Positions 1 to 60,568 of a DNA stretch of 60,568 nt are shown here, piece after piece. The notes below the pieces were generated by a model that saw only the letters and a list, made by a program, of their open reading frames with translations, had not been told where the DNA came from and did not search any database. The stretch comes from a virus. The stretch lies in the IMG/VR virus record IMGVR_UViG_3300030060_006589, positions 1-60,568 of that record; one strand, 5' to 3'. The stretch's first letter is position 1, and every line of letters begins with the position of its first letter. The translations under genes and the position numbers were made by a program.

Positions 1-1174
1 TCCACCCCGCAGACTCTATATTATTTATGTATTCTGTTATATATAACTCACCTTGATCAGACTGCCCCGTGATAGACCAATCTGTTGAATTATTTATTGC
101 ATCAGGCTCATTAGCATATCCTATTCCATCATCAACATCAGTTACTGATGGATTAAAAAAACGTGCAATTTCTCCTAGCGAGTTGTCAGTAAATAATGAT
201 CCTGTTATATTATCAGTTACCCCTGTATAAATAGGCTGTTCACTTGATGATCTTTTTATATCTACATAGAATAATCCTTCCTCATTCCCTAGTCCATCAG
301 TTGAATAGGCTCCTTCAAACAAAAGAGCATATGCCCAAACTTGACCAGGTGTATATTCTGGATGACTTGTTATATTGTTCAGGGCACCTTCACCGAAAAA
401 AAACTCATTGTTAAAATATGGACTATTATTATCTATAACAGTTACAGTTAATCCTAAAGCAGCTATATTAGCAGAATTTGCATTAACCCAAAAAGTTAGA
501 TAATTATACATGTCTGTAACTGTCTCTCCATTGTATGATATTTGAAAATTGTTAATAGGATCTTGCATTTCATTTAAAGAAAACCCTATAGATATATCAA
601 AAGTTAATAAACACGTATGTGGACGACCCAAGAGCTGGTAGGTTGAGTTTGGAGAAGAAGGAGCACAGGGTAGATCTCCAGCAACACTACTAAGTTCACC
701 TGTTGCGTAACGTTCTGGATAAGGATAAATTGTTTGCTCTTCATATATATCATATCCTAAAATATTTCCATTTATATCAACAGCAGGTGTTGTATCTATA
801 TACGTGAAAGGATCATTACAATCCCTCTCATGCCCATCAAAGTTTTCTACTACAACAGCTTGACCTATACCATCTGGATATTCCGTAGTAATGAAACTAG
901 GATCAAATAGTGAATATCCCCCATTATTAAACCAATAATTAAACCAAGGCATAAAAAGAGTTATTCTTCTTTTACCAGAGGTGGGAGGAACTGGAAAGTT
1001 GTAATTAACCTTTTTGTTTCCCTTTATATTTTCTATAACTCCCTCTGTATTAGCTTCTGAGGAAACGTTTCTTATATTTAAACCGTGGTGATAATCACCA
1101 TTCTTTAAAGCTCTAAGGTCAGTGTCCCTATCTAATCCACCGACAAATATTTTTTTAGACTGTGTACTAGGCAT
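1..1174 (-). CDS. Tail stabilization/muzzle-like protein, N-terminal part (runs off the window)
   Basis: The frame opens with ATG at 1174 and stays open to base 1, giving about 391 residues. The N-terminus reads MPSTQSKKIFVGGLDRDTDL and continues with a NGDYHHGLNIRN segment and an IENIKGNKKV segment. As recalled, this opening (GGL..D.D.R....GDY..ALN.R, then G.I....GN) typifies the long tail 'stabilization' protein of crAss-like phages and related Bacteroidota podoviruses. It follows three ring-type neck genes, as it does in those phages. The frame entering at base 60568 looks like the rest of the same protein, so the gene is probably cut by the contig ends. The family call is moderately firm; the exact role in the tail is inferred. 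Confidence 0.75.
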   Translation of the reverse strand, partial: MPSTQSKKIFVGGLDRDTDLRALKNGDYHHGLNIRNVSSEANTEGVIENIKGNKKVNYNFPVPPTSGKRRITLFMPWFNYWFNNGGYSLFDPSFITTEYPDGIGQAVVVENFDGHERDCNDPFTYIDTTPAVDINGNILGYDIYEEQTIYPYPERYATGELSSVAGDLPCAPSSPNSTYQLLGRPHTCLLTFDISIGFSLNEMQDPINNFQISYNGETVTDMYNYLTFWVNANSANIAALGLTVTVIDNNSPYFNNEFFFGEGALNNITSHPEYTPGQVWAYALLFEGAYSTDGLGNEEGLFYVDIKRSSSEQPIYTGVTDNITGSLFTDNSLGEIARFFNPSVTDVDDGIGYANEPDAINNSTDWSITGQSDQGELYITEYINNIESAGW

Positions 1175-1178
1175 TTAA

Positions 1179-1904
1179 TTATAGTTTAGGAGCCTGCTTG
1201 AAAGCTTTTCTTGTAGTCTGCATAGCTTCTTGCTTATTGAACGACTGCATTCTAGCTCTCGCAAGTCTCTTTTGATTATAGTATTCTTTTTTAGCTAACA
1301 TCTTTTCATTCATGTTAATAGCTCTCTTTCTGTATATTGACTTCCAGTATATATATGACTTTAAAGCTTCTTCAGCAAAAGAGTGTATCTTTATTTCATC
1401 ACCCTCTAAATCAGTAGATCCATCAGAAATATATTCTATAATAACAGTTCCTGTTACATTAGAAAATTCAATAGTCTCCTCATCAAAATTCTCTCTGTAA
1501 TATCCATTAGCGTTGTTTCCTCCCCCCTGACCATATCTACCCCACAATCCATCTCCAGGAGTGTTGTCAGTAAATACTGGGTGTTGAGTTTTGTCTTCTA
1601 CATTTGTAGATGTAGCACCATGAACTAGATTTATTCTATCTCTAGCTCCCAAATAGTTTAATTCACCATTATCTCCAGAAGTAGCTATCTTTATATATGA
1701 AACATAATCGCTAGGTAAGCTAACAGTATTTTTATGATCTATAGTAAGCTCTATTGTTTTTATCTGTCTTACAGTGTCAAAATTAAGCTCTTTAAGACCA
1801 CTCATAGCTATATTAAAATACCTTAAATATTCATTTTCACTAGACTTACCTTCCTCTACAAGAAGGTTTTGTATTGCTTCCTCAACTGATATAAACTGTG
1901 CCAT
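1179..1904 (-). CDS. Neck/ring-type connector protein (241 aa)
   Basis: This 241-residue soluble protein starts MAQFISVEEAIQNLLVEEGK and contains an AMSGLKELNFD helix followed by a TVSLPSDYVSYIKIA strand. The pattern of an N-terminal helical bundle and a 'LP.DYV' beta segment is shared with small tail-adaptor (gp11/tubular-A-like) ring proteins. It lies 4 bases before the long tail protein and 2 bases after the 568-residue ring protein, so the three are translationally packed. By position it should sit between portal and tail. The assignment is from gene order and general pattern; no catalytic motif is expected or seen. Confidence 0.65.
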   Translation of the reverse strand: MAQFISVEEAIQNLLVEEGKSSENEYLRYFNIAMSGLKELNFDTVRQIKTIELTIDHKNTVSLPSDYVSYIKIATSGDNGELNYLGARDRINLVHGATSTNVEDKTQHPVFTDNTPGDGLWGRYGQGGGNNANGYYRENFDEETIEFSNVTGTVIIEYISDGSTDLEGDEIKIHSFAEEALKSYIYWKSIYRKRAINMNEKMLAKKEYYNQKRLARARMQSFNKQEAMQTTRKAFKQAPKL

Positions 1905-1906
1905 TA

Positions 1907-3613
1907 TTAATCTATGTTATCGTTAGTCATATCATCACTAGCATTTTTCATTATCGTTAGTAATTCAACTAAATTTCTTATTATTATTTTTTCATAATCT
2001 GATGGTATAGGATATAGTACATGGTCTGAAAAATTGGTAGATGTACCTATATATTGAACCTTAACTAATTGTCCCCATCTAAGTGTAAAACTATCTAAAT
2101 CATATTTTTTATAAAAATATATTCCTGTACCTCTAGCTGTGTCTCCTGGTTGTGTAGCACCCGTTCCAGGAACGGTATTAACTGTTGGATTTTGATTTTC
2201 CAGATAGTAATATTGTCTACCTGATTTTCTAACAGTTTTATCATAAAGAGGGCTGTGCTCACCTCCATTGGGCATTCTAGTAAATATAGTTGGTTTCCAC
2301 CCTTTACCTCGTCTACCTGATGGTAAACCTTGAGATGCACCACTACCAGCTACATCAAGCGTTAAAGAAAAAGCATTACCTGGAGTGAAAGGCTGTATGT
2401 TAGCCCCTCCCAACGGGTATATCTCTTCAAATTCCACAACATAACCTAAAATAGTCTGTGTTCCTGGAGATTCTCCTGGACCATATTCAACTGACTTTCT
2501 GAGTATTAGATTTTGATCTCTAGATAACTTGTAAGCATGTTCTTGAACGAATAAATCTACCATCTGCTCATTGTCAATAACAGCTTGAGTCTTGTGGTTA
2601 ATAAACTCAGACGTATACATAGTATCATTTATCATAAAACCTATACCATGTGCATTGTCATTAGCTGTAATTAGAGCTTCTGCTGAGTTTTCACTTCCAC
2701 CTTTATTTTGTATTATCCAACCAAGACCTATGTCATTCAATATTTCAGATGAAAAATTAAAAGATGCTCCACCGTACTCATTGTCTGCACCATCATCTAG
2801 TCCGTTATCTCCCACCCCATTAATAGTAAAGTTATCTATTCTAGATCCGTAGTTTGTTTCTAGTGAAATAGCAGCTGTTTGATATGTTCCTACTGCATTA
2901 TCAAAAGTAAAATTGCTTGTTCCAAGATCAGGTATTCCATACTCAATATCAAAGTCTTTAATAAACTTTTTAAATCCAGGACTGTTTGTGAGTGCTTTTA
3001 AGAACTCAACATTTCTTTTTTCAAAACTATCAAAACCTGAGGTATCAATATTAAATTGTATTTTATGGGTTCTAACTCCAGCATATTGATGTGTTTCTGT
3101 AACCCCACCACTGTTTAGTGTTTTTGTTATATGGAAATCAAAAGAAATAGTGTATTTTTTATCCAAAACCTTAGGTCCATATCTAAATAAAATCTCTATA
3201 TCAGAAGTGTTGTAGGTTGTAGGATTTATTTGACCATTTACTACATATCTAGTTTTTTGTTTCGATGGAACTCTTATATCTGTGCTTTCCACCCTTTGTA
3301 TACCCATATCATTAGGTAAGGAAACGTAACTAAAATCTATTGGAGCGAAAATAACACCGTTCTTAACCTCGTCTCTTAAAAGAGGTAATACAGCAGTAGA
3401 TATCCATCCACCATTTATTTCTAATTCACCTTTAGCTGTTGTTGTAGATTTAGTGTATGACCAGTCCATTATTTCAGACTTTATAAGAGCGTCTCTTTCT
3501 TGATCGACTAAAAGCATAACTTCTCTTATATCTATAGAGCTATCTTCTGTTGGATCCCCACCATTTACTATTCTTAATACTTGTTCCGCTATTTTATATT
3601 TTGTTGTTGCCAT
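1907..3613 (-). CDS. Neck/ring-type structural protein (568 aa)
   Basis: The protein begins MATTKYKIAEQVLRIVNGGD and ends with a helical segment containing HVLYPIPSDYEKIIIRNLVE. The helical start, a large beta-rich middle (about residues 150-400, rich in G, N, T and S) and the 'P.P.DYEKIIIRNLVELL' helical end resemble the larger ring proteins of crAss-like phage necks. Its stop overlaps the start of the preceding 312-residue gene by one base at 3613, so the two are probably translated together. Function is inferred from order and general pattern. Confidence 0.65.
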   Translation of the reverse strand: MATTKYKIAEQVLRIVNGGDPTEDSSIDIREVMLLVDQERDALIKSEIMDWSYTKSTTTAKGELEINGGWISTAVLPLLRDEVKNGVIFAPIDFSYVSLPNDMGIQRVESTDIRVPSKQKTRYVVNGQINPTTYNTSDIEILFRYGPKVLDKKYTISFDFHITKTLNSGGVTETHQYAGVRTHKIQFNIDTSGFDSFEKRNVEFLKALTNSPGFKKFIKDFDIEYGIPDLGTSNFTFDNAVGTYQTAAISLETNYGSRIDNFTINGVGDNGLDDGADNEYGGASFNFSSEILNDIGLGWIIQNKGGSENSAEALITANDNAHGIGFMINDTMYTSEFINHKTQAVIDNEQMVDLFVQEHAYKLSRDQNLILRKSVEYGPGESPGTQTILGYVVEFEEIYPLGGANIQPFTPGNAFSLTLDVAGSGASQGLPSGRRGKGWKPTIFTRMPNGGEHSPLYDKTVRKSGRQYYYLENQNPTVNTVPGTGATQPGDTARGTGIYFYKKYDLDSFTLRWGQLVKVQYIGTSTNFSDHVLYPIPSDYEKIIIRNLVELLTIMKNASDDMTNDNID

Positions 3614-4551
3614 TATCTTCTTCTTCTTGGAGTTGGTGTAGATACTCTAGGTCTACCCGCAGATGGTGCAGGCACACTTTGTTCTTTAACTTTAGCTTCT
3701 GCGTAAGCCAGAGGCTCTTGATCCCTTAAGGATATACCTATATAAGAAAGCATTCTTTGAGCTATTTCCATATGAGTTTTAGTTGGTAAAGTTAGCTGAG
3801 TTGTGTTTGATGATGATGGATTATAAACATATTGATCATTAATTATTGTATATCCCCAGTGTGGTGCTGGCGGTTTACCTATGTAAACAAGAACGATTCC
3901 ATCGGTGTACTGACTTACTGTTTCATCTGTTATTTCTACAATTTCAGCAGCACCTCCCTGAATAGCTGATTGTGACTCATATCCATATATTTCAAATCCT
4001 CTATCAAACATTACAGCTACATAGTTGTGTTTATCAGGATAAAGGACCTCACTATGTAATCTATAGGATAATTGATCATGTGTAATAAGGTCTATCTTAC
4101 CCTTTATTAATTCTTTATTTTCACCCCTTTCAGTTTTATCACCTCCCTTATCATTAAGTGCTTCCTGTTCATAATAATAACCAGGCAACTCAACAGTACC
4201 TCTATAAAGTCTTAAGAAATGCAAATACTCCCCCTGTTCCTTTTTTGTTAGCTCATTAATTTCATTAATAGGATATTTCCAAACCCCGTAACCATTTTCA
4301 TCTGAATCATATGTTAGTTGCTCTTTCATAACTACACTTCTTATATCATCAAGAACAGAATGATTCTGAACCAAAACCCTGGAGCTTCTTCCAGCAGCCT
4401 CAGCCTCAGTCTTATATCTAGCCACCCTGTCGTGTATTAAGTCCAACTGAGCCTGTTGTGCTAAAATATCAAATTCTGAAGGTTTTATAAACCCTCTTTG
4501 CTCTTTGTTTGCTATAAGCTGTACAAACCTGTATAATTCATCTATCGTCAT
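3613..4551 (-). CDS. Neck/ring-type structural protein (312 aa)
   Basis: The protein starts MTIDELYRFVQLIANKEQRG and continues with a helical IKPSEFDILAQQAQLDLIHD segment. This opening is one I associate with a neck/ring protein encoded just before the larger ring protein in Bacteroidota podoviruses. The C-terminus is a basic proline-rich tail ending RVSTPTPRRRR, which may bind DNA or another virion part. It is the first gene after the terminator-promoter element at 4569-4613, so it begins the neck-tail transcription unit. Confidence 0.65.
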   Translation of the reverse strand: MTIDELYRFVQLIANKEQRGFIKPSEFDILAQQAQLDLIHDRVARYKTEAEAAGRSSRVLVQNHSVLDDIRSVVMKEQLTYDSDENGYGVWKYPINEINELTKKEQGEYLHFLRLYRGTVELPGYYYEQEALNDKGGDKTERGENKELIKGKIDLITHDQLSYRLHSEVLYPDKHNYVAVMFDRGFEIYGYESQSAIQGGAAEIVEITDETVSQYTDGIVLVYIGKPPAPHWGYTIINDQYVYNPSSSNTTQLTLPTKTHMEIAQRMLSYIGISLRDQEPLAYAEAKVKEQSVPAPSAGRPRVSTPTPRRRR

Positions 4552-4568
4552 TACTCGTTTATTTTAAA

Positions 4569-4599
4569 CAAATATAGCAAAAAAAAAGGAGGTAACAAA
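4569..4599 (-). promoter_or_regulatory. Bacteroidota-type promoter for the ring/tail genes
   Basis: On the minus strand, TTTG (plus-strand CAAA 4596-4599) is followed after 19 bases by TATATTTG (plus-strand CAAATATA 4569-4576). This matches the Bacteroidota -33/-7 consensus exactly. The ATG of the 312-residue ring gene lies 17 bases further on. The -33 box overlaps the hairpin of the terminator at the same place. Confidence 0.7.
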
Positions 4600-4613
4600 T
4601 CTGTAACCCCCTT
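4579..4613 (-). terminator. Rho-independent terminator after the capsid module
   Basis: Plus-strand arms 4586-4597 and 4602-4613 can pair at 10 of 12 positions around a four-base loop. On the minus strand the hairpin is followed by nine T residues (plus-strand A-run 4579-4587). It lies just downstream of the stop of the 298-residue gene at 4639. Confidence 0.7.
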
Positions 4614-4638
4614 TAAATAGTATTATTAAATCTAATGA

Positions 4639-5535
4639 TTAATTCATAGATCCCATTTTTACTTTGATTTGGTCTATAATTCCACTTCCTCTGTCAGTCA
4701 TGCACATGTCTGCTAAGCAGTCTAAAGGCTTAACCCCTAAAGGAACATGAGTTATAACAGGACGTTGATTTCCTTGGACCCAAGTGATTTTTGAAGAGTC
4801 CCAATCTAATATACCAGCATCTTTACCTCTAAGTATAGTTTGTTTAATCTCCATTTTAGGATCATCTAGTCCAGCTATAAATTTAACAGGATCTTTTTCT
4901 GCCATAACTTTCATATCGTATCTTATCTCATCAGTAGATTTATCAATATTAATACCTAAAACCTGTGCATATCCCAACAATTTATTTAAAGGCATTTCAA
5001 ACACAGTTCTTAAAGCATCCATAGATTGAATTTCTTTTTCCATTTTTTCTTTAGCATCTTTTTCAAAATCTAATCTCTTAAATACGGGGGGTCCTTGAGA
5101 TATTCTATCAGGATTACTAGCGTTAGCATTACACATATCTAAATACTTCTTTAAAGTAGGATTGGTGTAATCAACCATTAATAAACCATTACTAAATGTT
5201 ATGGGAGATTTAACCATTGAGTCCTCTTTTTGTTCATCCTCAAATATAGAAGGCTCTCCAGGTATATATCTTATTTTTCTATTTATTCCCTTTTCTGAAT
5301 CATAAATAACGTCTTCTGCCTTTAACATGTGAACGATAGGGAATTTTGTCCTACCCGTTTTTCTATCTTTACGTTCTTTATATAATCTATATGTAGTTGG
5401 TTTTCTAGAATTTTTTTTACCTTGATTAAGGTTAGCAATACCATGGGTATTTGATTTAGTTGCTGTAGGAGTCTCAACAGTTTTCGTAACCACTGGCTCT
5501 ACAGTCTTTGTAGTTGTTGTTTTTTTCTTTGTCAT
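4639..5535 (-). CDS. Virion-associated protein of unknown role (298 aa)
   Basis: The N-terminus is a Lys/Thr-rich unstructured leader (MTKKKTTTTKTVEPVVTKTV) of about 50 residues. A globular part follows, with a TNPTLKKYLDMCNANASNPD segment and a helical region around residues 160-240. The N-terminal leader could contact DNA or the capsid interior. The gene lies between the decoration-protein candidate and the ring genes and is the last gene before a terminator, so it belongs to the capsid transcription unit. I do not recognise a named family. A capsid-associated or head-completion role is likely by position only. Confidence 0.6.
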   Translation of the reverse strand: MTKKKTTTTKTVEPVVTKTVETPTATKSNTHGIANLNQGKKNSRKPTTYRLYKERKDRKTGRTKFPIVHMLKAEDVIYDSEKGINRKIRYIPGEPSIFEDEQKEDSMVKSPITFSNGLLMVDYTNPTLKKYLDMCNANASNPDRISQGPPVFKRLDFEKDAKEKMEKEIQSMDALRTVFEMPLNKLLGYAQVLGINIDKSTDEIRYDMKVMAEKDPVKFIAGLDDPKMEIKQTILRGKDAGILDWDSSKITWVQGNQRPVITHVPLGVKPLDCLADMCMTDRGSGIIDQIKVKMGSMN

Positions 5536-5573
5536 TTCTAAAATTAAATTAAAATTATTATTAAGATACCTGT

Positions 5574-5596
5574 GGAGGGAGAAAAACTCCCCCTCC
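5574..5596. other. GC-rich hairpin between capsid genes
   Basis: Arms GGAGGGAG (5574-5581) and CTCCCCCTCC (5587-5596) pair with a two-base bulge around an A-rich loop. It lies between the decoration-protein candidate and the 298-residue gene. No long T-run follows on the minus strand, so it may attenuate or protect transcripts rather than fully terminate. Confidence 0.5.
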
Positions 5597-5652
5597 TTAG
5601 ATATGTTCTTTATACTGCCTGTATATCATTTCAAGACAGTTACTAATTAGAA

Positions 5653-6063
5653 TTAGTCAGCAGCCGCTATTTGATCTACAACATGGATTCCTGTAATATT
5701 GCTATCAACAGAAGCTCCAGTTACAGCATCATAAACAACGATAAAACCATTATCTCTTGCTATAGGCTCGTTAACAGCCTCAGCAATACTCATCATGATA
5801 TCTTTTGCGGTAAAATCACCACAATCCAATACCACAACATCTAAATGATCATCACCAGCATCTCCTTCAGCAGCAAATGCTTTTTTCATTGGCTTGAAAA
5901 ACAATGAGCATCTACCACTTGCACCAGTCACTGCACCAGCAGTTGATGAATCACCAACAACTAAGCCTTGAAAAGCACTAAGTGGGTACATAACTGAACC
6001 ATTAGCTGGGTCATCGTCATTAGCCAACGTACTGTCCTTTCTAAAATATAAATACTTTTCCAT
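5653..6063 (-). CDS. Capsid decoration/auxiliary protein candidate (136 aa)
   Basis: This small protein directly follows the major capsid gene, 27 bases downstream. It begins MEKYLYFRKDSTLANDDDPA and contains a beta-rich core with VVGDSSTAGAVTGASGRCSL and a C-terminal helix plus strand. Small Gly/Ala/Asp-rich beta proteins at this position are commonly capsid decoration or auxiliary proteins. A role on the capsid surface is therefore the best guess, but no specific family is recognised. Confidence 0.55.
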   Translation of the reverse strand: MEKYLYFRKDSTLANDDDPANGSVMYPLSAFQGLVVGDSSTAGAVTGASGRCSLFFKPMKKAFAAEGDAGDDHLDVVVLDCGDFTAKDIMMSIAEAVNEPIARDNGFIVVYDAVTGASVDSNITGIHVVDQIAAAD

Positions 6064-6090
6064 TTTATATAAAGTTTATAAGGTTAATAA

Positions 6091-7533
6091 TTAAGATTTC
6101 TTGATCAACATGTAACGGTTAGCCGCAAATCCTTCAAAACCTCTTTCACATCTGTAGTGCGATTGTAGCACGTCAGTTGTATTAGTTTTGTTTTGTAAGA
6201 CAGCAGAACCCGTTAACCAGTGCTCCATATCTCTCGAATAACCATTAGCCGCTTTATATCGTATTCTTAACGATGGAATACTTTCGCCAGACTTAGCATC
6301 TTTACGCATATCCATAGGAATGCAAACACCATATCCACCGTAGTTAAATCCAGTAGCACCTAATAATCTTGGGTGATTAAATAAATCATAAGTTTTCTTA
6401 TGGAATGTATAACCTCCTCTTGTGAAAGAATTAAACCCTAAGTTTAACGCCATGTTCTTGTTGTTTTGGAAAGTACCATAATTAGCACCACCAGCTGCAT
6501 AAGCACCTTGAGCAGCTAATAAATCATCTACATCTAAAGATAGATCGATACCAGCATACATAGCGTATTCTTTAGCTCCTCTATATTTATCTAATGATTT
6601 AATAACAGCATCAAAATCCGCCATTGTAATAGAAGCAGAACCTAAGTCCATAGACTGTCCATCTGTTTCTATCCAAGGAAGCAAACCTTGAGTTCCTCTT
6701 AATGTTGAGTTGTCTGTTTGATCACCACTTTTATAATGAACAGTCTCACCTAACAATGTAGAGTTGGTAATATCCTCACCTAACATCATCATAATCTCAG
6801 AGTAATCCATAAATCTCTTATAAGTATCTGATTCACCCTTTAAGTACCATACATATCCTGAGCCCATTTTTTCATTGTCAACTTTTACGTAAACAACGTT
6901 TGTAGCCTCAGAACCTGTTACTTCAAAAGATTCTTTTAAGATCATACACTTATTATTATATTCATGAATTAACGGAGATAAACTATCTGGCTGCTTACCA
7001 CCTTCTGGGTGAGCATTACCAATGATAGCAAATTCATATGCATCTGATGTTTTTACAACATTACCTCCATCAATAGAGTGAACTGTACATGTGTAGCCAG
7101 AACCTGTAGGGAAGTTTGATGAAGTAACATACCACATGTCACCATCTTTATCCCGTAAAATATCACCTGCTCTTACCGCAGCATACTCATCAGTTCCACC
7201 TGCAAAGTTTGCCTGGTATGAATCCGATGCTAGTGTTAGTGTTACCTCAGCAGAATTATTTACTGTTGTAGTTCCAAATGTTGCACTTACACTGTTGTGT
7301 CTGAACGCTTCTTCATAGTGTTCAAACGTTGTGTTAGAACTAGGAGCTTTTGAGCCCATTAGTTCCATAAGTCCCGTAATACCTTGTTCGCCATAACGCT
7401 TAACAAGTTTATCAGAGACATCTCTTTGACGTAAAGAGTTCGTAGTTAAGTTACTTACGTAGTTCTCGTTGGTTGCAACTTGAACCGCAGAAGGCTTAAT
7501 ATGAACTTGTCCGCCTAAACTTACTGTAGCCAT
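6091..7533 (-). CDS. Major capsid protein (HK97-fold type)
   Basis: At 480 residues the protein has the length usual for podovirus and crAss-like capsid proteins. The N-terminus (MATVSLGGQVHIKPSAVQVA) is followed by an N-arm and a helix with KLVKRYGEQGITGLMELMG, then TTFEHYEEAF. The region around residues 65-200 is beta-rich with many G and T. The last third contains the KDAKSGESIPSLRIRYKA segment near the C-terminus. It lies between an acidic scaffold-like gene and a small decoration-like gene, in the standard position for the capsid gene. No separate protease domain is visible. The assignment rests on these sequence features and on the order TerL-portal-scaffold-MCP. Confidence 0.85.
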   Translation of the reverse strand: MATVSLGGQVHIKPSAVQVATNENYVSNLTTNSLRQRDVSDKLVKRYGEQGITGLMELMGSKAPSSNTTFEHYEEAFRHNSVSATFGTTTVNNSAEVTLTLASDSYQANFAGGTDEYAAVRAGDILRDKDGDMWYVTSSNFPTGSGYTCTVHSIDGGNVVKTSDAYEFAIIGNAHPEGGKQPDSLSPLIHEYNNKCMILKESFEVTGSEATNVVYVKVDNEKMGSGYVWYLKGESDTYKRFMDYSEIMMMLGEDITNSTLLGETVHYKSGDQTDNSTLRGTQGLLPWIETDGQSMDLGSASITMADFDAVIKSLDKYRGAKEYAMYAGIDLSLDVDDLLAAQGAYAAGGANYGTFQNNKNMALNLGFNSFTRGGYTFHKKTYDLFNHPRLLGATGFNYGGYGVCIPMDMRKDAKSGESIPSLRIRYKAANGYSRDMEHWLTGSAVLQNKTNTTDVLQSHYRCERGFEGFAANRYMLIKKS

Positions 7534-7566
7534 TTTTTAAAATTTTTTAACTATTAATTATTATTA

Positions 7567-8697
7567 TTATCTATTCCATATTGATCCTGTTCCATTCATC
7601 TGATCATCTAGTTCGTCTAAAATGTCTCTTTTACGTTCTGTATTTTGTCTAGGTTCGTTATTAAACGAAGGATTTTTAATATCCCTTACTACCTGCTCGG
7701 TTCCCTTTGACCTGTATTGATTAGCTACACTTCTTATTATATCTTGAAAATTTCTCAAAACAAACATATCAGTATTTAACTTATCAAAATTCCAGCCACC
7801 TTCTTCATCAACATATTGATTAAAGAAATCATTTAAGTTAGAATTTGCATCTACTAAATCACTCCTATGATCATCAGTTAAAGCGAATGTGAACTGTTCT
7901 CCAGAATCATTAATATCAAACGTTATAGACTCAACCTCACTAACCTCAGAAGACATATTATTAACCCAATCTTTCCTTACAGTTTCCTGCTCGGCTGAAT
8001 TATCATTACTTTCAACAGGCATTCTATATTTTTCCTGCATTTCCATAAGATTCTTCCTTGCGTCAGCAACATCCTTCTTTAGTTCAATTTTCCCAAGAGT
8101 TTTTTCACTATCACTGTATTTATCCTTGCCTAATTTGTATTTAGAGTCTATTAAAACATTTACTTCATCCATACTTAATTCTGGATTTTCTTGTTTTAAA
8201 GTTAGCCTCATAACATCTTCGTTAGACATTTTAGAATAATCAACAGCCTGAGTTCTGATATAGTCAGCTATAGACCTCCCTGTCTCACTTACAAAATTAT
8301 TCATCTTCTCTAACTGTTCGTTAGCAAAAGACGTTTTCTTAGTGGACAAAGCGTCACTAAAAGAATCAATAGAGTCAAATTCTTGTTTAAACTGTTCGTT
8401 TACGAATTTTAAAAACTCTTTTTTATTCTTTTCAATTACTTCAGCTTCTGTACCCTCCTGTTTAGGTTGATTACTAGATTCAGTATTTAAAGAACGATCA
8501 ACGTTATCTGATGATTCCGATACAGTCTCTTTTGGAGTCTCTACAGTTTCATCAGTTTTCTTTTCTGTTGTAGTTTCTGTTTGTGGTTCTGAACCTCCTG
8601 TTAAGTCTACAACTTCTTTTTGTAGCTCTTTAGGTTGCTCTTCTACAACACTACCACTTAGTTGTTCAGCGATTAAATCGCCCATTTCATCTGCCAT
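7567..8697 (-). CDS. Scaffold-like acidic protein between portal and capsid genes
   Basis: This 376-residue protein is very acidic and coiled. Its first 100 residues are rich in E, T and S (for example KEVVDLTGGSEPQTETTTEK). They are followed by long charged helices with ENPELSMDEVNVLIDSKYKL, and the C-terminus is FNNEPRQNTERKRDILDELD followed by a short tail. High charge, low complexity, helical content and the place between portal and major capsid genes fit an internal scaffolding protein. It has its own promoter-like sequence upstream. No protease motif was seen. Confidence 0.65.
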   Translation of the reverse strand: MADEMGDLIAEQLSGSVVEEQPKELQKEVVDLTGGSEPQTETTTEKKTDETVETPKETVSESSDNVDRSLNTESSNQPKQEGTEAEVIEKNKKEFLKFVNEQFKQEFDSIDSFSDALSTKKTSFANEQLEKMNNFVSETGRSIADYIRTQAVDYSKMSNEDVMRLTLKQENPELSMDEVNVLIDSKYKLGKDKYSDSEKTLGKIELKKDVADARKNLMEMQEKYRMPVESNDNSAEQETVRKDWVNNMSSEVSEVESITFDINDSGEQFTFALTDDHRSDLVDANSNLNDFFNQYVDEEGGWNFDKLNTDMFVLRNFQDIIRSVANQYRSKGTEQVVRDIKNPSFNNEPRQNTERKRDILDELDDQMNGTGSIWNR

Positions 8698-8728
8698 AAT
8701 AAATTAAATTAAATTAAACCTTGCTGCA

Positions 8729-8757
8729 AAAATATAACATTTACAGATATAATCAAA
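8729..8757 (-). promoter_or_regulatory. Promoter candidate for the scaffold-capsid genes
   Basis: On the minus strand, TTTG (plus-strand CAAA 8754-8757) precedes TATATTTT (plus-strand 8729-8736) by 17 bases. This is one mismatch from the Bacteroidota consensus. It lies in the 76-base gap between portal and scaffold genes. Confidence 0.5.
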
Positions 8758-8773
8758 TTATCTATAAGTTTTT

Positions 8774-11170
8774 TTACATTCCTAATTGTAAGTCTGGATC
8801 TTCTATAGGTCCTTCATTACCTTTTCTTTGCTCAATCATCTTAGATTGAAAGTGTGCACTTTTCTCTACTGTCTTCTCTCTAGACTCCCCTTGAGCTTGG
8901 TTAGCTGCCACTTTTCCAATGTTTCCAGCTTGTATTTCTTTTAATCTCCTAACATGAGAAGCTTCCTCAAACTGATTCTTTAACTGAAACTCCATTTGCA
9001 TCTTCTGCATTTCAAACTGAGAATCCATCTCTTTCATTTTAGCATCTATCTGAGCTTGCATCTGAACCTCTTGTTGCTTCATTTGTGCCGCCACAGCTGC
9101 CGCCTGTTGCTGTTGTTGAGAATTAGCTTGTGCCTGACCTTGAGCCATAGCCATCTGCTCTTGCTGATATTTCTTTCTTCTTAAAACAAGCATCTTAGAT
9201 CCTAGCTTAGGATTATTAATGTCTCTAATTGTAATAGCATCTTCTATTCTAAGCTCCTTTTGGGCTAAAGACATTTGTATAGCTTGTTCTAATTGAGCCT
9301 TTTCTTGTTCGTCTGGAGCTATTTCGATAGCAATACCAAAATCATGCAAAGAAACATTTTTATTAACCTCTATTGTTTTCATTACAGACTTGCCTAGTGC
9401 AGACATGTATCCTTTAACTGGTTTGTCATACTCAACTATATCCTGTAACTTCATACATATAGACTTAGCTAAGTTTTCAACCACCTTATTAAATCCATCA
9501 TCTATAGCTCTAGTAGCATTATTAGAAGCCATCAACTGCATTTTTTGAACACCTACAAGTGCTTCACTGGATGGTTTAGCACCATCTCTAGCTTCGTTTA
9601 CACCCGTCACATCTCGAATCATATTTAGATTGTGCTGATATATTTGTATAAGTTGCATCATATCTCTACCAATACCATTTTCAAGCTCCTGTATAGGCAA
9701 AGTGCTAGAAGCTACACCTTCATCATCTATACGTCTATAATATATATTACCAGTTTGATCATATATCTCCTGTAATTCTAATGGTGTAAAAGTACCACCA
9801 TCTCCTTTAGAAACATTCTCTAAAGATCCAATTTCAAAGGCAGCCCCTTTTGGTCTAGCTTTAGCTAAGACTTGTTGCATTTTTAAATGTGCTAGTTGTA
9901 TTTGATCAGCAAAAGGAGTCATTCTTTCAACTAAAGACACATTACGCATATTATTTAAATTAGGGCTGTATAGTATATATGATAACCTTGTTTCTGATAA
10001 ATTAGATTTAGGTCTAGACATATTTTTAGCCAACTCATAATCAAAGATATAGTCACTTCCAACAATGTATTTTCCGCTATACACAACTTTTACAGTGCTT
10101 TTTAACTGCTCTCTTTTATGTTTAGATTTTTTAGGTGGTTTATACCCCTTCTTTCTTTTACGAACAGAAAAACCTCCAAATGCGTTATCTTTCTTTTCAA
10201 AATTTAAATCGTAAGTCGACATAAACTCAGCATCCATTATTTGAATAGAGAACTTATCGTATTCATTAGCGTGAGAAGAGTAGTTTCCAAAAGATCTTCC
10301 ATACAGACTATCTTCATCTTTATTTTTAGTAGCGTAATTCTGAGCTATATCATCATACTCATCATCAGTAAACTGTTCTCCAGCCATTTGTTTTAATTGA
10401 GATATAGTCACTGTGTAAACTTCTCCAGCGTGTTGTATATTTCTATAGTCAGAAGTTTGAGAATGTGATGTTATTAAGTTTAAAGGATCTACATATCTTA
10501 TTTTTATACCTTCTGATGGATCTATATAAGTTTTTAAACCCGCTGTACCAACAACAACTAAATCTCTTATACATTTTTTCTTTATCTCATCAAAATCATT
10601 TTGTTGAAGAACAAACTCTACACCTCTCTCTATAGATATTTCATGTGCCTGTTTGTAGTTTAATGTCATAAACAGTTCTATCTCCTCCATGCTTTCAGGA
10701 ATAAAACCCTTTTTGTTAAAGTTAAAACCTGTAGACTTAGAGACTTTTTGTCTAATAGGAGCATTCATCATATCAGCAACCATCACCTTTTTATCCTTTC
10801 TTCTTTCGTCTGTAGACAACTTATCTATAGCGTTAGCTTTTATAGCAAACTCTCTGTTTGTCATGTCTCCACAAACCACATCTACAAATTTAGGTATTAT
10901 AGAAACTGGAGTCCAGTCTATATTCATATAGGAAGAATCTCCCTCAACATCTAATAAGTCTTTATACTTAGAAACACTTTGTGTTCCTTCAGCGTATGCT
11001 CTCATTTTATTGAAAGCTCTTTTTTTATCTTGGTAGGCTAATTCTGTGCTATTCTTCCAATCAGAGTACATAGTCTTAAAATATTGAAGACCATATTCTT
11101 TGGAAGCCTTTTCTTCGTTTGTTGCGAAAACAGTAGGATAACCCCCTATTAATTCAAATTCTTTTTTCAT
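8774..11170 (-). CDS. Portal protein
   Basis: At 798 residues this is a large portal of the type found in crAss-like and related podoviruses. The first part contains KTMYSDWKNSTELAYQDKKR and then MNIDWTPVSIIPKFVDVVCG. The middle has a wing/stem region with NMIRDVTGVNEARDGAKPSS, a pattern common to phage portals. The last 150 residues are a Gln/Met-rich helix (about residues 665-740) that should form the portal barrel. It starts one base upstream of the terminase stop, so the genes abut. The product forms the dodecameric DNA channel at the capsid vertex. Confidence 0.85.
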   Translation of the reverse strand: MKKEFELIGGYPTVFATNEEKASKEYGLQYFKTMYSDWKNSTELAYQDKKRAFNKMRAYAEGTQSVSKYKDLLDVEGDSSYMNIDWTPVSIIPKFVDVVCGDMTNREFAIKANAIDKLSTDERRKDKKVMVADMMNAPIRQKVSKSTGFNFNKKGFIPESMEEIELFMTLNYKQAHEISIERGVEFVLQQNDFDEIKKKCIRDLVVVGTAGLKTYIDPSEGIKIRYVDPLNLITSHSQTSDYRNIQHAGEVYTVTISQLKQMAGEQFTDDEYDDIAQNYATKNKDEDSLYGRSFGNYSSHANEYDKFSIQIMDAEFMSTYDLNFEKKDNAFGGFSVRKRKKGYKPPKKSKHKREQLKSTVKVVYSGKYIVGSDYIFDYELAKNMSRPKSNLSETRLSYILYSPNLNNMRNVSLVERMTPFADQIQLAHLKMQQVLAKARPKGAAFEIGSLENVSKGDGGTFTPLELQEIYDQTGNIYYRRIDDEGVASSTLPIQELENGIGRDMMQLIQIYQHNLNMIRDVTGVNEARDGAKPSSEALVGVQKMQLMASNNATRAIDDGFNKVVENLAKSICMKLQDIVEYDKPVKGYMSALGKSVMKTIEVNKNVSLHDFGIAIEIAPDEQEKAQLEQAIQMSLAQKELRIEDAITIRDINNPKLGSKMLVLRRKKYQQEQMAMAQGQAQANSQQQQQAAAVAAQMKQQEVQMQAQIDAKMKEMDSQFEMQKMQMEFQLKNQFEEASHVRRLKEIQAGNIGKVAANQAQGESREKTVEKSAHFQSKMIEQRKGNEGPIEDPDLQLGM

Positions 11171-13195
11171 CTATATTTTCTTAGACATTAATCCTGTATT
11201 CCTATATTTTTTTACAAAGTTAAGGTTTATTTTTGGAATTTTCTTTTCAATTACATGTTTTTGTGCAGCCAAAAGTGCTAAGCTTGACGCAACTGTAGCA
11301 TCATACTTAGTTCTGTTAGTTGGTTCAAACCTACTCCAGTCATCTAGAAGCCTGTTAAAATAACATTTTCCCATCTCTTGAGTGTCTGTATTCATACCAA
11401 CGTAATCATACACATAGCTAGCTACCGCTTCTGTTTGTGCATTTAAAACAGCAACACCAGTGGAAGGTATACCTTTTGTTTTTTGCTTCCTACTATTGTC
11501 CGTATGCGTAGATTCTGGTCTGTCCATTAAATAATTATAATAACCTCTTCTTTCAAAATACTTTATTATTCCTATTTTATTATTTTCTATAAGTATAGGG
11601 CACCCGTAAAACACACAGGTTTTCAATACGTCCTCATAAAACATTTCTGCCTTAGGAGGTCTAGCTATATATTCACAAACAAACTGATTAGAAAAATCAT
11701 CTATCATACTAAACTTTTTGTAAACATAACAAGCAGCATCAGATCTTCTTCCGTCAGTAGTTGTGTCGTGATCGTAAGGGTCACATCCAGCTACCATCTC
11801 TATATCATTACCAGGAGCCTTTTTATTGTAAATCATTTTAGACTTGTTTCTTCTTTCTTCTGGAGGTATCCAAGAAACTCTCCATCTCCCTTGAGATCCT
11901 GGTTTCCACATTACGGAAGTATCTTTTTCTCCATTCTTCCAAATAAAGTCTCCTTTTACAATTAAGTTTCTAGCCTCTTCATTATAATCCATCTGTTGAT
12001 ATATTCTTTCAACATCAAAAGGACTGTATCTTGAGTCACTTCTAAAAGCTTCATCTATAGTAAAAGGTCTCTGTCTCTTTTCTTCTGAAAGCTTAGTAGT
12101 GTTCCCTTGATAAGCGTCTCTTATATTCTGTAAATATTCTCTAGCTCCTATATTTTTACCTGTAAACTTAGCCTGTTCTTTAGTTGGTTTGTCAACAACA
12201 GAAAATCCATATTCATCTATAAACCCCTCATACCCATCATAAGCTGGAGTAAAGTAAGAATACATTCCCGATCTAGTTCTTCCGTTAGCATCCCTTTCCT
12301 CTATGTTGCTATCAAACCATATATTCTTAAAATTCTCACCTCCAGAAACTTCCAGTTCATTAACAGTAGAAGGCATAAAGCATCTTCCTATTATTTTATC
12401 TCCCAGCGTTAAACATGATCTTACAACTTCCCAATTTTTTTCTACACTTGCCTCTGTCCACTTACCAGCCTCATCACATAAATACCTTATTAGCTTAACT
12501 GAGTCATATGAGTTTTCTCTAGTGTTTCTCCAATCTATCCTACTATTTAAAGCTTCTGACTTAGTAACCTTAGCGTAGTTCTTTGTTATCTTTTGTCCTG
12601 GAGTATTAAAACTAAGTGTACTCTTCGGATTATCGCTACCATCAATTATTGGTTGAAAAAAGAAAGGTAAACTTCTAAACATGTAAACCAACTTGTCTGT
12701 AAATAAAGACTTGGCATCAGCACCCGTTTTACTTGTTATGCCTCCATGAGAATTATATCTAGCTGTTATTTCATGTAGAAGCATAGCTGCCCCTTTATAA
12801 GAAGCTCCCTCTCTACGGTGTTTAACCATAATCATACCAAAACAATCAGGATCTTGTTTGCATATTTCCCAAAAGATAAAGAACCTCCTATCTCGATCTC
12901 TATACTCAGGATATCCAATATCCATCTTACACCAGTTTAAATAATAGTAATGCTCTCCTGTTATATAGGTGGGTTCTCCATTATTCATAAACCATACACC
13001 TTCATCTCTTCTTTTAAACTCTTGATCTATAAACCATGAATATTTAGGAACAGTATCCTCATTAAGCCCCTCAGGCATTTCAGTTCTTCTCCACTTCTGA
13101 TTCTTCTTTTTTAGATCTGAAAATAATATATCCTTTTTGCTAGGCTTAACAGGAAGCTTAAATTTTAAACCATTTACTTTTATATACCCTGTCAT
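11171..13195 (-). CDS. terL: Terminase large subunit
   Basis: The protein is 674 residues from the ATG at 13195. A longer reading would begin at a TTG at 13219, but that codon lies inside a TATATTTG promoter-like box, so the ATG is preferred. The ATPase half has an atypical Walker A, VKHRREGASYKGA, at about residues 124-136. Its Walker B-like LIRYLCDEAGK is at about residues 235-245. The nuclease half has a metal-site Asp in AGCDPYDHDTTTDGRRSDAA and later NRTKYDATVASSLAL. The overall form matches crAss-like terminases. It packages DNA through the portal encoded next door. It follows a 97-residue gene that could be the small subunit. Confidence 0.9.
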   Translation of the reverse strand: MTGYIKVNGLKFKLPVKPSKKDILFSDLKKKNQKWRRTEMPEGLNEDTVPKYSWFIDQEFKRRDEGVWFMNNGEPTYITGEHYYYLNWCKMDIGYPEYRDRDRRFFIFWEICKQDPDCFGMIMVKHRREGASYKGAAMLLHEITARYNSHGGITSKTGADAKSLFTDKLVYMFRSLPFFFQPIIDGSDNPKSTLSFNTPGQKITKNYAKVTKSEALNSRIDWRNTRENSYDSVKLIRYLCDEAGKWTEASVEKNWEVVRSCLTLGDKIIGRCFMPSTVNELEVSGGENFKNIWFDSNIEERDANGRTRSGMYSYFTPAYDGYEGFIDEYGFSVVDKPTKEQAKFTGKNIGAREYLQNIRDAYQGNTTKLSEEKRQRPFTIDEAFRSDSRYSPFDVERIYQQMDYNEEARNLIVKGDFIWKNGEKDTSVMWKPGSQGRWRVSWIPPEERRNKSKMIYNKKAPGNDIEMVAGCDPYDHDTTTDGRRSDAACYVYKKFSMIDDFSNQFVCEYIARPPKAEMFYEDVLKTCVFYGCPILIENNKIGIIKYFERRGYYNYLMDRPESTHTDNSRKQKTKGIPSTGVAVLNAQTEAVASYVYDYVGMNTDTQEMGKCYFNRLLDDWSRFEPTNRTKYDATVASSLALLAAQKHVIEKKIPKINLNFVKKYRNTGLMSKKI

Positions 13196-13216
13196 AATAA
13201 ATTTTAGCCAATTATG

Positions 13217-13224
13217 CAAATATA
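13217..13224 (-). promoter_or_regulatory. -7 box candidate upstream of the terminase gene
   Basis: Plus-strand CAAATATA gives TATATTTG on the minus strand, 21 bases before the chosen ATG of the terminase gene. No good TTTG -33 box is found at the right distance, so it is a weak promoter call. It helps decide the start codon. Confidence 0.4.
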
Positions 13225-13243
13225 ATAAAATAAATTATACTCT

Positions 13244-13537
13244 CTATTTTTTAGCGTACTTTTCTGAGAAGCCAGCTCTGAAAGATTTTTCCTCTAATTC
13301 AGTTTGTTGATCGGCTGACACACCTTCGTTGATTTGATTTTGTATTTTATGTATAGCCATTAGAATATCTTGAGCGTCCATAAAACACTCTTTCTTTGCC
13401 TTCATAGCATTCCTAGCTTTATCGTCTTGCAATTCTGGATCTATAGGTTTCTTAACTTCCTCTAACAATAAATCAAATGCTTTATTCCCAGATTCTATTA
13501 GTCTCTCTAATTTTTTGCTTACATTTACTTCTTTCAT
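13244..13537 (-). CDS. Small helical protein before terL; small-terminase candidate
   Basis: This 97-residue protein begins MKEVNVSKKLERLIESGNKA and is almost entirely helical and charged, with AKKECFMDAQDILMAIHKIQ in the middle. It lies directly upstream of the large terminase, where the small terminase subunit is often encoded. Its first 56 bases overlap the end of the preceding 97-residue gene in another frame. No clear HTH can be assigned by eye. The small-terminase idea rests on size, charge and position. Confidence 0.55.
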   Translation of the reverse strand: MKEVNVSKKLERLIESGNKAFDLLLEEVKKPIDPELQDDKARNAMKAKKECFMDAQDILMAIHKIQNQINEGVSADQQTELEEKSFRAGFSEKYAKK

Positions 13538-13775
13538 TTAATTTAATGTTTAATAATACTGCACACCTTTCGTAACACTCCATCTCTTCATAATATTCTA
13601 TCATAAAGTCTATGAATCCATCAAACACTTCTTGATCTAAATTTTCCTCTACCACGTTCCATAAAAAATATGGTTTCGATGAAGAGTCCAGTATGTCTTC
13701 TATAGACTTTCTACCAGTTAATAAATCGTAAGAATTTGAGACACATATGTCTATTATTTCTTGGGTATCTAACAT
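13482..13775 (-). CDS. Conserved-looking small protein (97 aa)
   Basis: The protein begins MLDTQEIIDICVSNSYDLLT and contains a mostly helical acidic core with VFDGFIDFMIEYYEEMECYE, then a basic tail. It starts where the GroES-like gene stops (shared base 13775) and overlaps the next gene by 56 bases, so the genes are tightly packed. I do not recognise a family. It is probably translated, because it fills the space between two coupled genes. Confidence 0.5.
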   Translation of the reverse strand: MLDTQEIIDICVSNSYDLLTGRKSIEDILDSSSKPYFLWNVVEENLDQEVFDGFIDFMIEYYEEMECYERCAVLLNIKLNERSKCKQKIRETNRIWE

Positions 13776-14353
13776 TATTCGACTTTTGCTAATATATCAA
13801 AGTTACGCATTCTCAGTAATTTTTCACCCTCAATTATCATATCATATTCAGAATTTTCTGAAAAAACTACCTCGTCACCCCTTTTTACCCCTAATTTTTT
13901 AAGGTCGTCATTCATATATTCTACATATCCATGTAACTCTACATCTTCAGCTTCTGGCTTTAAATATATACCTGAGTCAGATACATAGTTAGATTCGTCT
14001 TCTACTTTCTGCTTAACAAAATTCCATTGATGTAACATTTTAAGCTTACCTTTTCTGACTCTAGCGTACATATAGGTCCAGTGTATGCTAAATACCTTTT
14101 CGTCATCATGGAACTTAACTCTGTTTTCTTCACTTGTCAAAAAGTGATGGCAGTATACTTTGTCTCCCACTTTAACATCTAACTTTAAACCTTTGGGTAA
14201 ACCTACAGGTAGTGCAACAACTGTGCCATACTGTCTAGCATGTTTTAACTCATCAAAGGAGGTGTCCATAAAAAGTTCCTTCCCGTTAACTATTATAGTA
14301 TCTTCGTGAATTTTTTCTACTTTGATAAAGTAGTAATCTCTTATTGGTCTCAT
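13775..14353 (-). CDS. Tandem GroES-like co-chaperonin
   Basis: The preferred start is the ATG at 14353 (MRPIRDYYFIKVEKIHEDTI), which gives 192 residues. The longer reading starts from a TTG. The first half has the GroES-type strand order, with YGTVVALPVGLPKGLKLDVK and VGDKVYCHHFL. The second half repeats it with DSGIYLKPE, HGYVEYMNDDLKKLGVKRGD, a VVFSENSEYDM strand and a closing FDILAKVE. This closely parallels the end of GroES proteins. A phage co-chaperonin would team with host GroEL to fold the capsid or tail proteins encoded downstream. The duplicated fold in one chain is unusual. Confidence 0.7.
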   Translation of the reverse strand: MRPIRDYYFIKVEKIHEDTIIVNGKELFMDTSFDELKHARQYGTVVALPVGLPKGLKLDVKVGDKVYCHHFLTSEENRVKFHDDEKVFSIHWTYMYARVRKGKLKMLHQWNFVKQKVEDESNYVSDSGIYLKPEAEDVELHGYVEYMNDDLKKLGVKRGDEVVFSENSEYDMIIEGEKLLRMRNFDILAKVE

Positions 14354-14354
14354 A

Positions 14355-14639
14355 TTAATTAACTTCGTATTGCTCCCTTTCTTGAATGTCAAATTCTATA
14401 GCTGTTGGTTGATCGAAAAACCTTTTCCAAGGTCTTGAAAACTCATCTCCCCTAGCTTTTACGTATACATCATAAACAACTTGCTGATGCTTATACCAAG
14501 CTGCTTCATCCTGTATAATTGCTGTTATTTCTATATTTCCAGCGTTCATTAGTTGACCCACTTTATATGTAAGTCCTTGTTTCAAATCCCCTATAGTTAT
14601 CTTTCTAATAATAGGATTTATAGATTCTATTTCACTCAT
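14355..14639 (-). CDS. Small protein of unknown function (94 aa)
   Basis: The likely start is the ATG at 14639 (MSEIESINPIIRKITIGDLK), one base after the upstream stop codon. The upstream in-frame ATG at 14678 would overlap the previous gene. The protein mixes strands and helices, with TYKVGQLMNAGNIEITAIIQ and then aromatic-rich DEAAWYKHQQVVYDVYV. It has no recognised domain. It lies in the minus-strand late unit between the nucleotide-metabolism-like gene and the co-chaperonin, and its stop is one base from the next start. Confidence 0.5.
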   Translation of the reverse strand: MSEIESINPIIRKITIGDLKQGLTYKVGQLMNAGNIEITAIIQDEAAWYKHQQVVYDVYVKARGDEFSRPWKRFFDQPTAIEFDIQEREQYEVN

Positions 14640-14640
14640 T

Positions 14641-15042
14641 TTAAATTGAATTATTGTTATCCTCCGTCTCCATATCATAATGATACTTTAGATCTTCAAG
14701 GTTATCTATAGGAGTTCCACTTATATTGCAAAATCCTCCCATTTTTATTGATGTAGCCATCTCGTCATATTCATCATGCTTTTCTTTATGTAAAGCTACT
14801 TTAAGTAATATTAAGTAACCTATAAGGTCTGATACTGTATCTTCCGTCTTGTCATTTATACCTTTATTCTGTATACGCATAAGCTTATCATCTATACGTG
14901 CACATAAAGAATCTACTGGTGATCCTGAAGAAAATACATTTGATGGGTTAGTGGCTGAGTCGCCATAATCTCGGTTCTTCTGTATAAGAAGATCTTTCAT
15001 AGATTCGCACATCTCCTCTATGAGTTGTTCTGTGTTTTTCAT
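14641..15042 (-). CDS. DUF1599/MazG-like nucleotide-associated protein
   Basis: This 133-residue protein contains the block LLIQKNRDYGDSATNPSNVF, then CARIDDKLMRIQNKGINDKT and EDTVSDLIGYLILLKVAL. The 'KNrDYGdSA ... aRiDDKlmRi ... ED.v.DLIgYl.L' order matches what I recall as the DUF1599 'nucleotide modification associated' family, which is related to all-alpha MazG pyrophosphohydrolases. Such proteins are thought to act on nucleotides in phage-infected cells. The acidic residues E and D in the EDTVSDL helix are candidate metal ligands. The family call is good; the substrate is unknown. Confidence 0.65.
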   Translation of the reverse strand: MKNTEQLIEEMCESMKDLLIQKNRDYGDSATNPSNVFSSGSPVDSLCARIDDKLMRIQNKGINDKTEDTVSDLIGYLILLKVALHKEKHDEYDEMATSIKMGGFCNISGTPIDNLEDLKYHYDMETEDNNNSI

Positions 15043-15086
15043 AATATTGTATTAAATTTAATTTCCACTAATATAGTGAAAAATTT

Positions 15087-16502
15087 TTATTCAAACAATA
15101 TCCTGCTAATTTTTTGGTAATGAACTGTTAAATCAGATGTTTTAGATCCTGCTTTTTGCTCTACTCCAATATAAGGTATTAGATCCTCATCGTCTTTTAA
15201 TGCTAGTGATTTTGTTGTTGTTGAACTTTGAGTTGCTCCACCAGCTGTTGCTGAGGTAACTAAACCATATTGAACATCATTTACAAATACAGAAACCTTT
15301 CTATTTACGTCTATTTCTATTCTAAGCCTATAAGTATTAGAGGCGGTTACCGCTATACCTAGGTCAGTAACATAATCAACAACAGATCCACTTGCATCTG
15401 TAGAATAAACAAAATGTAAATTAGCGTTTGTTGTTAATGTCCCATCTGTATCATCTGTGCAGAAAAGAAAATAAGCTTGATCAGTGTCAGTTGTGTATAA
15501 AGGATCTAGTGATGACTTTAGTCCAGCAAAAAAAGTATAGTCAGTTATAGTAGAACTTGTAGTAACAGCACACTGCCAATCTACTTGATTTTCAGTCCCC
15601 CATTTTATATGTGTCCAAGCTGATTGATTAGTATCTAGATGTGGAGCTATAATAACTTGATCACCATTTGCTCCGTCTGTAGTTAACACTATACCAGCAC
15701 GACTTCCTGACCACGTGACATCATCAGTAGAGGAGTTATGTCCAACTAACTCAAAGTCTGTATTAGCTATAGCTCTAGCTACAATAATAGCATCATTATC
15801 ACTATGACTAGCATCCGCATTTGTAAGAGGTGCTTGTAAAACAGAATTTGAAGCAGGTAATCTTTTAAAGAACTCTTCCAAGTAATATCTTTTAGAATTT
15901 GCTCTAAGGTTTCCTGTTCCCATTACCTCTACATCTGCATTAATACTAACTTTATCGTTAGTAGTATCTACAACAAATAAGCTTGTATTACCACTACGAG
16001 TAATTTTAAAAGCATCTGTGCTTGTTCCTAAAGAAAATAACGCTGTACCAGAATAATTTCCAACATGTAGAGTACAAGTAGGAACAGTTTGATTAATACC
16101 AAAGTAAGACGTTTTACTTGTTATTCTAGAACTAGAATCTTCCACATACAAATATGTATTATTTCCAGGAGAGCTAGGATCTATATCTCCAATCTTAGTG
16201 TTATACCCCCCTAAATTATCTCCAACATAAAACTTATTGTATCCATTAGTATTTTGAACTAATATAGACTGAGTAGAAGTTCCTATTATATGCAGGTTAG
16301 CTCTAGGAGTTGATGTAGTAGATAAGTTAAAAGATAAACTACCAACTATGTTAACTCTTGATTTCCCCAGAGATAAAGCACTTTGAACGCCATCTCCATC
16401 TTCTATTACAGTTGGAGTAGATCCGTTAAATCCTACTGTCGATTGAGTTTTTAATAGAGTTTTATAACTATCTTTTATACTTTGTCCTGTTAGTGTCGCC
16501 AT
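15087..16502 (-). CDS. Tail fibre/receptor-binding protein with lectin-like C-terminus
   Basis: The protein has 471 residues. It begins MATLTGQSIKDSYKTLLKTQ, an opening common in marine phage fibre proteins, followed by TVIEDGDGVQSALSLGKSRV. Residues about 40-200 are beta-rich with strand repeats of fibre type. Residues about 220-471 resemble a concanavalin/laminin-G-like sandwich, including a LRIEIDVNRKVSVFVNDVQY strand pair typical of such folds. It lies directly after the 783-residue fibre gene, 15 bases away. It should be part of the host-recognition apparatus. The lectin-like fold is inferred from pattern only. Confidence 0.65.
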   Translation of the reverse strand: MATLTGQSIKDSYKTLLKTQSTVGFNGSTPTVIEDGDGVQSALSLGKSRVNIVGSLSFNLSTTSTPRANLHIIGTSTQSILVQNTNGYNKFYVGDNLGGYNTKIGDIDPSSPGNNTYLYVEDSSSRITSKTSYFGINQTVPTCTLHVGNYSGTALFSLGTSTDAFKITRSGNTSLFVVDTTNDKVSINADVEVMGTGNLRANSKRYYLEEFFKRLPASNSVLQAPLTNADASHSDNDAIIVARAIANTDFELVGHNSSTDDVTWSGSRAGIVLTTDGANGDQVIIAPHLDTNQSAWTHIKWGTENQVDWQCAVTTSSTITDYTFFAGLKSSLDPLYTTDTDQAYFLFCTDDTDGTLTTNANLHFVYSTDASGSVVDYVTDLGIAVTASNTYRLRIEIDVNRKVSVFVNDVQYGLVTSATAGGATQSSTTTKSLALKDDEDLIPYIGVEQKAGSKTSDLTVHYQKISRILFE

Positions 16503-16517
16503 TATATTTTATTATTA

Positions 16518-18869
16518 TTAAGTTACTGCTAGAGTTAATGTTGCTCCCCATAAATATTCATCGTCAGCTCCTAAATCCACCTTTATCAGTAAGTCTTGAG
16601 TAGCACCACCAGCTATAGTATTACTACTTAAAGCTTTATTTTCATTTCCATCGGCAGTTGTAGAAGTTACATTGTCAGTGGCACCAGTTTGATAATTATA
16701 AGACATTATAGTAACAGCACTAGAAATATTACTACTCATATGAACCTGAACATGCGTAACTGTGTGTCCAAAAGGTATTTCAATGTGAGCATACAATTCG
16801 TCACTAGCAGAATATTGATGTATACCCAACTTATTAGTTTGTTGATCTGCTGCAAACACAGGTCTTCCTGAGTCTCCATTTCCTATAAATTTATCAGGCA
16901 TAACCTTCATTGTAGTTGTTTGAACCACAACCTTACCATCTGATGAAGGCATAGAAGCAGAATTACCACCCTGTTCAAAAGTTATAGTTCCAGCAGCATC
17001 TAATATAATATTACCATCAGCGGCAAATTCAATGTGAGCAGCAGCAGCATTAGCATCTACAGTTGTAAAAGTAGCTTGACCATCAGCACCTATAGTTAAC
17101 TGTAAAAAATCATCTGTATTACCATTTGTATAAAAGAATGTATCACCTCCAGCATTGTCTATTTTAAGATCTCCATCTATATCAAGTGTTAAGTGAGCAA
17201 CAGTAGTGTCCGCATCCACCGTTGCTATGGTAGTAGCTCCTTCAGCACCTACAGCTATAGTAGCGTAATCATTTGGATTAGCAGAGCTTTTTATAATTAT
17301 ATCAGCACCAGCACCATTTGTAGCCGCTACATCTATACCGTAATTATTGGTTGCATCAGTAGATCGAAGGTATAAACAAGTGTTTGTATTGCTACCATTA
17401 GTATTTGCACTATCTACTGCTACTTCGATACCCGTTTGATTAACGGTACTATTAGCATCGTTACTTGTAGCTGAATCAGTGCAACTCATCTTAAAACCAA
17501 TGTATCTATGTATATTACCGTCACCAGTATCACCACTTTTAGTGTAATCCCAATCTCCAAAAACACCTTGTAGGTTGCTATAGTTAGCCGTTCCTGTTTT
17601 AGTAATATTAAAATCTGTCATAGATGCTGTTGTTAAATCATTAGCCACAACATCTATTACGGGGGCAGTTGTGTTAGCAGCATTTATATCTAGAGCTATT
17701 TGATCTGGATCAAAATTCTGAATCTGAACCGTTGGAGCTCCAGTAGCACCTGCACTAGCGTGACTAGCAACTTCAAGAATTCCATTTGGAGCATCTGAAG
17801 TGGCACCAATACTTATTCTATTGTTTCCTGCATCAAGGAAGAACATGTGTGTTTCATCGTCAGACTCTATTCTAAAGTCAGCATCTGCACTATCTTCATT
17901 AAATACCATAGCGGTACCATAACTTAAACTTAAAGTTCCTCCTGCTGTTATAGAAGTGTCTCCTGTAGAGTCAATATCTAATATACCAGCGTCAATATCT
18001 ACAATAGATCCAGCATCAGCATTTCCACTTATAAGAATAGCAGTTCCAGCTGTATGATCTGAGCCTAGTGTCAGTTGCCCATCAGCTGAAGTTGTTGACA
18101 CCATAACATTATCAGCTCCTCTGAACGTAGCATTATCTCCCGCTGTTATTGTTATATCGTCTACAGCGTCTATTGTTATACTGTCAGCTGAATCTATATC
18201 AATATTTCCGTCAATAACCATATTTAAGTGAGCTAATGCTGCATCAGCATCTACTGTTGTTAGAGTTGTTGCTCCATTAGCTTCTACATCTATAGTAAAA
18301 TAGTCAGCATTATTAGCACTACTCATAGCTTTAAAATCTGGACCCAAACCATTTGTTACTATAGTTTCTATTCCGCTAAGATTATCTCCACCTAAAACCT
18401 GTACATCCAAACCTTTATTAGTTACAGTTCCACTAGCATTTAAATTAACAACAGTGATCTTTTGACCTGTCATGTTCACAGTCGCACCAGCATTATTTGT
18501 GGCACCATCATAAATGTTAATTTGAGATCCTGTGATATCACTTGTTGCGGAAGCCCCTGTTACAGCAGTTTTATCAAAATCAATATTATGGATTACCTGA
18601 GTTACACTACTGGTTACAGATGTGTTATTAATATCAAGAAAAACAGCGTTACCTGTTGTAAGAGTAGAACTGGATATATCTATAATGTTAGCTGTTGTAT
18701 TATTAGCTTTTATATCTAACGCTATCTGATCTACATCAAGATTTGATATTGTAGCTGCAGCGGTGCCTCCGTCTGTTGGATTTTCTATGAATAGTTTTCC
18801 CCAGGATTTTGCTGCGGTTCCTAAACCTCCTTCCTGATCGGCTCTGGGTACTACGTTTGGTGTTGCCAT
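16518..18869 (-). CDS. Repetitive tail fibre protein (783 aa)
   Basis: The N-terminus MATPNVVPRADQEGGLGTAA followed by KSWGKLFI resembles the attachment end of many marine phage fibres. The rest is beta-rich, low in Lys/Arg and rich in D, T, A, S and N. Three related repeats with a 'TVDA(D/N)...AH....DG.I.(I/L)D' core lie at about residues 188-236, 533-580 and 586-633. A second repeat pair ('D.DQIALDI.A.NTTA.(I/V)ID') lies at about 44-80 and 386-420. The final 130 residues lack the repeats and may be the tip. The gene is early in the late unit with other small surface proteins. Confidence 0.7.
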   Translation of the reverse strand: MATPNVVPRADQEGGLGTAAKSWGKLFIENPTDGGTAAATISNLDVDQIALDIKANNTTANIIDISSSTLTTGNAVFLDINNTSVTSSVTQVIHNIDFDKTAVTGASATSDITGSQINIYDGATNNAGATVNMTGQKITVVNLNASGTVTNKGLDVQVLGGDNLSGIETIVTNGLGPDFKAMSSANNADYFTIDVEANGATTLTTVDADAALAHLNMVIDGNIDIDSADSITIDAVDDITITAGDNATFRGADNVMVSTTSADGQLTLGSDHTAGTAILISGNADAGSIVDIDAGILDIDSTGDTSITAGGTLSLSYGTAMVFNEDSADADFRIESDDETHMFFLDAGNNRISIGATSDAPNGILEVASHASAGATGAPTVQIQNFDPDQIALDINAANTTAPVIDVVANDLTTASMTDFNITKTGTANYSNLQGVFGDWDYTKSGDTGDGNIHRYIGFKMSCTDSATSNDANSTVNQTGIEVAVDSANTNGSNTNTCLYLRSTDATNNYGIDVAATNGAGADIIIKSSANPNDYATIAVGAEGATTIATVDADTTVAHLTLDIDGDLKIDNAGGDTFFYTNGNTDDFLQLTIGADGQATFTTVDANAAAAHIEFAADGNIILDAAGTITFEQGGNSASMPSSDGKVVVQTTTMKVMPDKFIGNGDSGRPVFAADQQTNKLGIHQYSASDELYAHIEIPFGHTVTHVQVHMSSNISSAVTIMSYNYQTGATDNVTSTTADGNENKALSSNTIAGGATQDLLIKVDLGADDEYLWGATLTLAVT

Positions 18870-18898
18870 ATTATTTCTTTTTTATATATTATTTATAT

Positions 18899-19249
18899 TT
18901 AACCTTCACTATTGTAAGGGTTAGGGAATACTGTAGCATCTATTGGTTGAACATCTCCTCCAGAGTCTACATTCCAATATCCCTCATCGTATGTTAATTC
19001 TAATTCATCATCAGGATCTTGCGGCATGTAATCATATACTCCATTAACTAATCCTGTAGCTGTGTCTAAATCCCAAGTATCATTAAAATCATACAAGGTT
19101 GGTATAGGTGTTACTGCGTCATATGTGCTTCCAGATAGAGTTGAGGTTGTTGCCTCCCACATGTAGTCTTCTATGACTACCGCTGTAGAAGAAGATCCAG
19201 CACCCGCTAAATCTCCAAAAACTAATGAAGCTCCTAACCCTAACGCCAT
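18899..19249 (-). CDS. Small acidic virion protein candidate (116 aa)
   Basis: The protein begins MALGLGASLVFGDLAGAGSS and is rich in D, T, Y and G, with many aromatic residues in DYMPQDPDDELELTYDEGYW. The C-terminus ends in TVFPNPYNSEG. It has no signal peptide charge pattern despite a mildly hydrophobic start. It lies between two other proteins of fibre type, so a head- or tail-surface role is likely. No family is recognised. Confidence 0.5.
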   Translation of the reverse strand: MALGLGASLVFGDLAGAGSSSTAVVIEDYMWEATTSTLSGSTYDAVTPIPTLYDFNDTWDLDTATGLVNGVYDYMPQDPDDELELTYDEGYWNVDSGGDVQPIDATVFPNPYNSEG

Positions 19250-19252
19250 ATC

Positions 19253-19618
19253 TTAATGTTTTGGTGCCAGGTAACATATTACTCCTCCATCAGCATCAGC
19301 AGCCTGCATTTTAAAAGTCGTCCATCTTCCGTATATTGTAAGACCTTTAGGGAATATTGTTCCAACTAAAATATCTTCTCCTCCTGTTCCTTCATCTCCT
19401 GTTCCCGCTGCGTGAGCATGGTTAGCTGTGTTTGGAAATATTCTAGATCCTGAAGCAGTATTCTCACAAGTCAAAGTATTTATAGTTGTGTCTGCCATAA
19501 ATGTTATAGCACATATAATCTTTGTTGAAGGTGGAGTTACTAGGTCTGTGTCGTTAACAAATATTGATCCATACTGTCCTAGAGTAGCTTCTTGAGCTTT
19601 TGTTCCTGATAATGCCAT
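19253..19618 (-). CDS. Small beta-rich virion protein candidate (121 aa)
   Basis: The start chosen is ATG at 19618 (MALSGTKAQEATLGQYGSIF), because the longer reading would run through the promoter-like leader. The sequence is beta-rich and nearly free of charged helices, with ANHAHAAGTGDEGTGGEDIL and a C-terminal GVICYLAPKH. Similar small proteins are common in marine phage structural clusters. It is the first gene of the leftward late unit. Confidence 0.55.
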   Translation of the reverse strand: MALSGTKAQEATLGQYGSIFVNDTDLVTPPSTKIICAITFMADTTINTLTCENTASGSRIFPNTANHAHAAGTGDEGTGGEDILVGTIFPKGLTIYGRWTTFKMQAADADGGVICYLAPKH

Positions 19619-19644
19619 TTTATTTTCTTTTAAATTGTTCCGTA

Positions 19645-19671
19645 CAAATATAGTAATTAATTCCAAATATA
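19645..19671 (-). promoter_or_regulatory. Late leftward promoter region (two -7 boxes)
   Basis: Plus-strand CAAATATA occurs at 19645-19652 and 19664-19671, giving two TATATTTG boxes on the minus strand. The nearer one is 26 bases before the ATG at 19618. The second box contains TTTG but is only 11 bases from the first, so it is not a standard -33 element. The region is divergent to a plus-strand gene. Confidence 0.5.
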
Positions 19672-19683
19672 AGAAATATTTAG

Positions 19684-19691
19684 TATATTTG
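19684..19691 (+). promoter_or_regulatory. -7 box candidate for the rightward cassette
   Basis: TATATTTG on the plus strand lies 25 bases before the TTG start at 19717. No TTTG is found at the expected -33 distance, so the call is weak. Confidence 0.4.
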
Positions 19692-19716
19692 ATCTATTAT
19701 AATTAAATTTAAGGTT

Positions 19717-20046
19717 TTGGACAGGGATAATCCTCTTAAGTACTACAGGAATGTTTTATTTAAGTTTAGAGATAAATATGATCTTAAAGTGTCTGATATA
19801 GAGTTTTTATTCTTTGTATATGACATGGGGTTTTTTACAGGTTTAACTATAGCTAAAGACTACAAATGCTCTAATAGCTTTATAACTAGGAACCTTCCAG
19901 ACCTAATGAATAAAGGATATGTAAAAATATATCTCGAGAAAGCACACAATAGAGCTAGAAGATATATGATATCTCAAAGAGGAAAAATATTAGTTACTAA
20001 ATTTTATAGAGAACTAAAAGAATATAATTATGGCTTACATGAATAA
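19717..20046 (+). CDS. MarR-like winged-helix protein (109 aa)
   Basis: The protein reads MDRDNPLKYYRNVLFKFRDK and contains the wHTH pattern FTGLTIAKDYKCSNSFITRN followed by a wing RRYMISQRGKILVTKFY. This resembles MarR/PadR-like regulators of about 100-140 residues. There is no ATG at the 5' end; the start appears to be TTG at 19717, with ATT codons further upstream. It overlaps the next gene by 17 bases, so the two are probably one transcript. A role in switching late or cassette expression is inferred from fold and position. It could alternatively be a virion DNA-binding protein. Confidence 0.65.
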   Translation: MDRDNPLKYYRNVLFKFRDKYDLKVSDIEFLFFVYDMGFFTGLTIAKDYKCSNSFITRNLPDLMNKGYVKIYLEKAHNRARRYMISQRGKILVTKFYRELKEYNYGLHE

Positions 20047-22801
20047 AAAAAAGAAAAAGTATAAACTTAACAAAAACGTTAAAAAAGCTGTTGATGGACA
20101 AATAGTAGAAGACGTAGTGGAGGGGGTAGCAGACGCTCCTGAGGCTATTGCTGAATGGTTTATGGAGTTTCTAGAAAAACTCTTTACTGGAATAGCGGAG
20201 ATAGATCTTGGAGCAGGGCTTGATAGTATTGTAAACTTTTTAAGTGGTGGTGGCGGAAATAAAATCACCAGCAAAAGAGGAACTTCTGAAGGTGTGAATA
20301 TTAGTGGAAGATCTGGAGGAATAAATCCTAACACTTTTATGAGCTTTACTAATCTTCCAGGAATGGGGACAGAATGGTTTTCAAATGTTTACGAAACTGG
20401 AGATTGGAACCATGTACCAATGGGTACTGGTCCAGGATCTAAAATAGATTTTCCTGAAGGTGTATCAACCGATGAAATATCTCCTGACGCTTTTAATAGC
20501 TTACTTGATCAATTACATGGATATAATTACGACTACCAAGGAGATATAGATAAAAAAAATAGATGGAATCAGGGAAATTGGTCTAGACGTGCATCTCCTG
20601 TAGTAAGAAATTATGAAACAGAGGGTGGGGACACTCTAAGGTTTGACGAGGATTGGTTCCATAGAATAATAAATCTTCATCCTGAGGTTATAGCAATTCT
20701 AGATCAGATGCGATTTAACTTTCCTAAAAGAACAAACTATTCTAGTAAAAAGCTACAAGACAAATACAAGCTAAAAGATGGAAGGTTTAATACTTCTGAT
20801 AGAAGATTCCTTCAAGATATAGAACCGAAAGCTCTCATGGGATATATTAAAGATCTGCAAAAAGGTGCTAATAGATGGCTTAAACACCGTACTCCAGGAA
20901 GCCTACCTAAAGGAAACCCTCTTTTTGATTTATTTATTAGCCAAGCATTGTTTAATGATCCCAACATGACTCTTCAAGATGTCGATCAGGTGTCAGAACT
21001 TTTAAAAGGTGAGAAGGTTCAAGATGCCATAGCTGACAAGTATCCTGACTTTATTTCTGAAGGAAGCTTAGAATCGCTTGGACTTGGTAGTAGTGGTTAC
21101 TCTTTTAATCCTGGAGCTCAAGGAGGGGCTTATGAAATGAGAGGTGGTACGATTAGTGATGAATTTAAACAAAAAAGGGGACCAAATTATAAATTTGTCT
21201 CAGGTACTCCCCAAAGTTATATAGAGAACTTTGAGTTGGCTGGATTTGAAAACGAGAGCGATGTTAATGACATGTGGTTATATCTTCAGAATGTATCTAT
21301 GGGAGAAGATAAAAAAGATAATCTAGGAAAATTCGATGTAGCTCAAAAACTTTTAGAGAGCGATGATTTTTTTGTTAAGTTTAATGAAAAGTATCCAAAT
21401 ACTAAACAGGTGTTTGACGCTAGGAGAGATAAGAATATATTAAAGGGAGACGCTCAACTACAGCAGTGGATTAATTCGGATCAGATTCATTTTGATGCGG
21501 AATCGGGTAGACACTACAGAACTAATCAAAGAGGAGCAAATAGAATATTTTTAACACCAGATCAGGAAGGGGTTTATAGACAAGCTGCGATAGATAAGTG
21601 GTTTGATAATTCTGGATGGCAGAGTGCTATAGATCAACCTACTGAAAGTCTAGAGAAGATAGATTTAGGAATGGTTCCGTCTTCAGGGGTTGACAATTTA
21701 CAACTATCTAAGAAAAGACCTCTTTCATTTACAAGTGATGATTCTGTAGATGTTAGTGGTGATATAAACGATATAAACAATAATCAAGGTTCAACAAACA
21801 ATAATCAAAGTTCAGATTTTGCTGGTAGGCAAAAAAAATCTATTAACGCTATTCTATCTTCTGTTAAGAACCAGACACATGTAAAAACTGGAGAAGAATA
21901 TGGTGGGGGAGATCTAAAAAGAGATGCGAATATTATAAAAAAGGAATTTGGAGACGAAGCTTATGACTCTTTAATGAAACAGCTAGAAGACCTACCTTCA
22001 GTAAGGGAAACATCTTCATCTACCGTAGTTGAGGGGGGAGACGTAGATAATAGAGTAGATAATAGAATGGCTAATAGAGACAGGTCTAGAGTCAACAAAA
22101 ATAATAACAAACAACCCCTTGTCGCTTCAGCGGAAGGTGGTGAAGGTGGTGAAGGTGGTGATGCTGATAAGTCAGTAACAGAACAAATACAAAATATAAG
22201 GAATAGAAAAGTTGAGGGTGAAAATGAATTACCGACTAAAGAAGAGTTTGAGAAAGAGCAGAAAGAAAGAATAGAAAATCAAGAAAAACAATGGATGGCA
22301 TGGAATGCTGCTCAGCAAGCAAAGAATAAAAAACCTTGGTGGGCGGTGTCAGATGAATATGAGGCTTATACAGATTACACGCCAATTTTTGCTAAAGATG
22401 GAGCATTTGGACCGAAATACAAAAGCTTTAAATCATTTGAAAATGGAGGAACAGTAGATAATCCATTTAAATCTGCAGCTGACAAATTTAGAGGTAGAGG
22501 ATCTTCAGGATTTGGTTCTGGGTTTAAAATACCTACACTTTATGAGAGTAGAGAAGATACTACTAAAGCTGGAGAAATATATTTGGAGGCTAAGATAATA
22601 GGAATAGAGAATGAGATAGATAAGTTTAAGCAGATTATGGATGTAGATAGCGAAGAAGATAAAGCTAAGTTAGCAGCTATGCAAACAAGTCTTGAAGAAA
22701 CTAAAGAGGAGCTGTTTATGCTTAGAGGTGGTCAAGTTACTAGAACCAGTATAAACATGGAAAACAATAATAATAATGACGATAATTTATTAGAAGAATA
22801 A
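20030..22801 (+). CDS. Large virion-like protein with basic leader (923 aa)
   Basis: The N-terminus is strongly basic (MAYMNKKKKKYKLNKNVKKA) and leads into VDGQIVEDVV, then a helical segment and a Gly/Ser-rich stretch. The body is hydrophilic and rich in N, D, G and K. It includes an Asn/Asp-rich linker around residues 570-600 and a GEGGEGGD stretch near residue 710. A KSFENGGTVDNPF motif near residue 810 resembles motifs in the other internal virion proteins. The C-terminus is a long helical segment. I do not recognise a family. The leader and motif suggest a packaged internal protein. ATG at 20039 is an alternative start. Confidence 0.6.
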   Translation: MAYMNKKKKKYKLNKNVKKAVDGQIVEDVVEGVADAPEAIAEWFMEFLEKLFTGIAEIDLGAGLDSIVNFLSGGGGNKITSKRGTSEGVNISGRSGGINPNTFMSFTNLPGMGTEWFSNVYETGDWNHVPMGTGPGSKIDFPEGVSTDEISPDAFNSLLDQLHGYNYDYQGDIDKKNRWNQGNWSRRASPVVRNYETEGGDTLRFDEDWFHRIINLHPEVIAILDQMRFNFPKRTNYSSKKLQDKYKLKDGRFNTSDRRFLQDIEPKALMGYIKDLQKGANRWLKHRTPGSLPKGNPLFDLFISQALFNDPNMTLQDVDQVSELLKGEKVQDAIADKYPDFISEGSLESLGLGSSGYSFNPGAQGGAYEMRGGTISDEFKQKRGPNYKFVSGTPQSYIENFELAGFENESDVNDMWLYLQNVSMGEDKKDNLGKFDVAQKLLESDDFFVKFNEKYPNTKQVFDARRDKNILKGDAQLQQWINSDQIHFDAESGRHYRTNQRGANRIFLTPDQEGVYRQAAIDKWFDNSGWQSAIDQPTESLEKIDLGMVPSSGVDNLQLSKKRPLSFTSDDSVDVSGDINDINNNQGSTNNNQSSDFAGRQKKSINAILSSVKNQTHVKTGEEYGGGDLKRDANIIKKEFGDEAYDSLMKQLEDLPSVRETSSSTVVEGGDVDNRVDNRMANRDRSRVNKNNNKQPLVASAEGGEGGEGGDADKSVTEQIQNIRNRKVEGENELPTKEEFEKEQKERIENQEKQWMAWNAAQQAKNKKPWWAVSDEYEAYTDYTPIFAKDGAFGPKYKSFKSFENGGTVDNPFKSAADKFRGRGSSGFGSGFKIPTLYESREDTTKAGEIYLEAKIIGIENEIDKFKQIMDVDSEEDKAKLAAMQTSLEETKEELFMLRGGQVTRTSINMENNNNNDDNLLEE

Positions 22802-23277
22802 TGGGAGAAACAATGATGGTAATAATAGAGGGTGTAAGTGATCACTCTAAAGAAATGAAAAGCAACGGTCATAGCGGTGAGATGGACGTAATGGGATATC
22901 AAACCAAAAACTTTCATATATGCCCAGGAGCACAAGAGTCTTTTGATGTAATGATAAAACAAGGACATAGAGGAGAAGATGCTGACGCTTTAGTTAACTT
23001 AGCCATGTTAGTTGATGAGTACCTAGGTATGGAAATAGAAGCATTAGAATCGGGAGCCAATCCTGGTTTAGTAAAAGGAATGATAGACAAAGGTAACAGT
23101 GCTATGTTTCACTTAGGATCTTTAGCTAATAAGCTAGGAGATGAAGCTATGATACAATTATTTGATTTTATGCCTGGTCACGTGCTTAAAGCTATGGGTA
23201 TGGAAGATGAATCTATATCTATGGAAGAAATGAATGAGGAGCCTATATCTATAGAGATGGGTGGAGGACCTTGTTAA
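22801..23277 (+). CDS. Conserved hypothetical phage protein (158 aa)
   Basis: The start ATG overlaps the stop of the preceding gene by one base (TAATG), indicating coupled translation. The protein contains GYQTKNFHICPGAQESFDVM, a block I have seen in marine phage hypotheticals, followed by a helical acidic region and a Met-rich C-terminus ending MGGGPC. No catalytic motif is clear. The C-terminal 30 residues carry 'EEMNEEPISIEMGGGPC', which may be flexible. The role is unknown. The stop overlaps that of the convergent gene by 4 bases, so no terminator separates them. Confidence 0.55.
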   Translation: MGETMMVIIEGVSDHSKEMKSNGHSGEMDVMGYQTKNFHICPGAQESFDVMIKQGHRGEDADALVNLAMLVDEYLGMEIEALESGANPGLVKGMIDKGNSAMFHLGSLANKLGDEAMIQLFDFMPGHVLKAMGMEDESISMEEMNEEPISIEMGGGPC

Positions 23278-23657
23278 CTCCTTACTTTAGATCTGTTTTT
23301 TCTGTATTCACGCCTAGCGGCTTTACATCCTTCACATCGACACCCCTTTCTATACGCTGTAGTTGAAGGACATGGAGCCCCTTCTTTTACTCTAGCAGCC
23401 GCATAATTACAGGAGGCATGTGAAAAAGCTATATTATCTAAGCTAAAGAAATTACCTACAGGATCGTGAGTATCTAGCCATGGAGTCTTATGCTCTATAG
23501 TCATTCTCTTAGCTGTTTCTATTTCTGCACCACACTGATAGCACCAGTTAATTTTGAGACGCTTAGCTAAACTAAATAATAATTCCTTCTTTAATCTGTT
23601 TGATGCGGTACTGGGATTCATCCCTAGCTGTTTAGTTTTTTTAGTTTTAATACACAT
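23274..23657 (-). CDS. HNH endonuclease
   Basis: The 127-residue protein has a basic N-terminus and a segment NPSTASNRLKKELLFSLAKR. It continues with a CYQCG knuckle, the catalytic MTIEHKTPW (His) and a SLDNIAFSHASCN helix with Asn and Cys. The C-terminus has a second zinc-knuckle-like segment with RKGCRCEGCKAARREY. This is the compact phage HNH form. Such enzymes nick DNA, often at packaging or during host-DNA attack. It is adjacent to a gene with an HNH-like degenerate N-terminus. Confidence 0.8.
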   Translation of the reverse strand: MCIKTKKTKQLGMNPSTASNRLKKELLFSLAKRLKINWCYQCGAEIETAKRMTIEHKTPWLDTHDPVGNFFSLDNIAFSHASCNYAAARVKEGAPCPSTTAYRKGCRCEGCKAARREYRKNRSKVRS

Positions 23658-23658
23658 T

Positions 23659-25107
23659 TTAAAATTTTAATTTTCTACCTGGATTTAATTCTGTTTGTTT
23701 ATTTTCTGTTGGCATTTCAAAAAGTAAATTATTGTCTGACAACCAAGATATCCAATCCTCCTTTTTTTGCACACTAGCTGGAGCCATAGAAACTAAACTT
23801 CCTATTAAATTATTCATAATATCTTGAAAATGCTCTTTAGGCTTATTCTTATTAATAACTTCGTGGGCAATACCTAATATGTTAGTAGCTAAAGGTCCTA
23901 CCTTTTCCCCAGTATATAGTCCAGATAAAGTGTGTCTTAACGCATCTTCCTTGTCAAAATCACCAGGTCTTCCTTTTGTTTGCACGTCTGCTATAGATCT
24001 AGCTGTTTCAGAAGCCTTATCCATAGGTTTGTCTAGAAGGTTATCTATTGTATTTTCTAATTTATAAAGTTCTTCATACATTGTGTCACCCCTTTTATAC
24101 GTTTCACTGTCGTCTTCCACCAAGTTGTTACCCTCTTCCGTTTCTTTAGGGAGTGTAAAACCTCTATCCTCTTTAATCAAAGGCTCTTGCGTCTTACCAC
24201 CGTCTTCATAGTTTAGCAGTCCTCCAGTAGAAAACTCCCTCCCAATCGTATCATTAGAAGATCTAGATTCTAAAAACTTTCTGTATTCATTCTTCTTTCC
24301 CTCTATATCCTCCTCTGTAAAGTTAGGATTGCTATTGTAATTTCTATACCAGTAATCAACAACGGAGTCAATATCTGTATCAGGAAGTGGTTCGGGAGAA
24401 ATAGCGTATTTTATTCTCGCAGATAATGCAGATGCTATCTCGTCATTACCCTCTAGCAAACTTTCTAAATTACTTCTATCTGAGCTTATAGCTTCATACT
24501 TATTAAAGTAATCATTATAAACCTTGTCATACCTAGGAGATCTCTTTGTTACCAGATCACTTAAAAACCCATCATCTATAGACCAGTGTGAATTAGTATA
24601 GTCCCTGTTGTAAGCGTCCTCATTGGCTCCAAAGGAATTTTCTAAAAAGGCTGTAGCCTCCATTAAAACCCTTAGCTTATCTTTTTCTTCTGTAGCGTCC
24701 TTATCCACAACCCAGTTTATAGCGTCTTGAATACTCTTAGATCTTTTACCAGAAGGTACTGTGCCGCCCTTTTGAAACTTCTTAAGCATAGTAGCTCTAG
24801 CGGGGGGATATATAAGATCTAGAACTTCTTTTTCAATTATAATACCATCCTGAGCCTTTCTTGTATTATTCCTTTTTACATAACTACCTCTAGCGTTACG
24901 ATCCCCAGGAGTCCTGGTTTTATTACCCCTGTTCTTAGATGGGCTTTCTAATACTATAGATCCGTCAGACATATGAGAAACATCCTTACCGTCCCCATTA
25001 CCGTATGTACCCTTGTCCCTATTGATCTTGTTAAGCTTAGCACGCTTATTCTTAGCCTTAGGGCTGCTGTGAAACTTTTCGTATTCCTTTTTGTAATTTC
25101 TGGGCAT
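23659..25107 (-). CDS. Modular protein: HNH-like relic, lysozyme-like region, DUF6973-like C-terminus
   Basis: The start is taken as ATG at 25107 (MPRNYKKEYEKFHSSPKAKN), because the longer reading begins at a GTG and its extra N-terminus looks spurious. The first 45 residues parallel a phage HNH-like family whose core is 'GDGKDV.H'; here it reads GNGDGKDVSHMSDG without the usual second His/Asn part. The middle (about 125-290) has LMEATAFLENSFGANEDAY, YTNSHWSIDDGFLSDLV and ARIKYAISPEPLPD. This pattern is recalled from phage lysozyme/transglycosylase-like proteins. The C-terminal third (DKEDALRHTLSGLYTGEK and DIMNNLIGS) resembles DUF6973. It is a plausible virion or lysis hydrolase. Confidence 0.55.
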   Translation of the reverse strand: MPRNYKKEYEKFHSSPKAKNKRAKLNKINRDKGTYGNGDGKDVSHMSDGSIVLESPSKNRGNKTRTPGDRNARGSYVKRNNTRKAQDGIIIEKEVLDLIYPPARATMLKKFQKGGTVPSGKRSKSIQDAINWVVDKDATEEKDKLRVLMEATAFLENSFGANEDAYNRDYTNSHWSIDDGFLSDLVTKRSPRYDKVYNDYFNKYEAISSDRSNLESLLEGNDEIASALSARIKYAISPEPLPDTDIDSVVDYWYRNYNSNPNFTEEDIEGKKNEYRKFLESRSSNDTIGREFSTGGLLNYEDGGKTQEPLIKEDRGFTLPKETEEGNNLVEDDSETYKRGDTMYEELYKLENTIDNLLDKPMDKASETARSIADVQTKGRPGDFDKEDALRHTLSGLYTGEKVGPLATNILGIAHEVINKNKPKEHFQDIMNNLIGSLVSMAPASVQKKEDWISWLSDNNLLFEMPTENKQTELNPGRKLKF

Positions 25108-25716
25108 AGGGCAAATATATAAAAAAAATGTGAGATAAGTGTAGGTTGGGGATAATAATATAATGTAACACACGTCCGAGCAATACCGAAACCGATATTT
25201 TTTAGGGGGGTAGGTCACTATATCTATGTATACACGATTTGAAACGTCGATTTTTGCAACTATTATCTAAATACATACATATAATATACACCACTACCCA
25301 CACCCCAAATAATAATATATATATATATACATACCCGAAGTCTGTTTGTGTTTTGTTTTGATTGTTCGACAAAGAATCCTAGCGATTGACTATGTTTTGT
25401 GTAACACGTTCAAGCAGGGGCTAACTCCCTTACCAATTTAATACATAATCTACCTAACATACTGAAATCAAATTTAAGCCACATTTTCTTACACCTAAGA
25501 AACTTTCTATCTATTGTGAAGCTCTACTATTAAAACTCTCTGTTTTTTCATTAGAATCAATCTACCTCTGATACCTCATATAGATATTTATTTACAACTT
25601 TTTTCCTCGAGAGAATGAAAATAATTTACATTTTATTTGGAAGTTATTTGTTTTTTACTTTACATTTGTACCATACGATTGACACAAGGTTAATCACTAA
25701 CTAAAATTATACAACT
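25108..25716. other. Non-coding divergent region, candidate control or origin region
   Basis: This 609-base region separates the leftward HNH/lysozyme-like pair from the rightward early block. It contains a TATATTTG box 4 bases upstream of the leftward ATG at 25107 and an AT alternating run at about 25315-25332. It also holds two GTGTAACAC-like dyads (25164-25171 and 25399-25407), one copy of a TGAAAATAATTTAC box (25616-25629) and the rightward promoter at 25636-25668. No long ORF is supported. An origin of replication is possible but not shown. Confidence 0.5.
25636..25668 (+). promoter_or_regulatory. Early rightward promoter, Bacteroidota type
   Basis: TTTG (25636-25639) is followed after 21 bases by TACATTTG (25661-25668), an exact match to TTTG-N-TAnnTTTG. 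The first small gene starts at 25717, giving a leader of about 40 bases. It should drive the early block. Confidence 0.65.
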
Positions 25717-25905
25717 ATGAAAAACTTAATGCAATATCTTGAACAAGAACTTGAAGAAACTTACAAATTTATTGGAGATGATTATCAAAAAATATCTAAC
25801 GAAACGGACTGTGATGAGGACATGATGAGAGCATATGATTTAGGTAGATTTGATACACTACAACGAATTAAACGATTATTAAATAACAAAAAAATTACTA
25901 ACTAA
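25717..25905 (+). CDS. Small acidic early protein (62 aa)
   Basis: The protein begins MKNLMQYLEQELEETYKFIG and is helical and acidic. It is the first gene after the early promoter. The ATG is preceded by the leader ACTAAAATTATACAACT, which is repeated before the next two genes. No family is recognised. By position it may act on host functions early in infection. Confidence 0.5.
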   Translation: MKNLMQYLEQELEETYKFIGDDYQKISNETDCDEDMMRAYDLGRFDTLQRIKRLLNNKKITN

Positions 25906-25917
25906 AATTATACAACT

Positions 25918-26226
25918 ATGACTAATGAACAATTATTAAATAAGTATAGAAAGATACTTAATCAGATTGCTACAATAGGCGATACAGGTGGAACTCATAA
26001 CGATACTTGGCGATATAATTGGCTAGGAGCAAAAGAAGATTTTTATGACCTTGAAGATTCTATTGGAGAAGGTAATACTATTAATGGTATTCAAGTACAA
26101 GGTATAACAGATGGCTCTTGTATAAGTATAATGAAAAGATTAGATAAGGCACTAATTGTAGCAAAGACAATAAGCAAGATAGACAAACTTGAAGATATTC
26201 TAGATGAGAATATACAATACGGATAA
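25918..26226 (+). CDS. Small early protein (102 aa)
   Basis: The protein begins MTNEQLLNKYRKILNQIATI and continues with DTGGTHNDTWRYNWLGAKED. Two charged helices flank a Gly-rich loop. The ATG has the same exact 24-base leader as its neighbours. It lies 12 bases after the previous gene. The function is unknown. Confidence 0.5.
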   Translation: MTNEQLLNKYRKILNQIATIGDTGGTHNDTWRYNWLGAKEDFYDLEDSIGEGNTINGIQVQGITDGSCISIMKRLDKALIVAKTISKIDKLEDILDENIQYG

Positions 26227-26255
26227 ACTAAATTACTAACTAAAATTATACAACT

Positions 26256-26408
26256 ATGAATGAATTAATCGCACAATTTGAAATGGAACAAGCTAACATG
26301 AGTACAAGTGTAAGCGACACAATCAACACTATCAACAAGGCTTTGACTCCGTTTAGCAATAAACAAGCACATATTGACATAATGAACAGTATTACTGACG
26401 AGGTCTAA
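26256..26408 (+). CDS. Very small early protein (50 aa)
   Basis: The 50-codon reading frame starts MNELIAQFEMEQANMSTSVS and ends in TDEV. It is behind the third exact copy of the 24-base leader, which is good evidence that it is translated. It is helical and acidic. The function is unknown. The stop lies inside a small GGTCT-AAT-AGACC hairpin (26402-26414). Confidence 0.5.
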   Translation: MNELIAQFEMEQANMSTSVSDTINTINKALTPFSNKQAHIDIMNSITDEV

Positions 26409-26417
26409 TAGACCGAA

Positions 26418-26513
26418 ACAAGTCCCACACTAACCCTCTGAGTATGATAATAAATACAGAGTATAAACAAACAAGAATTATCTGAAAGAAAGACAAAAAT
26501 AAAAGGGACTTGT
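26418..26513 (+). ncRNA. Candidate structured RNA element
   Basis: Nine bases ACAAGTCCC (26418-26426) pair perfectly with GGGACTTGT (26505-26513). Inside, CTCTG (26436-26440) can pair with CAGAG further on. The element fills most of the 133-base gap between two small genes. It could be a small RNA, a leader or an RNA-stability element. No U-run follows the closing arm. Confidence 0.45.
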
Positions 26514-26541
26514 CTAATACTAATAACTAAAAACTATAACT

Positions 26542-26736
26542 ATGCACTTTTTAACAGATGAACAACAAGAACAAATCTTAATAATTAGCGACGTATTAAA
26601 CACCTCTAATGTATGGACAAAATTAGAACGAAGATTAGATATAGAACTAGATTGTAATAGCGATATATTTAGCGAGATTGAAGAATTTATCTTAAACAAA
26701 TTAGAGGAGATGCAAAGTATTACTGATGATTGCTAA
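26542..26736 (+). CDS. Small early protein (64 aa)
   Basis: The protein begins MHFLTDEQQEQILIISDVLN and is mostly helical and acidic, with NVWTKLERRLDIELDC in the middle. It has a leader of the same type (ACTAAAAACTATAACTATG). No family is recognised. Confidence 0.5.
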   Translation: MHFLTDEQQEQILIISDVLNTSNVWTKLERRLDIELDCNSDIFSEIEEFILNKLEEMQSITDDC

Positions 26737-26745
26737 TAGCATGAA

Positions 26746-26767
26746 ATAGGGGACAATGTTCCCCTAT
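26746..26767 (+). other. Perfect 8-bp stem-loop after a small gene
   Basis: ATAGGGGA (26746-26753) pairs with TCCCCTAT (26760-26767) around a six-base loop. It lies between two early genes, with no T-run after it. It may be a weak terminator or an mRNA processing/stability hairpin. Confidence 0.5.
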
Positions 26768-26794
26768 ATAATACTAAAACTAAAGATTATAACT

Positions 26795-27001
26795 ATGAAA
26801 GCATACATATTAAAACTGAAATACCTATTTATTAATAACATTGGGAAACTAGATTTTCATGGGGAAGACTTTACAATACAACACATTGAGATGATGTTTA
26901 CAGATAGGTCTTTTCAAGATGTTATATTAAATAACTATTACAACGGAACGAGTGTACTAGAAACATACGAAGAACTAGCAGAAGGATTTATTACTAACTA
27001 A
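26795..27001 (+). CDS. Small early protein (68 aa)
   Basis: The start at 26795 (MKAYILKLKYLFINNIGKLD) is chosen because the standard leader ends there. An earlier in-frame ATG at 26756 lies in the hairpin above. The protein is mixed basic and acidic with aromatic residues. The function is unknown. Confidence 0.5.
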   Translation: MKAYILKLKYLFINNIGKLDFHGEDFTIQHIEMMFTDRSFQDVILNNYYNGTSVLETYEELAEGFITN

Positions 27002-27012
27002 AAACTATAACT

Positions 27013-27285
27013 ATGAAAAGAACTAGGAAAAGAACTAGAGTAAAAAGTATAGAGGAACTAAAGACAATATGCTCAGATGATTACTTTCAAGATTTCTACA
27101 TATCTTTAGCCAACGGACTAGCGAGAAGTAGTAAAGAAATAAGATACAATAAAGAAGAAGACATATGGGAGATAATGAATGGTATTGATGGAATTTATTT
27201 AGAATACTCTACAACACAATTAGAATCCTATACTAATATAATCCAAGCAATAGATAACGGAAATTTAATCCACGAAAAATACTAA
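27013..27285 (+). CDS. Small early protein with basic N-terminus (90 aa)
   Basis: The protein begins MKRTRKRTRVKSIEELKTIC, a strongly basic start, then a mixed helix/strand body with NGLARSSKEIRYNKEED. The basic start could bind nucleic acid. The leader is of the repeated type, 11 bases after the previous stop. The function is unknown. Confidence 0.5.
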   Translation: MKRTRKRTRVKSIEELKTICSDDYFQDFYISLANGLARSSKEIRYNKEEDIWEIMNGIDGIYLEYSTTQLESYTNIIQAIDNGNLIHEKY

Positions 27286-27301
27286 CTAAATAACTATAAC
27301 T

Positions 27302-27610
27302 ATGAATACAATAAAACTAACAGACAGAGAACTAGAACTAATAAAAGATATGTTAATTGAAAAAATAAGATACAAAGGGGTACAGAAATTAATGGTCAAG
27401 ATCCAAAATCAACTACAACAACAACTTGTGTACAGGGACACCGATTATGGATATATATTTGAAACAGATGAACAACTTGTAAAGTATTTAAGAGGACTAA
27501 CACTAGATGATGAATACAACGATTGTACAGATGAATTTCTAATAGCTGAATCACTAGAACATAATTGGGTAAAGCAAATAAAACGAAGTGAATTAACAGA
27601 TACAGAATAA
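27302..27610 (+). CDS. Small early protein (102 aa)
   Basis: The protein begins MNTIKLTDRELELIKDMLIE and is a charged helical protein, with YGYIFETDEQLVKYLRGLTL and an acidic middle. It lies 16 bases after the previous gene, behind a copy of the repeated leader. It is the last gene before the second promoter of the block. No family is recognised. Confidence 0.5.
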   Translation: MNTIKLTDRELELIKDMLIEKIRYKGVQKLMVKIQNQLQQQLVYRDTDYGYIFETDEQLVKYLRGLTLDDEYNDCTDEFLIAESLEHNWVKQIKRSELTDTE

Positions 27611-27626
27611 AATAAAGTGAAAATAA

Positions 27627-27658
27627 TTTGCATATATGAAATATAATTCGTATGTTTG
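27627..27658 (+). promoter_or_regulatory. Second early promoter with GTGAAA box
   Basis: TTTG (27627-27630) and TATGTTTG (27651-27658) are 20 bases apart, an exact consensus match. A GTGAAAATAATTTGC box (27617-27631) overlaps the -33 element. The start of the next gene at 27652 by first ATG lies in the -7 box, so the later ATG at 27682 is preferred. Confidence 0.65.
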
Positions 27659-27681
27659 TAAAACAATCAACAACTAAAACT

Positions 27682-27918
27682 ATGAGAACAAGAATGAAAG
27701 TAGACTATTACCCGTGTATTGATGAATTTGCAGAAGAACTATATCATAAAAGATTAGATAATGCAATTCCTAAAAGAATAACAAAGAAATTTTGCTTAGA
27801 AATTCTGAAGTTTATGTCCTTTAAATATGTTGGACTTGGTGGTTGCGACTACCAAACTACTCACGATGAAGAAGATTATAAACTTGCAGATGAACTAATA
27901 GATAAATATAACTTATAA
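27682..27918 (+). CDS. Small early protein (78 aa)
   Basis: Starting at ATG 27682 (MRTRMKVDYYPCIDEFAEEL), the 78-residue protein has a basic start, a helix and the segment LKFMSFKYVGLGGCDYQTTH near the end. The earlier in-frame ATG at 27652 lies in a promoter box. It is the first gene of the second early subunit. No family is recognised. Confidence 0.5.
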   Translation: MRTRMKVDYYPCIDEFAEELYHKRLDNAIPKRITKKFCLEILKFMSFKYVGLGGCDYQTTHDEEDYKLADELIDKYNL

Positions 27919-27930
27919 AACTAACTAACT

Positions 27931-28056
27931 ATGAAAAAGGATATAAATTTTTACAGAGAATGTCTAAGGATAGAATTAGCAAAACCTCTACACCAAACAG
28001 ATTTTATGTATATGAGACACTTAGATAATATAATAAATGAACTTAAAACTAAATAG
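27931..28056 (+). CDS. Very small early protein (41 aa)
   Basis: The 41-codon frame begins MKKDINFYRECLRIELAKPL and ends NELKTK. It is behind an ACTAACTAACTATG leader, 12 bases after the previous gene and 2 bases before the next. It is a single basic helical protein. The function is unknown. Confidence 0.45.
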   Translation: MKKDINFYRECLRIELAKPLHQTDFMYMRHLDNIINELKTK

Positions 28057-28058
28057 CT

Positions 28059-28295
28059 ATGACTAATAAAGAATTTACATGTTTCAACGAATGGAAGAAA
28101 CAACTAATAGAATACAAATCTAAAATACATTGGATAGATAAGAATGGAAAGAATCATTACTTATGGTCTAAGAAACCAACACTCGATAAAAATGGTAATG
28201 TAGATTATAGAAAACTATCTTACACTAACAAAGTAAACAGTATAAATACATATCGTTGGATATGTGAAAATAAACCTAAATTATTAATAAAATAG
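28059..28295 (+). CDS. Small basic early protein (78 aa)
   Basis: The protein begins MTNKEFTCFNEWKKQLIEYK and is basic and aromatic, with IHWIDKNGKNHYLWSKKPTL. The repeated 'DKNG' segments suggest a small beta-type fold. It is the last gene before a GC-rich hairpin. The function is unknown. Confidence 0.5.
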   Translation: MTNKEFTCFNEWKKQLIEYKSKIHWIDKNGKNHYLWSKKPTLDKNGNVDYRKLSYTNKVNSINTYRWICENKPKLLIK

Positions 28296-28321
28296 TAGTG
28301 TGTAGTTTTTAGTTTGATTTG

Positions 28322-28341
28322 GGGGGAGAACTTTCTCCCTC
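28322..28341 (+). other. G-rich stem-loop between early genes
   Basis: GGGAGA (28324-28329) pairs with TCTCCC (28334-28339) around ACTT, and outer bases extend the stem. It lies downstream of a 78-residue gene, in a 109-base gap. A short CTTAAT follows rather than a T-run, so it is only a possible terminator. Confidence 0.5.
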
Positions 28342-28404
28342 TTAATCATCAACTAACACCACTATCATCAACTAAAACAATTACTAACTTAAAAATATAA
28401 AACT

Positions 28405-28665
28405 ATGAAAGAAAGAAAAAGTTTCGACTTATATAAATCAATTACAAGAAAAAGAGATATAGTAGATTACATAATGGACTACGAGTCTGGAAATATGTCC
28501 GATCTAGATATATTAAGAATGTTTAGCGAACTTATTAAAAATGGGATGGCTTGGAGTTTACAAGGACATTATGGAAGAACTGCAAATAGTCTAATTGAAA
28601 GCGAATACCTGTTAGCTAATGGAGATATTAATGAGGGGAAACTAGAAGATATAGGTATCCTTTGA
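28405..28665 (+). CDS. DUF7417-like small phage protein (86 aa)
   Basis: The core reads IVDYIMDYESGNMSDLDILR, MFSELIKNGMAWSLQGHYGR and TANSLIESEYL. The 'YE.G...........F..LI..G.AWSLQGHYGRTA..LI' pattern is very common in tailed-phage hypotheticals that I recall as DUF7417; the number was not checked. These small proteins are widespread in phages that infect unrelated hosts, but no function is known. The ATG has a TATAAAACT leader. Confidence 0.65.
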   Translation: MKERKSFDLYKSITRKRDIVDYIMDYESGNMSDLDILRMFSELIKNGMAWSLQGHYGRTANSLIESEYLLANGDINEGKLEDIGIL

Positions 28666-28831
28666 TACAAATAGCTACTAACATTAAAGAAGTAGGAGTA
28701 GAAGTAGAAGATAAGAGATATATATATTTTTATATAAAAATTATATAACTAACATAATTATCTACTAATAATGGTCGGAAGGTACAAGAAAAAAATGAGA
28801 ATGTCAAGTATTAACAAAAAAAAATAAAATT

Positions 28832-28933
28832 ATGGAAAATAAAAAAGAATTATACACAATAAATGGAATTAAAATATGGGCTTATTCAAAAGAAGATGCA
28901 AAGGAGAATTATGAAAGAATAATGCGAATATAA
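28832..28933 (+). CDS. Tiny early protein (33 aa)
   Basis: The 33-codon frame begins MENKKELYTINGIKIWAYSK and ends with a charged helix. Its leader ends in AAAATTATG, the same as in several neighbouring genes. The strand-then-helix pattern resembles a fragment of larger small phage proteins. The function is unknown. Confidence 0.45.
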   Translation: MENKKELYTINGIKIWAYSKEDAKENYERIMRI

Positions 28934-28945
28934 ATAAATAAAATT

Positions 28946-29071
28946 ATGAACAATTACGATAGAGAGCCATACCAAGATCAAGTGGATCAGACTCCATGTA
29001 AATTCTGTGGGGAAGATACTAACTATGACTTTTGTTCTACCTCATGTAGTAGAGCGTTCTTCAACGATTGA
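28946..29071 (+). CDS. Tiny zinc-ribbon-like protein (41 aa)
   Basis: The 41-residue protein has TPCKFCGEDTNYDFCSTSCS, a CxxC...CxxxC set that should bind one zinc ion, then RAFFND. The 'PC..CG....FCS..CS..F' pattern parallels small treble-clef zinc proteins. It has an AAAATTATG leader, overlapping nothing. A nucleic-acid or protein-binding adaptor role is possible. Confidence 0.55.
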   Translation: MNNYDREPYQDQVDQTPCKFCGEDTNYDFCSTSCSRAFFND

Positions 29072-29103
29072 TTTGCATAAGTGAAAATTATTTACTATGT
29101 TAG
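29072..29103 (+). promoter_or_regulatory. Promoter with GTGAAA box
   Basis: TTTG (29072-29075) precedes TATGTTAG (29096-29103) by 20 bases, one mismatch from consensus. The GTGAAAATTATTTAC box (29081-29095) lies between the two elements. The structured element at 29121 would be at the 5' end of this transcript. Confidence 0.55.
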
Positions 29104-29120
29104 CAACAACTTATTAAATA

Positions 29121-29203
29121 GAAATGGGGAGTGTGAAAGGTAGCGTTACTAGTGAAAAGTGTGAATAAAACCTAACGCATCACACCCTACACTCCCTTAT
29201 TTC
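29121..29203 (+). ncRNA. Candidate structured RNA/5' leader
   Basis: GGGAGTGT (29127-29134) pairs with ACACTCCC (29189-29196). The stem can extend through GAAAT (29121-29125) and ATTTC (29199-29203). Inside, GCGTTA (29143-29148) pairs with TAACGC (29173-29178). GTGTGA (29131-29136) can also pair with TCACAC (29180-29185), an alternative fold. It lies just after a promoter and before a 62-residue gene, so it may be a regulatory leader or a small RNA. Confidence 0.45.
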
Positions 29204-29233
29204 TTTAAACTAAAACTAATTAAAACTAAAATT

Positions 29234-29422
29234 ATGGACAAGAAAAAAACTGCTTATCAAGATATAGTGGACAAGATTCACTACTATATAAACAACCCAC
29301 ACAAAAACCCTTATGATGTATTTGATTACGAGGGAGATGAGGTTATACTAGACTCAAATGGAGATCGGGTTGCTGGTAATAACTTAAATAAAAAGAATTG
29401 GTATTATAATAAAAACAAATAA
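29234..29422 (+). CDS. Small protein (62 aa)
   Basis: The protein begins MDKKKTAYQDIVDKIHYYIN and contains VFDYEGDEVILDSNGDRVAG. The 'GDEVILDSNGDRV' segment could be a beta hairpin. Its ATG follows an AAAACTAAAATT leader. The function is unknown. Confidence 0.5.
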   Translation: MDKKKTAYQDIVDKIHYYINNPHKNPYDVFDYEGDEVILDSNGDRVAGNNLNKKNWYYNKNK

Positions 29423-29426
29423 AATT

Positions 29427-29636
29427 ATGAAACAAACACCATACGATTTAAACGATTTAGATTACGCAAATTCTCAACCAAATGAGAATGAATTAACAAT
29501 AAAATCTTCAACAAACACATTGTTGGGTAAGCAATTAGCTTGGTTTAATCACTTTGTTGACTATGTCAATCAAGTAGATCCAAACATATATAACGAAGCA
29601 TGTGAATACTCTGATAATGCAGAGGAAAGTGTATAA
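29427..29636 (+). CDS. Small acidic protein (69 aa)
   Basis: The protein begins MKQTPYDLNDLDYANSQPNE and contains a helical aromatic segment (QLAWFNHFVDYVNQVDPNIY). It is acidic and 4 bases after the previous gene. The function is unknown. Confidence 0.5.
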   Translation: MKQTPYDLNDLDYANSQPNENELTIKSSTNTLLGKQLAWFNHFVDYVNQVDPNIYNEACEYSDNAEESV

Positions 29637-29653
29637 CAATTAAAACTAAAATT

Positions 29654-29797
29654 ATGTCAGATAAAACAAATCATATATACGAAGATACATTTAAAGTAGA
29701 TATTAAGTATACATACGATAGGAAACACAACAAGGTTTACGATATAGATTCTGCTGTTAAAGAATTTAATACACTAATAAAAAAATTAATGAAATAG
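29654..29797 (+). CDS. Very small protein (47 aa)
   Basis: The 47-codon frame begins MSDKTNHIYEDTFKVDIKYT and ends in a basic helix (TLIKKLMK). It has an AAAACTAAAATTATG leader. It is a strand-turn-strand-helix sequence. The function is unknown. Confidence 0.45.
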   Translation: MSDKTNHIYEDTFKVDIKYTYDRKHNKVYDIDSAVKEFNTLIKKLMK

Positions 29798-29801
29798 AAT
29801 T

Positions 29802-29951
29802 ATGGATATATTTATAACAATAACAATGTCTTTTATAGCTTTGTATTTATGTTTATTTCTAACTATATTTAGTTTCGTTTTTATATTAGGAATATATACG
29901 GAGATTGTACAACCTATCTTAAGACTCATTAAAAAATTACATCATGGATAG
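29802..29951 (+). CDS. Very small membrane protein (49 aa)
   Basis: The protein begins MDIFITITMSFIALYLCLFL and has one or two closely spaced hydrophobic segments (about residues 2-33), then a basic amphipathic end with LRLIKKLHHG. Such an early membrane peptide could affect the host envelope, phage exclusion or lysis timing. Its last 8 bases overlap the next gene. Confidence 0.5.
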   Translation: MDIFITITMSFIALYLCLFLTIFSFVFILGIYTEIVQPILRLIKKLHHG

Positions 29952-30273
29952 TATAGTTTTTAGAAAAACACATAACTTAAATTTTGCTATAGAAAAAATA
30001 GGTAAGAAATCTAAATCTTGTAACGATTATGTGCAAGAAAAGAAATTACAAAGAATAATAAAGCAAAGTTTAAAAGATCAAGAAACAATAAAAGATCTGA
30101 TCGGTGTAAAAGGTTTTGGCAAAACAGAAGAATCAGTAATTGAGAACATAAAAGTAGTTATTCAAGATAAGATACTAGCATTGAACGGTAAAGAGATCAA
30201 ACATTACATTGAACAATTACAGAAGGTGCCAGTCTCATATTGTATTAAACAGATTAGAAAAAAATACTCATAA
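29944..30273 (+). CDS. Small basic protein (109 aa)
   Basis: The protein begins MDSIVFRKTHNLNFAIEKIG and is basic and helical, with IKQSLKDQETIKDLIGVKGF. Near the end is ALNGKEIKHYIEQLQKVPVS. It is the last gene before the recombination module. A nucleic-acid role is possible but no family is recognised. Confidence 0.5.
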   Translation: MDSIVFRKTHNLNFAIEKIGKKSKSCNDYVQEKKLQRIIKQSLKDQETIKDLIGVKGFGKTEESVIENIKVVIQDKILALNGKEIKHYIEQLQKVPVSYCIKQIRKKYS

Positions 30274-30312
30274 CCCTGATCTTGAAAAAAACTTTCAGAA
30301 ATAGTAGGATAA

Positions 30313-30335
30313 GTGAAACTTATTTACTAAATTGC
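30313..30335 (+). promoter_or_regulatory. GTGAAA box and -7-like site before the recombination module
   Basis: GTGAAACTTATTTAC (30313-30327) is followed directly by TAAATTGC (30328-30335), the same layout as at 29081. No TTTG -33 is present at 20 bases. The recombination module starts 28 bases later. Confidence 0.45.
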
Positions 30336-30363
30336 AATTAAAATTAACTTAAATTAAATTAAA

Positions 30364-30873
30364 ATGACTAAACTTAAAACAATAAACATCAAAGGAAAGA
30401 AGTATGTAGAAGTCAACGAAAGACTTAAATACTTTAGATCAAACTACCCTAACTATTCATTAGTGTCTGAGATAACTCATATTGATTCAGAAATGGTAGT
30501 GGTAAAATCAGATATACTAGACTCAGAAGGTAATAGGCTAGCAACTGGACACGCACATGAAGAAAAGTCTGCTAGTTTTATAAACAAGACAAGCTACGTG
30601 GAAAACTGTGAAACATCATCATGGGGTAGATGTTTAGCTAATTTTGGTATAGGGATTGACGAGTCTGTAGCTTCAGCTAACGAAGTAGATATAGCTATTA
30701 AAAAACAGAACATGAAATCTACAGCAAAGAAGATGACTATAGAAGTTTATCAAGCTATGATGAAGTCTATCAAAGACGGTAATAAAGATCTTGTTACTGA
30801 GCATATGAATAAATATGATATGACTAAGGCTCAGAAAGATGCAATAACTAAAGCTATTAACGAAACAGCATAA
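30364..30873 (+). CDS. Single-strand DNA annealing/recombination protein candidate
   Basis: This 169-residue protein reads GKKYVEVNERLKYFRSNYPN near the N-terminus, then a strand with VVVKSDILDSEGNRLATGHA. A block follows with KTSYVENCETSSWGRCLANF and GIGIDESVASANEVDIAI. The 'ETS..GR.LA..GIGI' pattern is typical of phage single-strand annealing/SSAP-type proteins of the Erf/Sak group. It lies directly upstream of a PD-(D/E)XK exonuclease, the usual phage recombination pair. It would anneal resected strands in replication or repair. The exact family is not resolved. Confidence 0.65.
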   Translation: MTKLKTINIKGKKYVEVNERLKYFRSNYPNYSLVSEITHIDSEMVVVKSDILDSEGNRLATGHAHEEKSASFINKTSYVENCETSSWGRCLANFGIGIDESVASANEVDIAIKKQNMKSTAKKMTIEVYQAMMKSIKDGNKDLVTEHMNKYDMTKAQKDAITKAINETA

Positions 30874-30878
30874 TAATT

Positions 30879-31652
30879 ATGGATGAGATAATAAAAAAGT
30901 TTGCCTCTGACGAGGTTTACTACAGCGACTATTCTTTTGTAACTAACTCACAGCTAGGATTAATTAAACGTAGCCCAGCAACCTATCAACATTATAGGGA
31001 CAATCCTAGTGATCGACCTATTACTAAGGCACTTAATTTTGGTAGAGCGTTTCATATGTGTATGCTTGAGCATGATAAATATGAGAAAGAAGTTGTGGTA
31101 GAGCCAGATGTGAACAAAAGAACTAAAGCTGGTAAAGAGGAATACCAAAAGTTTTTAGATCTACACAGTGGAATGACAATACTATCGCATGATGAGGATG
31201 AGTCTTTAACTGGCATGAGAAAAAAGTTAACATCCTCTGTTGAAGCTATGGAATTATTATCTGGTGGGTTAGCTGAACAAGTTAATGTATGGAATGATCC
31301 AGACACTAAAATAGCGTGTAAAGGAAAGGCTGACTACTGGAATAAAGACAGGAATATTCTTGTGGATATAAAGACAACTCAAGACTCTAGCCCTGATGGC
31401 TTCAGAAAGTCAGCTTATAAGTATGGATATGACAGGCAAGCCTCTTTTTATTTAGATGGGTTTGGTGTAGACCAGTTTTGGTTTATAGTTATAGAAAAGT
31501 CGGCTCCATATAACATGGCTATATATAATTGCAGTGAGGAATTTATAGATGAGGGTAGAATGAAGTACAAAAAACTATTAGACACATATAGCTTATACTT
31601 TATTCAACAACTCTTTGATCCATACGAACATGTATATACAGGAACTTTATAA
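30879..31652 (+). CDS. PD-(D/E)XK exonuclease (RecE/Exo VIII-like, DUF3799)
   Basis: The 257-residue protein has a helical N-terminus with SDYSFVTNSQLGLIKRSPAT and then ALNFGRAFHMCMLEHDKYEK. The catalytic set reads CKGKADYWNKDRNILVDIKT, that is, the Asp of 'GKAD' and 'DIKT' supplying D and K. A helix with YGYDRQASFYLDG follows, typical of the RecB/Exo VIII clade (Q..FY). It should be a 5'-3' exonuclease producing single strands for the annealing protein encoded just before. The genes are 5 bases apart. Confidence 0.8.
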   Translation: MDEIIKKFASDEVYYSDYSFVTNSQLGLIKRSPATYQHYRDNPSDRPITKALNFGRAFHMCMLEHDKYEKEVVVEPDVNKRTKAGKEEYQKFLDLHSGMTILSHDEDESLTGMRKKLTSSVEAMELLSGGLAEQVNVWNDPDTKIACKGKADYWNKDRNILVDIKTTQDSSPDGFRKSAYKYGYDRQASFYLDGFGVDQFWFIVIEKSAPYNMAIYNCSEEFIDEGRMKYKKLLDTYSLYFIQQLFDPYEHVYTGTL

Positions 31653-31663
31653 AAATTAAAATT

Positions 31664-31870
31664 ATGACTAAATTATTTAAAACATTAAAACAAAACAAGG
31701 TAACTAAAAATAAAGTAGGAGAGATAACAGGATTGTCTATACCTACAGTTAGGAAATACCTTAAAAACCCAGACTTATTCTCTGTGGGAGATGGTAAGAA
31801 TATTGTAAAACACTTAAACAAACAAGATTATGAGTACACTTTTGGAGAACTATTTAACATTAAAGAATAG
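31664..31870 (+). CDS. Small HTH protein (68 aa)
   Basis: The protein contains VTKNKVGEITGLSIPTVRKY, a clear HTH with the turn at 'GLS'. It then has a short basic tail with NLFNIKE-like features. It could be a repressor or activator of the replication block. The last 41 bases overlap the start of the next gene in another frame, so the two are coupled. It has an AAAATTAAAATTATG leader. Confidence 0.6.
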   Translation: MTKLFKTLKQNKVTKNKVGEITGLSIPTVRKYLKNPDLFSVGDGKNIVKHLNKQDYEYTFGELFNIKE

Positions 31871-32285
31871 TTTTAGAGATAGATCTTTTGGTAACACACT
31901 TCTTTTAATCACTGGAACATTTAAAATAACACCTAATCAAATTATGGCTAGTGGAGGTAGAAAAAGAAAACTTGTACAAGCTAGAAACATGTTATGCTAC
32001 ATGATGTATAACAAAATGGACTATAGATTAGAAGACGTGGCTGAAAGAATCGGATACAGAAATCACACCTCTGTAATGCATGCTTTAAACATGCATGATG
32101 TTGATCTTAAATTTGATATGTCATATGCAGAAAAATACCAAATAGTTGTGGATGGTCTAAAGATAGAAGATCCTCACGAAACTGGTGTTGACTTCGGAAA
32201 CACCGAAGGAACTTTAAAGTCTTTTCACTACAAAATATTAGTAATAGAGAGTAGAATGGAAGCTTTAGAGAAGTTTATTAATTAA
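31830..32285 (+). CDS. DnaA domain IV-like DNA-binding protein
   Basis: The 151-residue protein contains KITPNQIMASGGRKRKLVQA, RNMLCYMMYNKMDYRLEDVA and ERIGYRNHTSVMHALN. These parallel the DNA-binding domain IV of DnaA (Bac_DnaA_C), in which the signature is 'G.RDHTTVLHA'; here it is GYRNHTSVMHA. There is no AAA+ part. It could bind DnaA-box-like sites at a phage origin or block the host initiator. The C-terminal 60 residues are acidic and helical, with a LVIESRMEALEKF coiled end. Confidence 0.75.
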   Translation: MSTLLENYLTLKNSFRDRSFGNTLLLITGTFKITPNQIMASGGRKRKLVQARNMLCYMMYNKMDYRLEDVAERIGYRNHTSVMHALNMHDVDLKFDMSYAEKYQIVVDGLKIEDPHETGVDFGNTEGTLKSFHYKILVIESRMEALEKFIN

Positions 32286-32309
32286 TTAACTAACTAAAAT
32301 TATTTTATT

Positions 32310-32576
32310 ATGAATAATGAGAACATTTACTGCGGAAGCGGTACAGAGAAAGTCTTCGATGAAGGAAGATCTCTTGTTAACTTTTCACTGGATCTAGCTA
32401 AGCTAAAGGATCATGTGTATGAGTATAATGGCAAGAAATATGTTAACCTTACTATTGGTGCCAACAGAGACGGTGCTAATGAGTACGGAAAAACTCACTA
32501 TGTTAAGATAAATACGTTTAAGCCAGAGCCTCAGTCTGAGTCGAAAGAGAAGAAAGAGGAAGCTTTACCGTTTTAA
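32310..32576 (+). CDS. SSB-like protein candidate (88 aa)
   Basis: The protein begins MNNENIYCGSGTEKVFDEGR, has a strand-rich middle with YVNLTIGANRDGANEYGKTH and ends with ESKEKKEEALPF. The acidic tail with a 'LPF' end parallels the DDIPF tip of single-stranded DNA-binding proteins. It lies in the replication module, between the DnaA-like gene and the helicase loader/primase genes. It may be a short single-strand binding protein. The sequence match outside the tail is not specific. Confidence 0.5.
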   Translation: MNNENIYCGSGTEKVFDEGRSLVNFSLDLAKLKDHVYEYNGKKYVNLTIGANRDGANEYGKTHYVKINTFKPEPQSESKEKKEEALPF

Positions 32577-32596
32577 CTTAACACTTATGGAGGGGG

Positions 32597-32622
32597 ATAT
32601 AGGGGTATGTCCCTCTCTATAT
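32597..32622 (+). other. Stem-loop after the SSB-like gene
   Basis: ATATAGGGG (32597-32605) and CCCTCTCTATAT (32611-32622) can pair as ATATAG/CTATAT with an inner GGG/CCC. Another pairing of GAGGG (32590-32594) with CCCTC (32611-32615) is possible. It is of the same G-rich class as other intergenic hairpins in this block. Confidence 0.45.
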
Positions 32623-32635
32623 AAAAAACTAAACT

Positions 32636-33136
32636 ATGTATTTAAAAATATCTGAACATACGTCTATTGATAGCAATTCTGTTGCTGGGTTTTCTTGCGA
32701 AGGAAGAATACTTTATATAATAAGAAAAAACCAAGACAAGCCTTTAGATATTATATATGATACAGAAGAAGAATGTAGTAAAATATTTCAAAACCTAAAT
32801 AATCATTTTAAAAGTAAAGATCTAGTCACACCACTATCATCAGTTACAAAAACAAAAGAGGACAGAGAAGTAAAATTAGCTATGTTTAAAGCCTTTTGGA
32901 ATCTGTATAACAAAAAGACTGGTATGCAGAAATGTCAGGATAAATTTCTTAAGTATGGGTTAGCTACAATGCAGACCATAATAGACGCTGTACCCACATA
33001 TGTAAAAGAAACTCCTGATCCAAAATTTAGAAAGCACCCACTTACTTGGTTGAATGGAGAATATTGGAAAGATGAAAAAGTAAAAGAGGAAGAGAAAAAG
33101 AAACAAGAATTTAATGTAAACGATTTATTTAAATGA
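32636..33136 (+). CDS. Helicase-loader-like replication protein (166 aa)
   Basis: The C-terminal half reads FKAFWNLYNKKTGMQKCQDK, then FLKYGLATMQTIIDAVPTYV and FRKHPLTWLNGEYWKDE. The pattern 'F..FW..Y.KK.....C...F......I...V..Y........HP.TWLN...W.DE' is typical of phage replication/helicase-loader proteins that precede DnaB-type or T7-type helicases. The N-terminal 65 residues are a separate small strand-rich region. It overlaps the primase-helicase gene by four bases (ATGA). It should load the helicase encoded next. Confidence 0.65.
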   Translation: MYLKISEHTSIDSNSVAGFSCEGRILYIIRKNQDKPLDIIYDTEEECSKIFQNLNNHFKSKDLVTPLSSVTKTKEDREVKLAMFKAFWNLYNKKTGMQKCQDKFLKYGLATMQTIIDAVPTYVKETPDPKFRKHPLTWLNGEYWKDEKVKEEEKKKQEFNVNDLFK

Positions 33137-34923
33137 GCCTAAATAATGATAGAATACGTATTAATAAAACACAAGGGGAGGTAAGACATATATGTTATAA
33201 TTGTTCTGGAGATCGCAAGAAATCTAATGAGAAATGTCTAGCTATAAATGCGGAAACTGGAGCGTACTTGTGTCATCACTGCGGAGACAGTGGTATTATT
33301 AATCAATATAAAACATACGAAAAACGAAAGGATATAGAATATTCTAGACCTGAAATGCACAATTCTACTGGATTGTCAGATGAGATGGTAGACTGGTTTA
33401 GATCAAGAGGTATATCTCAAAAGGTTTTAGTTAAGAATAAAATAACACAAAAAAAGGAATATATGCCACAAGTGTCTTCAAATAGAAACGTAATATGCTT
33501 TAATTACTTTAGGGATGGAGAACTTGTGAATGTAAAATACAGGGACGGAGAAAAGAATTTTAAGCAACATAAAGACGCTGAGAAAATATTCTACGGTCTA
33601 GATGATATAAAAGATCACAAGGATGTATATATAGTAGAAGGAGAAATGGATAAGCTATCTTTAAACGAAATAGGAATAGAGAACTGTGTATCTGTACCTG
33701 ATGGGGCACCTAATCCTGGTACTAAAAACTATGATAATAAATTCTCTTATCTAGATAACTGCTGGGAATATTTTCAAAATATGGAGAAGATATATATATG
33801 TTCAGATAATGATGCAAACGGAAGAGTTTTGCTAGAAGAACTTAGCAGAAGAATAGGAAGAGAAAGATGTTTTATAGTTAAGTTTCCTGATGAAATAAAA
33901 GATGCTAATCAAATGCTTGTAGATCAAGGTGTATTAGCTTTAGAAAAAATATTAAAAGACGCTGAACCGTATCCAGTAGATGGTATTTTTACTGTTAAGT
34001 CTGAGCAAGACTACATGATAGATGTATTCAACAACGGTAAAAAGAAAGGACTAACTACAGGATATCAAGTATTAGACAATCACTATACCCTCAGAACTTC
34101 AGAACTAGATGTGTGGACAGGTATTCCAGGCTCAGGTAAAACAATGATGGCTATGCAGATAATGCTAAATGCCTCTGTTTTATATGGGTGGAAGTGGGGA
34201 ATATTTTCTCCAGAAAACTACCCAGTGGGGGACCTGTTCGACACTCTAGCTGAAATGTATATAGGCAACACATCTGATGTAGATGTAAATGATAGAATGA
34301 GTATATATGAATACGAGAAAGCTATAGAATTTTTAAACGATCATTTCTTTGCTATATATCCTGAAGATGATTTTAGTCTTGATAATATATTGTCTAAATT
34401 TAAACATTTAGTGTTAAGACACGGTATAAAAGGTTGTTTACTGGACCCATTTAATCAGCTGGATCATAAGTTTGCTGGTAAAGATGAAACAACATACATA
34501 GGTGAATGCCTTACTCAGATAAGAAGGTTTGAGCAGGTTAATGATCTTAAGTTTATTATTATAGCACACCCAAGAAAGATGGACAGAGATGATCAAGGTG
34601 GTTATAAAAAACCTACAGCGTATGACATTAGTGGTAGTCAGAACTGGTTTAATAAAGCGGACAATGTTATATGTATACATAGAGATGATGCTATGGATAT
34701 AAACAATACTTCAGTAGCCTTTAGTGTGCAAAAAGTTAAGTTTCAAAAGCTTGTGGGTGTTCCAGGAGAAGAGTCTTTAAAATATGATAGAAGGTCTGGT
34801 AGATATTTAGATCACCAAATGAGTTGCCCGCTAGATGGTGTTAGCCAAACACATAGTTTATGGAGGGAGAAAACTACATACTCACCAGAACAGGAATGGA
34901 TAACTAGAAAAGATTTAGAATGA
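33133..34923 (+). CDS. T7 gp4-like primase-helicase
   Basis: The 596-residue protein has an N-terminal zinc site CYNC (21-24) and CHHC (47-50). A TOPRIM region follows with DVYIVEGEMDKLSLNEIG (about 164-181) and YICSDNDANGR (about 221-231). The helicase part has Walker A GIPGSGKT at about 330-337, Walker B-like GCLLDPFNQLDH at about 434-445 and an IIAHPRKMD motif at about 476-484. This is the bifunctional gp4 layout. It unwinds and primes at the phage fork. No phage DNA polymerase is seen beside it, so host polymerase is probably used. Confidence 0.9.
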   Translation: MSLNNDRIRINKTQGEVRHICYNCSGDRKKSNEKCLAINAETGAYLCHHCGDSGIINQYKTYEKRKDIEYSRPEMHNSTGLSDEMVDWFRSRGISQKVLVKNKITQKKEYMPQVSSNRNVICFNYFRDGELVNVKYRDGEKNFKQHKDAEKIFYGLDDIKDHKDVYIVEGEMDKLSLNEIGIENCVSVPDGAPNPGTKNYDNKFSYLDNCWEYFQNMEKIYICSDNDANGRVLLEELSRRIGRERCFIVKFPDEIKDANQMLVDQGVLALEKILKDAEPYPVDGIFTVKSEQDYMIDVFNNGKKKGLTTGYQVLDNHYTLRTSELDVWTGIPGSGKTMMAMQIMLNASVLYGWKWGIFSPENYPVGDLFDTLAEMYIGNTSDVDVNDRMSIYEYEKAIEFLNDHFFAIYPEDDFSLDNILSKFKHLVLRHGIKGCLLDPFNQLDHKFAGKDETTYIGECLTQIRRFEQVNDLKFIIIAHPRKMDRDDQGGYKKPTAYDISGSQNWFNKADNVICIHRDDAMDINNTSVAFSVQKVKFQKLVGVPGEESLKYDRRSGRYLDHQMSCPLDGVSQTHSLWREKTTYSPEQEWITRKDLE

Positions 34924-35192
34924 GAAAACAGATATACGTATTAACTATTGAGTGTTCTTACCAGAATGTAAATAAAAATAAGGTAGGGAAAAAGGTGGTA
35001 AGTAAAAATATAAACCATATAACTATACATAATGTTTTTACAGAAAATACCATTGAAGGCTTGCAAAATTGTGAGAGATCTATGAAGAAAATAGAACGTG
35101 AAATAAAGAAAAGAAACAAAAAAGAAGTAAAAATAAAAGTAGATAAAATTTTAGACTCACTGCCAGTTGGTATGAGTAACGATATATATTAA
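34920..35192 (+). CDS. Small basic protein in the replication block (90 aa)
   Basis: The protein begins MRKQIYVLTIECSYQNVNKN and is a strand-rich N-terminus followed by a very basic helix (KKIEREIKKRNKKEVKIKVD). Its start overlaps the primase-helicase stop by four bases. The basic helix suggests nucleic-acid or protein contact. No family is recognised. Confidence 0.5.
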   Translation: MRKQIYVLTIECSYQNVNKNKVGKKVVSKNINHITIHNVFTENTIEGLQNCERSMKKIEREIKKRNKKEVKIKVDKILDSLPVGMSNDIY

Positions 35193-35207
35193 CCAAAATT
35201 ACTAATT

Positions 35208-35627
35208 ATGAAGAAGATATTTTTTATTGCGTTGATGCTGACGGGTCAGCTATTCGCACAAATTGAAAGTGGTTTATATTACTCTGAAGATGTATATATG
35301 TCTGACGTTGATGATTTTATGCCCTATAACACTGTAAAAATAGAACCAACTCAATATTTAGATATAACAAATGACGGTATAAGAATATTTCCCCAAAACA
35401 CTTTTGGAGTGTATCACGCATGGAAACATATAGGAATGTTCGCTGGCTATGACACATATATATTAACCAATAACACAAAAGTCTGTCATGTGCCAGAAGA
35501 GAGTATTATATACTATTTTTATGAATATGAATATGATCACTTTGAGTTTAAAAGACTTATAGAATTTCGTAACGTAACACGAATCTCAGACTCCGTAAGT
35601 GGTAATTATTTAATGGAACTAGAATGA
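35208..35627 (+). CDS. Secreted/periplasmic protein of unknown role (139 aa)
   Basis: The protein begins with a classic signal peptide: MKKIFFIALMLTGQLFAQIE, with probable cleavage after A17 (LFA/Q). The mature part is acidic and aromatic, with VYMSDVDDFMPYNTVKIEPT and then IIYYFYEYEYDHFEFKRLIE. Only one cysteine remains after cleavage. It would reach the periplasm early in infection. A role in superinfection exclusion or envelope modification is a guess. The stop overlaps the next gene by four bases. Confidence 0.6.
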   Translation: MKKIFFIALMLTGQLFAQIESGLYYSEDVYMSDVDDFMPYNTVKIEPTQYLDITNDGIRIFPQNTFGVYHAWKHIGMFAGYDTYILTNNTKVCHVPEESIIYYFYEYEYDHFEFKRLIEFRNVTRISDSVSGNYLMELE

Positions 35628-36160
35628 AAAGAAAAAGAAAATATAATAAAAAAGTAAGGAATGCTACAGCCACCACATTTAATGGCGTTAAATTTAAATC
35701 AAAGTTAGAGAAGTTTACATACCAATGCCTTAAGGTGGCTGGCATACCTTTTAAGTACGAAGAAGATAGGTTTATTTTAATAGACAAGTTTATATATGAA
35801 GGAGAATGTATTGAGAAAAAGAAAAGCAAAGGAAAGAATGTGTTTGTAAGATCCTCTGAAAACATATCTCAAGCCACTTATCTTCCTGACTTTACCAATC
35901 TTGAGCAAGGATGGATCATAGAATGTAAAGGTTTAAGAACAGAGGCGTTTAATCTTAGATGGAAATTATTTAAAAACATGCTTGCAAAAGAGAAAAAAAG
36001 TTACGATCTTTACATGCCAGGGACACAGAAACAAATAATGGAGGTTGTTGAAAAACTTAAGTTAAAAAACAATGATTTCAAAGGAAGACAAAGCAAGGTC
36101 GGACAAAAAAATAAGAAGAGAGTCCCAGTTGGAAGCAGAAAAAAACGGAATGGATCTTAG
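35624..36160 (+). CDS. DUF1064-type PD-(D/E)XK endonuclease
   Basis: The 178-residue protein starts with a basic tract, then FNGVKFKSKLEKFTYQCLKV, AGIPFKYEEDRFILI, SQATYLPDFTNLEQGWIIEC and KGLRTEAFNLRWKLF. The 'F.SKlE...Y..L...gi.F.YE ... YlPDF.......iECKG....' set is the PD-(D/E)XK core of DUF1064-like phage nucleases, with metal site D in PDF, E in IECKG and K. It may resolve recombination junctions or process DNA ends. The basic C-terminal 35 residues may bind DNA. Confidence 0.75.
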   Translation: MKRKRKYNKKVRNATATTFNGVKFKSKLEKFTYQCLKVAGIPFKYEEDRFILIDKFIYEGECIEKKKSKGKNVFVRSSENISQATYLPDFTNLEQGWIIECKGLRTEAFNLRWKLFKNMLAKEKKSYDLYMPGTQKQIMEVVEKLKLKNNDFKGRQSKVGQKNKKRVPVGSRKKRNGS

Positions 36161-36227
36161 ATCTAAACCGTATAAGAATAAAAAGAAATATACAAGAAAG
36201 AATAAACATGTTAAAGACAGTTTTTAA
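36072..36227 (+). CDS. Overlapping small basic protein (51 aa)
   Basis: A 51-codon frame with MISKEDKARSDKKIRRESQL and a Lys-rich end (YKNKKKYTRKNKHVKDSF) overlaps the 3' end of the nuclease gene (about 89 bases) and the 5' end of the holin-like gene (about 20 bases). It is too short for routine calls. The charge balance and the fill of the gap suggest a real small gene. It could also be a chance frame in Lys-rich sequence. Confidence 0.45.
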   Translation: MISKEDKARSDKKIRRESQLEAEKNGMDLRSKPYKNKKKYTRKNKHVKDSF

Positions 36228-36609
36228 ATCACTATTAGGAGACGCTTCAAAGATTATTGATGAAGTTGTAACAACTAAAGAGGAGAAACTAACCTTAAAG
36301 TTACAGATGAAACAAATGATTGAGAACGCTAAAGCTAGTGCTCAAGAACAGGTAACTAGAAGATGGGAGGCTGATGCTAAAGCTGGATGGTTGCCAGCCA
36401 ATATTAGACCTTTGACTCTAGCTTTTTTAACTGTTATGCTGGTGGTTATGTCTTTCTTTGATGGTAATGTAGGGGAGTTTAAAATGAATCCAATGTACGG
36501 TCCAATTTATACCCAGCTCCTACTTGTAGTATACTCAGCGTACTTCGCTGGTAGATCAATCGAGAAAATAAAAAATAATAATAATAAAATTAAAGACAAT
36601 GGAAAATAA
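36208..36609 (+). CDS. Holin of the GTA-type three-TM class
   Basis: The 133-residue protein has a helical N-terminus with KLQMKQMIENAKASAQEQVT, then RRWEADAKAGWLPANIRPLT, the signature of GTA_holin_3TM (PF11351-like) holins. Hydrophobic segments follow at about residues 68-85 and 97-115 (LAFLTVMLVVMSFF and LLLVVYSAYFAG). The C-terminus is basic. It would make membrane lesions for the release of a lysin. It is in the early/replication block, unlike the second holin-like gene in the late block. Confidence 0.7.
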   Translation: MLKTVFKSLLGDASKIIDEVVTTKEEKLTLKLQMKQMIENAKASAQEQVTRRWEADAKAGWLPANIRPLTLAFLTVMLVVMSFFDGNVGEFKMNPMYGPIYTQLLLVVYSAYFAGRSIEKIKNNNNKIKDNGK

Positions 36610-36892
36610 AAAACTAGAAGAAAAAGAAATCAAAGAACTTCAGGAATTAAACGCTGAAAAAAATACACTAACTGTAAACTTCGGAAGATTAAAAACAGAC
36701 ATGATCTTAGTAGATGCTAAGATGAAAGAACTTATCAAGATGGAGGAAGATATGGTTGCTAAATTTAAAGGTAACGAAACCAAAGGTAAGAAGATGATGG
36801 AAAAAATGAATAAGAAGTATGGTGACGGAACAATTAATATAGACAACGGAACATTCACTCCGACAGCTAAAACAGAAGATGGGAAAAGCTAA
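36599..36892 (+). CDS. Small coiled-coil protein (97 aa)
   Basis: The protein begins MENKKLEEKEIKELQELNAE and is an unbroken charged helix to about residue 60, then a GDGTINIDNGTFTPT segment. It overlaps the holin gene by 11 bases. Small coiled proteins next to holins may be spanin-like or adaptor proteins, but no signal or membrane segment is present. The function is unknown. Confidence 0.5.
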   Translation: MENKKLEEKEIKELQELNAEKNTLTVNFGRLKTDMILVDAKMKELIKMEEDMVAKFKGNETKGKKMMEKMNKKYGDGTINIDNGTFTPTAKTEDGKS

Positions 36893-37025
36893 TGCTAGAA
36901 ATAAAGCTAAAAGAAAAAAGCTAACAGAATTAACAGCACTACATAAGAAAATGAACAAGTGCAAAGATGAGTCTGATAAGAATAGTATTCGGATGAAAAT
37001 TAATTCAATAAAGTCTAAGCTGTAA
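36879..37025 (+). CDS. Very small basic protein (48 aa)
   Basis: The 48-codon frame begins MGKANARNKAKRKKLTELTA and continues with LHKKMNKCKDESDKNSIR. It is strongly basic. It overlaps the previous gene by 14 bases and is the last gene of the rightward block. The next feature is a hairpin. It may bind nucleic acid. No family is recognised. Confidence 0.5.
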   Translation: MGKANARNKAKRKKLTELTALHKKMNKCKDESDKNSIRMKINSIKSKL

Positions 37026-37033
37026 ACAATAAA

Positions 37034-37050
37034 CCCATCGGAGAGATGGG
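37034..37050 (+). terminator. Hairpin at the end of the rightward block
   Basis: CCCATC (37034-37039) pairs with GATGGG (37045-37050) around a five-base loop, 8 bases after the last rightward stop. There is no T-run, so termination by it alone is doubtful. It could mark the transcript end or a processing site. Confidence 0.45.
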
Positions 37051-37153
37051 CTTATCGAAACTTAAAACTAAAACTATGTAAACACGAATGTGTAACACAC
37101 ACTCAATATACAAATATTTGTTCGGTTTTTCTAAATTTATTTAAGAAATTTTA

Positions 37154-37624
37154 TTAACAATCGTGATCGTAATAGGTTATAGTAACGTCTTCACCGTCTT
37201 TTATAGCTTGTGCTATCTCAGGATATATACGCATGTAAGCTCTTGTTGATGATCCTACAAAACCGTTCTTCTTGATTTGGTTATTTTCCTGGGAGTCCCC
37301 CACAAGTAAGCACCCAGCGGTGTCTTCATCAGTATTTCCACAATGAATAAGTATATACTCAAAACCAGGAACGTTAAGAACGTGAAGCATGCCAATATGA
37401 ATATCAGCAAAACGACCAGAATACTTTTTATGATACCCACCAACGGTTCTAAGACCAAGTTTATAGGTACCCGCAGGTATTCTAGTTTCTCCATATTCCT
37501 TAACGTCTCTTTGTTCATCCTCTAAAGTGTAGCATAAGAAGTTTCTCTTCTCGTCCTCTACAGAAAATAAAAGACCATTAGTAGAATCAGCTTCACTAGA
37601 GAACCTTATTACCTCAAGTTTCAT
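37154..37624 (-). CDS. DUF5675-family protein, lysis-associated candidate
   Basis: The 156-residue protein reads ETRIPAGTYKLGLRTVGGYH, followed by HKKYSGRF, HIGMLHVLNVPGFEYILIHC and GNTDEDTAGCLLVGD. This is the signature I recall for DUF5675, found next to lysis genes in many Bacteroidota phages and prophages. His and Cys in the 'ILIHCGNT...AGC' segment parallel L,D-transpeptidase-like catalytic clefts, though that is inference. It is the last gene of the leftward late block. Confidence 0.7.
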   Translation of the reverse strand: MKLEVIRFSSEADSTNGLLFSVEDEKRNFLCYTLEDEQRDVKEYGETRIPAGTYKLGLRTVGGYHKKYSGRFADIHIGMLHVLNVPGFEYILIHCGNTDEDTAGCLLVGDSQENNQIKKNGFVGSSTRAYMRIYPEIAQAIKDGEDVTITYYDHDC

Positions 37625-38038
37625 TTACGCAGATATGAATAACATATACTCTATAGTCATAGTAGTTGATACGCTTGGTTGAATTTTGATATCGTTTGTA
37701 TCAGCAGTAGCACCCCAAGGTATAAACATCCAGTCTCCAGCGTATAGTCTACCTATACCCTCAGAATTAATTTCAACAGTTACATATTCTGATCTAGTTG
37801 TAGAACAGTTTTTAATATAAACTTTGTGAGCTTTATTAGCTCCATAAGTTGTAGATGGTGTACCATCAAAAAGTACATATTGAGAAGCAGAAGTAGTTGT
37901 TTTTCTAGATAATCCTTCAGTTTGAGTAATACCTGTTGTTGTTCCAGCATCATACAAAGTAGCTGTCGTAGTTAAACTCAAAGAATCTGTTAATAGATCA
38001 CTAGACGATAACGTAATTTGTGCAGTTGTTGTTGCCAT
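37625..38038 (-). CDS. Small beta-rich virion protein candidate (137 aa)
   Basis: The protein begins MATTTAQITLSSSDLLTDSL and is Thr/Ser-rich with few charged residues, including a RLYAGDWMFIPWGA strand. Proteins like this are common in marine phage structural clusters, as surface or fibre-associated parts. It abuts the DUF5675 gene by one base. It has its own promoter upstream. No specific family is recognised. Confidence 0.5.
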   Translation of the reverse strand: MATTTAQITLSSSDLLTDSLSLTTTATLYDAGTTTGITQTEGLSRKTTTSASQYVLFDGTPSTTYGANKAHKVYIKNCSTTRSEYVTVEINSEGIGRLYAGDWMFIPWGATADTNDIKIQPSVSTTMTIEYMLFISA

Positions 38039-38073
38039 TTATTTTTATTTTAAATTGTTAACTAATTTTTTAC

Positions 38074-38105
38074 CAAATATAATCATTTTATATCTCAAAA
38101 CCAAA
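38074..38105 (-). promoter_or_regulatory. Promoter for the 137-aa and lysis-type genes
   Basis: On the minus strand TTTG (plus-strand CAAA 38102-38105) and TATATTTG (plus-strand CAAATATA 38074-38081) are 20 bases apart, an exact consensus. The ATG at 38038 is 35 bases beyond. The -33 box lies inside the end of the preceding small gene. Confidence 0.65.
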
Positions 38106-38270
38106 GTTAAGGATCATAAATCTAAATCTTTTGCAGCTACCTTTTTTGTTCTCGCAAACTAAGCAGGGGCAAAACATTAACTCAAATACAGTAAGTGTAC
38201 TTATTCTGAATGTTAATTCGTATTTATCTTTTTTATTTCCTGATGTCCAGGAGTTAATCCAATTAATCAT
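38088..38270 (-). CDS. Small Cys-containing protein (60 aa)
   Basis: The protein begins MINWINSWTSGNKKDKYELT and contains a CPCLVC cluster and a basic end with KGSCKRFRFMIL. It is 22 bases after the thermonuclease gene, filling the gap before the promoter. The Cys set could bind metal. No family is recognised, and a chance frame cannot be ruled out. Confidence 0.45.
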   Translation of the reverse strand: MINWINSWTSGNKKDKYELTFRISTLTVFELMFCPCLVCENKKGSCKRFRFMILNFGFEI

Positions 38271-38291
38271 ATTATTTGTTTTTAATTATTA

Positions 38292-38708
38292 CTAGTCTCC
38301 AAAAGGAACGTCTTCATTCAAATCAGATGCCTCTTGTTCTACCTTTTTTTTAACCTTTTTACCACCATTGTACTCAACAGCGTGACCTTCACTAACTAAT
38401 GTTTCATTAACATTAATGGGTAAATCTAAGTTGTCAGGATATACAGTTAGAACCCCTAATACCCTACCATATTTACCAACCTCTTTACTTTCTACAACTA
38501 AACTACCTTGATCTAAAATCTCATTCAATCTATACTTTGCTGCCAAACCTCTTTTCTTTTCTTCTAAGTCTCTAGTTCTAGACTCTGGAGTATCTATCCC
38601 CGCTAATCTAACTCTTTTATGAACAGTGATATCAAAACCTAGATCTATATTAACATCTATGGTGTCTCCATCGACCACCCTGTCTAATTTTGCTTTATAA
38701 GTATACAT
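38292..38708 (-). CDS. Thermonuclease (SNase-like) without signal peptide
   Basis: The start is set at the ATG at 38708 (MYTYKAKLDRVVDGDTIDVN). The longer reading starts at a TTG and overlaps the preceding gene. The SNase motifs are visible: VVDGDTIDV (Asp), RVRLAGIDTPESR (Arg and Glu of the active site) and KYGRVLGVL (second Arg). It should be a Ca2+-dependent nuclease. With no signal peptide it would act in the cytoplasm, probably on host DNA or RNA. It lies between the exported thioredoxin-like gene and small proteins in the late block. Confidence 0.8.
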   Translation of the reverse strand: MYTYKAKLDRVVDGDTIDVNIDLGFDITVHKRVRLAGIDTPESRTRDLEEKKRGLAAKYRLNEILDQGSLVVESKEVGKYGRVLGVLTVYPDNLDLPINVNETLVSEGHAVEYNGGKKVKKKVEQEASDLNEDVPFGD

Positions 38709-38709
38709 A

Positions 38710-39102
38710 TTAGTTGAATTTTGCAAGCATAATATTGTCTATGCTTTTTTGAACTTTCTTTTTGTCAGCGTCTAATTGAAACATTATATTGGCTTTGAAC
38801 CTTTCCTTTTCATCACCGCTTTCAAATATTATGACTGTGGGTATGCAAGTTATATTATACTCCTTCTGAAGATTAGGATACTTACCTATATCAACTCTGT
38901 ACTTTGAGCAGTCACTTAAACTAGATAGATCCGCAAACTCATTAGAAGAGTTCCAGTCTACCCAAAATTCTACAGCTACAATGTCTTTAGCTATTTTATC
39001 ATTAAAGTTGTCAGAATTTATAAACTCTTGACCTGAAGCTTTAGAGCCAATAATAAGGACTAATATAAATATTAGTAATAATTTTAAATCCATATATTTC
39101 AT
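38710..39102 (-). CDS. Exported thioredoxin-fold protein without CxxC
   Basis: The protein begins with a basic/hydrophobic signal (MKYMDLKLLLIFILVLIIGS) and probable cleavage near ASG/Q. The mature part is thioredoxin-like, with VAVEFWVDWNSSNEFADLSS, then SDCSKYRVDIGKYPNLQKEY and NITCIPTVIIFESGDEKERF. It has the cis-Pro 'IPT' site and the strand order of thioredoxin, but the usual WCxxC is WVDWNSS. Two other Cys (SDC, ITC) remain. A redox role is therefore doubtful; a binding or chaperone role in the periplasm is likelier. It overlaps the upstream gene by four bases. Confidence 0.65.
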   Translation of the reverse strand: MKYMDLKLLLIFILVLIIGSKASGQEFINSDNFNDKIAKDIVAVEFWVDWNSSNEFADLSSLSDCSKYRVDIGKYPNLQKEYNITCIPTVIIFESGDEKERFKANIMFQLDADKKKVQKSIDNIMLAKFN

Positions 39103-39380
39103 TGTAGTCTATCTATTTTATCTCTAAGGTACTTCATGTCCTCTTTTATTTCTTTAACATCTTCCTGAGTTGAATAAATTGAGGCTCTTATATTTTCGTC
39201 CTTCATTTTGAACTCCATTTGAGTAACCTCTGGATCAGGTGGAACAGGTAGAAGTTTAGCTTCTTCAATATCAGCTTGTAGTGTAAACCACATACCAACT
39301 AATGTAGCTATTAAAAATCCTATACCGCCTAATGTTTTTAGACTAACCTCAAATTTAGAATCTTCAGATATTTCTTTCAT
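39099..39380 (-). CDS. Single-TM, coiled-coil lysis-type protein (93 aa)
   Basis: The protein has a short cytoplasmic start, one membrane segment (TLGGIGFLIATLVGMWFTL) at about 16-34, a Pro-rich EAKLLPVPPDPEVT linker and then a coiled coil to the end with DVKEIKEDMKYLRDKIDRLQ. The layout suits an i-spanin or a holin accessory. The proximity of a holin-like gene 0.6 kb upstream agrees. No sequence family is recognised with certainty. Confidence 0.55.
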   Translation of the reverse strand: MKEISEDSKFEVSLKTLGGIGFLIATLVGMWFTLQADIEEAKLLPVPPDPEVTQMEFKMKDENIRASIYSTQEDVKEIKEDMKYLRDKIDRLQ

Positions 39381-39382
39381 GA

Positions 39383-39667
39383 CTATTTCTTTTTTTTGTT
39401 AACTCTACATTTCCATTTTCTAAGTGCTAAAGCTTTTCTTGTTGGTTTCCCTTTTTTATCTTTCATGGGACCTTTCATTCCGCTCATTCTAGCACAAAAA
39501 GACTTACGTCTCTTAGCATCTTTACTTCCCCTCTTAACTTTACCAGTAACAGGAGCCGCTAATTTACTTCCAGGGTTTTCTCTTTTGTAAGAGTCTCTAC
39601 CCTTTTTATTTAATCCTCCAGTAGGATTCTTACCCTCCTTTCTTTTCCATGCAGCTGACTTCGCCAT
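39383..39667 (-). CDS. DUF6321-like basic protein (94 aa)
   Basis: The protein begins MAKSAAWKRKEGKNPTGGLN and continues KKGRDSYKRENPGSKLAAPV. The later part reads RRKSFCARMSGMKGPMKDKK and GKPTRKALALRKWKC. As recalled, this 'W.RKEGKNP.GGLN..GR.SY' family is DUF6321, common in marine and Bacteroidota phages. It is very basic. The function is not known. It may be a nucleic-acid-binding virion protein. Confidence 0.7.
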   Translation of the reverse strand: MAKSAAWKRKEGKNPTGGLNKKGRDSYKRENPGSKLAAPVTGKVKRGSKDAKRRKSFCARMSGMKGPMKDKKGKPTRKALALRKWKCRVNKKKK

Positions 39668-39668
39668 A

Positions 39669-39965
39669 TTATTTTCCTACCTTTTTCATAGCTATACTAT
39701 GAGCCTCATCAAATGTCTTTCCACTTTGCATAAGCTCAATCATCATTTTCATATGTTCATCACTGTGATGCTCTTTATGGTTTTCTAGTTTTTTCTTTTG
39801 ACTATCTGTCAACTCTCTTTTTTTCTTATTGAGCTTCATTCCCTTTTCACCTTTAGGGAATCCCCTTTTCATATCATCGTAAGCTTCTGGACTTATTGTA
39901 GAATCTTTTTTAGATCTACTCGTTCCAGCTTTTTTTCTCCTATTTATGTTAGCATACAAACTCAT
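39669..39965 (-). CDS. Small charged phage protein (98 aa)
   Basis: The protein begins MSLYANINRRKKAGTSRSKK, contains KLENHKEHHSDEHMKMMIEL and ends in MKKVGK. The 'SLYANIN.R.KAGTSRSK' opening and the 'HSDEHM..M...M..G.....AH..AM..VGK' end recur in marine phage hypotheticals as recalled. It is basic at the start and histidine-rich in the middle. It overlaps the holin-like gene stop by four bases. The function is unknown. Confidence 0.6.
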   Translation of the reverse strand: MSLYANINRRKKAGTSRSKKDSTISPEAYDDMKRGFPKGEKGMKLNKKKRELTDSQKKKLENHKEHHSDEHMKMMIELMQSGKTFDEAHSIAMKKVGK

Positions 39966-40174
39966 TTCTTAGCAAATTTTTCTACGCCACTGATCCCAAA
40001 ACAACCCAATACACACCAGACGAAGCTGTCGTATACGAATTTATTTATGACAAGATCTTTTCCAACCCAGCCAGTAACTAGATCAGCGACCATTATTATA
40101 CACATTATTATAAAAGCTATAAAACCAACTATAGCCTTCTCATTCCAATCATTATTGTTTTTGAATATGTTCAT
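39962..40174 (-). CDS. Small two-TM holin-like protein (70 aa)
   Basis: The protein has two hydrophobic segments (FIAFIIMCIIMVADLVTGW at about 18-36 and YDSFVWCVLGCFGISGVEKF at about 48-67) separated by GKDLVINKFV. It is the size and shape of class II holins. The 'WNEKAIVGFIAFIIMC' opening resembles small holin-like proteins of Bacteroidota phages as recalled. It starts on the stop of the upstream gene (shared base 40174). It would be the late holin. Confidence 0.6.
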   Translation of the reverse strand: MNIFKNNNDWNEKAIVGFIAFIIMCIIMVADLVTGWVGKDLVINKFVYDSFVWCVLGCFGISGVEKFAKK

Positions 40175-40737
40175 TATTCCATAAATTTAGGTCGACCCGC
40201 TTCTCCCTCGGCACCTGTCATTATTTCTCCCTTCCTTCCTTTTTCCTGCATTTCCCTGCTATACATTTCTTTCAGCATCGCTTCAAACTGATTAGGATAT
40301 TGTCTCGCAAAATTATCCATACTTTCCATGTACATTATCAACTCTCTTTGTTTTTGATCTGCTCCTTGCTCTGCTGCCTCTTCCATTCTGTTTTCTTTAG
40401 CCATCTCTTCATCATCTGTCTCCTTCAATCTTGACTCTCCTATTGGCATTTCTGATCCCACCTGAGGAATTGTTTTCTTTTTTAATGGTACTCCTCCGTC
40501 TTCATACTGCTGTGCCCCTGAGTAGCTTCTAGATCTAAAAACTGGAGATGCAGGTGGTGCACCTTCAAATTGAAATCTTTCACCTCCTCCTCCACCAGAA
40601 CCAGAACCAGAACTAGAACCAGAATCATCATCACTACCAAATAAAAGATCATCTATGAAACCAATTACTCCACCACCATTATATGTAGCAGGCTTTTTAT
40701 TAAGACCTCCGCCCATGTATTTTTTATTTATTTTCAT
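40174..40737 (-). CDS. Gly-rich virion-like protein with DGG motif (187 aa)
   Basis: The protein starts MKINKKYMGGGLNKKPATYN with a basic leader, then GGGVIGFIDDLL, a GSSSGSGSGGGGG linker at about 40-50 and QQYEDGGVPLKKK. The rest is an acidic charged helix. The leader plus 'Y-D/N-G-G' motifs match those in the internal virion proteins elsewhere in the window. It overlaps its upstream gene by four bases. It may be a minor virion protein. No family is recognised. Confidence 0.5.
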   Translation of the reverse strand: MKINKKYMGGGLNKKPATYNGGGVIGFIDDLLFGSDDDSGSSSGSGSGGGGGERFQFEGAPPASPVFRSRSYSGAQQYEDGGVPLKKKTIPQVGSEMPIGESRLKETDDEEMAKENRMEEAAEQGADQKQRELIMYMESMDNFARQYPNQFEAMLKEMYSREMQEKGRKGEIMTGAEGEAGRPKFME

Positions 40738-41402
40738 TTTATAAAGTATTTAATTTTACCATTTTCTATATATATATCTTCAGGCTTTCTAATAACTTGA
40801 CCTTGCAGATTGTATAATAATCCAGATCCTTTTGATTTGTCTAACACCTCTTCAATGCCTGAATTGCAAGGTAGACCACTATCACAATCTATATACTCAG
40901 TTATAAACTCTGTCTCTACTATCGTATCTGTAACATATATCTCAACATATTCTATAACATCTATAAACATAGTATCTAAAACATCTGCATACACAGTATC
41001 TGTTACATATATGTATTCTGTCTCTATTACCGTTTCTATTACTGTCTCTACTATCGTATCAGTCTCATATATATATTCATACTCAATTACAGGTATTTCT
41101 ACATATACTGTATCACAATCTTCTGATGGAGGTGGTCCACACTCTTCAGGAGAAGTAGGCTCTGTGTCTTGCTCATCGCTTCCATCAGCACAATCTTCCC
41201 ACCCATCGTTAAGATAAAAAAGTCCACCCTCTCCATTAGGAACACATCCATTAGGAGAATATTGAGTCCAGTTTGCTGGATCGTCTCCACAGAAAAAACC
41301 ATTTTGCTCTACACAATCTAAACACAGTTGTTGAAAGTCATAACCTTGAGAAAAGGAAAATGAGCTTATAAACGTAACAAATAAAAATATCAACCTATTC
41401 AT
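40734..41402 (-). CDS. Exported surface protein candidate with LDLa-like Cys module and type IX-like tail
   Basis: The 222-residue protein has a signal peptide (MNRLIFLFVTFISSFSFSQG, cleavage near SFS/Q) and a Cys-rich module with GWEDCADGSDEQD, the 'C.DGSDE' signature of LDL-receptor class A calcium sites. Next comes a Thr/Val/Glu/Tyr stalk with repeated 'V(T/E)DT(I/V)(V/Y)' units. The tail reads LLYNLQGQVIRKPED and YIENGKIKYFIK. That ending parallels the type A type IX secretion tail of Bacteroidota ('vYnl.GQ....p...YI.nGK...'). It would thus reach the host surface. The tail is a recalled pattern and no experiment is implied. Confidence 0.6.
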   Translation of the reverse strand: MNRLIFLFVTFISSFSFSQGYDFQQLCLDCVEQNGFFCGDDPANWTQYSPNGCVPNGEGGLFYLNDGWEDCADGSDEQDTEPTSPEECGPPPSEDCDTVYVEIPVIEYEYIYETDTIVETVIETVIETEYIYVTDTVYADVLDTMFIDVIEYVEIYVTDTIVETEFITEYIDCDSGLPCNSGIEEVLDKSKGSGLLYNLQGQVIRKPEDIYIENGKIKYFIK

Positions 41403-41404
41403 AA

Positions 41405-42478
41405 TTAAAATATTAAATAATTAAAACCAAACTTCACTTCATATACTGGCTTCATCCAGTAACGCATGTGAGTTCCCTCTACAAACATTCCTAAGTGCTT
41501 AGTTACTCTAGATCCAAACACTAAACCAGCATCCCACTCTAAATTATCCCAATCTTCAACTCCATACTCAAAAGAATATTCATCTAAACCGTAATGAAAA
41601 GGCATGCAATTAGCCCAAACATGTAACCATAACTTATCTGTATACTTATAATATGCTAATCCTATAACAGCACTTAATTCTTTTTGAAGTCCAAGATTTT
41701 CTAATTCTCTTTCATTGTATGTTGCAACTGCATCTCCGAAGTAGTGGTTGAAGAACTCATCATTTGAGGTAGCTACTAAAACGGAGTCTCCACCACTAAC
41801 ATCGTACCAATTCTGGTTCACGTAAAAACCTTGAACCCATTGTTCTGGAGCATACCCAAAGTCTTGAGCCAGTTGTTGAAAACTAGACTCGCCAGGCACC
41901 CAGAAGTCTTCTATAGGGGTAACACCATATACTGGATGTAAACGAAAGACTCCACCTAATGTAAAGTCCCAATTACCTTTATTTATTCTAAACCTAGTAT
42001 CAAACGATGCATATCGTAAGTTAACTCTCTGATTGTCAGTGAATTGAGCTTTTGTAACGCAACTATTACCTAAGTATCTTAACCATAGTTTTTGATCAAC
42101 AAATTTCTCACCTCTATTTCTTATAAAAGAAAAGTTAAGTAAATATTCCCATCCTACAGCGTTACCTAAAGTAACATTGTCAGCTACAGCTTTTTCAGTT
42201 CCGTAATACCAAGTCTTCACTTTATACTCATAATCAAATCTAGCAATTTTTCTGAGTCCTACGGTTAAATTATAATCATAAGGGTGAACAGTAGTAACAT
42301 CTTCATAACCTTTATCTTGAGCTGTGTAGTCTCCCCTTTCAGTAAAAGAGGTATTCATAGTCATTGAAGTGTAGAAAGTTGAGTATTTAAAAAAGTCTCC
42401 CTGACCGAAAGCGGTAGAAACACAAAATACTACAATCATCATTATTATGTATAATATTTTACTTATATCTTTTTTCAT
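41405..42478 (-). CDS. Outer-membrane beta-barrel-like protein with signal peptide
   Basis: The 357-residue protein has a signal peptide (MKKDISKILYIIMMIVVFCV, cleavage near AFG/Q), followed by aromatic-rich alternating strands. Examples are YNLTVGLRKIARFDYEYKVK, VNLRYASFDTRFRINKGNWD and DAGLVFGSRVTKHLGMFVEG. It ends VKFGFNYLIF, with a C-terminal Phe and alternating hydrophobic residues, as outer-membrane barrels do. This suggests an 8-16 stranded barrel in the host outer membrane. It is two bases upstream of the secreted surface gene, forming an exported pair. It could mask receptors, block superinfection or aid release. Confidence 0.65.
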   Translation of the reverse strand: MKKDISKILYIIMMIVVFCVSTAFGQGDFFKYSTFYTSMTMNTSFTERGDYTAQDKGYEDVTTVHPYDYNLTVGLRKIARFDYEYKVKTWYYGTEKAVADNVTLGNAVGWEYLLNFSFIRNRGEKFVDQKLWLRYLGNSCVTKAQFTDNQRVNLRYASFDTRFRINKGNWDFTLGGVFRLHPVYGVTPIEDFWVPGESSFQQLAQDFGYAPEQWVQGFYVNQNWYDVSGGDSVLVATSNDEFFNHYFGDAVATYNERELENLGLQKELSAVIGLAYYKYTDKLWLHVWANCMPFHYGLDEYSFEYGVEDWDNLEWDAGLVFGSRVTKHLGMFVEGTHMRYWMKPVYEVKFGFNYLIF

Positions 42479-42499
42479 TATGTAAATATAGTTATTTTT

Positions 42500-45400
42500 T
42501 TAATTATTACCTCTAATACGTTTTAATTTTTCTTCATCAGCTGCTGACCACATTCTCATCATATACAGAACTTCTGGGTTTTCCATTATATTTTCTATAT
42601 ATTCAGGATCTTCTTTTTCATATCTTTTTCCATTACTATCTCTACCTTCCAATGTGTGTCTCAAGTCTGTCTGCTGCTGTTCATTTAATCCTGTTTTACC
42701 ATTTTTTAACATCCACATCATATAAGCTGCTGTCATTGGGTTTCCTTGTTTATAATCTGTAATAGCTTGCTGCACATCAGAACTAGCTGTTGAGTAATTC
42801 CAATTCATAATAACCATTCTATTTATTCTCTTTTTTATTTCTCCCCTATTCCACATCAGGTCATCTATTACCTCATCTTCTCCAAGTCTACCACGCAGCT
42901 CCTCCTCTACCTTATTTATTATTTCGTTTGATCTAGAAAGGAACATTTCCGCAGGGTCAAGATATCCATCCCCATCTAAATCTGAAAGACGCATAGTTTT
43001 ACCCTCAGAATCTATCCATTCATTTGTGTCAGGATCTTGTCTTACATTCATTTCTTTCATAACAGCATCATAAGAAAGTTTTAAATTGGCTTGGAACCTC
43101 TCTTCTGTTTTTCTTACATGATCCGCTTCAGATTGTAGTTTTGACTTTTTGTTTCTAAGAAGGTCAATGTCCCCAACATATCTTTTTGTTGCTGGACCTA
43201 AAAAGTCATTCATAAATAAATTCATTTGATTACCATACTTCTCCTTTTCAGTGTCACTTAATCCTCCTTGACTAGCCACATACATATGGTTAATAGCGGC
43301 ATACCAGGGGTTTCTATCCATATTAGTAAATAAAGATCCTAAAGCTGACTTTGTAGTTGTAACTGGAATACCACCCTCAGCTAATCCTATTTTGTCAAAC
43401 CCTTTAGAAATATCTTTTAAAATTCTATCTTCATATGAATCAGACAACCCTCTGTATTGATTGTAACCATTTTCTGCTTCAAATTTATCTGACCAAACAG
43501 GTTTATTGTAGAAAGCATCATAGTTCCATAAAACTTTTGCAGTTGCATTTAAAAGAGGATTTGAAGCCATTAAATCTCTAGGATTACCAGCACCAGTAGG
43601 TATAGCTTTCTGTAGTATTCTACCGTAAGAATTTTTATCCTCACCTCTACCCCAAGGAGTATATGAGAAAACATCTTTTCCTAAATTTCTAAAATCTGAC
43701 CCCGTTACATGTTTAAACATCATGTCTTCAGTTATAGCTCTAAACACATTCATTCTAGCATCACTAGGTATTTTAAAGTATCTAGGAGTTATAATTTTAT
43801 TGTCAGATAACTGTTCTTTTATTTCAGCTATTCTAGCATCTCTTTCTGGACCTACCTCCATGCTTTTAGCTATTCTAAGTTGATCTTGTAAAGCTGTTTC
43901 TTTTTCTTGACTAATTATATCTGTAACCTTACCAGGTAGTATTACGCAGTGGTAATTCTCTAAGTCATAATCATTTATATGATTAATAAAATATCTTCTA
44001 TTTTCGTATAACTTTTGTCTTATTTCCTTTTCTGACTCAGTATCACCATTAGCTATAGCTTGATTTAAATTCTCTTGTAATCTCTCTTCTTCATCTTCAT
44101 CTAATATATCAAAATACTGTAAGTTATAAGCCATAAGACCAGCTCCAAATGTAAGAGCCCATTGTGCTGTATCCCAAGCAAATTGAGCGGGGTTTTCAGA
44201 AACATATCTAACACTCTTGTCTAACACCTGTGACGCAGCATTAAGATAAGCAAAACCCATAGCGTCAACAGCCTTGATAGCAGTTCCTCCATTATTAAAG
44301 TTAGCGTAATCAACAGCGTTAGCTACAGCTCTTTTCTTGATAGCTATAAGATCTTCTCCTGTAGGCTCTTGACCATCATTCTTATCTTTGTATTCTTGTA
44401 CATATTTTTTAGTCCATCTTTTGTAATTAGCTAATCTACCTGTCATCTCAGATGTTGAGTTTGGAGCAGAAATAAATCTTTTAAATATATCCCAACCACT
44501 CTTAGTGTTAGGATTTACATAAGGAGCCTCATCTCCATACAAACTATTCACCTGTTCTCTTGCAGCTTGTTGTCTAGCGTCAAACTCAGGGAGTTTATTT
44601 GCGGGATCTGCCATTATTTCTCTAACTCTCTTTTCTAATTGAACCTCATCAATAGCTGTATCTTCTACATAATCCATCAAACCGTATCTCGTCATAAACT
44701 CTAAAGATCCTCCAAGCATCTTATACTCTTGACTAAGTGGACCGTTTGTTGCTGCATCTATCATAACAGACAGCCAGTCTTTTCCTGCTACCGCAAATTT
44801 TGTAGCTAAAGTTGATCCATACCACTTACCATTATAAGTGTCTGTAAATATAACTTGTTGAGCGAAGTCGTAGAAAATATTAGCAATAAAAAATGCAGGA
44901 GCACCAACACCAGTAGCAAACACCTTAAGTATACTTCCAGCACGCCTAAGAGGACTAAGAGCTTTTCTTGCCCACCCAGATGTAGGAATCCCGTCTCTAG
45001 GATTAGCAAATAAGCTTTTATAAGCAGCATTTTTCATAGCAAATCTTATATTCTTTCCATTCTCACTGTAGCTCATTTCAATGTGACCATCTGCAACTTG
45101 CTCACCATCTTTTAATATGTAGCCAATATCTTCACCTTTAAGCTTTAGTCCATTTATATATTCAAAACCCTGACTAGCTATAGCAGATATCATATTGTAT
45201 ATACCTTTTCTAACTTCATTTTCAGCTCTTAATTTAGCTCCTATAGCTAATGTATTCTGAAGAAGCTTAACAGGATCCATATATAAAACTTGATCACTAC
45301 CCTGCTTTAAGGTTTTTATAGGAGACTGCATATGATCTCCCTTCTCAGATCTTCCTGACCTTCTTTGACTAATTATATCTCTCTCAGCGAATATTACATG

Positions 45401-48400
45401 GTCAACAAATTTTCTAGGATTATATTTTAAATTTTTAAGCTCATTATAAGTTGCTTCATCTATAAGACCAGCTTCAAAGTTTCTTTTTAACTCATTACGA
45501 TACTCTTCAAAAAGTTTGTCAGTAGTTTCTCTTATTATATTAAATCTATCGCCCTGTTCTTCCTTCATTGAGTCTATCATACCTTGTGCAAGCTCTTTGT
45601 TCATCATCATGTAACCTTCACCTTTAGGGTTTTTAGTTTCAGGATGTTTTAGTCTCCAAGGGAACTTTTTCTTCTTAGTAGTTGGGTCTAGCACTGGTTT
45701 AATTCCAGGTTTCATTCTTTCACTAATGTCTTTACCATCCTTATCTTTAGTTAAATATTCTAAATAATAACCTGAACCATCCTCATTTTTCTTAATATTA
45801 ATATTAGAGTTGTCTTTATATATGTTATCTAATTCACTCTCAGCTTGTTTTATTGCTTCTTTTATAGCAGATTTCTGATCTTTTTTAGCTTTACCAAGTT
45901 TTTTAGATAAAGAATTTAAGTTTTTAATAATAGCATCAGCTGCTGACTTTTGAGCATCATATAAATTATCAATCTCTATTATTCTCTCTAATGTAGATAG
46001 TTGACCCACTAGTTTTATTTGAGCTGAAGATAAAGTTCCCCATATTCTTTTATTAGCCTGGTCTATAAATTCTTTAGCTGTTCCTGGAACTGTTAACCAT
46101 AAAGTTATAGAAGCGAGAGCGTTAGAAGCTGTCTCTCCAAGGTTTAAATCCTTGCCAATGTTTCTGATAGATCTTTTTATTCTATACTTACTATCTACTG
46201 TAAGCTCTTTTAAAGCAACAAACTTATCATCTAAAGTTTTTCTAAAGTTCTTTAGTCTTCCAAAGAAATTATCTTTACCTCTTGAGAATGCCGCATCCTG
46301 ATCTTTCTGTAAATTAGATAGAGCTTCAGCATAATCTTGTAGAGTCCAATCCTTAGTGTCAACTTCTGAGTTTGAAGAATCTTCTATTTGATCCTGTTCT
46401 TCTCTAGTTTTTTCTAAGTGTTCATCTAGTTCATCTAATTTAGATGCTTCTTCTTCTGTCAGCTCAGTTTCTCCAGCCATATTGGATTGTTTAGGATTGA
46501 ATAACCCTTCTTGAGTTGATAAAAAGTCTCTAAATAATTCTCTTATCTCAGCTTCTTGATTGGGGACAAATTTATCTCCCTCAGCCTGAGCTTTCTTTAA
46601 GTAATCTATAGCTGCATCTATAGCTGTAGCAACACTAGAAGTGGCTCTAAGAGTAAGAGAAGCTGTTTTTAAGGCAGCCCTAATAATAGGTACAGACATA
46701 AATGGATCTGCATAAGCATTACCACCTAAGTCTTTATATATCTGATCTAGTTTATCTGCAAAGTCTGTTAAGATTTGAAAACGCTGAACGCTTCTGCTAG
46801 AATACTCATCTCCTGTTCTGAGATCTGAGATGTCCTGGGCGTTGTCCCCGCTATTAATAGCTCTTTGCCTTCTGGCAAGCTCTCTATTGATGTCTGTGTC
46901 AAACGACTTTTCTTGTCTTGTAGTTGTTTCGTATTCCCCATTTGTAAAAACTTTTGTATTAATATAACCAAATTCTACGGTATTAAAAATATCATCACCG
47001 TATTTTTCTTGTATTTCTCTTATTGCTTTATTTACTCCTTCAGTCCATTTAGAACCAAGGTTATCTATATTTTCCATCGTTAAACCCTCACCCATTGGCT
47101 CCATAAGATACTCAGGAACAAATTGCATTGACATGCCTACAACCTCTGCTTGTTGATTATAGTTAAGAGTTAAACCCTCCACGCCATTAGGACCAAAATG
47201 CTCATTAGCAAACTCTCTAGCTTCAGTAAGAGTCATAGGCTCAGAAAATTCTATTCTTCTAAAAGGTCTAGCATTAGGATCTTGCTCTGTTGTAACCTTA
47301 GATATAAATACAGATTCTTGCTCATTATTGATAGCTGTAGTTAACAACTCATCAACTAAAGGAGATATATCTGTTCCAGCATCAACTAGCATTTCTAAGT
47401 TTATAGTATCTTCTGTTTGATTCATATATATACCTTCTGACTGATATGGTCTACCCATAGCACCTAACTGCTTAACTATAGCGTCTAAGTTCTGAAGTGC
47501 TTGATCCATTCTAATAGACCCTTGCATAGTTTCAGCTATGACAGCAGCAATTTCTTCATCGGTAGCATTTCTTTCTAAAGCCTTTTGAACAGCTCTAGCC
47601 GCAGCACTATATATTCTGTTTTTCTGTTCTGGACTTGTATTCCCTATAAATGTACTAGCACCTATCATAACTCTATCTGTTATGTCAGCAGACCTAACAG
47701 CATTTTCCATAGTTGACTGCTCTTTAGCTCTCACATCCCCAGTAAATCCAGACTCGTTATATATTTGTTTTTCTATAAACCACATAGAAGCCTGTAGATC
47801 GTCAGGGTTTAAGTTTAACTTCTTAGCAGCTATAGCGTATACACTTTGTGCAAAAGCAAAATCTTTATTACCTACTGTTGTTTCTTGAGACTGTCTTCTT
47901 CTAAATGGTACAAACCCTCCTTGAGAATATAATATTCTTCTCATATTTCTAGCAGCCCAAACATCAATAGTAGCACTTCTATCTCTTAAAGATAAGTTAT
48001 TGTAAAACTGTCCTGTTTTATTAGCTGGATTATTAGATAACCAATTACCATATAAAACCCTAACAATACCTGAAGTAACTACTGGAAGACCGAATGATTT
48101 CCCGTTTTTCTTTTTTATAGCAGCTACAACATCTTGATCAGAAGAAGCCTGTCTTATAAGTTCTTTAGCTTTAAATAAAGCTTTTTTGCCTGTACCAAAA
48201 ACACCTTGATCATACTGAGCCATTATATCTTTAACTTTTGCATCGTACACTTCTAAAGACTCGTCAAACTTACCCTCTGAGTAAGATCTTAAAACTTCAG
48301 TAGACTTTCTAAAGATAACCTGAGGCGGTGCCTGTGGAGATGTAACACCTAGCAACTCAAAGAATATTGGTGCATTTCCACCAAACTTCTGTTGTATTAA

Positions 48401-51400
48401 GTCTTTTGTTTTACTGTACCACCCTGTAGCCTTTTCTAAATCTATTTTAGAACTATTAACGTTAAAGTCTTGAATAAGTAAATTTGAAGCTAATTCTATC
48501 TTTTGTTGCTCTGACATACCCGCAAATATAGGTGCTGCTCCAAAATTAAAAGAAAGAGTTTTTATTACAGGTTTGCCATTCTTCAACACCACAAAACCTC
48601 CATCAAATAATATTTGCATAGGATCTGACAAGCTAGGGTCGTTTTTCATGTCAACATTATTATGCTGATCTATTTTTCTCTGTAAGTTATCTATTTGTTT
48701 AAGTTCATTTTTAGTATAATTACCTCTAACAACTTTAGGGTTAACTCTTTGTTTAGCTATTTTATATATCTCTTTAGCTTCTATCTCATTATACTGATCT
48801 GGATACCTTTCTTGTAAAGCTTCAAAGAATTTAGCTCCAGTCACTTTATTAGTTATGGCTTCCTCAGCAAACTTAACAACCCCATCATTATTAAATAAGA
48901 ATCTTTTTTTAAGAGACTCTATACTTTCATCTTTTACTTCATCTAATCCCTTTATAGACTCAACAGCATTATTGAAAGCTACAGAAATAGCCTGTCCCGC
49001 TTTTAAGCTTGCTTTTAGGGTTTTTAAGAAGGTTTCCCACGCCACTGGTCCTAGACCCATGGTGATATCCATATATAGGTTTTTGCCTTTATTTCGGTTT
49101 ATTCTATCTAATTCTGAGTCAATACCTCTAATTGTTCTATCTACAAGAGTCTCTGTGTTTTCTGCTGATTTTATATTTGGATCAAGATCAGATTCATGTG
49201 GGTTTGTAGATGCGTTTATTAAGTCTATTACACCAGCTAAATCTTCTGTTATCTGATCGGTAGAAGCCATTAGATCCATAACTGGAAGACCCTGCATAGA
49301 TACTTTTAAAGTTTTTATAGCTTCCTTTTTTGTTCTTCCTAATAATGTGCCAGAAGTTGATTCAACCCATTCTTGTTTTCCGTATTTCTTAGATAAAGAA
49401 AAAGGTCTTCCATTTACAGTTCCTTCGTATAATTTAGTAGATCTATTGTATTTAAATGGAGTGTCTTGAACAATTTCAGCTCCCGCTTCTGTATCTACCT
49501 CTGCTTTTGCTGGTTGTTGGAATACAAACTCATCAGGAAGTAATCCTATTTTTTGATCTGCAAAAGGTCTATCTTGAGGTCTTACATAATCAGGATCCCC
49601 CTTCTGAGGAATACTACCGTCCTCTCTTCTTAAACTTTGATTAAAATTAACCCATGAGTTTTGACCTCTAGTTTCTGTTGTCATAGCTCTCCTAGCGTCA
49701 TGACTAAACATTCTAGAATGATTAAGCCAAGCATTTTCTTCCCCCTTAACACCAAAACCATTACCTAATTCTGTATGACCAAAAAAGTCGTGAACAGCTC
49801 TAAATAAATCGTTAACTAATAAAGGTTCTCCATTAACATCAGTAAATTCAGTTCCTTGTAATAAAGGGTTTTCTTCTCTCATTTGATCTGATATCTGCTC
49901 CTGACCAAACCCAGCCTCTGTTCCAAATATATATAAATGCTTATTATCTCTAACATCCTTTATCATTTCATCGCTATTAGCATACGGTTCTCCTTTACCC
50001 TTATACACTTCTATAGTATACCCAGCATTAATAAGAGACTGATACTGCATAGTTGTTTCATTAGCTAGAGCTGTGTAAGCTTTTTTAACTTTTGGATCGT
50101 TAGGATTATTTTCCATAGACTCATAAGCGTCAGCTATATTTTTAGAATTTTGCTCATTAATCTCAGTAACTGGCTGAGGATCAGAATGCTGTATACCTAG
50201 TTGAGGGGAATTAGTATTTATATAGTTTCTTGTTATTGAAGAAGTTTCTGGATTAGGATCATTAAACAATCTATTACCAGGATTTACAGAGCTTGTATTA
50301 CCAGCAGAACTTCTTACTGACTCATCTTCAAATAAAGTTAACTGTCTACCACCAGAAGCTGGCATAGGACTTGTTATTCTTGAAATTAAATCACTTAACT
50401 CTTGATCATTATTAATAGATAAATTTACTTTACCAGATTTTATATCTTCCACCACAGAAGGGTTACTCAACATGCTTAATACTTCATTTTTAGATATAGA
50501 TGTTCCAAAGTCTGCATCAGCCCCACTAATAACATATAAAGGTTTTTTGTCACGTTCATCATCTTTAACTGTAGGCAAACCTCCAGGACCTTCTCCAATA
50601 TTAAAAGCAGGACCTCCAGGAGTATCTCCTCCGTCATCATCACCGCCATCTAAAGCACTTAAGTGATCTGGAGTTTCACTTACCATGTTATCCCAATCTT
50701 CATCCCCCCATAATCTTAATTGTTCTCCTTGAGGCGACTTTTTGTAATCATCCATAACACCTAAGAAGTCTTGAACTAATTTAGTATCTTCAGGATTTAA
50801 ACTACCTGAGTCTAACATATCTTGAAAGTTCTGCTCTATACTGTTAGCTGTCAATAATGTAAAACCACTAGATAACCCTACACAAATAATAGCTGTAGTC
50901 ATTAACTTATTTATTCTCTCGTCTTTTGATTGACCAACAGTCTGCATTAAAGCTTCCTCCCAGTTAAAACCCATATTAGTTAAGTTCTCAACAAACTCAC
51001 CTGAATACTCAGCTAATAACTCAGCACCACCACCCGCAAGTATTCTTGGAGGTAGAGTAGTGATTTTAACTCCTGGTTTACCAAAGTTTCTATATAATGT
51101 TAATAACCCTCTAGTTACAGGAGTTCTTTTAAATAAAGAGTTTACAATTTGTTCTGTTGCTCCCTCAGCAGCACCCATTCTCCATGTAGCCTGATCACCT
51201 GATGTCATCTCAAAAGCTACAGCTCCACGAACTACATTCTCACTAAAATTCCACCAAAATTTACCTACATCTGTAGTCTTAGCAGCAACCATAACATTCT
51301 TAATCATAGGCACCTTGGTAAGAGTTTTTAACCCAGCACCAGCTATAGGCATAGTAGCAATCATCTCAATCATAATAGGAAGTGTAGTACCCACACCTTG

Positions 51401-54208
51401 AGCCACCATATCATTTAAGCTTATTTCTCCAGCAGCCTTTTGCTCATCTGTCAACTCTATTCCATAAGCATTAGCTATATCATCATAATAATTAATCATG
51501 TCATCTTCAGTGTGAACATGTCTTTTATGTACAGCGTGACCAAAACTTTCTACAGCTTGTCTTAAAAATAATCCTGTGCCTGTTTTTTCTGACCACTCCT
51601 TTCCTGGATCAACATTGAATGTTAATACATTAGATATAGCTACTAGCTGAGTTTGATTTTCATAATATCTAGCTTTAAAGTTTTTAAGAACTTCTATCAT
51701 AAACTCAGCGTCTTCTTTAGGTCCTTCCCCAAAGTTTTTAGCTACAAATAAAGGGATTGATTTATCTATTGTTCTTAGCTGCTGTCTAACTCCGATAACA
51801 CCAGTGTTTCTTTCAGACTCAGAATCAAACTTTTCTCTTAAAGCTCTTGCTCCAAAATCTAAATTTGCACTGTATAATGTTTCTCCACCTGGTCCTAATA
51901 CATCACCTGACTGAACCTGTATAAAGCTATACATTTCTTCTAGAGTCATTTTTTTACCACTAGGAAGAGTCATCTTTTCATTCTTCCATATATCCTGATT
52001 CATTAACTCAGTCGAGTATAAACCATCTTGAGCTCTCATTAATTGATCAACAAATGAACCGTAGTCATCAGCTTGATTTAAAGCCTGAATAAATTGACTC
52101 TCTTTATTTGTTATTTGTTGTTGTATTATTTTATCTTCTTGTGTAGCGGTAGGTCCTTCTATTCTTTCTCCAGACTGATCAAACATTTCAGTTCCCTTTT
52201 CGTAACCTCTTTTCTGTCTATTTTCTTCTGTTTTATTTCTAAGAATAGTTATTTCTTGATTTAATTTAGTTGACTGCTCTATATACTCCTCTTCATCGAT
52301 CTTTTCATTTTGCCTTTGCAGTTCTAAATTTTGAAGTTTTTTAGTTTTATCTTTTAAAGCGTTGTTTAGTTTTAACTGAGTCTTATAAGTTTCTGCATTT
52401 TGCCAATCTATATCAGCAATAGTCATGTTAATATTACTTAACCTGGAATTTTCCATATCAGACACCATGTTCATAAACACTTTGTCATTAAGCATTTCTT
52501 CTGTGCTCTTAAACTTAACTCCTCTATTACTCTGGTAATTATTTAATACTTTTTTGTATTCAGTGTCAACAGAAAATTGATCACTTAAATCTTGCTGTAT
52601 TTCGCTTTTAATCTCTCCTATAACCAGATTCATTTGGTAACTCTCAGATCTATCTATACTTGCATTTATTTGATCGTTACTGCTATTATAAAAAGCTACT
52701 CTTTGTTCGTGAGTCTTTAAACCTCCATAGGCTGTTTTAACATCATTCACACCATGCTTGTTAGAAGAGGATAATATTTGTGATGTCAACTTCTTCTTAG
52801 CTAGTTTTATATTTTCTATCTTATTTGTTAACTCCTCATACTTAGTTTTCTGATCTTCATTAAGATTATTATAATTTACATTTCCAAGTATAGTTTTCTG
52901 TTCCACCCCCTCTTCATATACAGCTTCTGGTCTTTTAAATTTATTCTTCTTTTGCTCCTTGTATAAGTGCTTACCACCAATAAGCTCACTTCTTTCACCT
53001 AGCAAACTAGCCATATGGTTATCCATGTTCAAGATAGTCTCATACTGAGCCAAACCATCAGCATCTAAAGATTGGTATAATTGCTCCTCATCTTCTATTG
53101 ATAACCCAGAGTCTACTCCGTATTCTGATAATATTTCCTCGTTTTGACCTCCCCCTAAAGGAACTTCATACATGTACGTATTATTATTAGCATTAAGACC
53201 AGAAAGTAGATCTTTACCATTTTCAGATATAGATGTTGTTAAGGGGATCTCTAACCCCTCATAATTAATCATACCTCCGTCTTCCACATTCTCTAGTAAG
53301 AATTGAAAATTTTCAGGGTTTTGACCATACAAATCTACAGCTTTGTAAAAATTAGAATCTCCTTCTACTCCGTAAAATTGTTCAAAATTTTGATTAAACT
53401 CTACCTTTTTTAACTCTGCTTGAATCTCAGCATCATTTCTAGATTTTTCTCTTTTTTGAAGGTCATGTTGATTTTGTATATCTATTTTTAGATCTGCCAT
53501 TATATTGACAGGAACCTCTGACGGATCTACAGGTGATCCATTTTTAGTAAAAGTCTTTAGTATATAGTCATAGTCCCAAGTGTCTTGGTCCTCGTTTATA
53601 ATTGGCTCGTCAGGAACTATGGCTCCATTTTGAGCTTTGAATGGTTTATTTGTTGGGATTTCTACAACCTTAGAAGCTGGCGATGTTGTCATTTTACCTC
53701 CAGGTTTCAATACGCCCTGGTACCCACCGTCTGCATAAACATGTATAGGATAATTTTGTCTACCCTCTAATGATCTAGGTTTTTTACCTTTAAAATTAAG
53801 AGTAGCTGAGGTCCCAGGCTTTGCCCCTTCTAATCCTTTATACAACTCTTCATCTGTGCTTAAATTAAGATCAGTTACAAAGGCTCCATCTTCAGCTGTA
53901 AAACCCTTATTATTTTCGCTTATTTCTAATTGCTCCGATTCTCCAGTTTCCGATTCTAATAAACCATTTGCCGAATCTTTTTTTTTTAAGGCGTAACGGT
54001 TAACTACACTTGTTATGTCACTATCACTAGGTGTGTATTCTGTTAGTGCACCGTAAATGTCTTTAACCATGGTTTCATAATCACCATCGTACTGGGCAAA
54101 TATCGAGTCAATCTCAACTTGAGTCAACCTATGATCAGGTTTAAACTTCTTGTAGAAATCTATTACGAATTTAATAGCGTTTTTATCTTTTTGATATACT
54201 ACTGCCAT
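42500..54208 (-). CDS. Giant polyvalent-type internal virion protein (3902 aa)
   Basis: This is a single uninterrupted frame of 3902 codons. The start has a short helical module (FYKKFKPDHRLTQVEIDSIF), then 'AEDGAFV' and 'KAQNGAIVPD' motifs. Hydrophobic segments occur near residues 940 and 1110. Near 1470 is DLFRAVHDFFGHTELGNGFG and then TTETRGQNSWVNFNQS, a domain known from phage polyvalent proteins. Around 1890-2140 lies a DUF7178-like stretch with FNFGAAPIFAGMSEQQKIEL and SMWFIEKQIY. Around 3100-3400 is an LPD38-like region (GAPAFFIANIFYDFAQ). It is probably packed in the capsid and ejected with DNA. Domain names are recalled, not searched. Confidence 0.75.
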   Translation of the reverse strand: MAVVYQKDKNAIKFVIDFYKKFKPDHRLTQVEIDSIFAQYDGDYETMVKDIYGALTEYTPSDSDITSVVNRYALKKKDSANGLLESETGESEQLEISENNKGFTAEDGAFVTDLNLSTDEELYKGLEGAKPGTSATLNFKGKKPRSLEGRQNYPIHVYADGGYQGVLKPGGKMTTSPASKVVEIPTNKPFKAQNGAIVPDEPIINEDQDTWDYDYILKTFTKNGSPVDPSEVPVNIMADLKIDIQNQHDLQKREKSRNDAEIQAELKKVEFNQNFEQFYGVEGDSNFYKAVDLYGQNPENFQFLLENVEDGGMINYEGLEIPLTTSISENGKDLLSGLNANNNTYMYEVPLGGGQNEEILSEYGVDSGLSIEDEEQLYQSLDADGLAQYETILNMDNHMASLLGERSELIGGKHLYKEQKKNKFKRPEAVYEEGVEQKTILGNVNYNNLNEDQKTKYEELTNKIENIKLAKKKLTSQILSSSNKHGVNDVKTAYGGLKTHEQRVAFYNSSNDQINASIDRSESYQMNLVIGEIKSEIQQDLSDQFSVDTEYKKVLNNYQSNRGVKFKSTEEMLNDKVFMNMVSDMENSRLSNINMTIADIDWQNAETYKTQLKLNNALKDKTKKLQNLELQRQNEKIDEEEYIEQSTKLNQEITILRNKTEENRQKRGYEKGTEMFDQSGERIEGPTATQEDKIIQQQITNKESQFIQALNQADDYGSFVDQLMRAQDGLYSTELMNQDIWKNEKMTLPSGKKMTLEEMYSFIQVQSGDVLGPGGETLYSANLDFGARALREKFDSESERNTGVIGVRQQLRTIDKSIPLFVAKNFGEGPKEDAEFMIEVLKNFKARYYENQTQLVAISNVLTFNVDPGKEWSEKTGTGLFLRQAVESFGHAVHKRHVHTEDDMINYYDDIANAYGIELTDEQKAAGEISLNDMVAQGVGTTLPIMIEMIATMPIAGAGLKTLTKVPMIKNVMVAAKTTDVGKFWWNFSENVVRGAVAFEMTSGDQATWRMGAAEGATEQIVNSLFKRTPVTRGLLTLYRNFGKPGVKITTLPPRILAGGGAELLAEYSGEFVENLTNMGFNWEEALMQTVGQSKDERINKLMTTAIICVGLSSGFTLLTANSIEQNFQDMLDSGSLNPEDTKLVQDFLGVMDDYKKSPQGEQLRLWGDEDWDNMVSETPDHLSALDGGDDDGGDTPGGPAFNIGEGPGGLPTVKDDERDKKPLYVISGADADFGTSISKNEVLSMLSNPSVVEDIKSGKVNLSINNDQELSDLISRITSPMPASGGRQLTLFEDESVRSSAGNTSSVNPGNRLFNDPNPETSSITRNYINTNSPQLGIQHSDPQPVTEINEQNSKNIADAYESMENNPNDPKVKKAYTALANETTMQYQSLINAGYTIEVYKGKGEPYANSDEMIKDVRDNKHLYIFGTEAGFGQEQISDQMREENPLLQGTEFTDVNGEPLLVNDLFRAVHDFFGHTELGNGFGVKGEENAWLNHSRMFSHDARRAMTTETRGQNSWVNFNQSLRREDGSIPQKGDPDYVRPQDRPFADQKIGLLPDEFVFQQPAKAEVDTEAGAEIVQDTPFKYNRSTKLYEGTVNGRPFSLSKKYGKQEWVESTSGTLLGRTKKEAIKTLKVSMQGLPVMDLMASTDQITEDLAGVIDLINASTNPHESDLDPNIKSAENTETLVDRTIRGIDSELDRINRNKGKNLYMDITMGLGPVAWETFLKTLKASLKAGQAISVAFNNAVESIKGLDEVKDESIESLKKRFLFNNDGVVKFAEEAITNKVTGAKFFEALQERYPDQYNEIEAKEIYKIAKQRVNPKVVRGNYTKNELKQIDNLQRKIDQHNNVDMKNDPSLSDPMQILFDGGFVVLKNGKPVIKTLSFNFGAAPIFAGMSEQQKIELASNLLIQDFNVNSSKIDLEKATGWYSKTKDLIQQKFGGNAPIFFELLGVTSPQAPPQVIFRKSTEVLRSYSEGKFDESLEVYDAKVKDIMAQYDQGVFGTGKKALFKAKELIRQASSDQDVVAAIKKKNGKSFGLPVVTSGIVRVLYGNWLSNNPANKTGQFYNNLSLRDRSATIDVWAARNMRRILYSQGGFVPFRRRQSQETTVGNKDFAFAQSVYAIAAKKLNLNPDDLQASMWFIEKQIYNESGFTGDVRAKEQSTMENAVRSADITDRVMIGASTFIGNTSPEQKNRIYSAAARAVQKALERNATDEEIAAVIAETMQGSIRMDQALQNLDAIVKQLGAMGRPYQSEGIYMNQTEDTINLEMLVDAGTDISPLVDELLTTAINNEQESVFISKVTTEQDPNARPFRRIEFSEPMTLTEAREFANEHFGPNGVEGLTLNYNQQAEVVGMSMQFVPEYLMEPMGEGLTMENIDNLGSKWTEGVNKAIREIQEKYGDDIFNTVEFGYINTKVFTNGEYETTTRQEKSFDTDINRELARRQRAINSGDNAQDISDLRTGDEYSSRSVQRFQILTDFADKLDQIYKDLGGNAYADPFMSVPIIRAALKTASLTLRATSSVATAIDAAIDYLKKAQAEGDKFVPNQEAEIRELFRDFLSTQEGLFNPKQSNMAGETELTEEEASKLDELDEHLEKTREEQDQIEDSSNSEVDTKDWTLQDYAEALSNLQKDQDAAFSRGKDNFFGRLKNFRKTLDDKFVALKELTVDSKYRIKRSIRNIGKDLNLGETASNALASITLWLTVPGTAKEFIDQANKRIWGTLSSAQIKLVGQLSTLERIIEIDNLYDAQKSAADAIIKNLNSLSKKLGKAKKDQKSAIKEAIKQAESELDNIYKDNSNINIKKNEDGSGYYLEYLTKDKDGKDISERMKPGIKPVLDPTTKKKKFPWRLKHPETKNPKGEGYMMMNKELAQGMIDSMKEEQGDRFNIIRETTDKLFEEYRNELKRNFEAGLIDEATYNELKNLKYNPRKFVDHVIFAERDIISQRRSGRSEKGDHMQSPIKTLKQGSDQVLYMDPVKLLQNTLAIGAKLRAENEVRKGIYNMISAIASQGFEYINGLKLKGEDIGYILKDGEQVADGHIEMSYSENGKNIRFAMKNAAYKSLFANPRDGIPTSGWARKALSPLRRAGSILKVFATGVGAPAFFIANIFYDFAQQVIFTDTYNGKWYGSTLATKFAVAGKDWLSVMIDAATNGPLSQEYKMLGGSLEFMTRYGLMDYVEDTAIDEVQLEKRVREIMADPANKLPEFDARQQAAREQVNSLYGDEAPYVNPNTKSGWDIFKRFISAPNSTSEMTGRLANYKRWTKKYVQEYKDKNDGQEPTGEDLIAIKKRAVANAVDYANFNNGGTAIKAVDAMGFAYLNAASQVLDKSVRYVSENPAQFAWDTAQWALTFGAGLMAYNLQYFDILDEDEEERLQENLNQAIANGDTESEKEIRQKLYENRRYFINHINDYDLENYHCVILPGKVTDIISQEKETALQDQLRIAKSMEVGPERDARIAEIKEQLSDNKIITPRYFKIPSDARMNVFRAITEDMMFKHVTGSDFRNLGKDVFSYTPWGRGEDKNSYGRILQKAIPTGAGNPRDLMASNPLLNATAKVLWNYDAFYNKPVWSDKFEAENGYNQYRGLSDSYEDRILKDISKGFDKIGLAEGGIPVTTTKSALGSLFTNMDRNPWYAAINHMYVASQGGLSDTEKEKYGNQMNLFMNDFLGPATKRYVGDIDLLRNKKSKLQSEADHVRKTEERFQANLKLSYDAVMKEMNVRQDPDTNEWIDSEGKTMRLSDLDGDGYLDPAEMFLSRSNEIINKVEEELRGRLGEDEVIDDLMWNRGEIKKRINRMVIMNWNYSTASSDVQQAITDYKQGNPMTAAYMMWMLKNGKTGLNEQQQTDLRHTLEGRDSNGKRYEKEDPEYIENIMENPEVLYMMRMWSAADEEKLKRIRGNN

Positions 54209-54226
54209 ATTTAATTAATTTTAATT

Positions 54227-56284
54227 TTATGCCATGGATCCAGGAAAATTCCATTCTCCATCTATTATATTATCTTCACCCATAGCAAACTCTTTTCTAT
54301 TGCCATCCTCTATTACAACTTTCTTAATTTTCTTTAAATTATCAAGACCACCCTGGTAAGATTTTAATTCTTCTGAACTAAACAGTGAATTATTTACAGG
54401 GAAGAATCCCGCTATACCATCATCATTATTTAATATTTGATCTATAGTTTCTGACTTCCAATTCTCTCCTACATATAGTTTCCTAACGTCATCACTTTCT
54501 TTAGGCTTCCAGTACCCTTCAACACCAAACACTACTAATCCATTTTCTGCCGATTCAGCATCTGCAAATATAAATGAATTTGTATCCTTATCCCATGAAG
54601 TGTTTGCCATTAATTCACCAGTTCTTTTATCTATAACTCTATAACCCATCTTTCCTGCGGACAAATTACCTTGGACTCCACCCTTTTGAAGAATTTTAGT
54701 TAAGGTATTATCATAAGCTACGAATCCAATATCATTTTGGCTATTTAAATTATTAATATCTGTTTTTTGCCACGCTCTTTCTTTATTTTTAAGATCTTTA
54801 GTTAAAGTCAGCTGTCCACCTATATCGTTAGTTGCAGTTACCTTTTCATTAGTATTTTCATCGTAATCAATAACATACGTTAGCGTATCAGAAGTAGCAT
54901 TGTTCCAATCCCATATCTCAGATCCAGTTTGAGTCACAGTGCTTGGGGCTTTAATATTAACACTAGCATGTCTAGACTTCCACTGAGACAAGATCATTTC
55001 ATTCATGTAATCCTGATAAGTTTCTATTTTTTTACCTGGAGCGTATTTACTAGATCCTTTTAAAGACTCTGGCAATTCTCCTAGTAACTTTTCTGTATCA
55101 TTAGGGTCTTGAGAGTCACCTAATTGTATTAGTCTAACAACTTCATCTAAAGCTTCTGGGCTAGGATTTAAATTACCTTGTTGCTTTAATATCTCCTCTG
55201 CCGCCATTCTAGAAGCTATATTTCCATAGTTAGTCATCCAACCACCTTTCCCTTGATTTAAGGTTCTATTCCATCTTGAATTTTCATTTGCTTGATCCCA
55301 CAGACCATTCATAGCTTCAGCAGTTATATAAGAATTAGTTCCTCCAACAGCCTCATCTCTTATTAAATCAAACTGTAATCCCTCAGATATCTTAATAATT
55401 CCATTTGTAGAGTATTTATTTTTATCTAATTGAGTAAAGTCTCTACTCCAGTAGTCATGAAAAGCAACCTCACTACCTTCTTCACCATACACTATATTAC
55501 CTTTGACATCAAACTTTAATAAAAGAGGATTGTACTCTTGATTGTAGATAGACTCAAATTTATACTTTCCTGATTTTGCTTTAACAACCTGATTATTTCC
55601 ATCTAATCCATACGCCACGAGAGGCTTACCATCGGAGCTTAATAAATACTGCTCCCCATTAGGACCTGTTTCATATTGATATTCACCATTTACTTTAAGT
55701 GCTGTTTGTTGTCCTGAACCATCGTCATTAGCTGTACCCTCAGCGTTCCACATCCAGCTGTATTGATCCATATTTTCTCCATCACCCATTTTCTCCTCAA
55801 CCATCTCTTTAGTCAGCAATACATCATCCTGCTCTAATAGATCTATATTATAAGTGTGACCACCGAACTCATCTACGTCATATACTTTATCGTAAAAAGC
55901 TTTGTAGTCGGTAACATATCCTGAAGTATGATCTGCAAAATGACCTACCTGACGTAGCATATTTTCATATATAGTGTTTATAGCATCATTATATTCTCCC
56001 TCTATATCGTCAGTAGCTGTGTTTTTATGATTAAGTTCGTTAGCGTATCTAGCAGCAAATGCATCTAGTTGCCTAAATAGCTCTTCCTGTCCAGGCATGA
56101 ATTTTTCAGCAAACGTAGGATTTATTTCTGTTTTTCTAACAGCAGATTGTTTCATCTCATCACCCTCCTTTCCCTGTCTTTGATTAATCTGTCTCTCTCT
56201 GAGTCTTAGTTCTTGCTTCTTTAATCTGTGACCAGCAAAGTCAAATATATTAGGGTTAAAACCACTAGTAAATCCTCCAGCCAT
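54227..56284 (-). CDS. Internal virion/cargo protein candidate (685 aa)
   Basis: The protein begins MAGGFTSGFNPNIFDFAGHR followed by a Lys/Arg/Gln-rich helix (LKKQELRLRERQINQRQGKE). The rest is hydrophilic, with a mixed strand and helix body, rich in N, D, G and Y, with WMWNAEGTANDDGSGQQTAL in the middle. It lies between the 410-residue leader protein and the giant protein, 18 bases from the giant start. Position suggests a packaged cargo or ejection protein. No family is recognised. Confidence 0.6.
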   Translation of the reverse strand: MAGGFTSGFNPNIFDFAGHRLKKQELRLRERQINQRQGKEGDEMKQSAVRKTEINPTFAEKFMPGQEELFRQLDAFAARYANELNHKNTATDDIEGEYNDAINTIYENMLRQVGHFADHTSGYVTDYKAFYDKVYDVDEFGGHTYNIDLLEQDDVLLTKEMVEEKMGDGENMDQYSWMWNAEGTANDDGSGQQTALKVNGEYQYETGPNGEQYLLSSDGKPLVAYGLDGNNQVVKAKSGKYKFESIYNQEYNPLLLKFDVKGNIVYGEEGSEVAFHDYWSRDFTQLDKNKYSTNGIIKISEGLQFDLIRDEAVGGTNSYITAEAMNGLWDQANENSRWNRTLNQGKGGWMTNYGNIASRMAAEEILKQQGNLNPSPEALDEVVRLIQLGDSQDPNDTEKLLGELPESLKGSSKYAPGKKIETYQDYMNEMILSQWKSRHASVNIKAPSTVTQTGSEIWDWNNATSDTLTYVIDYDENTNEKVTATNDIGGQLTLTKDLKNKERAWQKTDINNLNSQNDIGFVAYDNTLTKILQKGGVQGNLSAGKMGYRVIDKRTGELMANTSWDKDTNSFIFADAESAENGLVVFGVEGYWKPKESDDVRKLYVGENWKSETIDQILNNDDGIAGFFPVNNSLFSSEELKSYQGGLDNLKKIKKVVIEDGNRKEFAMGEDNIIDGEWNFPGSMA

Positions 56285-56286
56285 TA

Positions 56287-57519
56287 TTATATATATTTTA
56301 TTTTTGATTTAGGTTTGTAGTGCATTTTGGCTCCACCCATAGCTACTTGATCTAAGTTTTTTTCTCTATGTGCTTGAGCTGCCTGCTCCCATTTAGCAAA
56401 TAATCCTTTTAATTTATTAAAGACAGCATCCTTATCTCCTTCAGCTAAAAGATTTTCAAACTCAGCAACATCTTTAGGAGGCACAATAGCCTCACCTCCA
56501 GTCATTTCTCCTATTTTTTCACCTTCCTGAACTATATCAATAGGATTCTCTTCGTGAGAAAACTTTCCTGGTGTAACATCAGCTTTTTCAGCTGGCACAA
56601 TATTTTGTTTTTCTCCCTCTTCATATTCCACTTCTTTATCTTCAGAATTTGTTAATTCTTTCTTTTTTTCAACCTTCATACCTTCTTCCCCAAATGGATC
56701 AATAAGACCTACAACAGTATCTATACCAGCAGAAATAAAATCTGACCAGGCAGCTAGTTCTTGCCCTTCTAGCTCAATTAATCCTGCTATCGCTGATGCT
56801 GATAAATCACCTCCTGCTGCTGCTGACTGAGCCGCTAAATCTCCTGCTAAATCAAACATAGACTGGTCTGCACCAAACTGCTGCTGAGCCTGTTGACCAA
56901 CTAACTGACTTGTTTGCCCTGTTTCAAACTTTTCTATGTCTGTTAACTGTTGTTGATATCTTTCATCCATGGCAGCACCTTTCTCTTGAGCCTGTATAAG
57001 AGCTTGATCTGTAGATCCTAAAACATCTTTTATACCTGTCATCTTACCTGTTCTACCTATATCACTTAATACTCCTGTTGTTTGCTGACCTATACTATCT
57101 TTTATACCTTCCATAAATTCAGTAGAAGTTTTCTTAGGTCTAGCTATACCTATATTATCAATCTGATCTTGAAGTGTTTGATAGGATGCTAGATCATCGG
57201 GGTCAGAACTAAAGCCTGTATTTGTTGCAACTTGATTAGCTAAATTATATCCTGTAGTTCCAGCACCTAATTGTTGATCTACACCCATTTGATATAAACC
57301 TCCAGCACCTGTAAATGTGTCTTCCCATTCCTCTCCCCCCAGTATTTCTTGCATACTACCAATCCCAAATAAATTAACAAGAGGGTTTATAATGGGGCTT
57401 ATAAGTCCATATTGAGCTTTATAATGTTTGCCATCAGATTTATAAGACTTTTTCTTATTTTTTCCTCCTTTGCCATATTTTACGGAAGATGTGGGCTTAT
57501 ATGTATATTTTTTCTTCAT
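56287..57519 (-). CDS. Internal virion protein with basic leader (410 aa)
   Basis: The protein has a Lys/Gly/Tyr-rich leader (MKKKYTYKPTSSVKYGKGGK) and then HYKAQYGLISPI. The middle is rich in Q, A and G (QQAQQQFGADQSMFDLAGDL). Later it has TPGKFSHEENPIDIVQEGEK followed by IGEMTGGEAIVPP, a block recalled from Bacteroidota phage virion proteins. The C-terminus is again basic (YKPKSKIKYI). It follows the tail protein gene and starts the cargo group. It should be packed in the head or the tail lumen. Confidence 0.6.
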   Translation of the reverse strand: MKKKYTYKPTSSVKYGKGGKNKKKSYKSDGKHYKAQYGLISPIINPLVNLFGIGSMQEILGGEEWEDTFTGAGGLYQMGVDQQLGAGTTGYNLANQVATNTGFSSDPDDLASYQTLQDQIDNIGIARPKKTSTEFMEGIKDSIGQQTTGVLSDIGRTGKMTGIKDVLGSTDQALIQAQEKGAAMDERYQQQLTDIEKFETGQTSQLVGQQAQQQFGADQSMFDLAGDLAAQSAAAGGDLSASAIAGLIELEGQELAAWSDFISAGIDTVVGLIDPFGEEGMKVEKKKELTNSEDKEVEYEEGEKQNIVPAEKADVTPGKFSHEENPIDIVQEGEKIGEMTGGEAIVPPKDVAEFENLLAEGDKDAVFNKLKGLFAKWEQAAQAHREKNLDQVAMGGAKMHYKPKSKIKYI

Positions 57520-57524
57520 TTTTA

Positions 57525-57556
57525 CAAATATATTTATTATTTTTCACTTCTACAAG
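57525..57556 (-). promoter_or_regulatory. Promoter-like site before the internal virion genes
   Basis: On the minus strand CTTG (plus-strand CAAG 57553-57556) is 20 bases from TATATTTG (plus-strand CAAATATA 57525-57532). The -33 box has one mismatch. Only five bases separate the -7 box from the ATG at 57519, so any transcript from it would be nearly leaderless. Confidence 0.4.
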
Positions 57557-60500
57557 TTAGTCATCACTTAACTCACTATTAAATATTGTAGCACTACCAC
57601 TGAATATTTCCAGTAGCTGCTTGGACTTTTTCTTCATTTTCACCTCCATGTACCTACCTTTCATTCTATCTCCCTCAGCAAAACCGCTTCTCTTGATAAA
57701 TAAAAACTCATTAGCAAAAGGATTCGCATCTTCATTTAATACAATTTCTGTACTACTATTTAATTCAGATATAGTACCTACAAGGACATCGTTAGTTCCA
57801 TCACTATAAAATAACTGGTCCCCATAAGAGTCAGATGTTACATCAGAAGAAGTTCCTAATATAATGTTTGAGGATCCAAAACTCGTATCGGTTCCCGTTA
57901 CAGTTGTTAAAGATTCCTCTAAAATTTGACCATTACCTAGTCCTATAATCTCTGACCCCGTGCTACCACCTGTAACAAAAGGTATTTGTGTATATTGTTT
58001 ATTTTCTCTCTGATCAAAATTATGTCTATCAATAGAAGTTTCTGTCATATCAGTAATTAAAGTGATATCATAAGAGGTGTTTTCAGTTTCTTCTACTCCT
58101 TGATCATCTACCTCAAAAGCTTGATTAGCTTCTAAAGTTATAGACTTAAATCCTTTTACTGTTGATGGCATATCGTTTATAGAGAAGTCTAGCTCAGTAT
58201 TGTAAGTTATACCATAGAAAGTGTTATAATTTTCATCATCAATATCATGCAGATATAGACTACCACCATCCCAAGAAACAAACAGTCTATTTATCTTACA
58301 ATAATATTCAGCAATATGAGAATAAAAACTTGTCCATCTCTTCTGCTTATCTCTCCAAGCTGCTACTGAACCATCAATAAAGTTTAATCCATGTGCCACC
58401 GCTTCCTCCCACTGCTCAAAACTTTCCCACTGGTCTGAATTTTGATCAAACGTTTTTCTTGAGTGAGGTATAGGGTCTGTTTGAACTAAATATTCTTCAT
58501 GCTTAGGATTAAATCCACCTTTTATTCTAAAATATTTATGTTCACCTGAAATCATTGATCCATTTATAGAACCATAATTACTACTCCAATTATACTGAGG
58601 ATCATAAGTTCTATATTCCTCCTCTTTATCTCTAAAGTAATCATGCATCTTAGCATCAGATATAGGAGTTATACCATCTCCAGAAAGTCTCAATACAGCT
58701 CCTCTTCGTATATCTGTCCAATATAACACCATTCCATTAGCTACAAATGACTCAGGGTTTCTGCTAATACCGTAATTACCAGCAAATGGTATCATAGGGT
58801 TTAAAACTTTATTAGAAACACCAACAGTGCCTTGACCATCAGCACTAAGAAGTATATCTCTTTGAACAGGTATTTTATAGGTAGCATCTTCCTGTATCAT
58901 CACTATGTCAGTCTCTCTATAGAATAATTTTTGTATAGTTCCATATATCCTACTATAATCTTCCCAGTTTCCTAAATTGTAATCAAAGGTGCTAAGACCA
59001 TTAAAATTAGTTGCTGGCTGATAAACATCAGAATATGTTATAGAGGCTTCTTTGTCAATTTGCTTATAAAATGCTGAATACACATTAGCCCTACCTATAC
59101 TAACATGATTACTATCTGTGTAGTCGTTTAAGAAATAGTCTTCTACATAAAATTCTTCAAACCCTCTAGTTCCAGAGTTAAAATTCTGCATTCTTCTTTT
59201 CTTGTAATACACATCGCCAAATAAAAACTCTCCTGTAGCAGGGTCAGCAAATGTAGAGTTTCCAAAAGCATCTGTAGTAACAACTCCCCCCTGATTCGAC
59301 AAGGGACCTAAATGCACACCTCCACTGGTGCTTATATTATATAACTCACTAAACTCAAAATACAGAAGCTCTCCTGGATCTGCGTCTGGTTTAGGTTTGT
59401 ATATTTCAACTACCGCCTGCTCTAATAAATCACTGTTTGCAGCAACAGAAGCTGCGGAGTAGTTAGCTAAAGGGTTTCCATTCGTGTCTAATAATTGGTC
59501 TATAACTAGGTACCATCCATCTTCTGAGCCATCATTTTCAAGTGCATTTAATCCGTCAATATCCCTTATAGGTATATTAGGATTGTTTTGAGCATAAAAC
59601 TCAAACCCCGAAACTCTAGCGTCTATATATTCTGTTAAAAAAGTATCACCAGTAAATGCTGTTGTGGTTTGACTACCTCCAGTTATAATCCTTACCCTAT
59701 CACCTTTTGTAAATTCATAATCTAAGATGCTTATATCAGGATTTGGAACTGCGTTAGGATCTAGCTCAGCGTTTGTTATATATGAGTCATCAGAACCTTT
59801 TAAACCCCTTAAACTTAAGAATATTCTATTATCATCAGAAGCTGGATCTTGATTATTAAAGGCGTGTAATACTCTAAACTGAACAAATTCATCTACAGTG
59901 TTGTTTCTAGAGTAGAACCATCTATAGTATTTAGCCCAATCAGGAGCTTGATGGTGTATTTCCCATTTCATTGTTACAGCTCCAGTAAGATCAGCGGTTA
60001 CACCAGTGGGAACGTCACCACTTACCCTCTCTGTAGGAAACTTTACGTAACACTTAGACGTGTCATCGGTTAACACTGTAGAACACCTACCCTTTTCATC
60101 GTAATAAGCTATACCAAAACTATGATAAGCTCCACTTTTAAAAGAAGGCACTGCATCTCCTGTTTCAAATGTTACTAGATTTTGATATGTGGCTCCACCA
60201 TATAAACCCGCTTGACTATGTCCATACTGAGGAGCAACATTTAATGACACTTTAGGCACATCAAAAGCTTCAGTGTAGTTACCATATGCTAATCTATTGT
60301 TTCCTAATATTGTTTGTGTATGTGCAGATCTAGGCACAGCATCAAATAACCTTTCTCCTTCTCCCGCCTGAACAATAGGATATGCTTGGTCATTGTAAAA
60401 AGTTATTTGTTGTTCTGACTCATCATTTAATTGCCAAGCACTGAAATCATTATCTAATGTAGCAATTAAAGAATATGGACCTCTATTACCTCTACTTGTA

Positions 60501-60568
60501 ATTCCCAAATCTTTACACTTTCTTCCAGCTATCTCTATTTTTTTAACTATACCTGATGAGTTTTTTAC
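57557..60568 (-). CDS. Tail stabilization/muzzle-like protein, C-terminal part (enters from window end)
   Basis: The frame is open from base 60568 without a start (VKNSSGIVKKIEIAGRKCKD), so the visible part has about 1003 residues. A TTG at 60508 is not a convincing start. It contains RLFDAVPRSAHTQTILGNNR followed by LAYGNYTEAFDVP. The 'D.VP..A.tQ...gNRL.YGNY' block typifies the middle of the crAss-like tail stabilization protein. The C-terminus is acidic. It probably continues the gene whose 5' part lies at 1174-1, giving about 1394 residues. It forms part of the tail exit or muzzle. Confidence 0.75.
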   Translation of the reverse strand, partial: VKNSSGIVKKIEIAGRKCKDLGITSRGNRGPYSLIATLDNDFSAWQLNDESEQQITFYNDQAYPIVQAGEGERLFDAVPRSAHTQTILGNNRLAYGNYTEAFDVPKVSLNVAPQYGHSQAGLYGGATYQNLVTFETGDAVPSFKSGAYHSFGIAYYDEKGRCSTVLTDDTSKCYVKFPTERVSGDVPTGVTADLTGAVTMKWEIHHQAPDWAKYYRWFYSRNNTVDEFVQFRVLHAFNNQDPASDDNRIFLSLRGLKGSDDSYITNAELDPNAVPNPDISILDYEFTKGDRVRIITGGSQTTTAFTGDTFLTEYIDARVSGFEFYAQNNPNIPIRDIDGLNALENDGSEDGWYLVIDQLLDTNGNPLANYSAASVAANSDLLEQAVVEIYKPKPDADPGELLYFEFSELYNISTSGGVHLGPLSNQGGVVTTDAFGNSTFADPATGEFLFGDVYYKKRRMQNFNSGTRGFEEFYVEDYFLNDYTDSNHVSIGRANVYSAFYKQIDKEASITYSDVYQPATNFNGLSTFDYNLGNWEDYSRIYGTIQKLFYRETDIVMIQEDATYKIPVQRDILLSADGQGTVGVSNKVLNPMIPFAGNYGISRNPESFVANGMVLYWTDIRRGAVLRLSGDGITPISDAKMHDYFRDKEEEYRTYDPQYNWSSNYGSINGSMISGEHKYFRIKGGFNPKHEEYLVQTDPIPHSRKTFDQNSDQWESFEQWEEAVAHGLNFIDGSVAAWRDKQKRWTSFYSHIAEYYCKINRLFVSWDGGSLYLHDIDDENYNTFYGITYNTELDFSINDMPSTVKGFKSITLEANQAFEVDDQGVEETENTSYDITLITDMTETSIDRHNFDQRENKQYTQIPFVTGGSTGSEIIGLGNGQILEESLTTVTGTDTSFGSSNIILGTSSDVTSDSYGDQLFYSDGTNDVLVGTISELNSSTEIVLNEDANPFANEFLFIKRSGFAEGDRMKGRYMEVKMKKKSKQLLEIFSGSATIFNSELSDD

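Follow-up and report, generated by a model that had tools for sequence, protein, structure and literature searches.

In SprB/SprF-type pairs, a type IX secretion system (T9SS) adhesin is encoded with a neighbouring outer-membrane protein. Phage-encoded T9SS cargo genes were reported from Cryophage in 2020; the cargo consists of enzymes (an endoglucanase and GH39) and a PA14 protein, carries type A domains, is found in variable islands and was proposed to exploit the host system (PMC7468147). T9SS-domain proteins near BACON genes had been described in crAss-like phages in 2019 (PMC6949934). Short T9SS C-terminal domains (CTDs) were reported in 2025 as unusual to Prevotella intermedia. These run for 40–51 residues from the PT/GI cleavage site. 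Motifs B and D each have an invariant Gly, Tyr and Ile are conserved, motif D reads GxYI and motif E is basic. The predicted fold is a sheet of three strands, in some cases with a helix in the first loop; cleavage and glycosylation of these domains have been shown, and models place them on PorV in the manner of long CTDs (PMC11969387).

The window, which is the whole stretch of 60,568 nucleotides that we analyzed (IMG/VR record IMGVR_UViG_3300030060_006589), has terminase and structural genes and thus the context of a phage genome. Its kin are Elemovirus, Callevirus phi38:1 and Maribacter phage Panino (terminase at about 40% identity plus a virion structural protein). The late operon is tightly packed: a 3902-aa ORF (42500-54208, minus strand) is followed by a gene for an outer-membrane protein (OMP) and then by a gene for a 222-aa stalk protein with a short type IX-like C-terminal signal (40734..41402, minus strand). 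The stalk gene starts two bases after the OMP-like gene (41405-42478) and overlaps the next gene by four bases. In place and size, the single 3902-aa ORF resembles the giant gene that comes last among the structural genes of Elemovirus and its relatives.

A first-pass annotation, made from the sequence alone and giving no strand, had listed a signal peptide, a Cys module with a CADGSDE motif, a Val/Thr/Asp/Glu stalk and a YNLQGQ end, and we found all of them in the 222-aa ORF. The order of parts is signal peptide, Cys module, stalk, DCDSGLPC junction and C-terminal end (GIEEVLDKSKGSGLLYNLQGQVIRKPEDIYIENGKIKYFIK). The signal peptide (residues 1-19, ...SFSFSQ; 41346..41402, minus strand) was read from the sequence; the N-terminus is hydrophobic in all relatives and residues 2-18 form a helix in the predicted model. 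Judged by the ORF and its homologues, this is a real gene and not a chance reading frame. We lean towards an account in which the stalk protein is phage-encoded T9SS cargo that would be displayed together with the barrel encoded next to it and would remodel the surface of the infected cell. Like the Cryophage cargo, it would be a phage protein with a T9SS sorting signal; unlike that cargo, it is non-enzymatic and stalked, and it has a short signal and a constant place in the late operon beside an OMP gene.

Searches of IMG/VR with the protein and with the OMP recovered about 90 viral contigs, mostly fragments, that carry the pair with the same order of parts at 45–99% identity. There was no homologue of either protein among 50,697 phage records. 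The family appears to be a large group of marine viruses of Bacteroidota, and we assume that the hosts have a T9SS from the kinship to Flavobacteriaceae phages. Whole stalk proteins vary from 148 to 310 aa; the head and the tail are conserved and the stalk is variable. Median pairwise dN/dS was lowest in the Cys module (0.21), followed by junction plus tail (0.31) and the tail taken by itself (0.38), so by this measure each of these parts is under purifying selection. When we looked for a signal peptide combined with the tail pattern among 2031 viral ORFs, 62 distinct C-termini matched, and the sole match from outside the family (1/62) was a fasciclin protein of a T4-like phage. We also sought long type A cargo in the records of 23 relatives and found none. 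Two contigs have a 235-aa protein between the OMP and stalk genes that looks by eye like a GH16 glycoside hydrolase (L029, 9077-9784; L042, 9052-9759).

The first-pass annotation had proposed that the phage sends this protein to the host surface by the type IX system, with masking of receptors, exclusion of further phages or cell-cell effects as possible roles, and had suggested matching it to TIGR04183 and TIGR04131. Neither model matched the stalk protein, any of 66 aligned relatives or the isolated tails, an outcome that the annotation had itself named as counting against its proposal. The curated type A cut-off (TIGR04183/PF18962) was not reached by the protein, the 66 relatives or the tails, nor was the type B cut-off (TIGR04131/PF13585) by the window's family; phage proteins that share the stalk and junction do reach the type B cut-off. 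TIGR04183 and TIGR04131 model signals of 70–85 residues, and the phage tail is much shorter, in the 40–51-residue range. The proposal finds nothing in the standard profiles, but it is well supported by the other evidence described below.

The putative short type IX signal covers residues 181-222 (40737..40862, minus strand), with a probable sortase cleavage before G182, and the protein end has the pattern YNLxGQ...YIENGKIKY. We compared it with the P. intermedia short CTDs through their published description rather than by sequence alignment. The window tail has 41 residues after S181/G182-I183, and the +2 residue is Ile in 50, Met in 10 and Leu in 6 of the 66 relatives. In motif B (YNLQGQ, residues 197-202; 40797..40814, minus strand), position 197 is Tyr or Phe and G201 is invariant (both 66/66). 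Motif D has Tyr or Phe at 211 and Ile at 212, again in 66/66, while position 209, which is Asp in the window, is Gly in 47, Ser in 17 and Asp in 2 of 66. The basic residues of motif E are kept in about 85% (K216 in 56/66, K218 in 55/66). A structure prediction of the tail, which had also been suggested, gave three strands and a helix over residues 180-222 at pLDDT 77-86 (AlphaFold; helix 183-193, strands at 195-196, 203-204, 210-213 and 216-219).

From sequence and model, then, the last 41 residues appear to fit the short CTD class on most features, with the motif-D Gly departing in the window copy. The likeness lies in the roughly 41 residues after an S/GI-type site, the Y..G of motif B, the YI of motif D, the basic motif E and the predicted three-stranded sheet. 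Unlike the P. intermedia domains, the tail is phage-borne and known here from sequence, has lost the motif-D Gly in the window, is more acidic and has an inserted helix.

An HMM built on 25 long CTDs from two Flavobacteriales metagenome-assembled genomes (MAGs) distinguished between the 66 phage tails and 1031 other viral C-termini, with an AUC of 0.988. The window tail scored 5.1 bits in this model; 99.1% of decoys were lower (0.9% do as well). Searching 299 Flavobacteriales genomes with a profile of the tail gave eight matches, five of which are the extreme C-terminus of unrelated signal-peptide proteins (L136-L139 and L141; L140 is similar-looking). A comparison of the phage tail with a profile of these host short tails gave E 2.4e-12, a value that is not independent since the host set was chosen by the same phage profile; an unrelated OMP used as control gave a probability of 0.5%. 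Phylum-wide, the tail profile found only chance-like matches outside Flavobacteriales. The five small Flavobacteriales proteins (L136, L137, L138, L139 and L141) end in a short tail that is unannotated (YYDLLGREIK...LYIKNGKKY), which suggests that short T9SS signals may exist beyond Prevotella and have been overlooked by current profiles.

The tail follows a stalk of variable length rich in I/V/E/T/Y/D (residues 97-171; 40890..41114, minus strand), with pLDDT <50 in the monomer model. Foldseek found no match in the PDB for the model of the stalk protein, which we put down to the small size of the modules and to a stalk without a modelled fold. Between stalk and tail is the junction DCDSGLPC (residues 172-179; 40866..40889, minus strand), in which residue 175 is S and not the T of DCxTGxPC. 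We scanned 2.9 million viral contigs for the T version, DCxTGxPC, written as a degenerate DNA pattern and blind to the downstream sequence. The scan gave 79 readable loci. This short tail comes after the junction in 58 of them and a type B tail in 20; the remaining locus breaks off where its contig stops, and none has any other ending. In other words, 78/78 untruncated loci run into a T9SS-type end, short or type B, and TIGR04131 matches all 15 of the 15 distinct type B tails behind the junction. The junction motif is absent from 299 Flavobacteriales genomes. Because both ends share one junction slot and the type B end is already recognized, the short tail is likely to be a sorting signal too. 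The short tail thus occupies the position of a recognized T9SS signal, and we regard the junction scan as the strongest evidence that we have.

The type B case is well illustrated by a 109.8-kb contig (L021), which encodes a 491-aa stalk protein with a DCETGLPC junction, the shared stalk (stalk composition is biased, which may inflate similarity between stalks) and a type B domain at 39.3 bits against a cut-off of 35. Matches to baseplate wedge, UvsX, DnaB and clamp-loader proteins identify it as a T4-like phage; a Pfam search for its terminase was without success. On this contig there are an exported fasciclin protein with a short tail (723-1343), an exported M43-type peptidase with an intermediate tail (2155-4197) and an exported stalk protein with a type B domain (4197-5672). 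Phage proteins of this type B/CHU_C kind (TIGR04131, PF13585) are like the window's protein in stalk composition, DCxTGxPC junction, signal peptide and the presence of a C-terminal sorting domain; they differ in that the sorting domain is a recognized one, the head is different and no constant OMP partner is seen adjacent. In other phages, unrelated heads are carried on the same stalk and signal.

A broader picture, for and against which we see about equal chances, is that Bacteroidota phages share modular cell-surface "lollipops" made of swappable heads, the I/V/E/T/Y/D stalk, DCxTGxPC and swappable type IX signals, which are either short and type A-like or of type B. Infected cells would be coated with them by several phage lineages that are not related to each other, with the window's lineage adding a viral outer-membrane barrel. 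Two uncultured phage genomes of >630 kb (LR745206.1 and LR756502.1) have stretches that are similar to the end of the type B stalk protein, so huge phages may carry type IX cargo as well.

The head is an LDLa-like cysteine module from C27 to C88 (41139..41324, minus strand), defined by profile matches and invariant Cys. It ends in WEDCADGSDE and includes the calcium-site motif LNDGWEDCADGSDE (residues 64-77; 41172..41213, minus strand); all Cys and the acidic D66, D70, D76 and E77 are invariant in the 66 relatives. An LDLa module had been suggested by the first-pass annotation. The window copy itself scores 14 bits with LDLa (PF00057), below the Pfam cut-off of 24.1, but the profile matches 58/66 relatives at E<=10 (best E 4e-4) and the closest bacterial version of the module passes. 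When PDB sequences were searched with a profile of the head, LA modules of LRP1 and the VLDL receptor ranked first (E 0.005–0.02). The C..DGSDE core, the invariant acidic calcium ligands and a similar Cys order are shared with LDL-receptor class A modules. The six-Cys LDLa pattern is absent from the phage head, which differs in having Asn for the fourth Cys, the last Cys shifted by about 8 residues and an inserted GDDPANWTQYSP loop.

A protein from a Crocinitomicaceae MAG (L103) is headed by two tandem copies of the module that are about 54% identical to the phage's. It passes LDLa PF00057 (26.8 against 24.1 bits) and the sorting domain PF18962 (36.2 against 27), and it also has PKD and Kazal domains. 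In a Flavobacteriales MAG, we found the same LDLa-like module in a protein with a YPN...-type end, and a version of the module in a Neomarinimicrobiota protein (L105) has the fourth and sixth Cys in canonical form. From these LDLa matches and bacterial homologues, the head is a divergent LDLa relative drawn from FCB-group surface proteins, and it probably binds calcium. The Neomarinimicrobiota surface protein (L105, 7251-9377) has several canonical LDLa modules, which is unusual in bacteria.

Such a head could also serve another purpose. The protein may be exported by T9SS and anchored for a role other than exclusion, such as calcium-dependent adhesion, by which infected cells or what is left of them would stick to particles, algae or other cells. 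In animals, modules of the LDLa type bind ligands; in Bacteroidota/FCB surface proteins, the module of the phage head stands beside PKD and Kazal domains; and the unrelated heads on the same stalk and signal in other phages would suit this role too. Adhesion would bring little obvious gain to a lytic phage, however, and so strict a pairing with a conserved OMP points to a function at the outer membrane, so we consider it an unlikely explanation, if one with a real chance.

The partner in this pairing is a 357-aa protein encoded directly upstream in the operon (41405..42478, minus strand), a predicted outer-membrane beta-barrel that is the obligate companion of the stalk protein. In every locus with enough sequence the stalk gene follows the OMP gene, mostly 2–5 bases apart, and the gap sometimes holds one or two inserted small genes. 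There are three apparent exceptions, all of them loci where the contig breaks off within the stalk gene or just as it begins. Even where the OMP has fallen to 47% identity (L266 and L267), the partner is kept with the same parts. Mean column identity of the OMP is 71% (44 relatives); it is the more closely conserved, which suggests that it may have a constant target or partner.

The OMP has no match in Pfam and no sequence match in the PDB. Its model (pLDDT 71, pTM 0.66) has about 12 strands, and the top Foldseek matches are all outer-membrane barrels (best E 1.7e-5, probability 0.99–1.0, low TM-scores), along with one viral protein at E 9e-25. The arrangement is like that of SprB/SprF pairs in that the gene for the presumed exported cargo adjoins the gene for an outer-membrane barrel, and unlike them in that the phage barrel is without a PorP/SprF match: Pfam PorP_SprF gave none at E<=1 across the 44 relatives, and an assignment to PorP/SprF is not supported. 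We found no relatives of the barrel in 199 Flavobacteriales genomes. One contig has a second, partial OMP-like copy at 59% identity downstream of the pair (L036, 10677-11075).

A late gene beside an exported barrel could instead encode an aid to lysis or release in the periplasm or outer membrane, spanin- or disruptin-like and acting with the barrel, with the tail as a remnant of a fold and not a working signal; downstream come further small late genes, one of them a DUF5675 gene. We think this improbable, because purifying selection acts on the tail and a bona fide type B signal can take its place at that junction. More doubtful still is a virion component (fibre or decoration) with an incidental signal-peptide-like start: the gene comes right after the structural genes and shares an operon with the gene for the 3902-aa virion-type protein, but neither the hydrophobic signal peptide nor the T9SS-type tail is missing from any relative, the disulphides of Cys-rich modules form outside the cytoplasm, and the stalk protein is missing entirely from related isolates with annotated structural genes. 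Equally doubtful is a reading of the tail as some short beta motif of other origin that only looks like a T9SS signal, for which one could cite the missing T9SS profile matches and the MORN_2-like YIENGKIKY: MORN_2, which we tried and rejected, matches 2/66 relatives at E 0.29 or worse, the motif is present in a single copy and strictly C-terminal, and the junction evidence, the HMM separation from decoys and the short-CTD motifs all point the other way.

For the preferred reading, as T9SS cargo displayed with the barrel, we envisage the following steps. The signal peptide would bring the stalk protein to the periplasm through Sec, and entry into the periplasm is close to certain. The host translocon and PorV would then read the module of about 41 residues (S/GI site, motif B YNLQGQ, motif D xIYI, motif E K-I-K). 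Use of a T9SS, with the host system assumed from the kinship of the phage, is very likely because of the junction scan, the short-CTD fit, the long-CTD HMM separation, the short tails in Flavobacteriales and the head shared with T9SS cargo. The sortase would probably clip the tail after S181. The stalk would then be attached to polysaccharide of the cell surface and would hold out the LDLa-like head, which probably binds calcium; we judge anchoring at the surface to be likely. The stalk gene would be co-transcribed with the late structural genes and is always paired with the gene for the phage barrel, and that the two proteins are functional partners seems to us reasonably probable. Together they would probably remodel the infected-cell surface late in infection, most likely to block further phage adsorption by superinfection exclusion or receptor masking. 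The purpose is conjectural. Late expression, conservation and presumed display at the surface, together with the phage barrel, fit an adsorption block best, and we offer this last step tentatively, as possible rather than probable.

The first-pass annotation knew of no described phage protein of this design, which goes too far. Phage T9SS cargo as a class was already known from the Cryophage and crAss-like reports, and a literature search turned up no description of this arrangement of parts, of phages with short signals or of a pairing with an OMP. What is new is the combination of a short signal, an LDLa-like head, a stalk and an obligate OMP partner. The use of type IX by phages has so far been reported only in passing, and here it would be a conserved, late-expressed device in a large group of marine phages, and T4-like and other phages combine the same stalk and junction with another sorting signal. 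If our reading is correct, remodelling of the infected-cell surface in Bacteroidota becomes directly testable, the short T9SS signal extends beyond Prevotella, and a natural signal of 41 residues becomes available for dissecting recognition by the translocon. Our results also suggest that current profiles miss many cargo proteins with short signals, in hosts and phages alike.

Two more small proteins with signal peptides are encoded in the window. One, outside the late operon, is at 35208-35627 on the plus strand (MKKIFFIALMLTGQLFAQ...). The other belongs to the same late operon as the stalk gene (38710-39102, minus strand) and has a thioredoxin fold with NSSN in place of CxxC. Because an NSSN or NASN replacement of the CxxC recurs in L266 and L267, this exported thioredoxin is apparently conserved and redox-dead.
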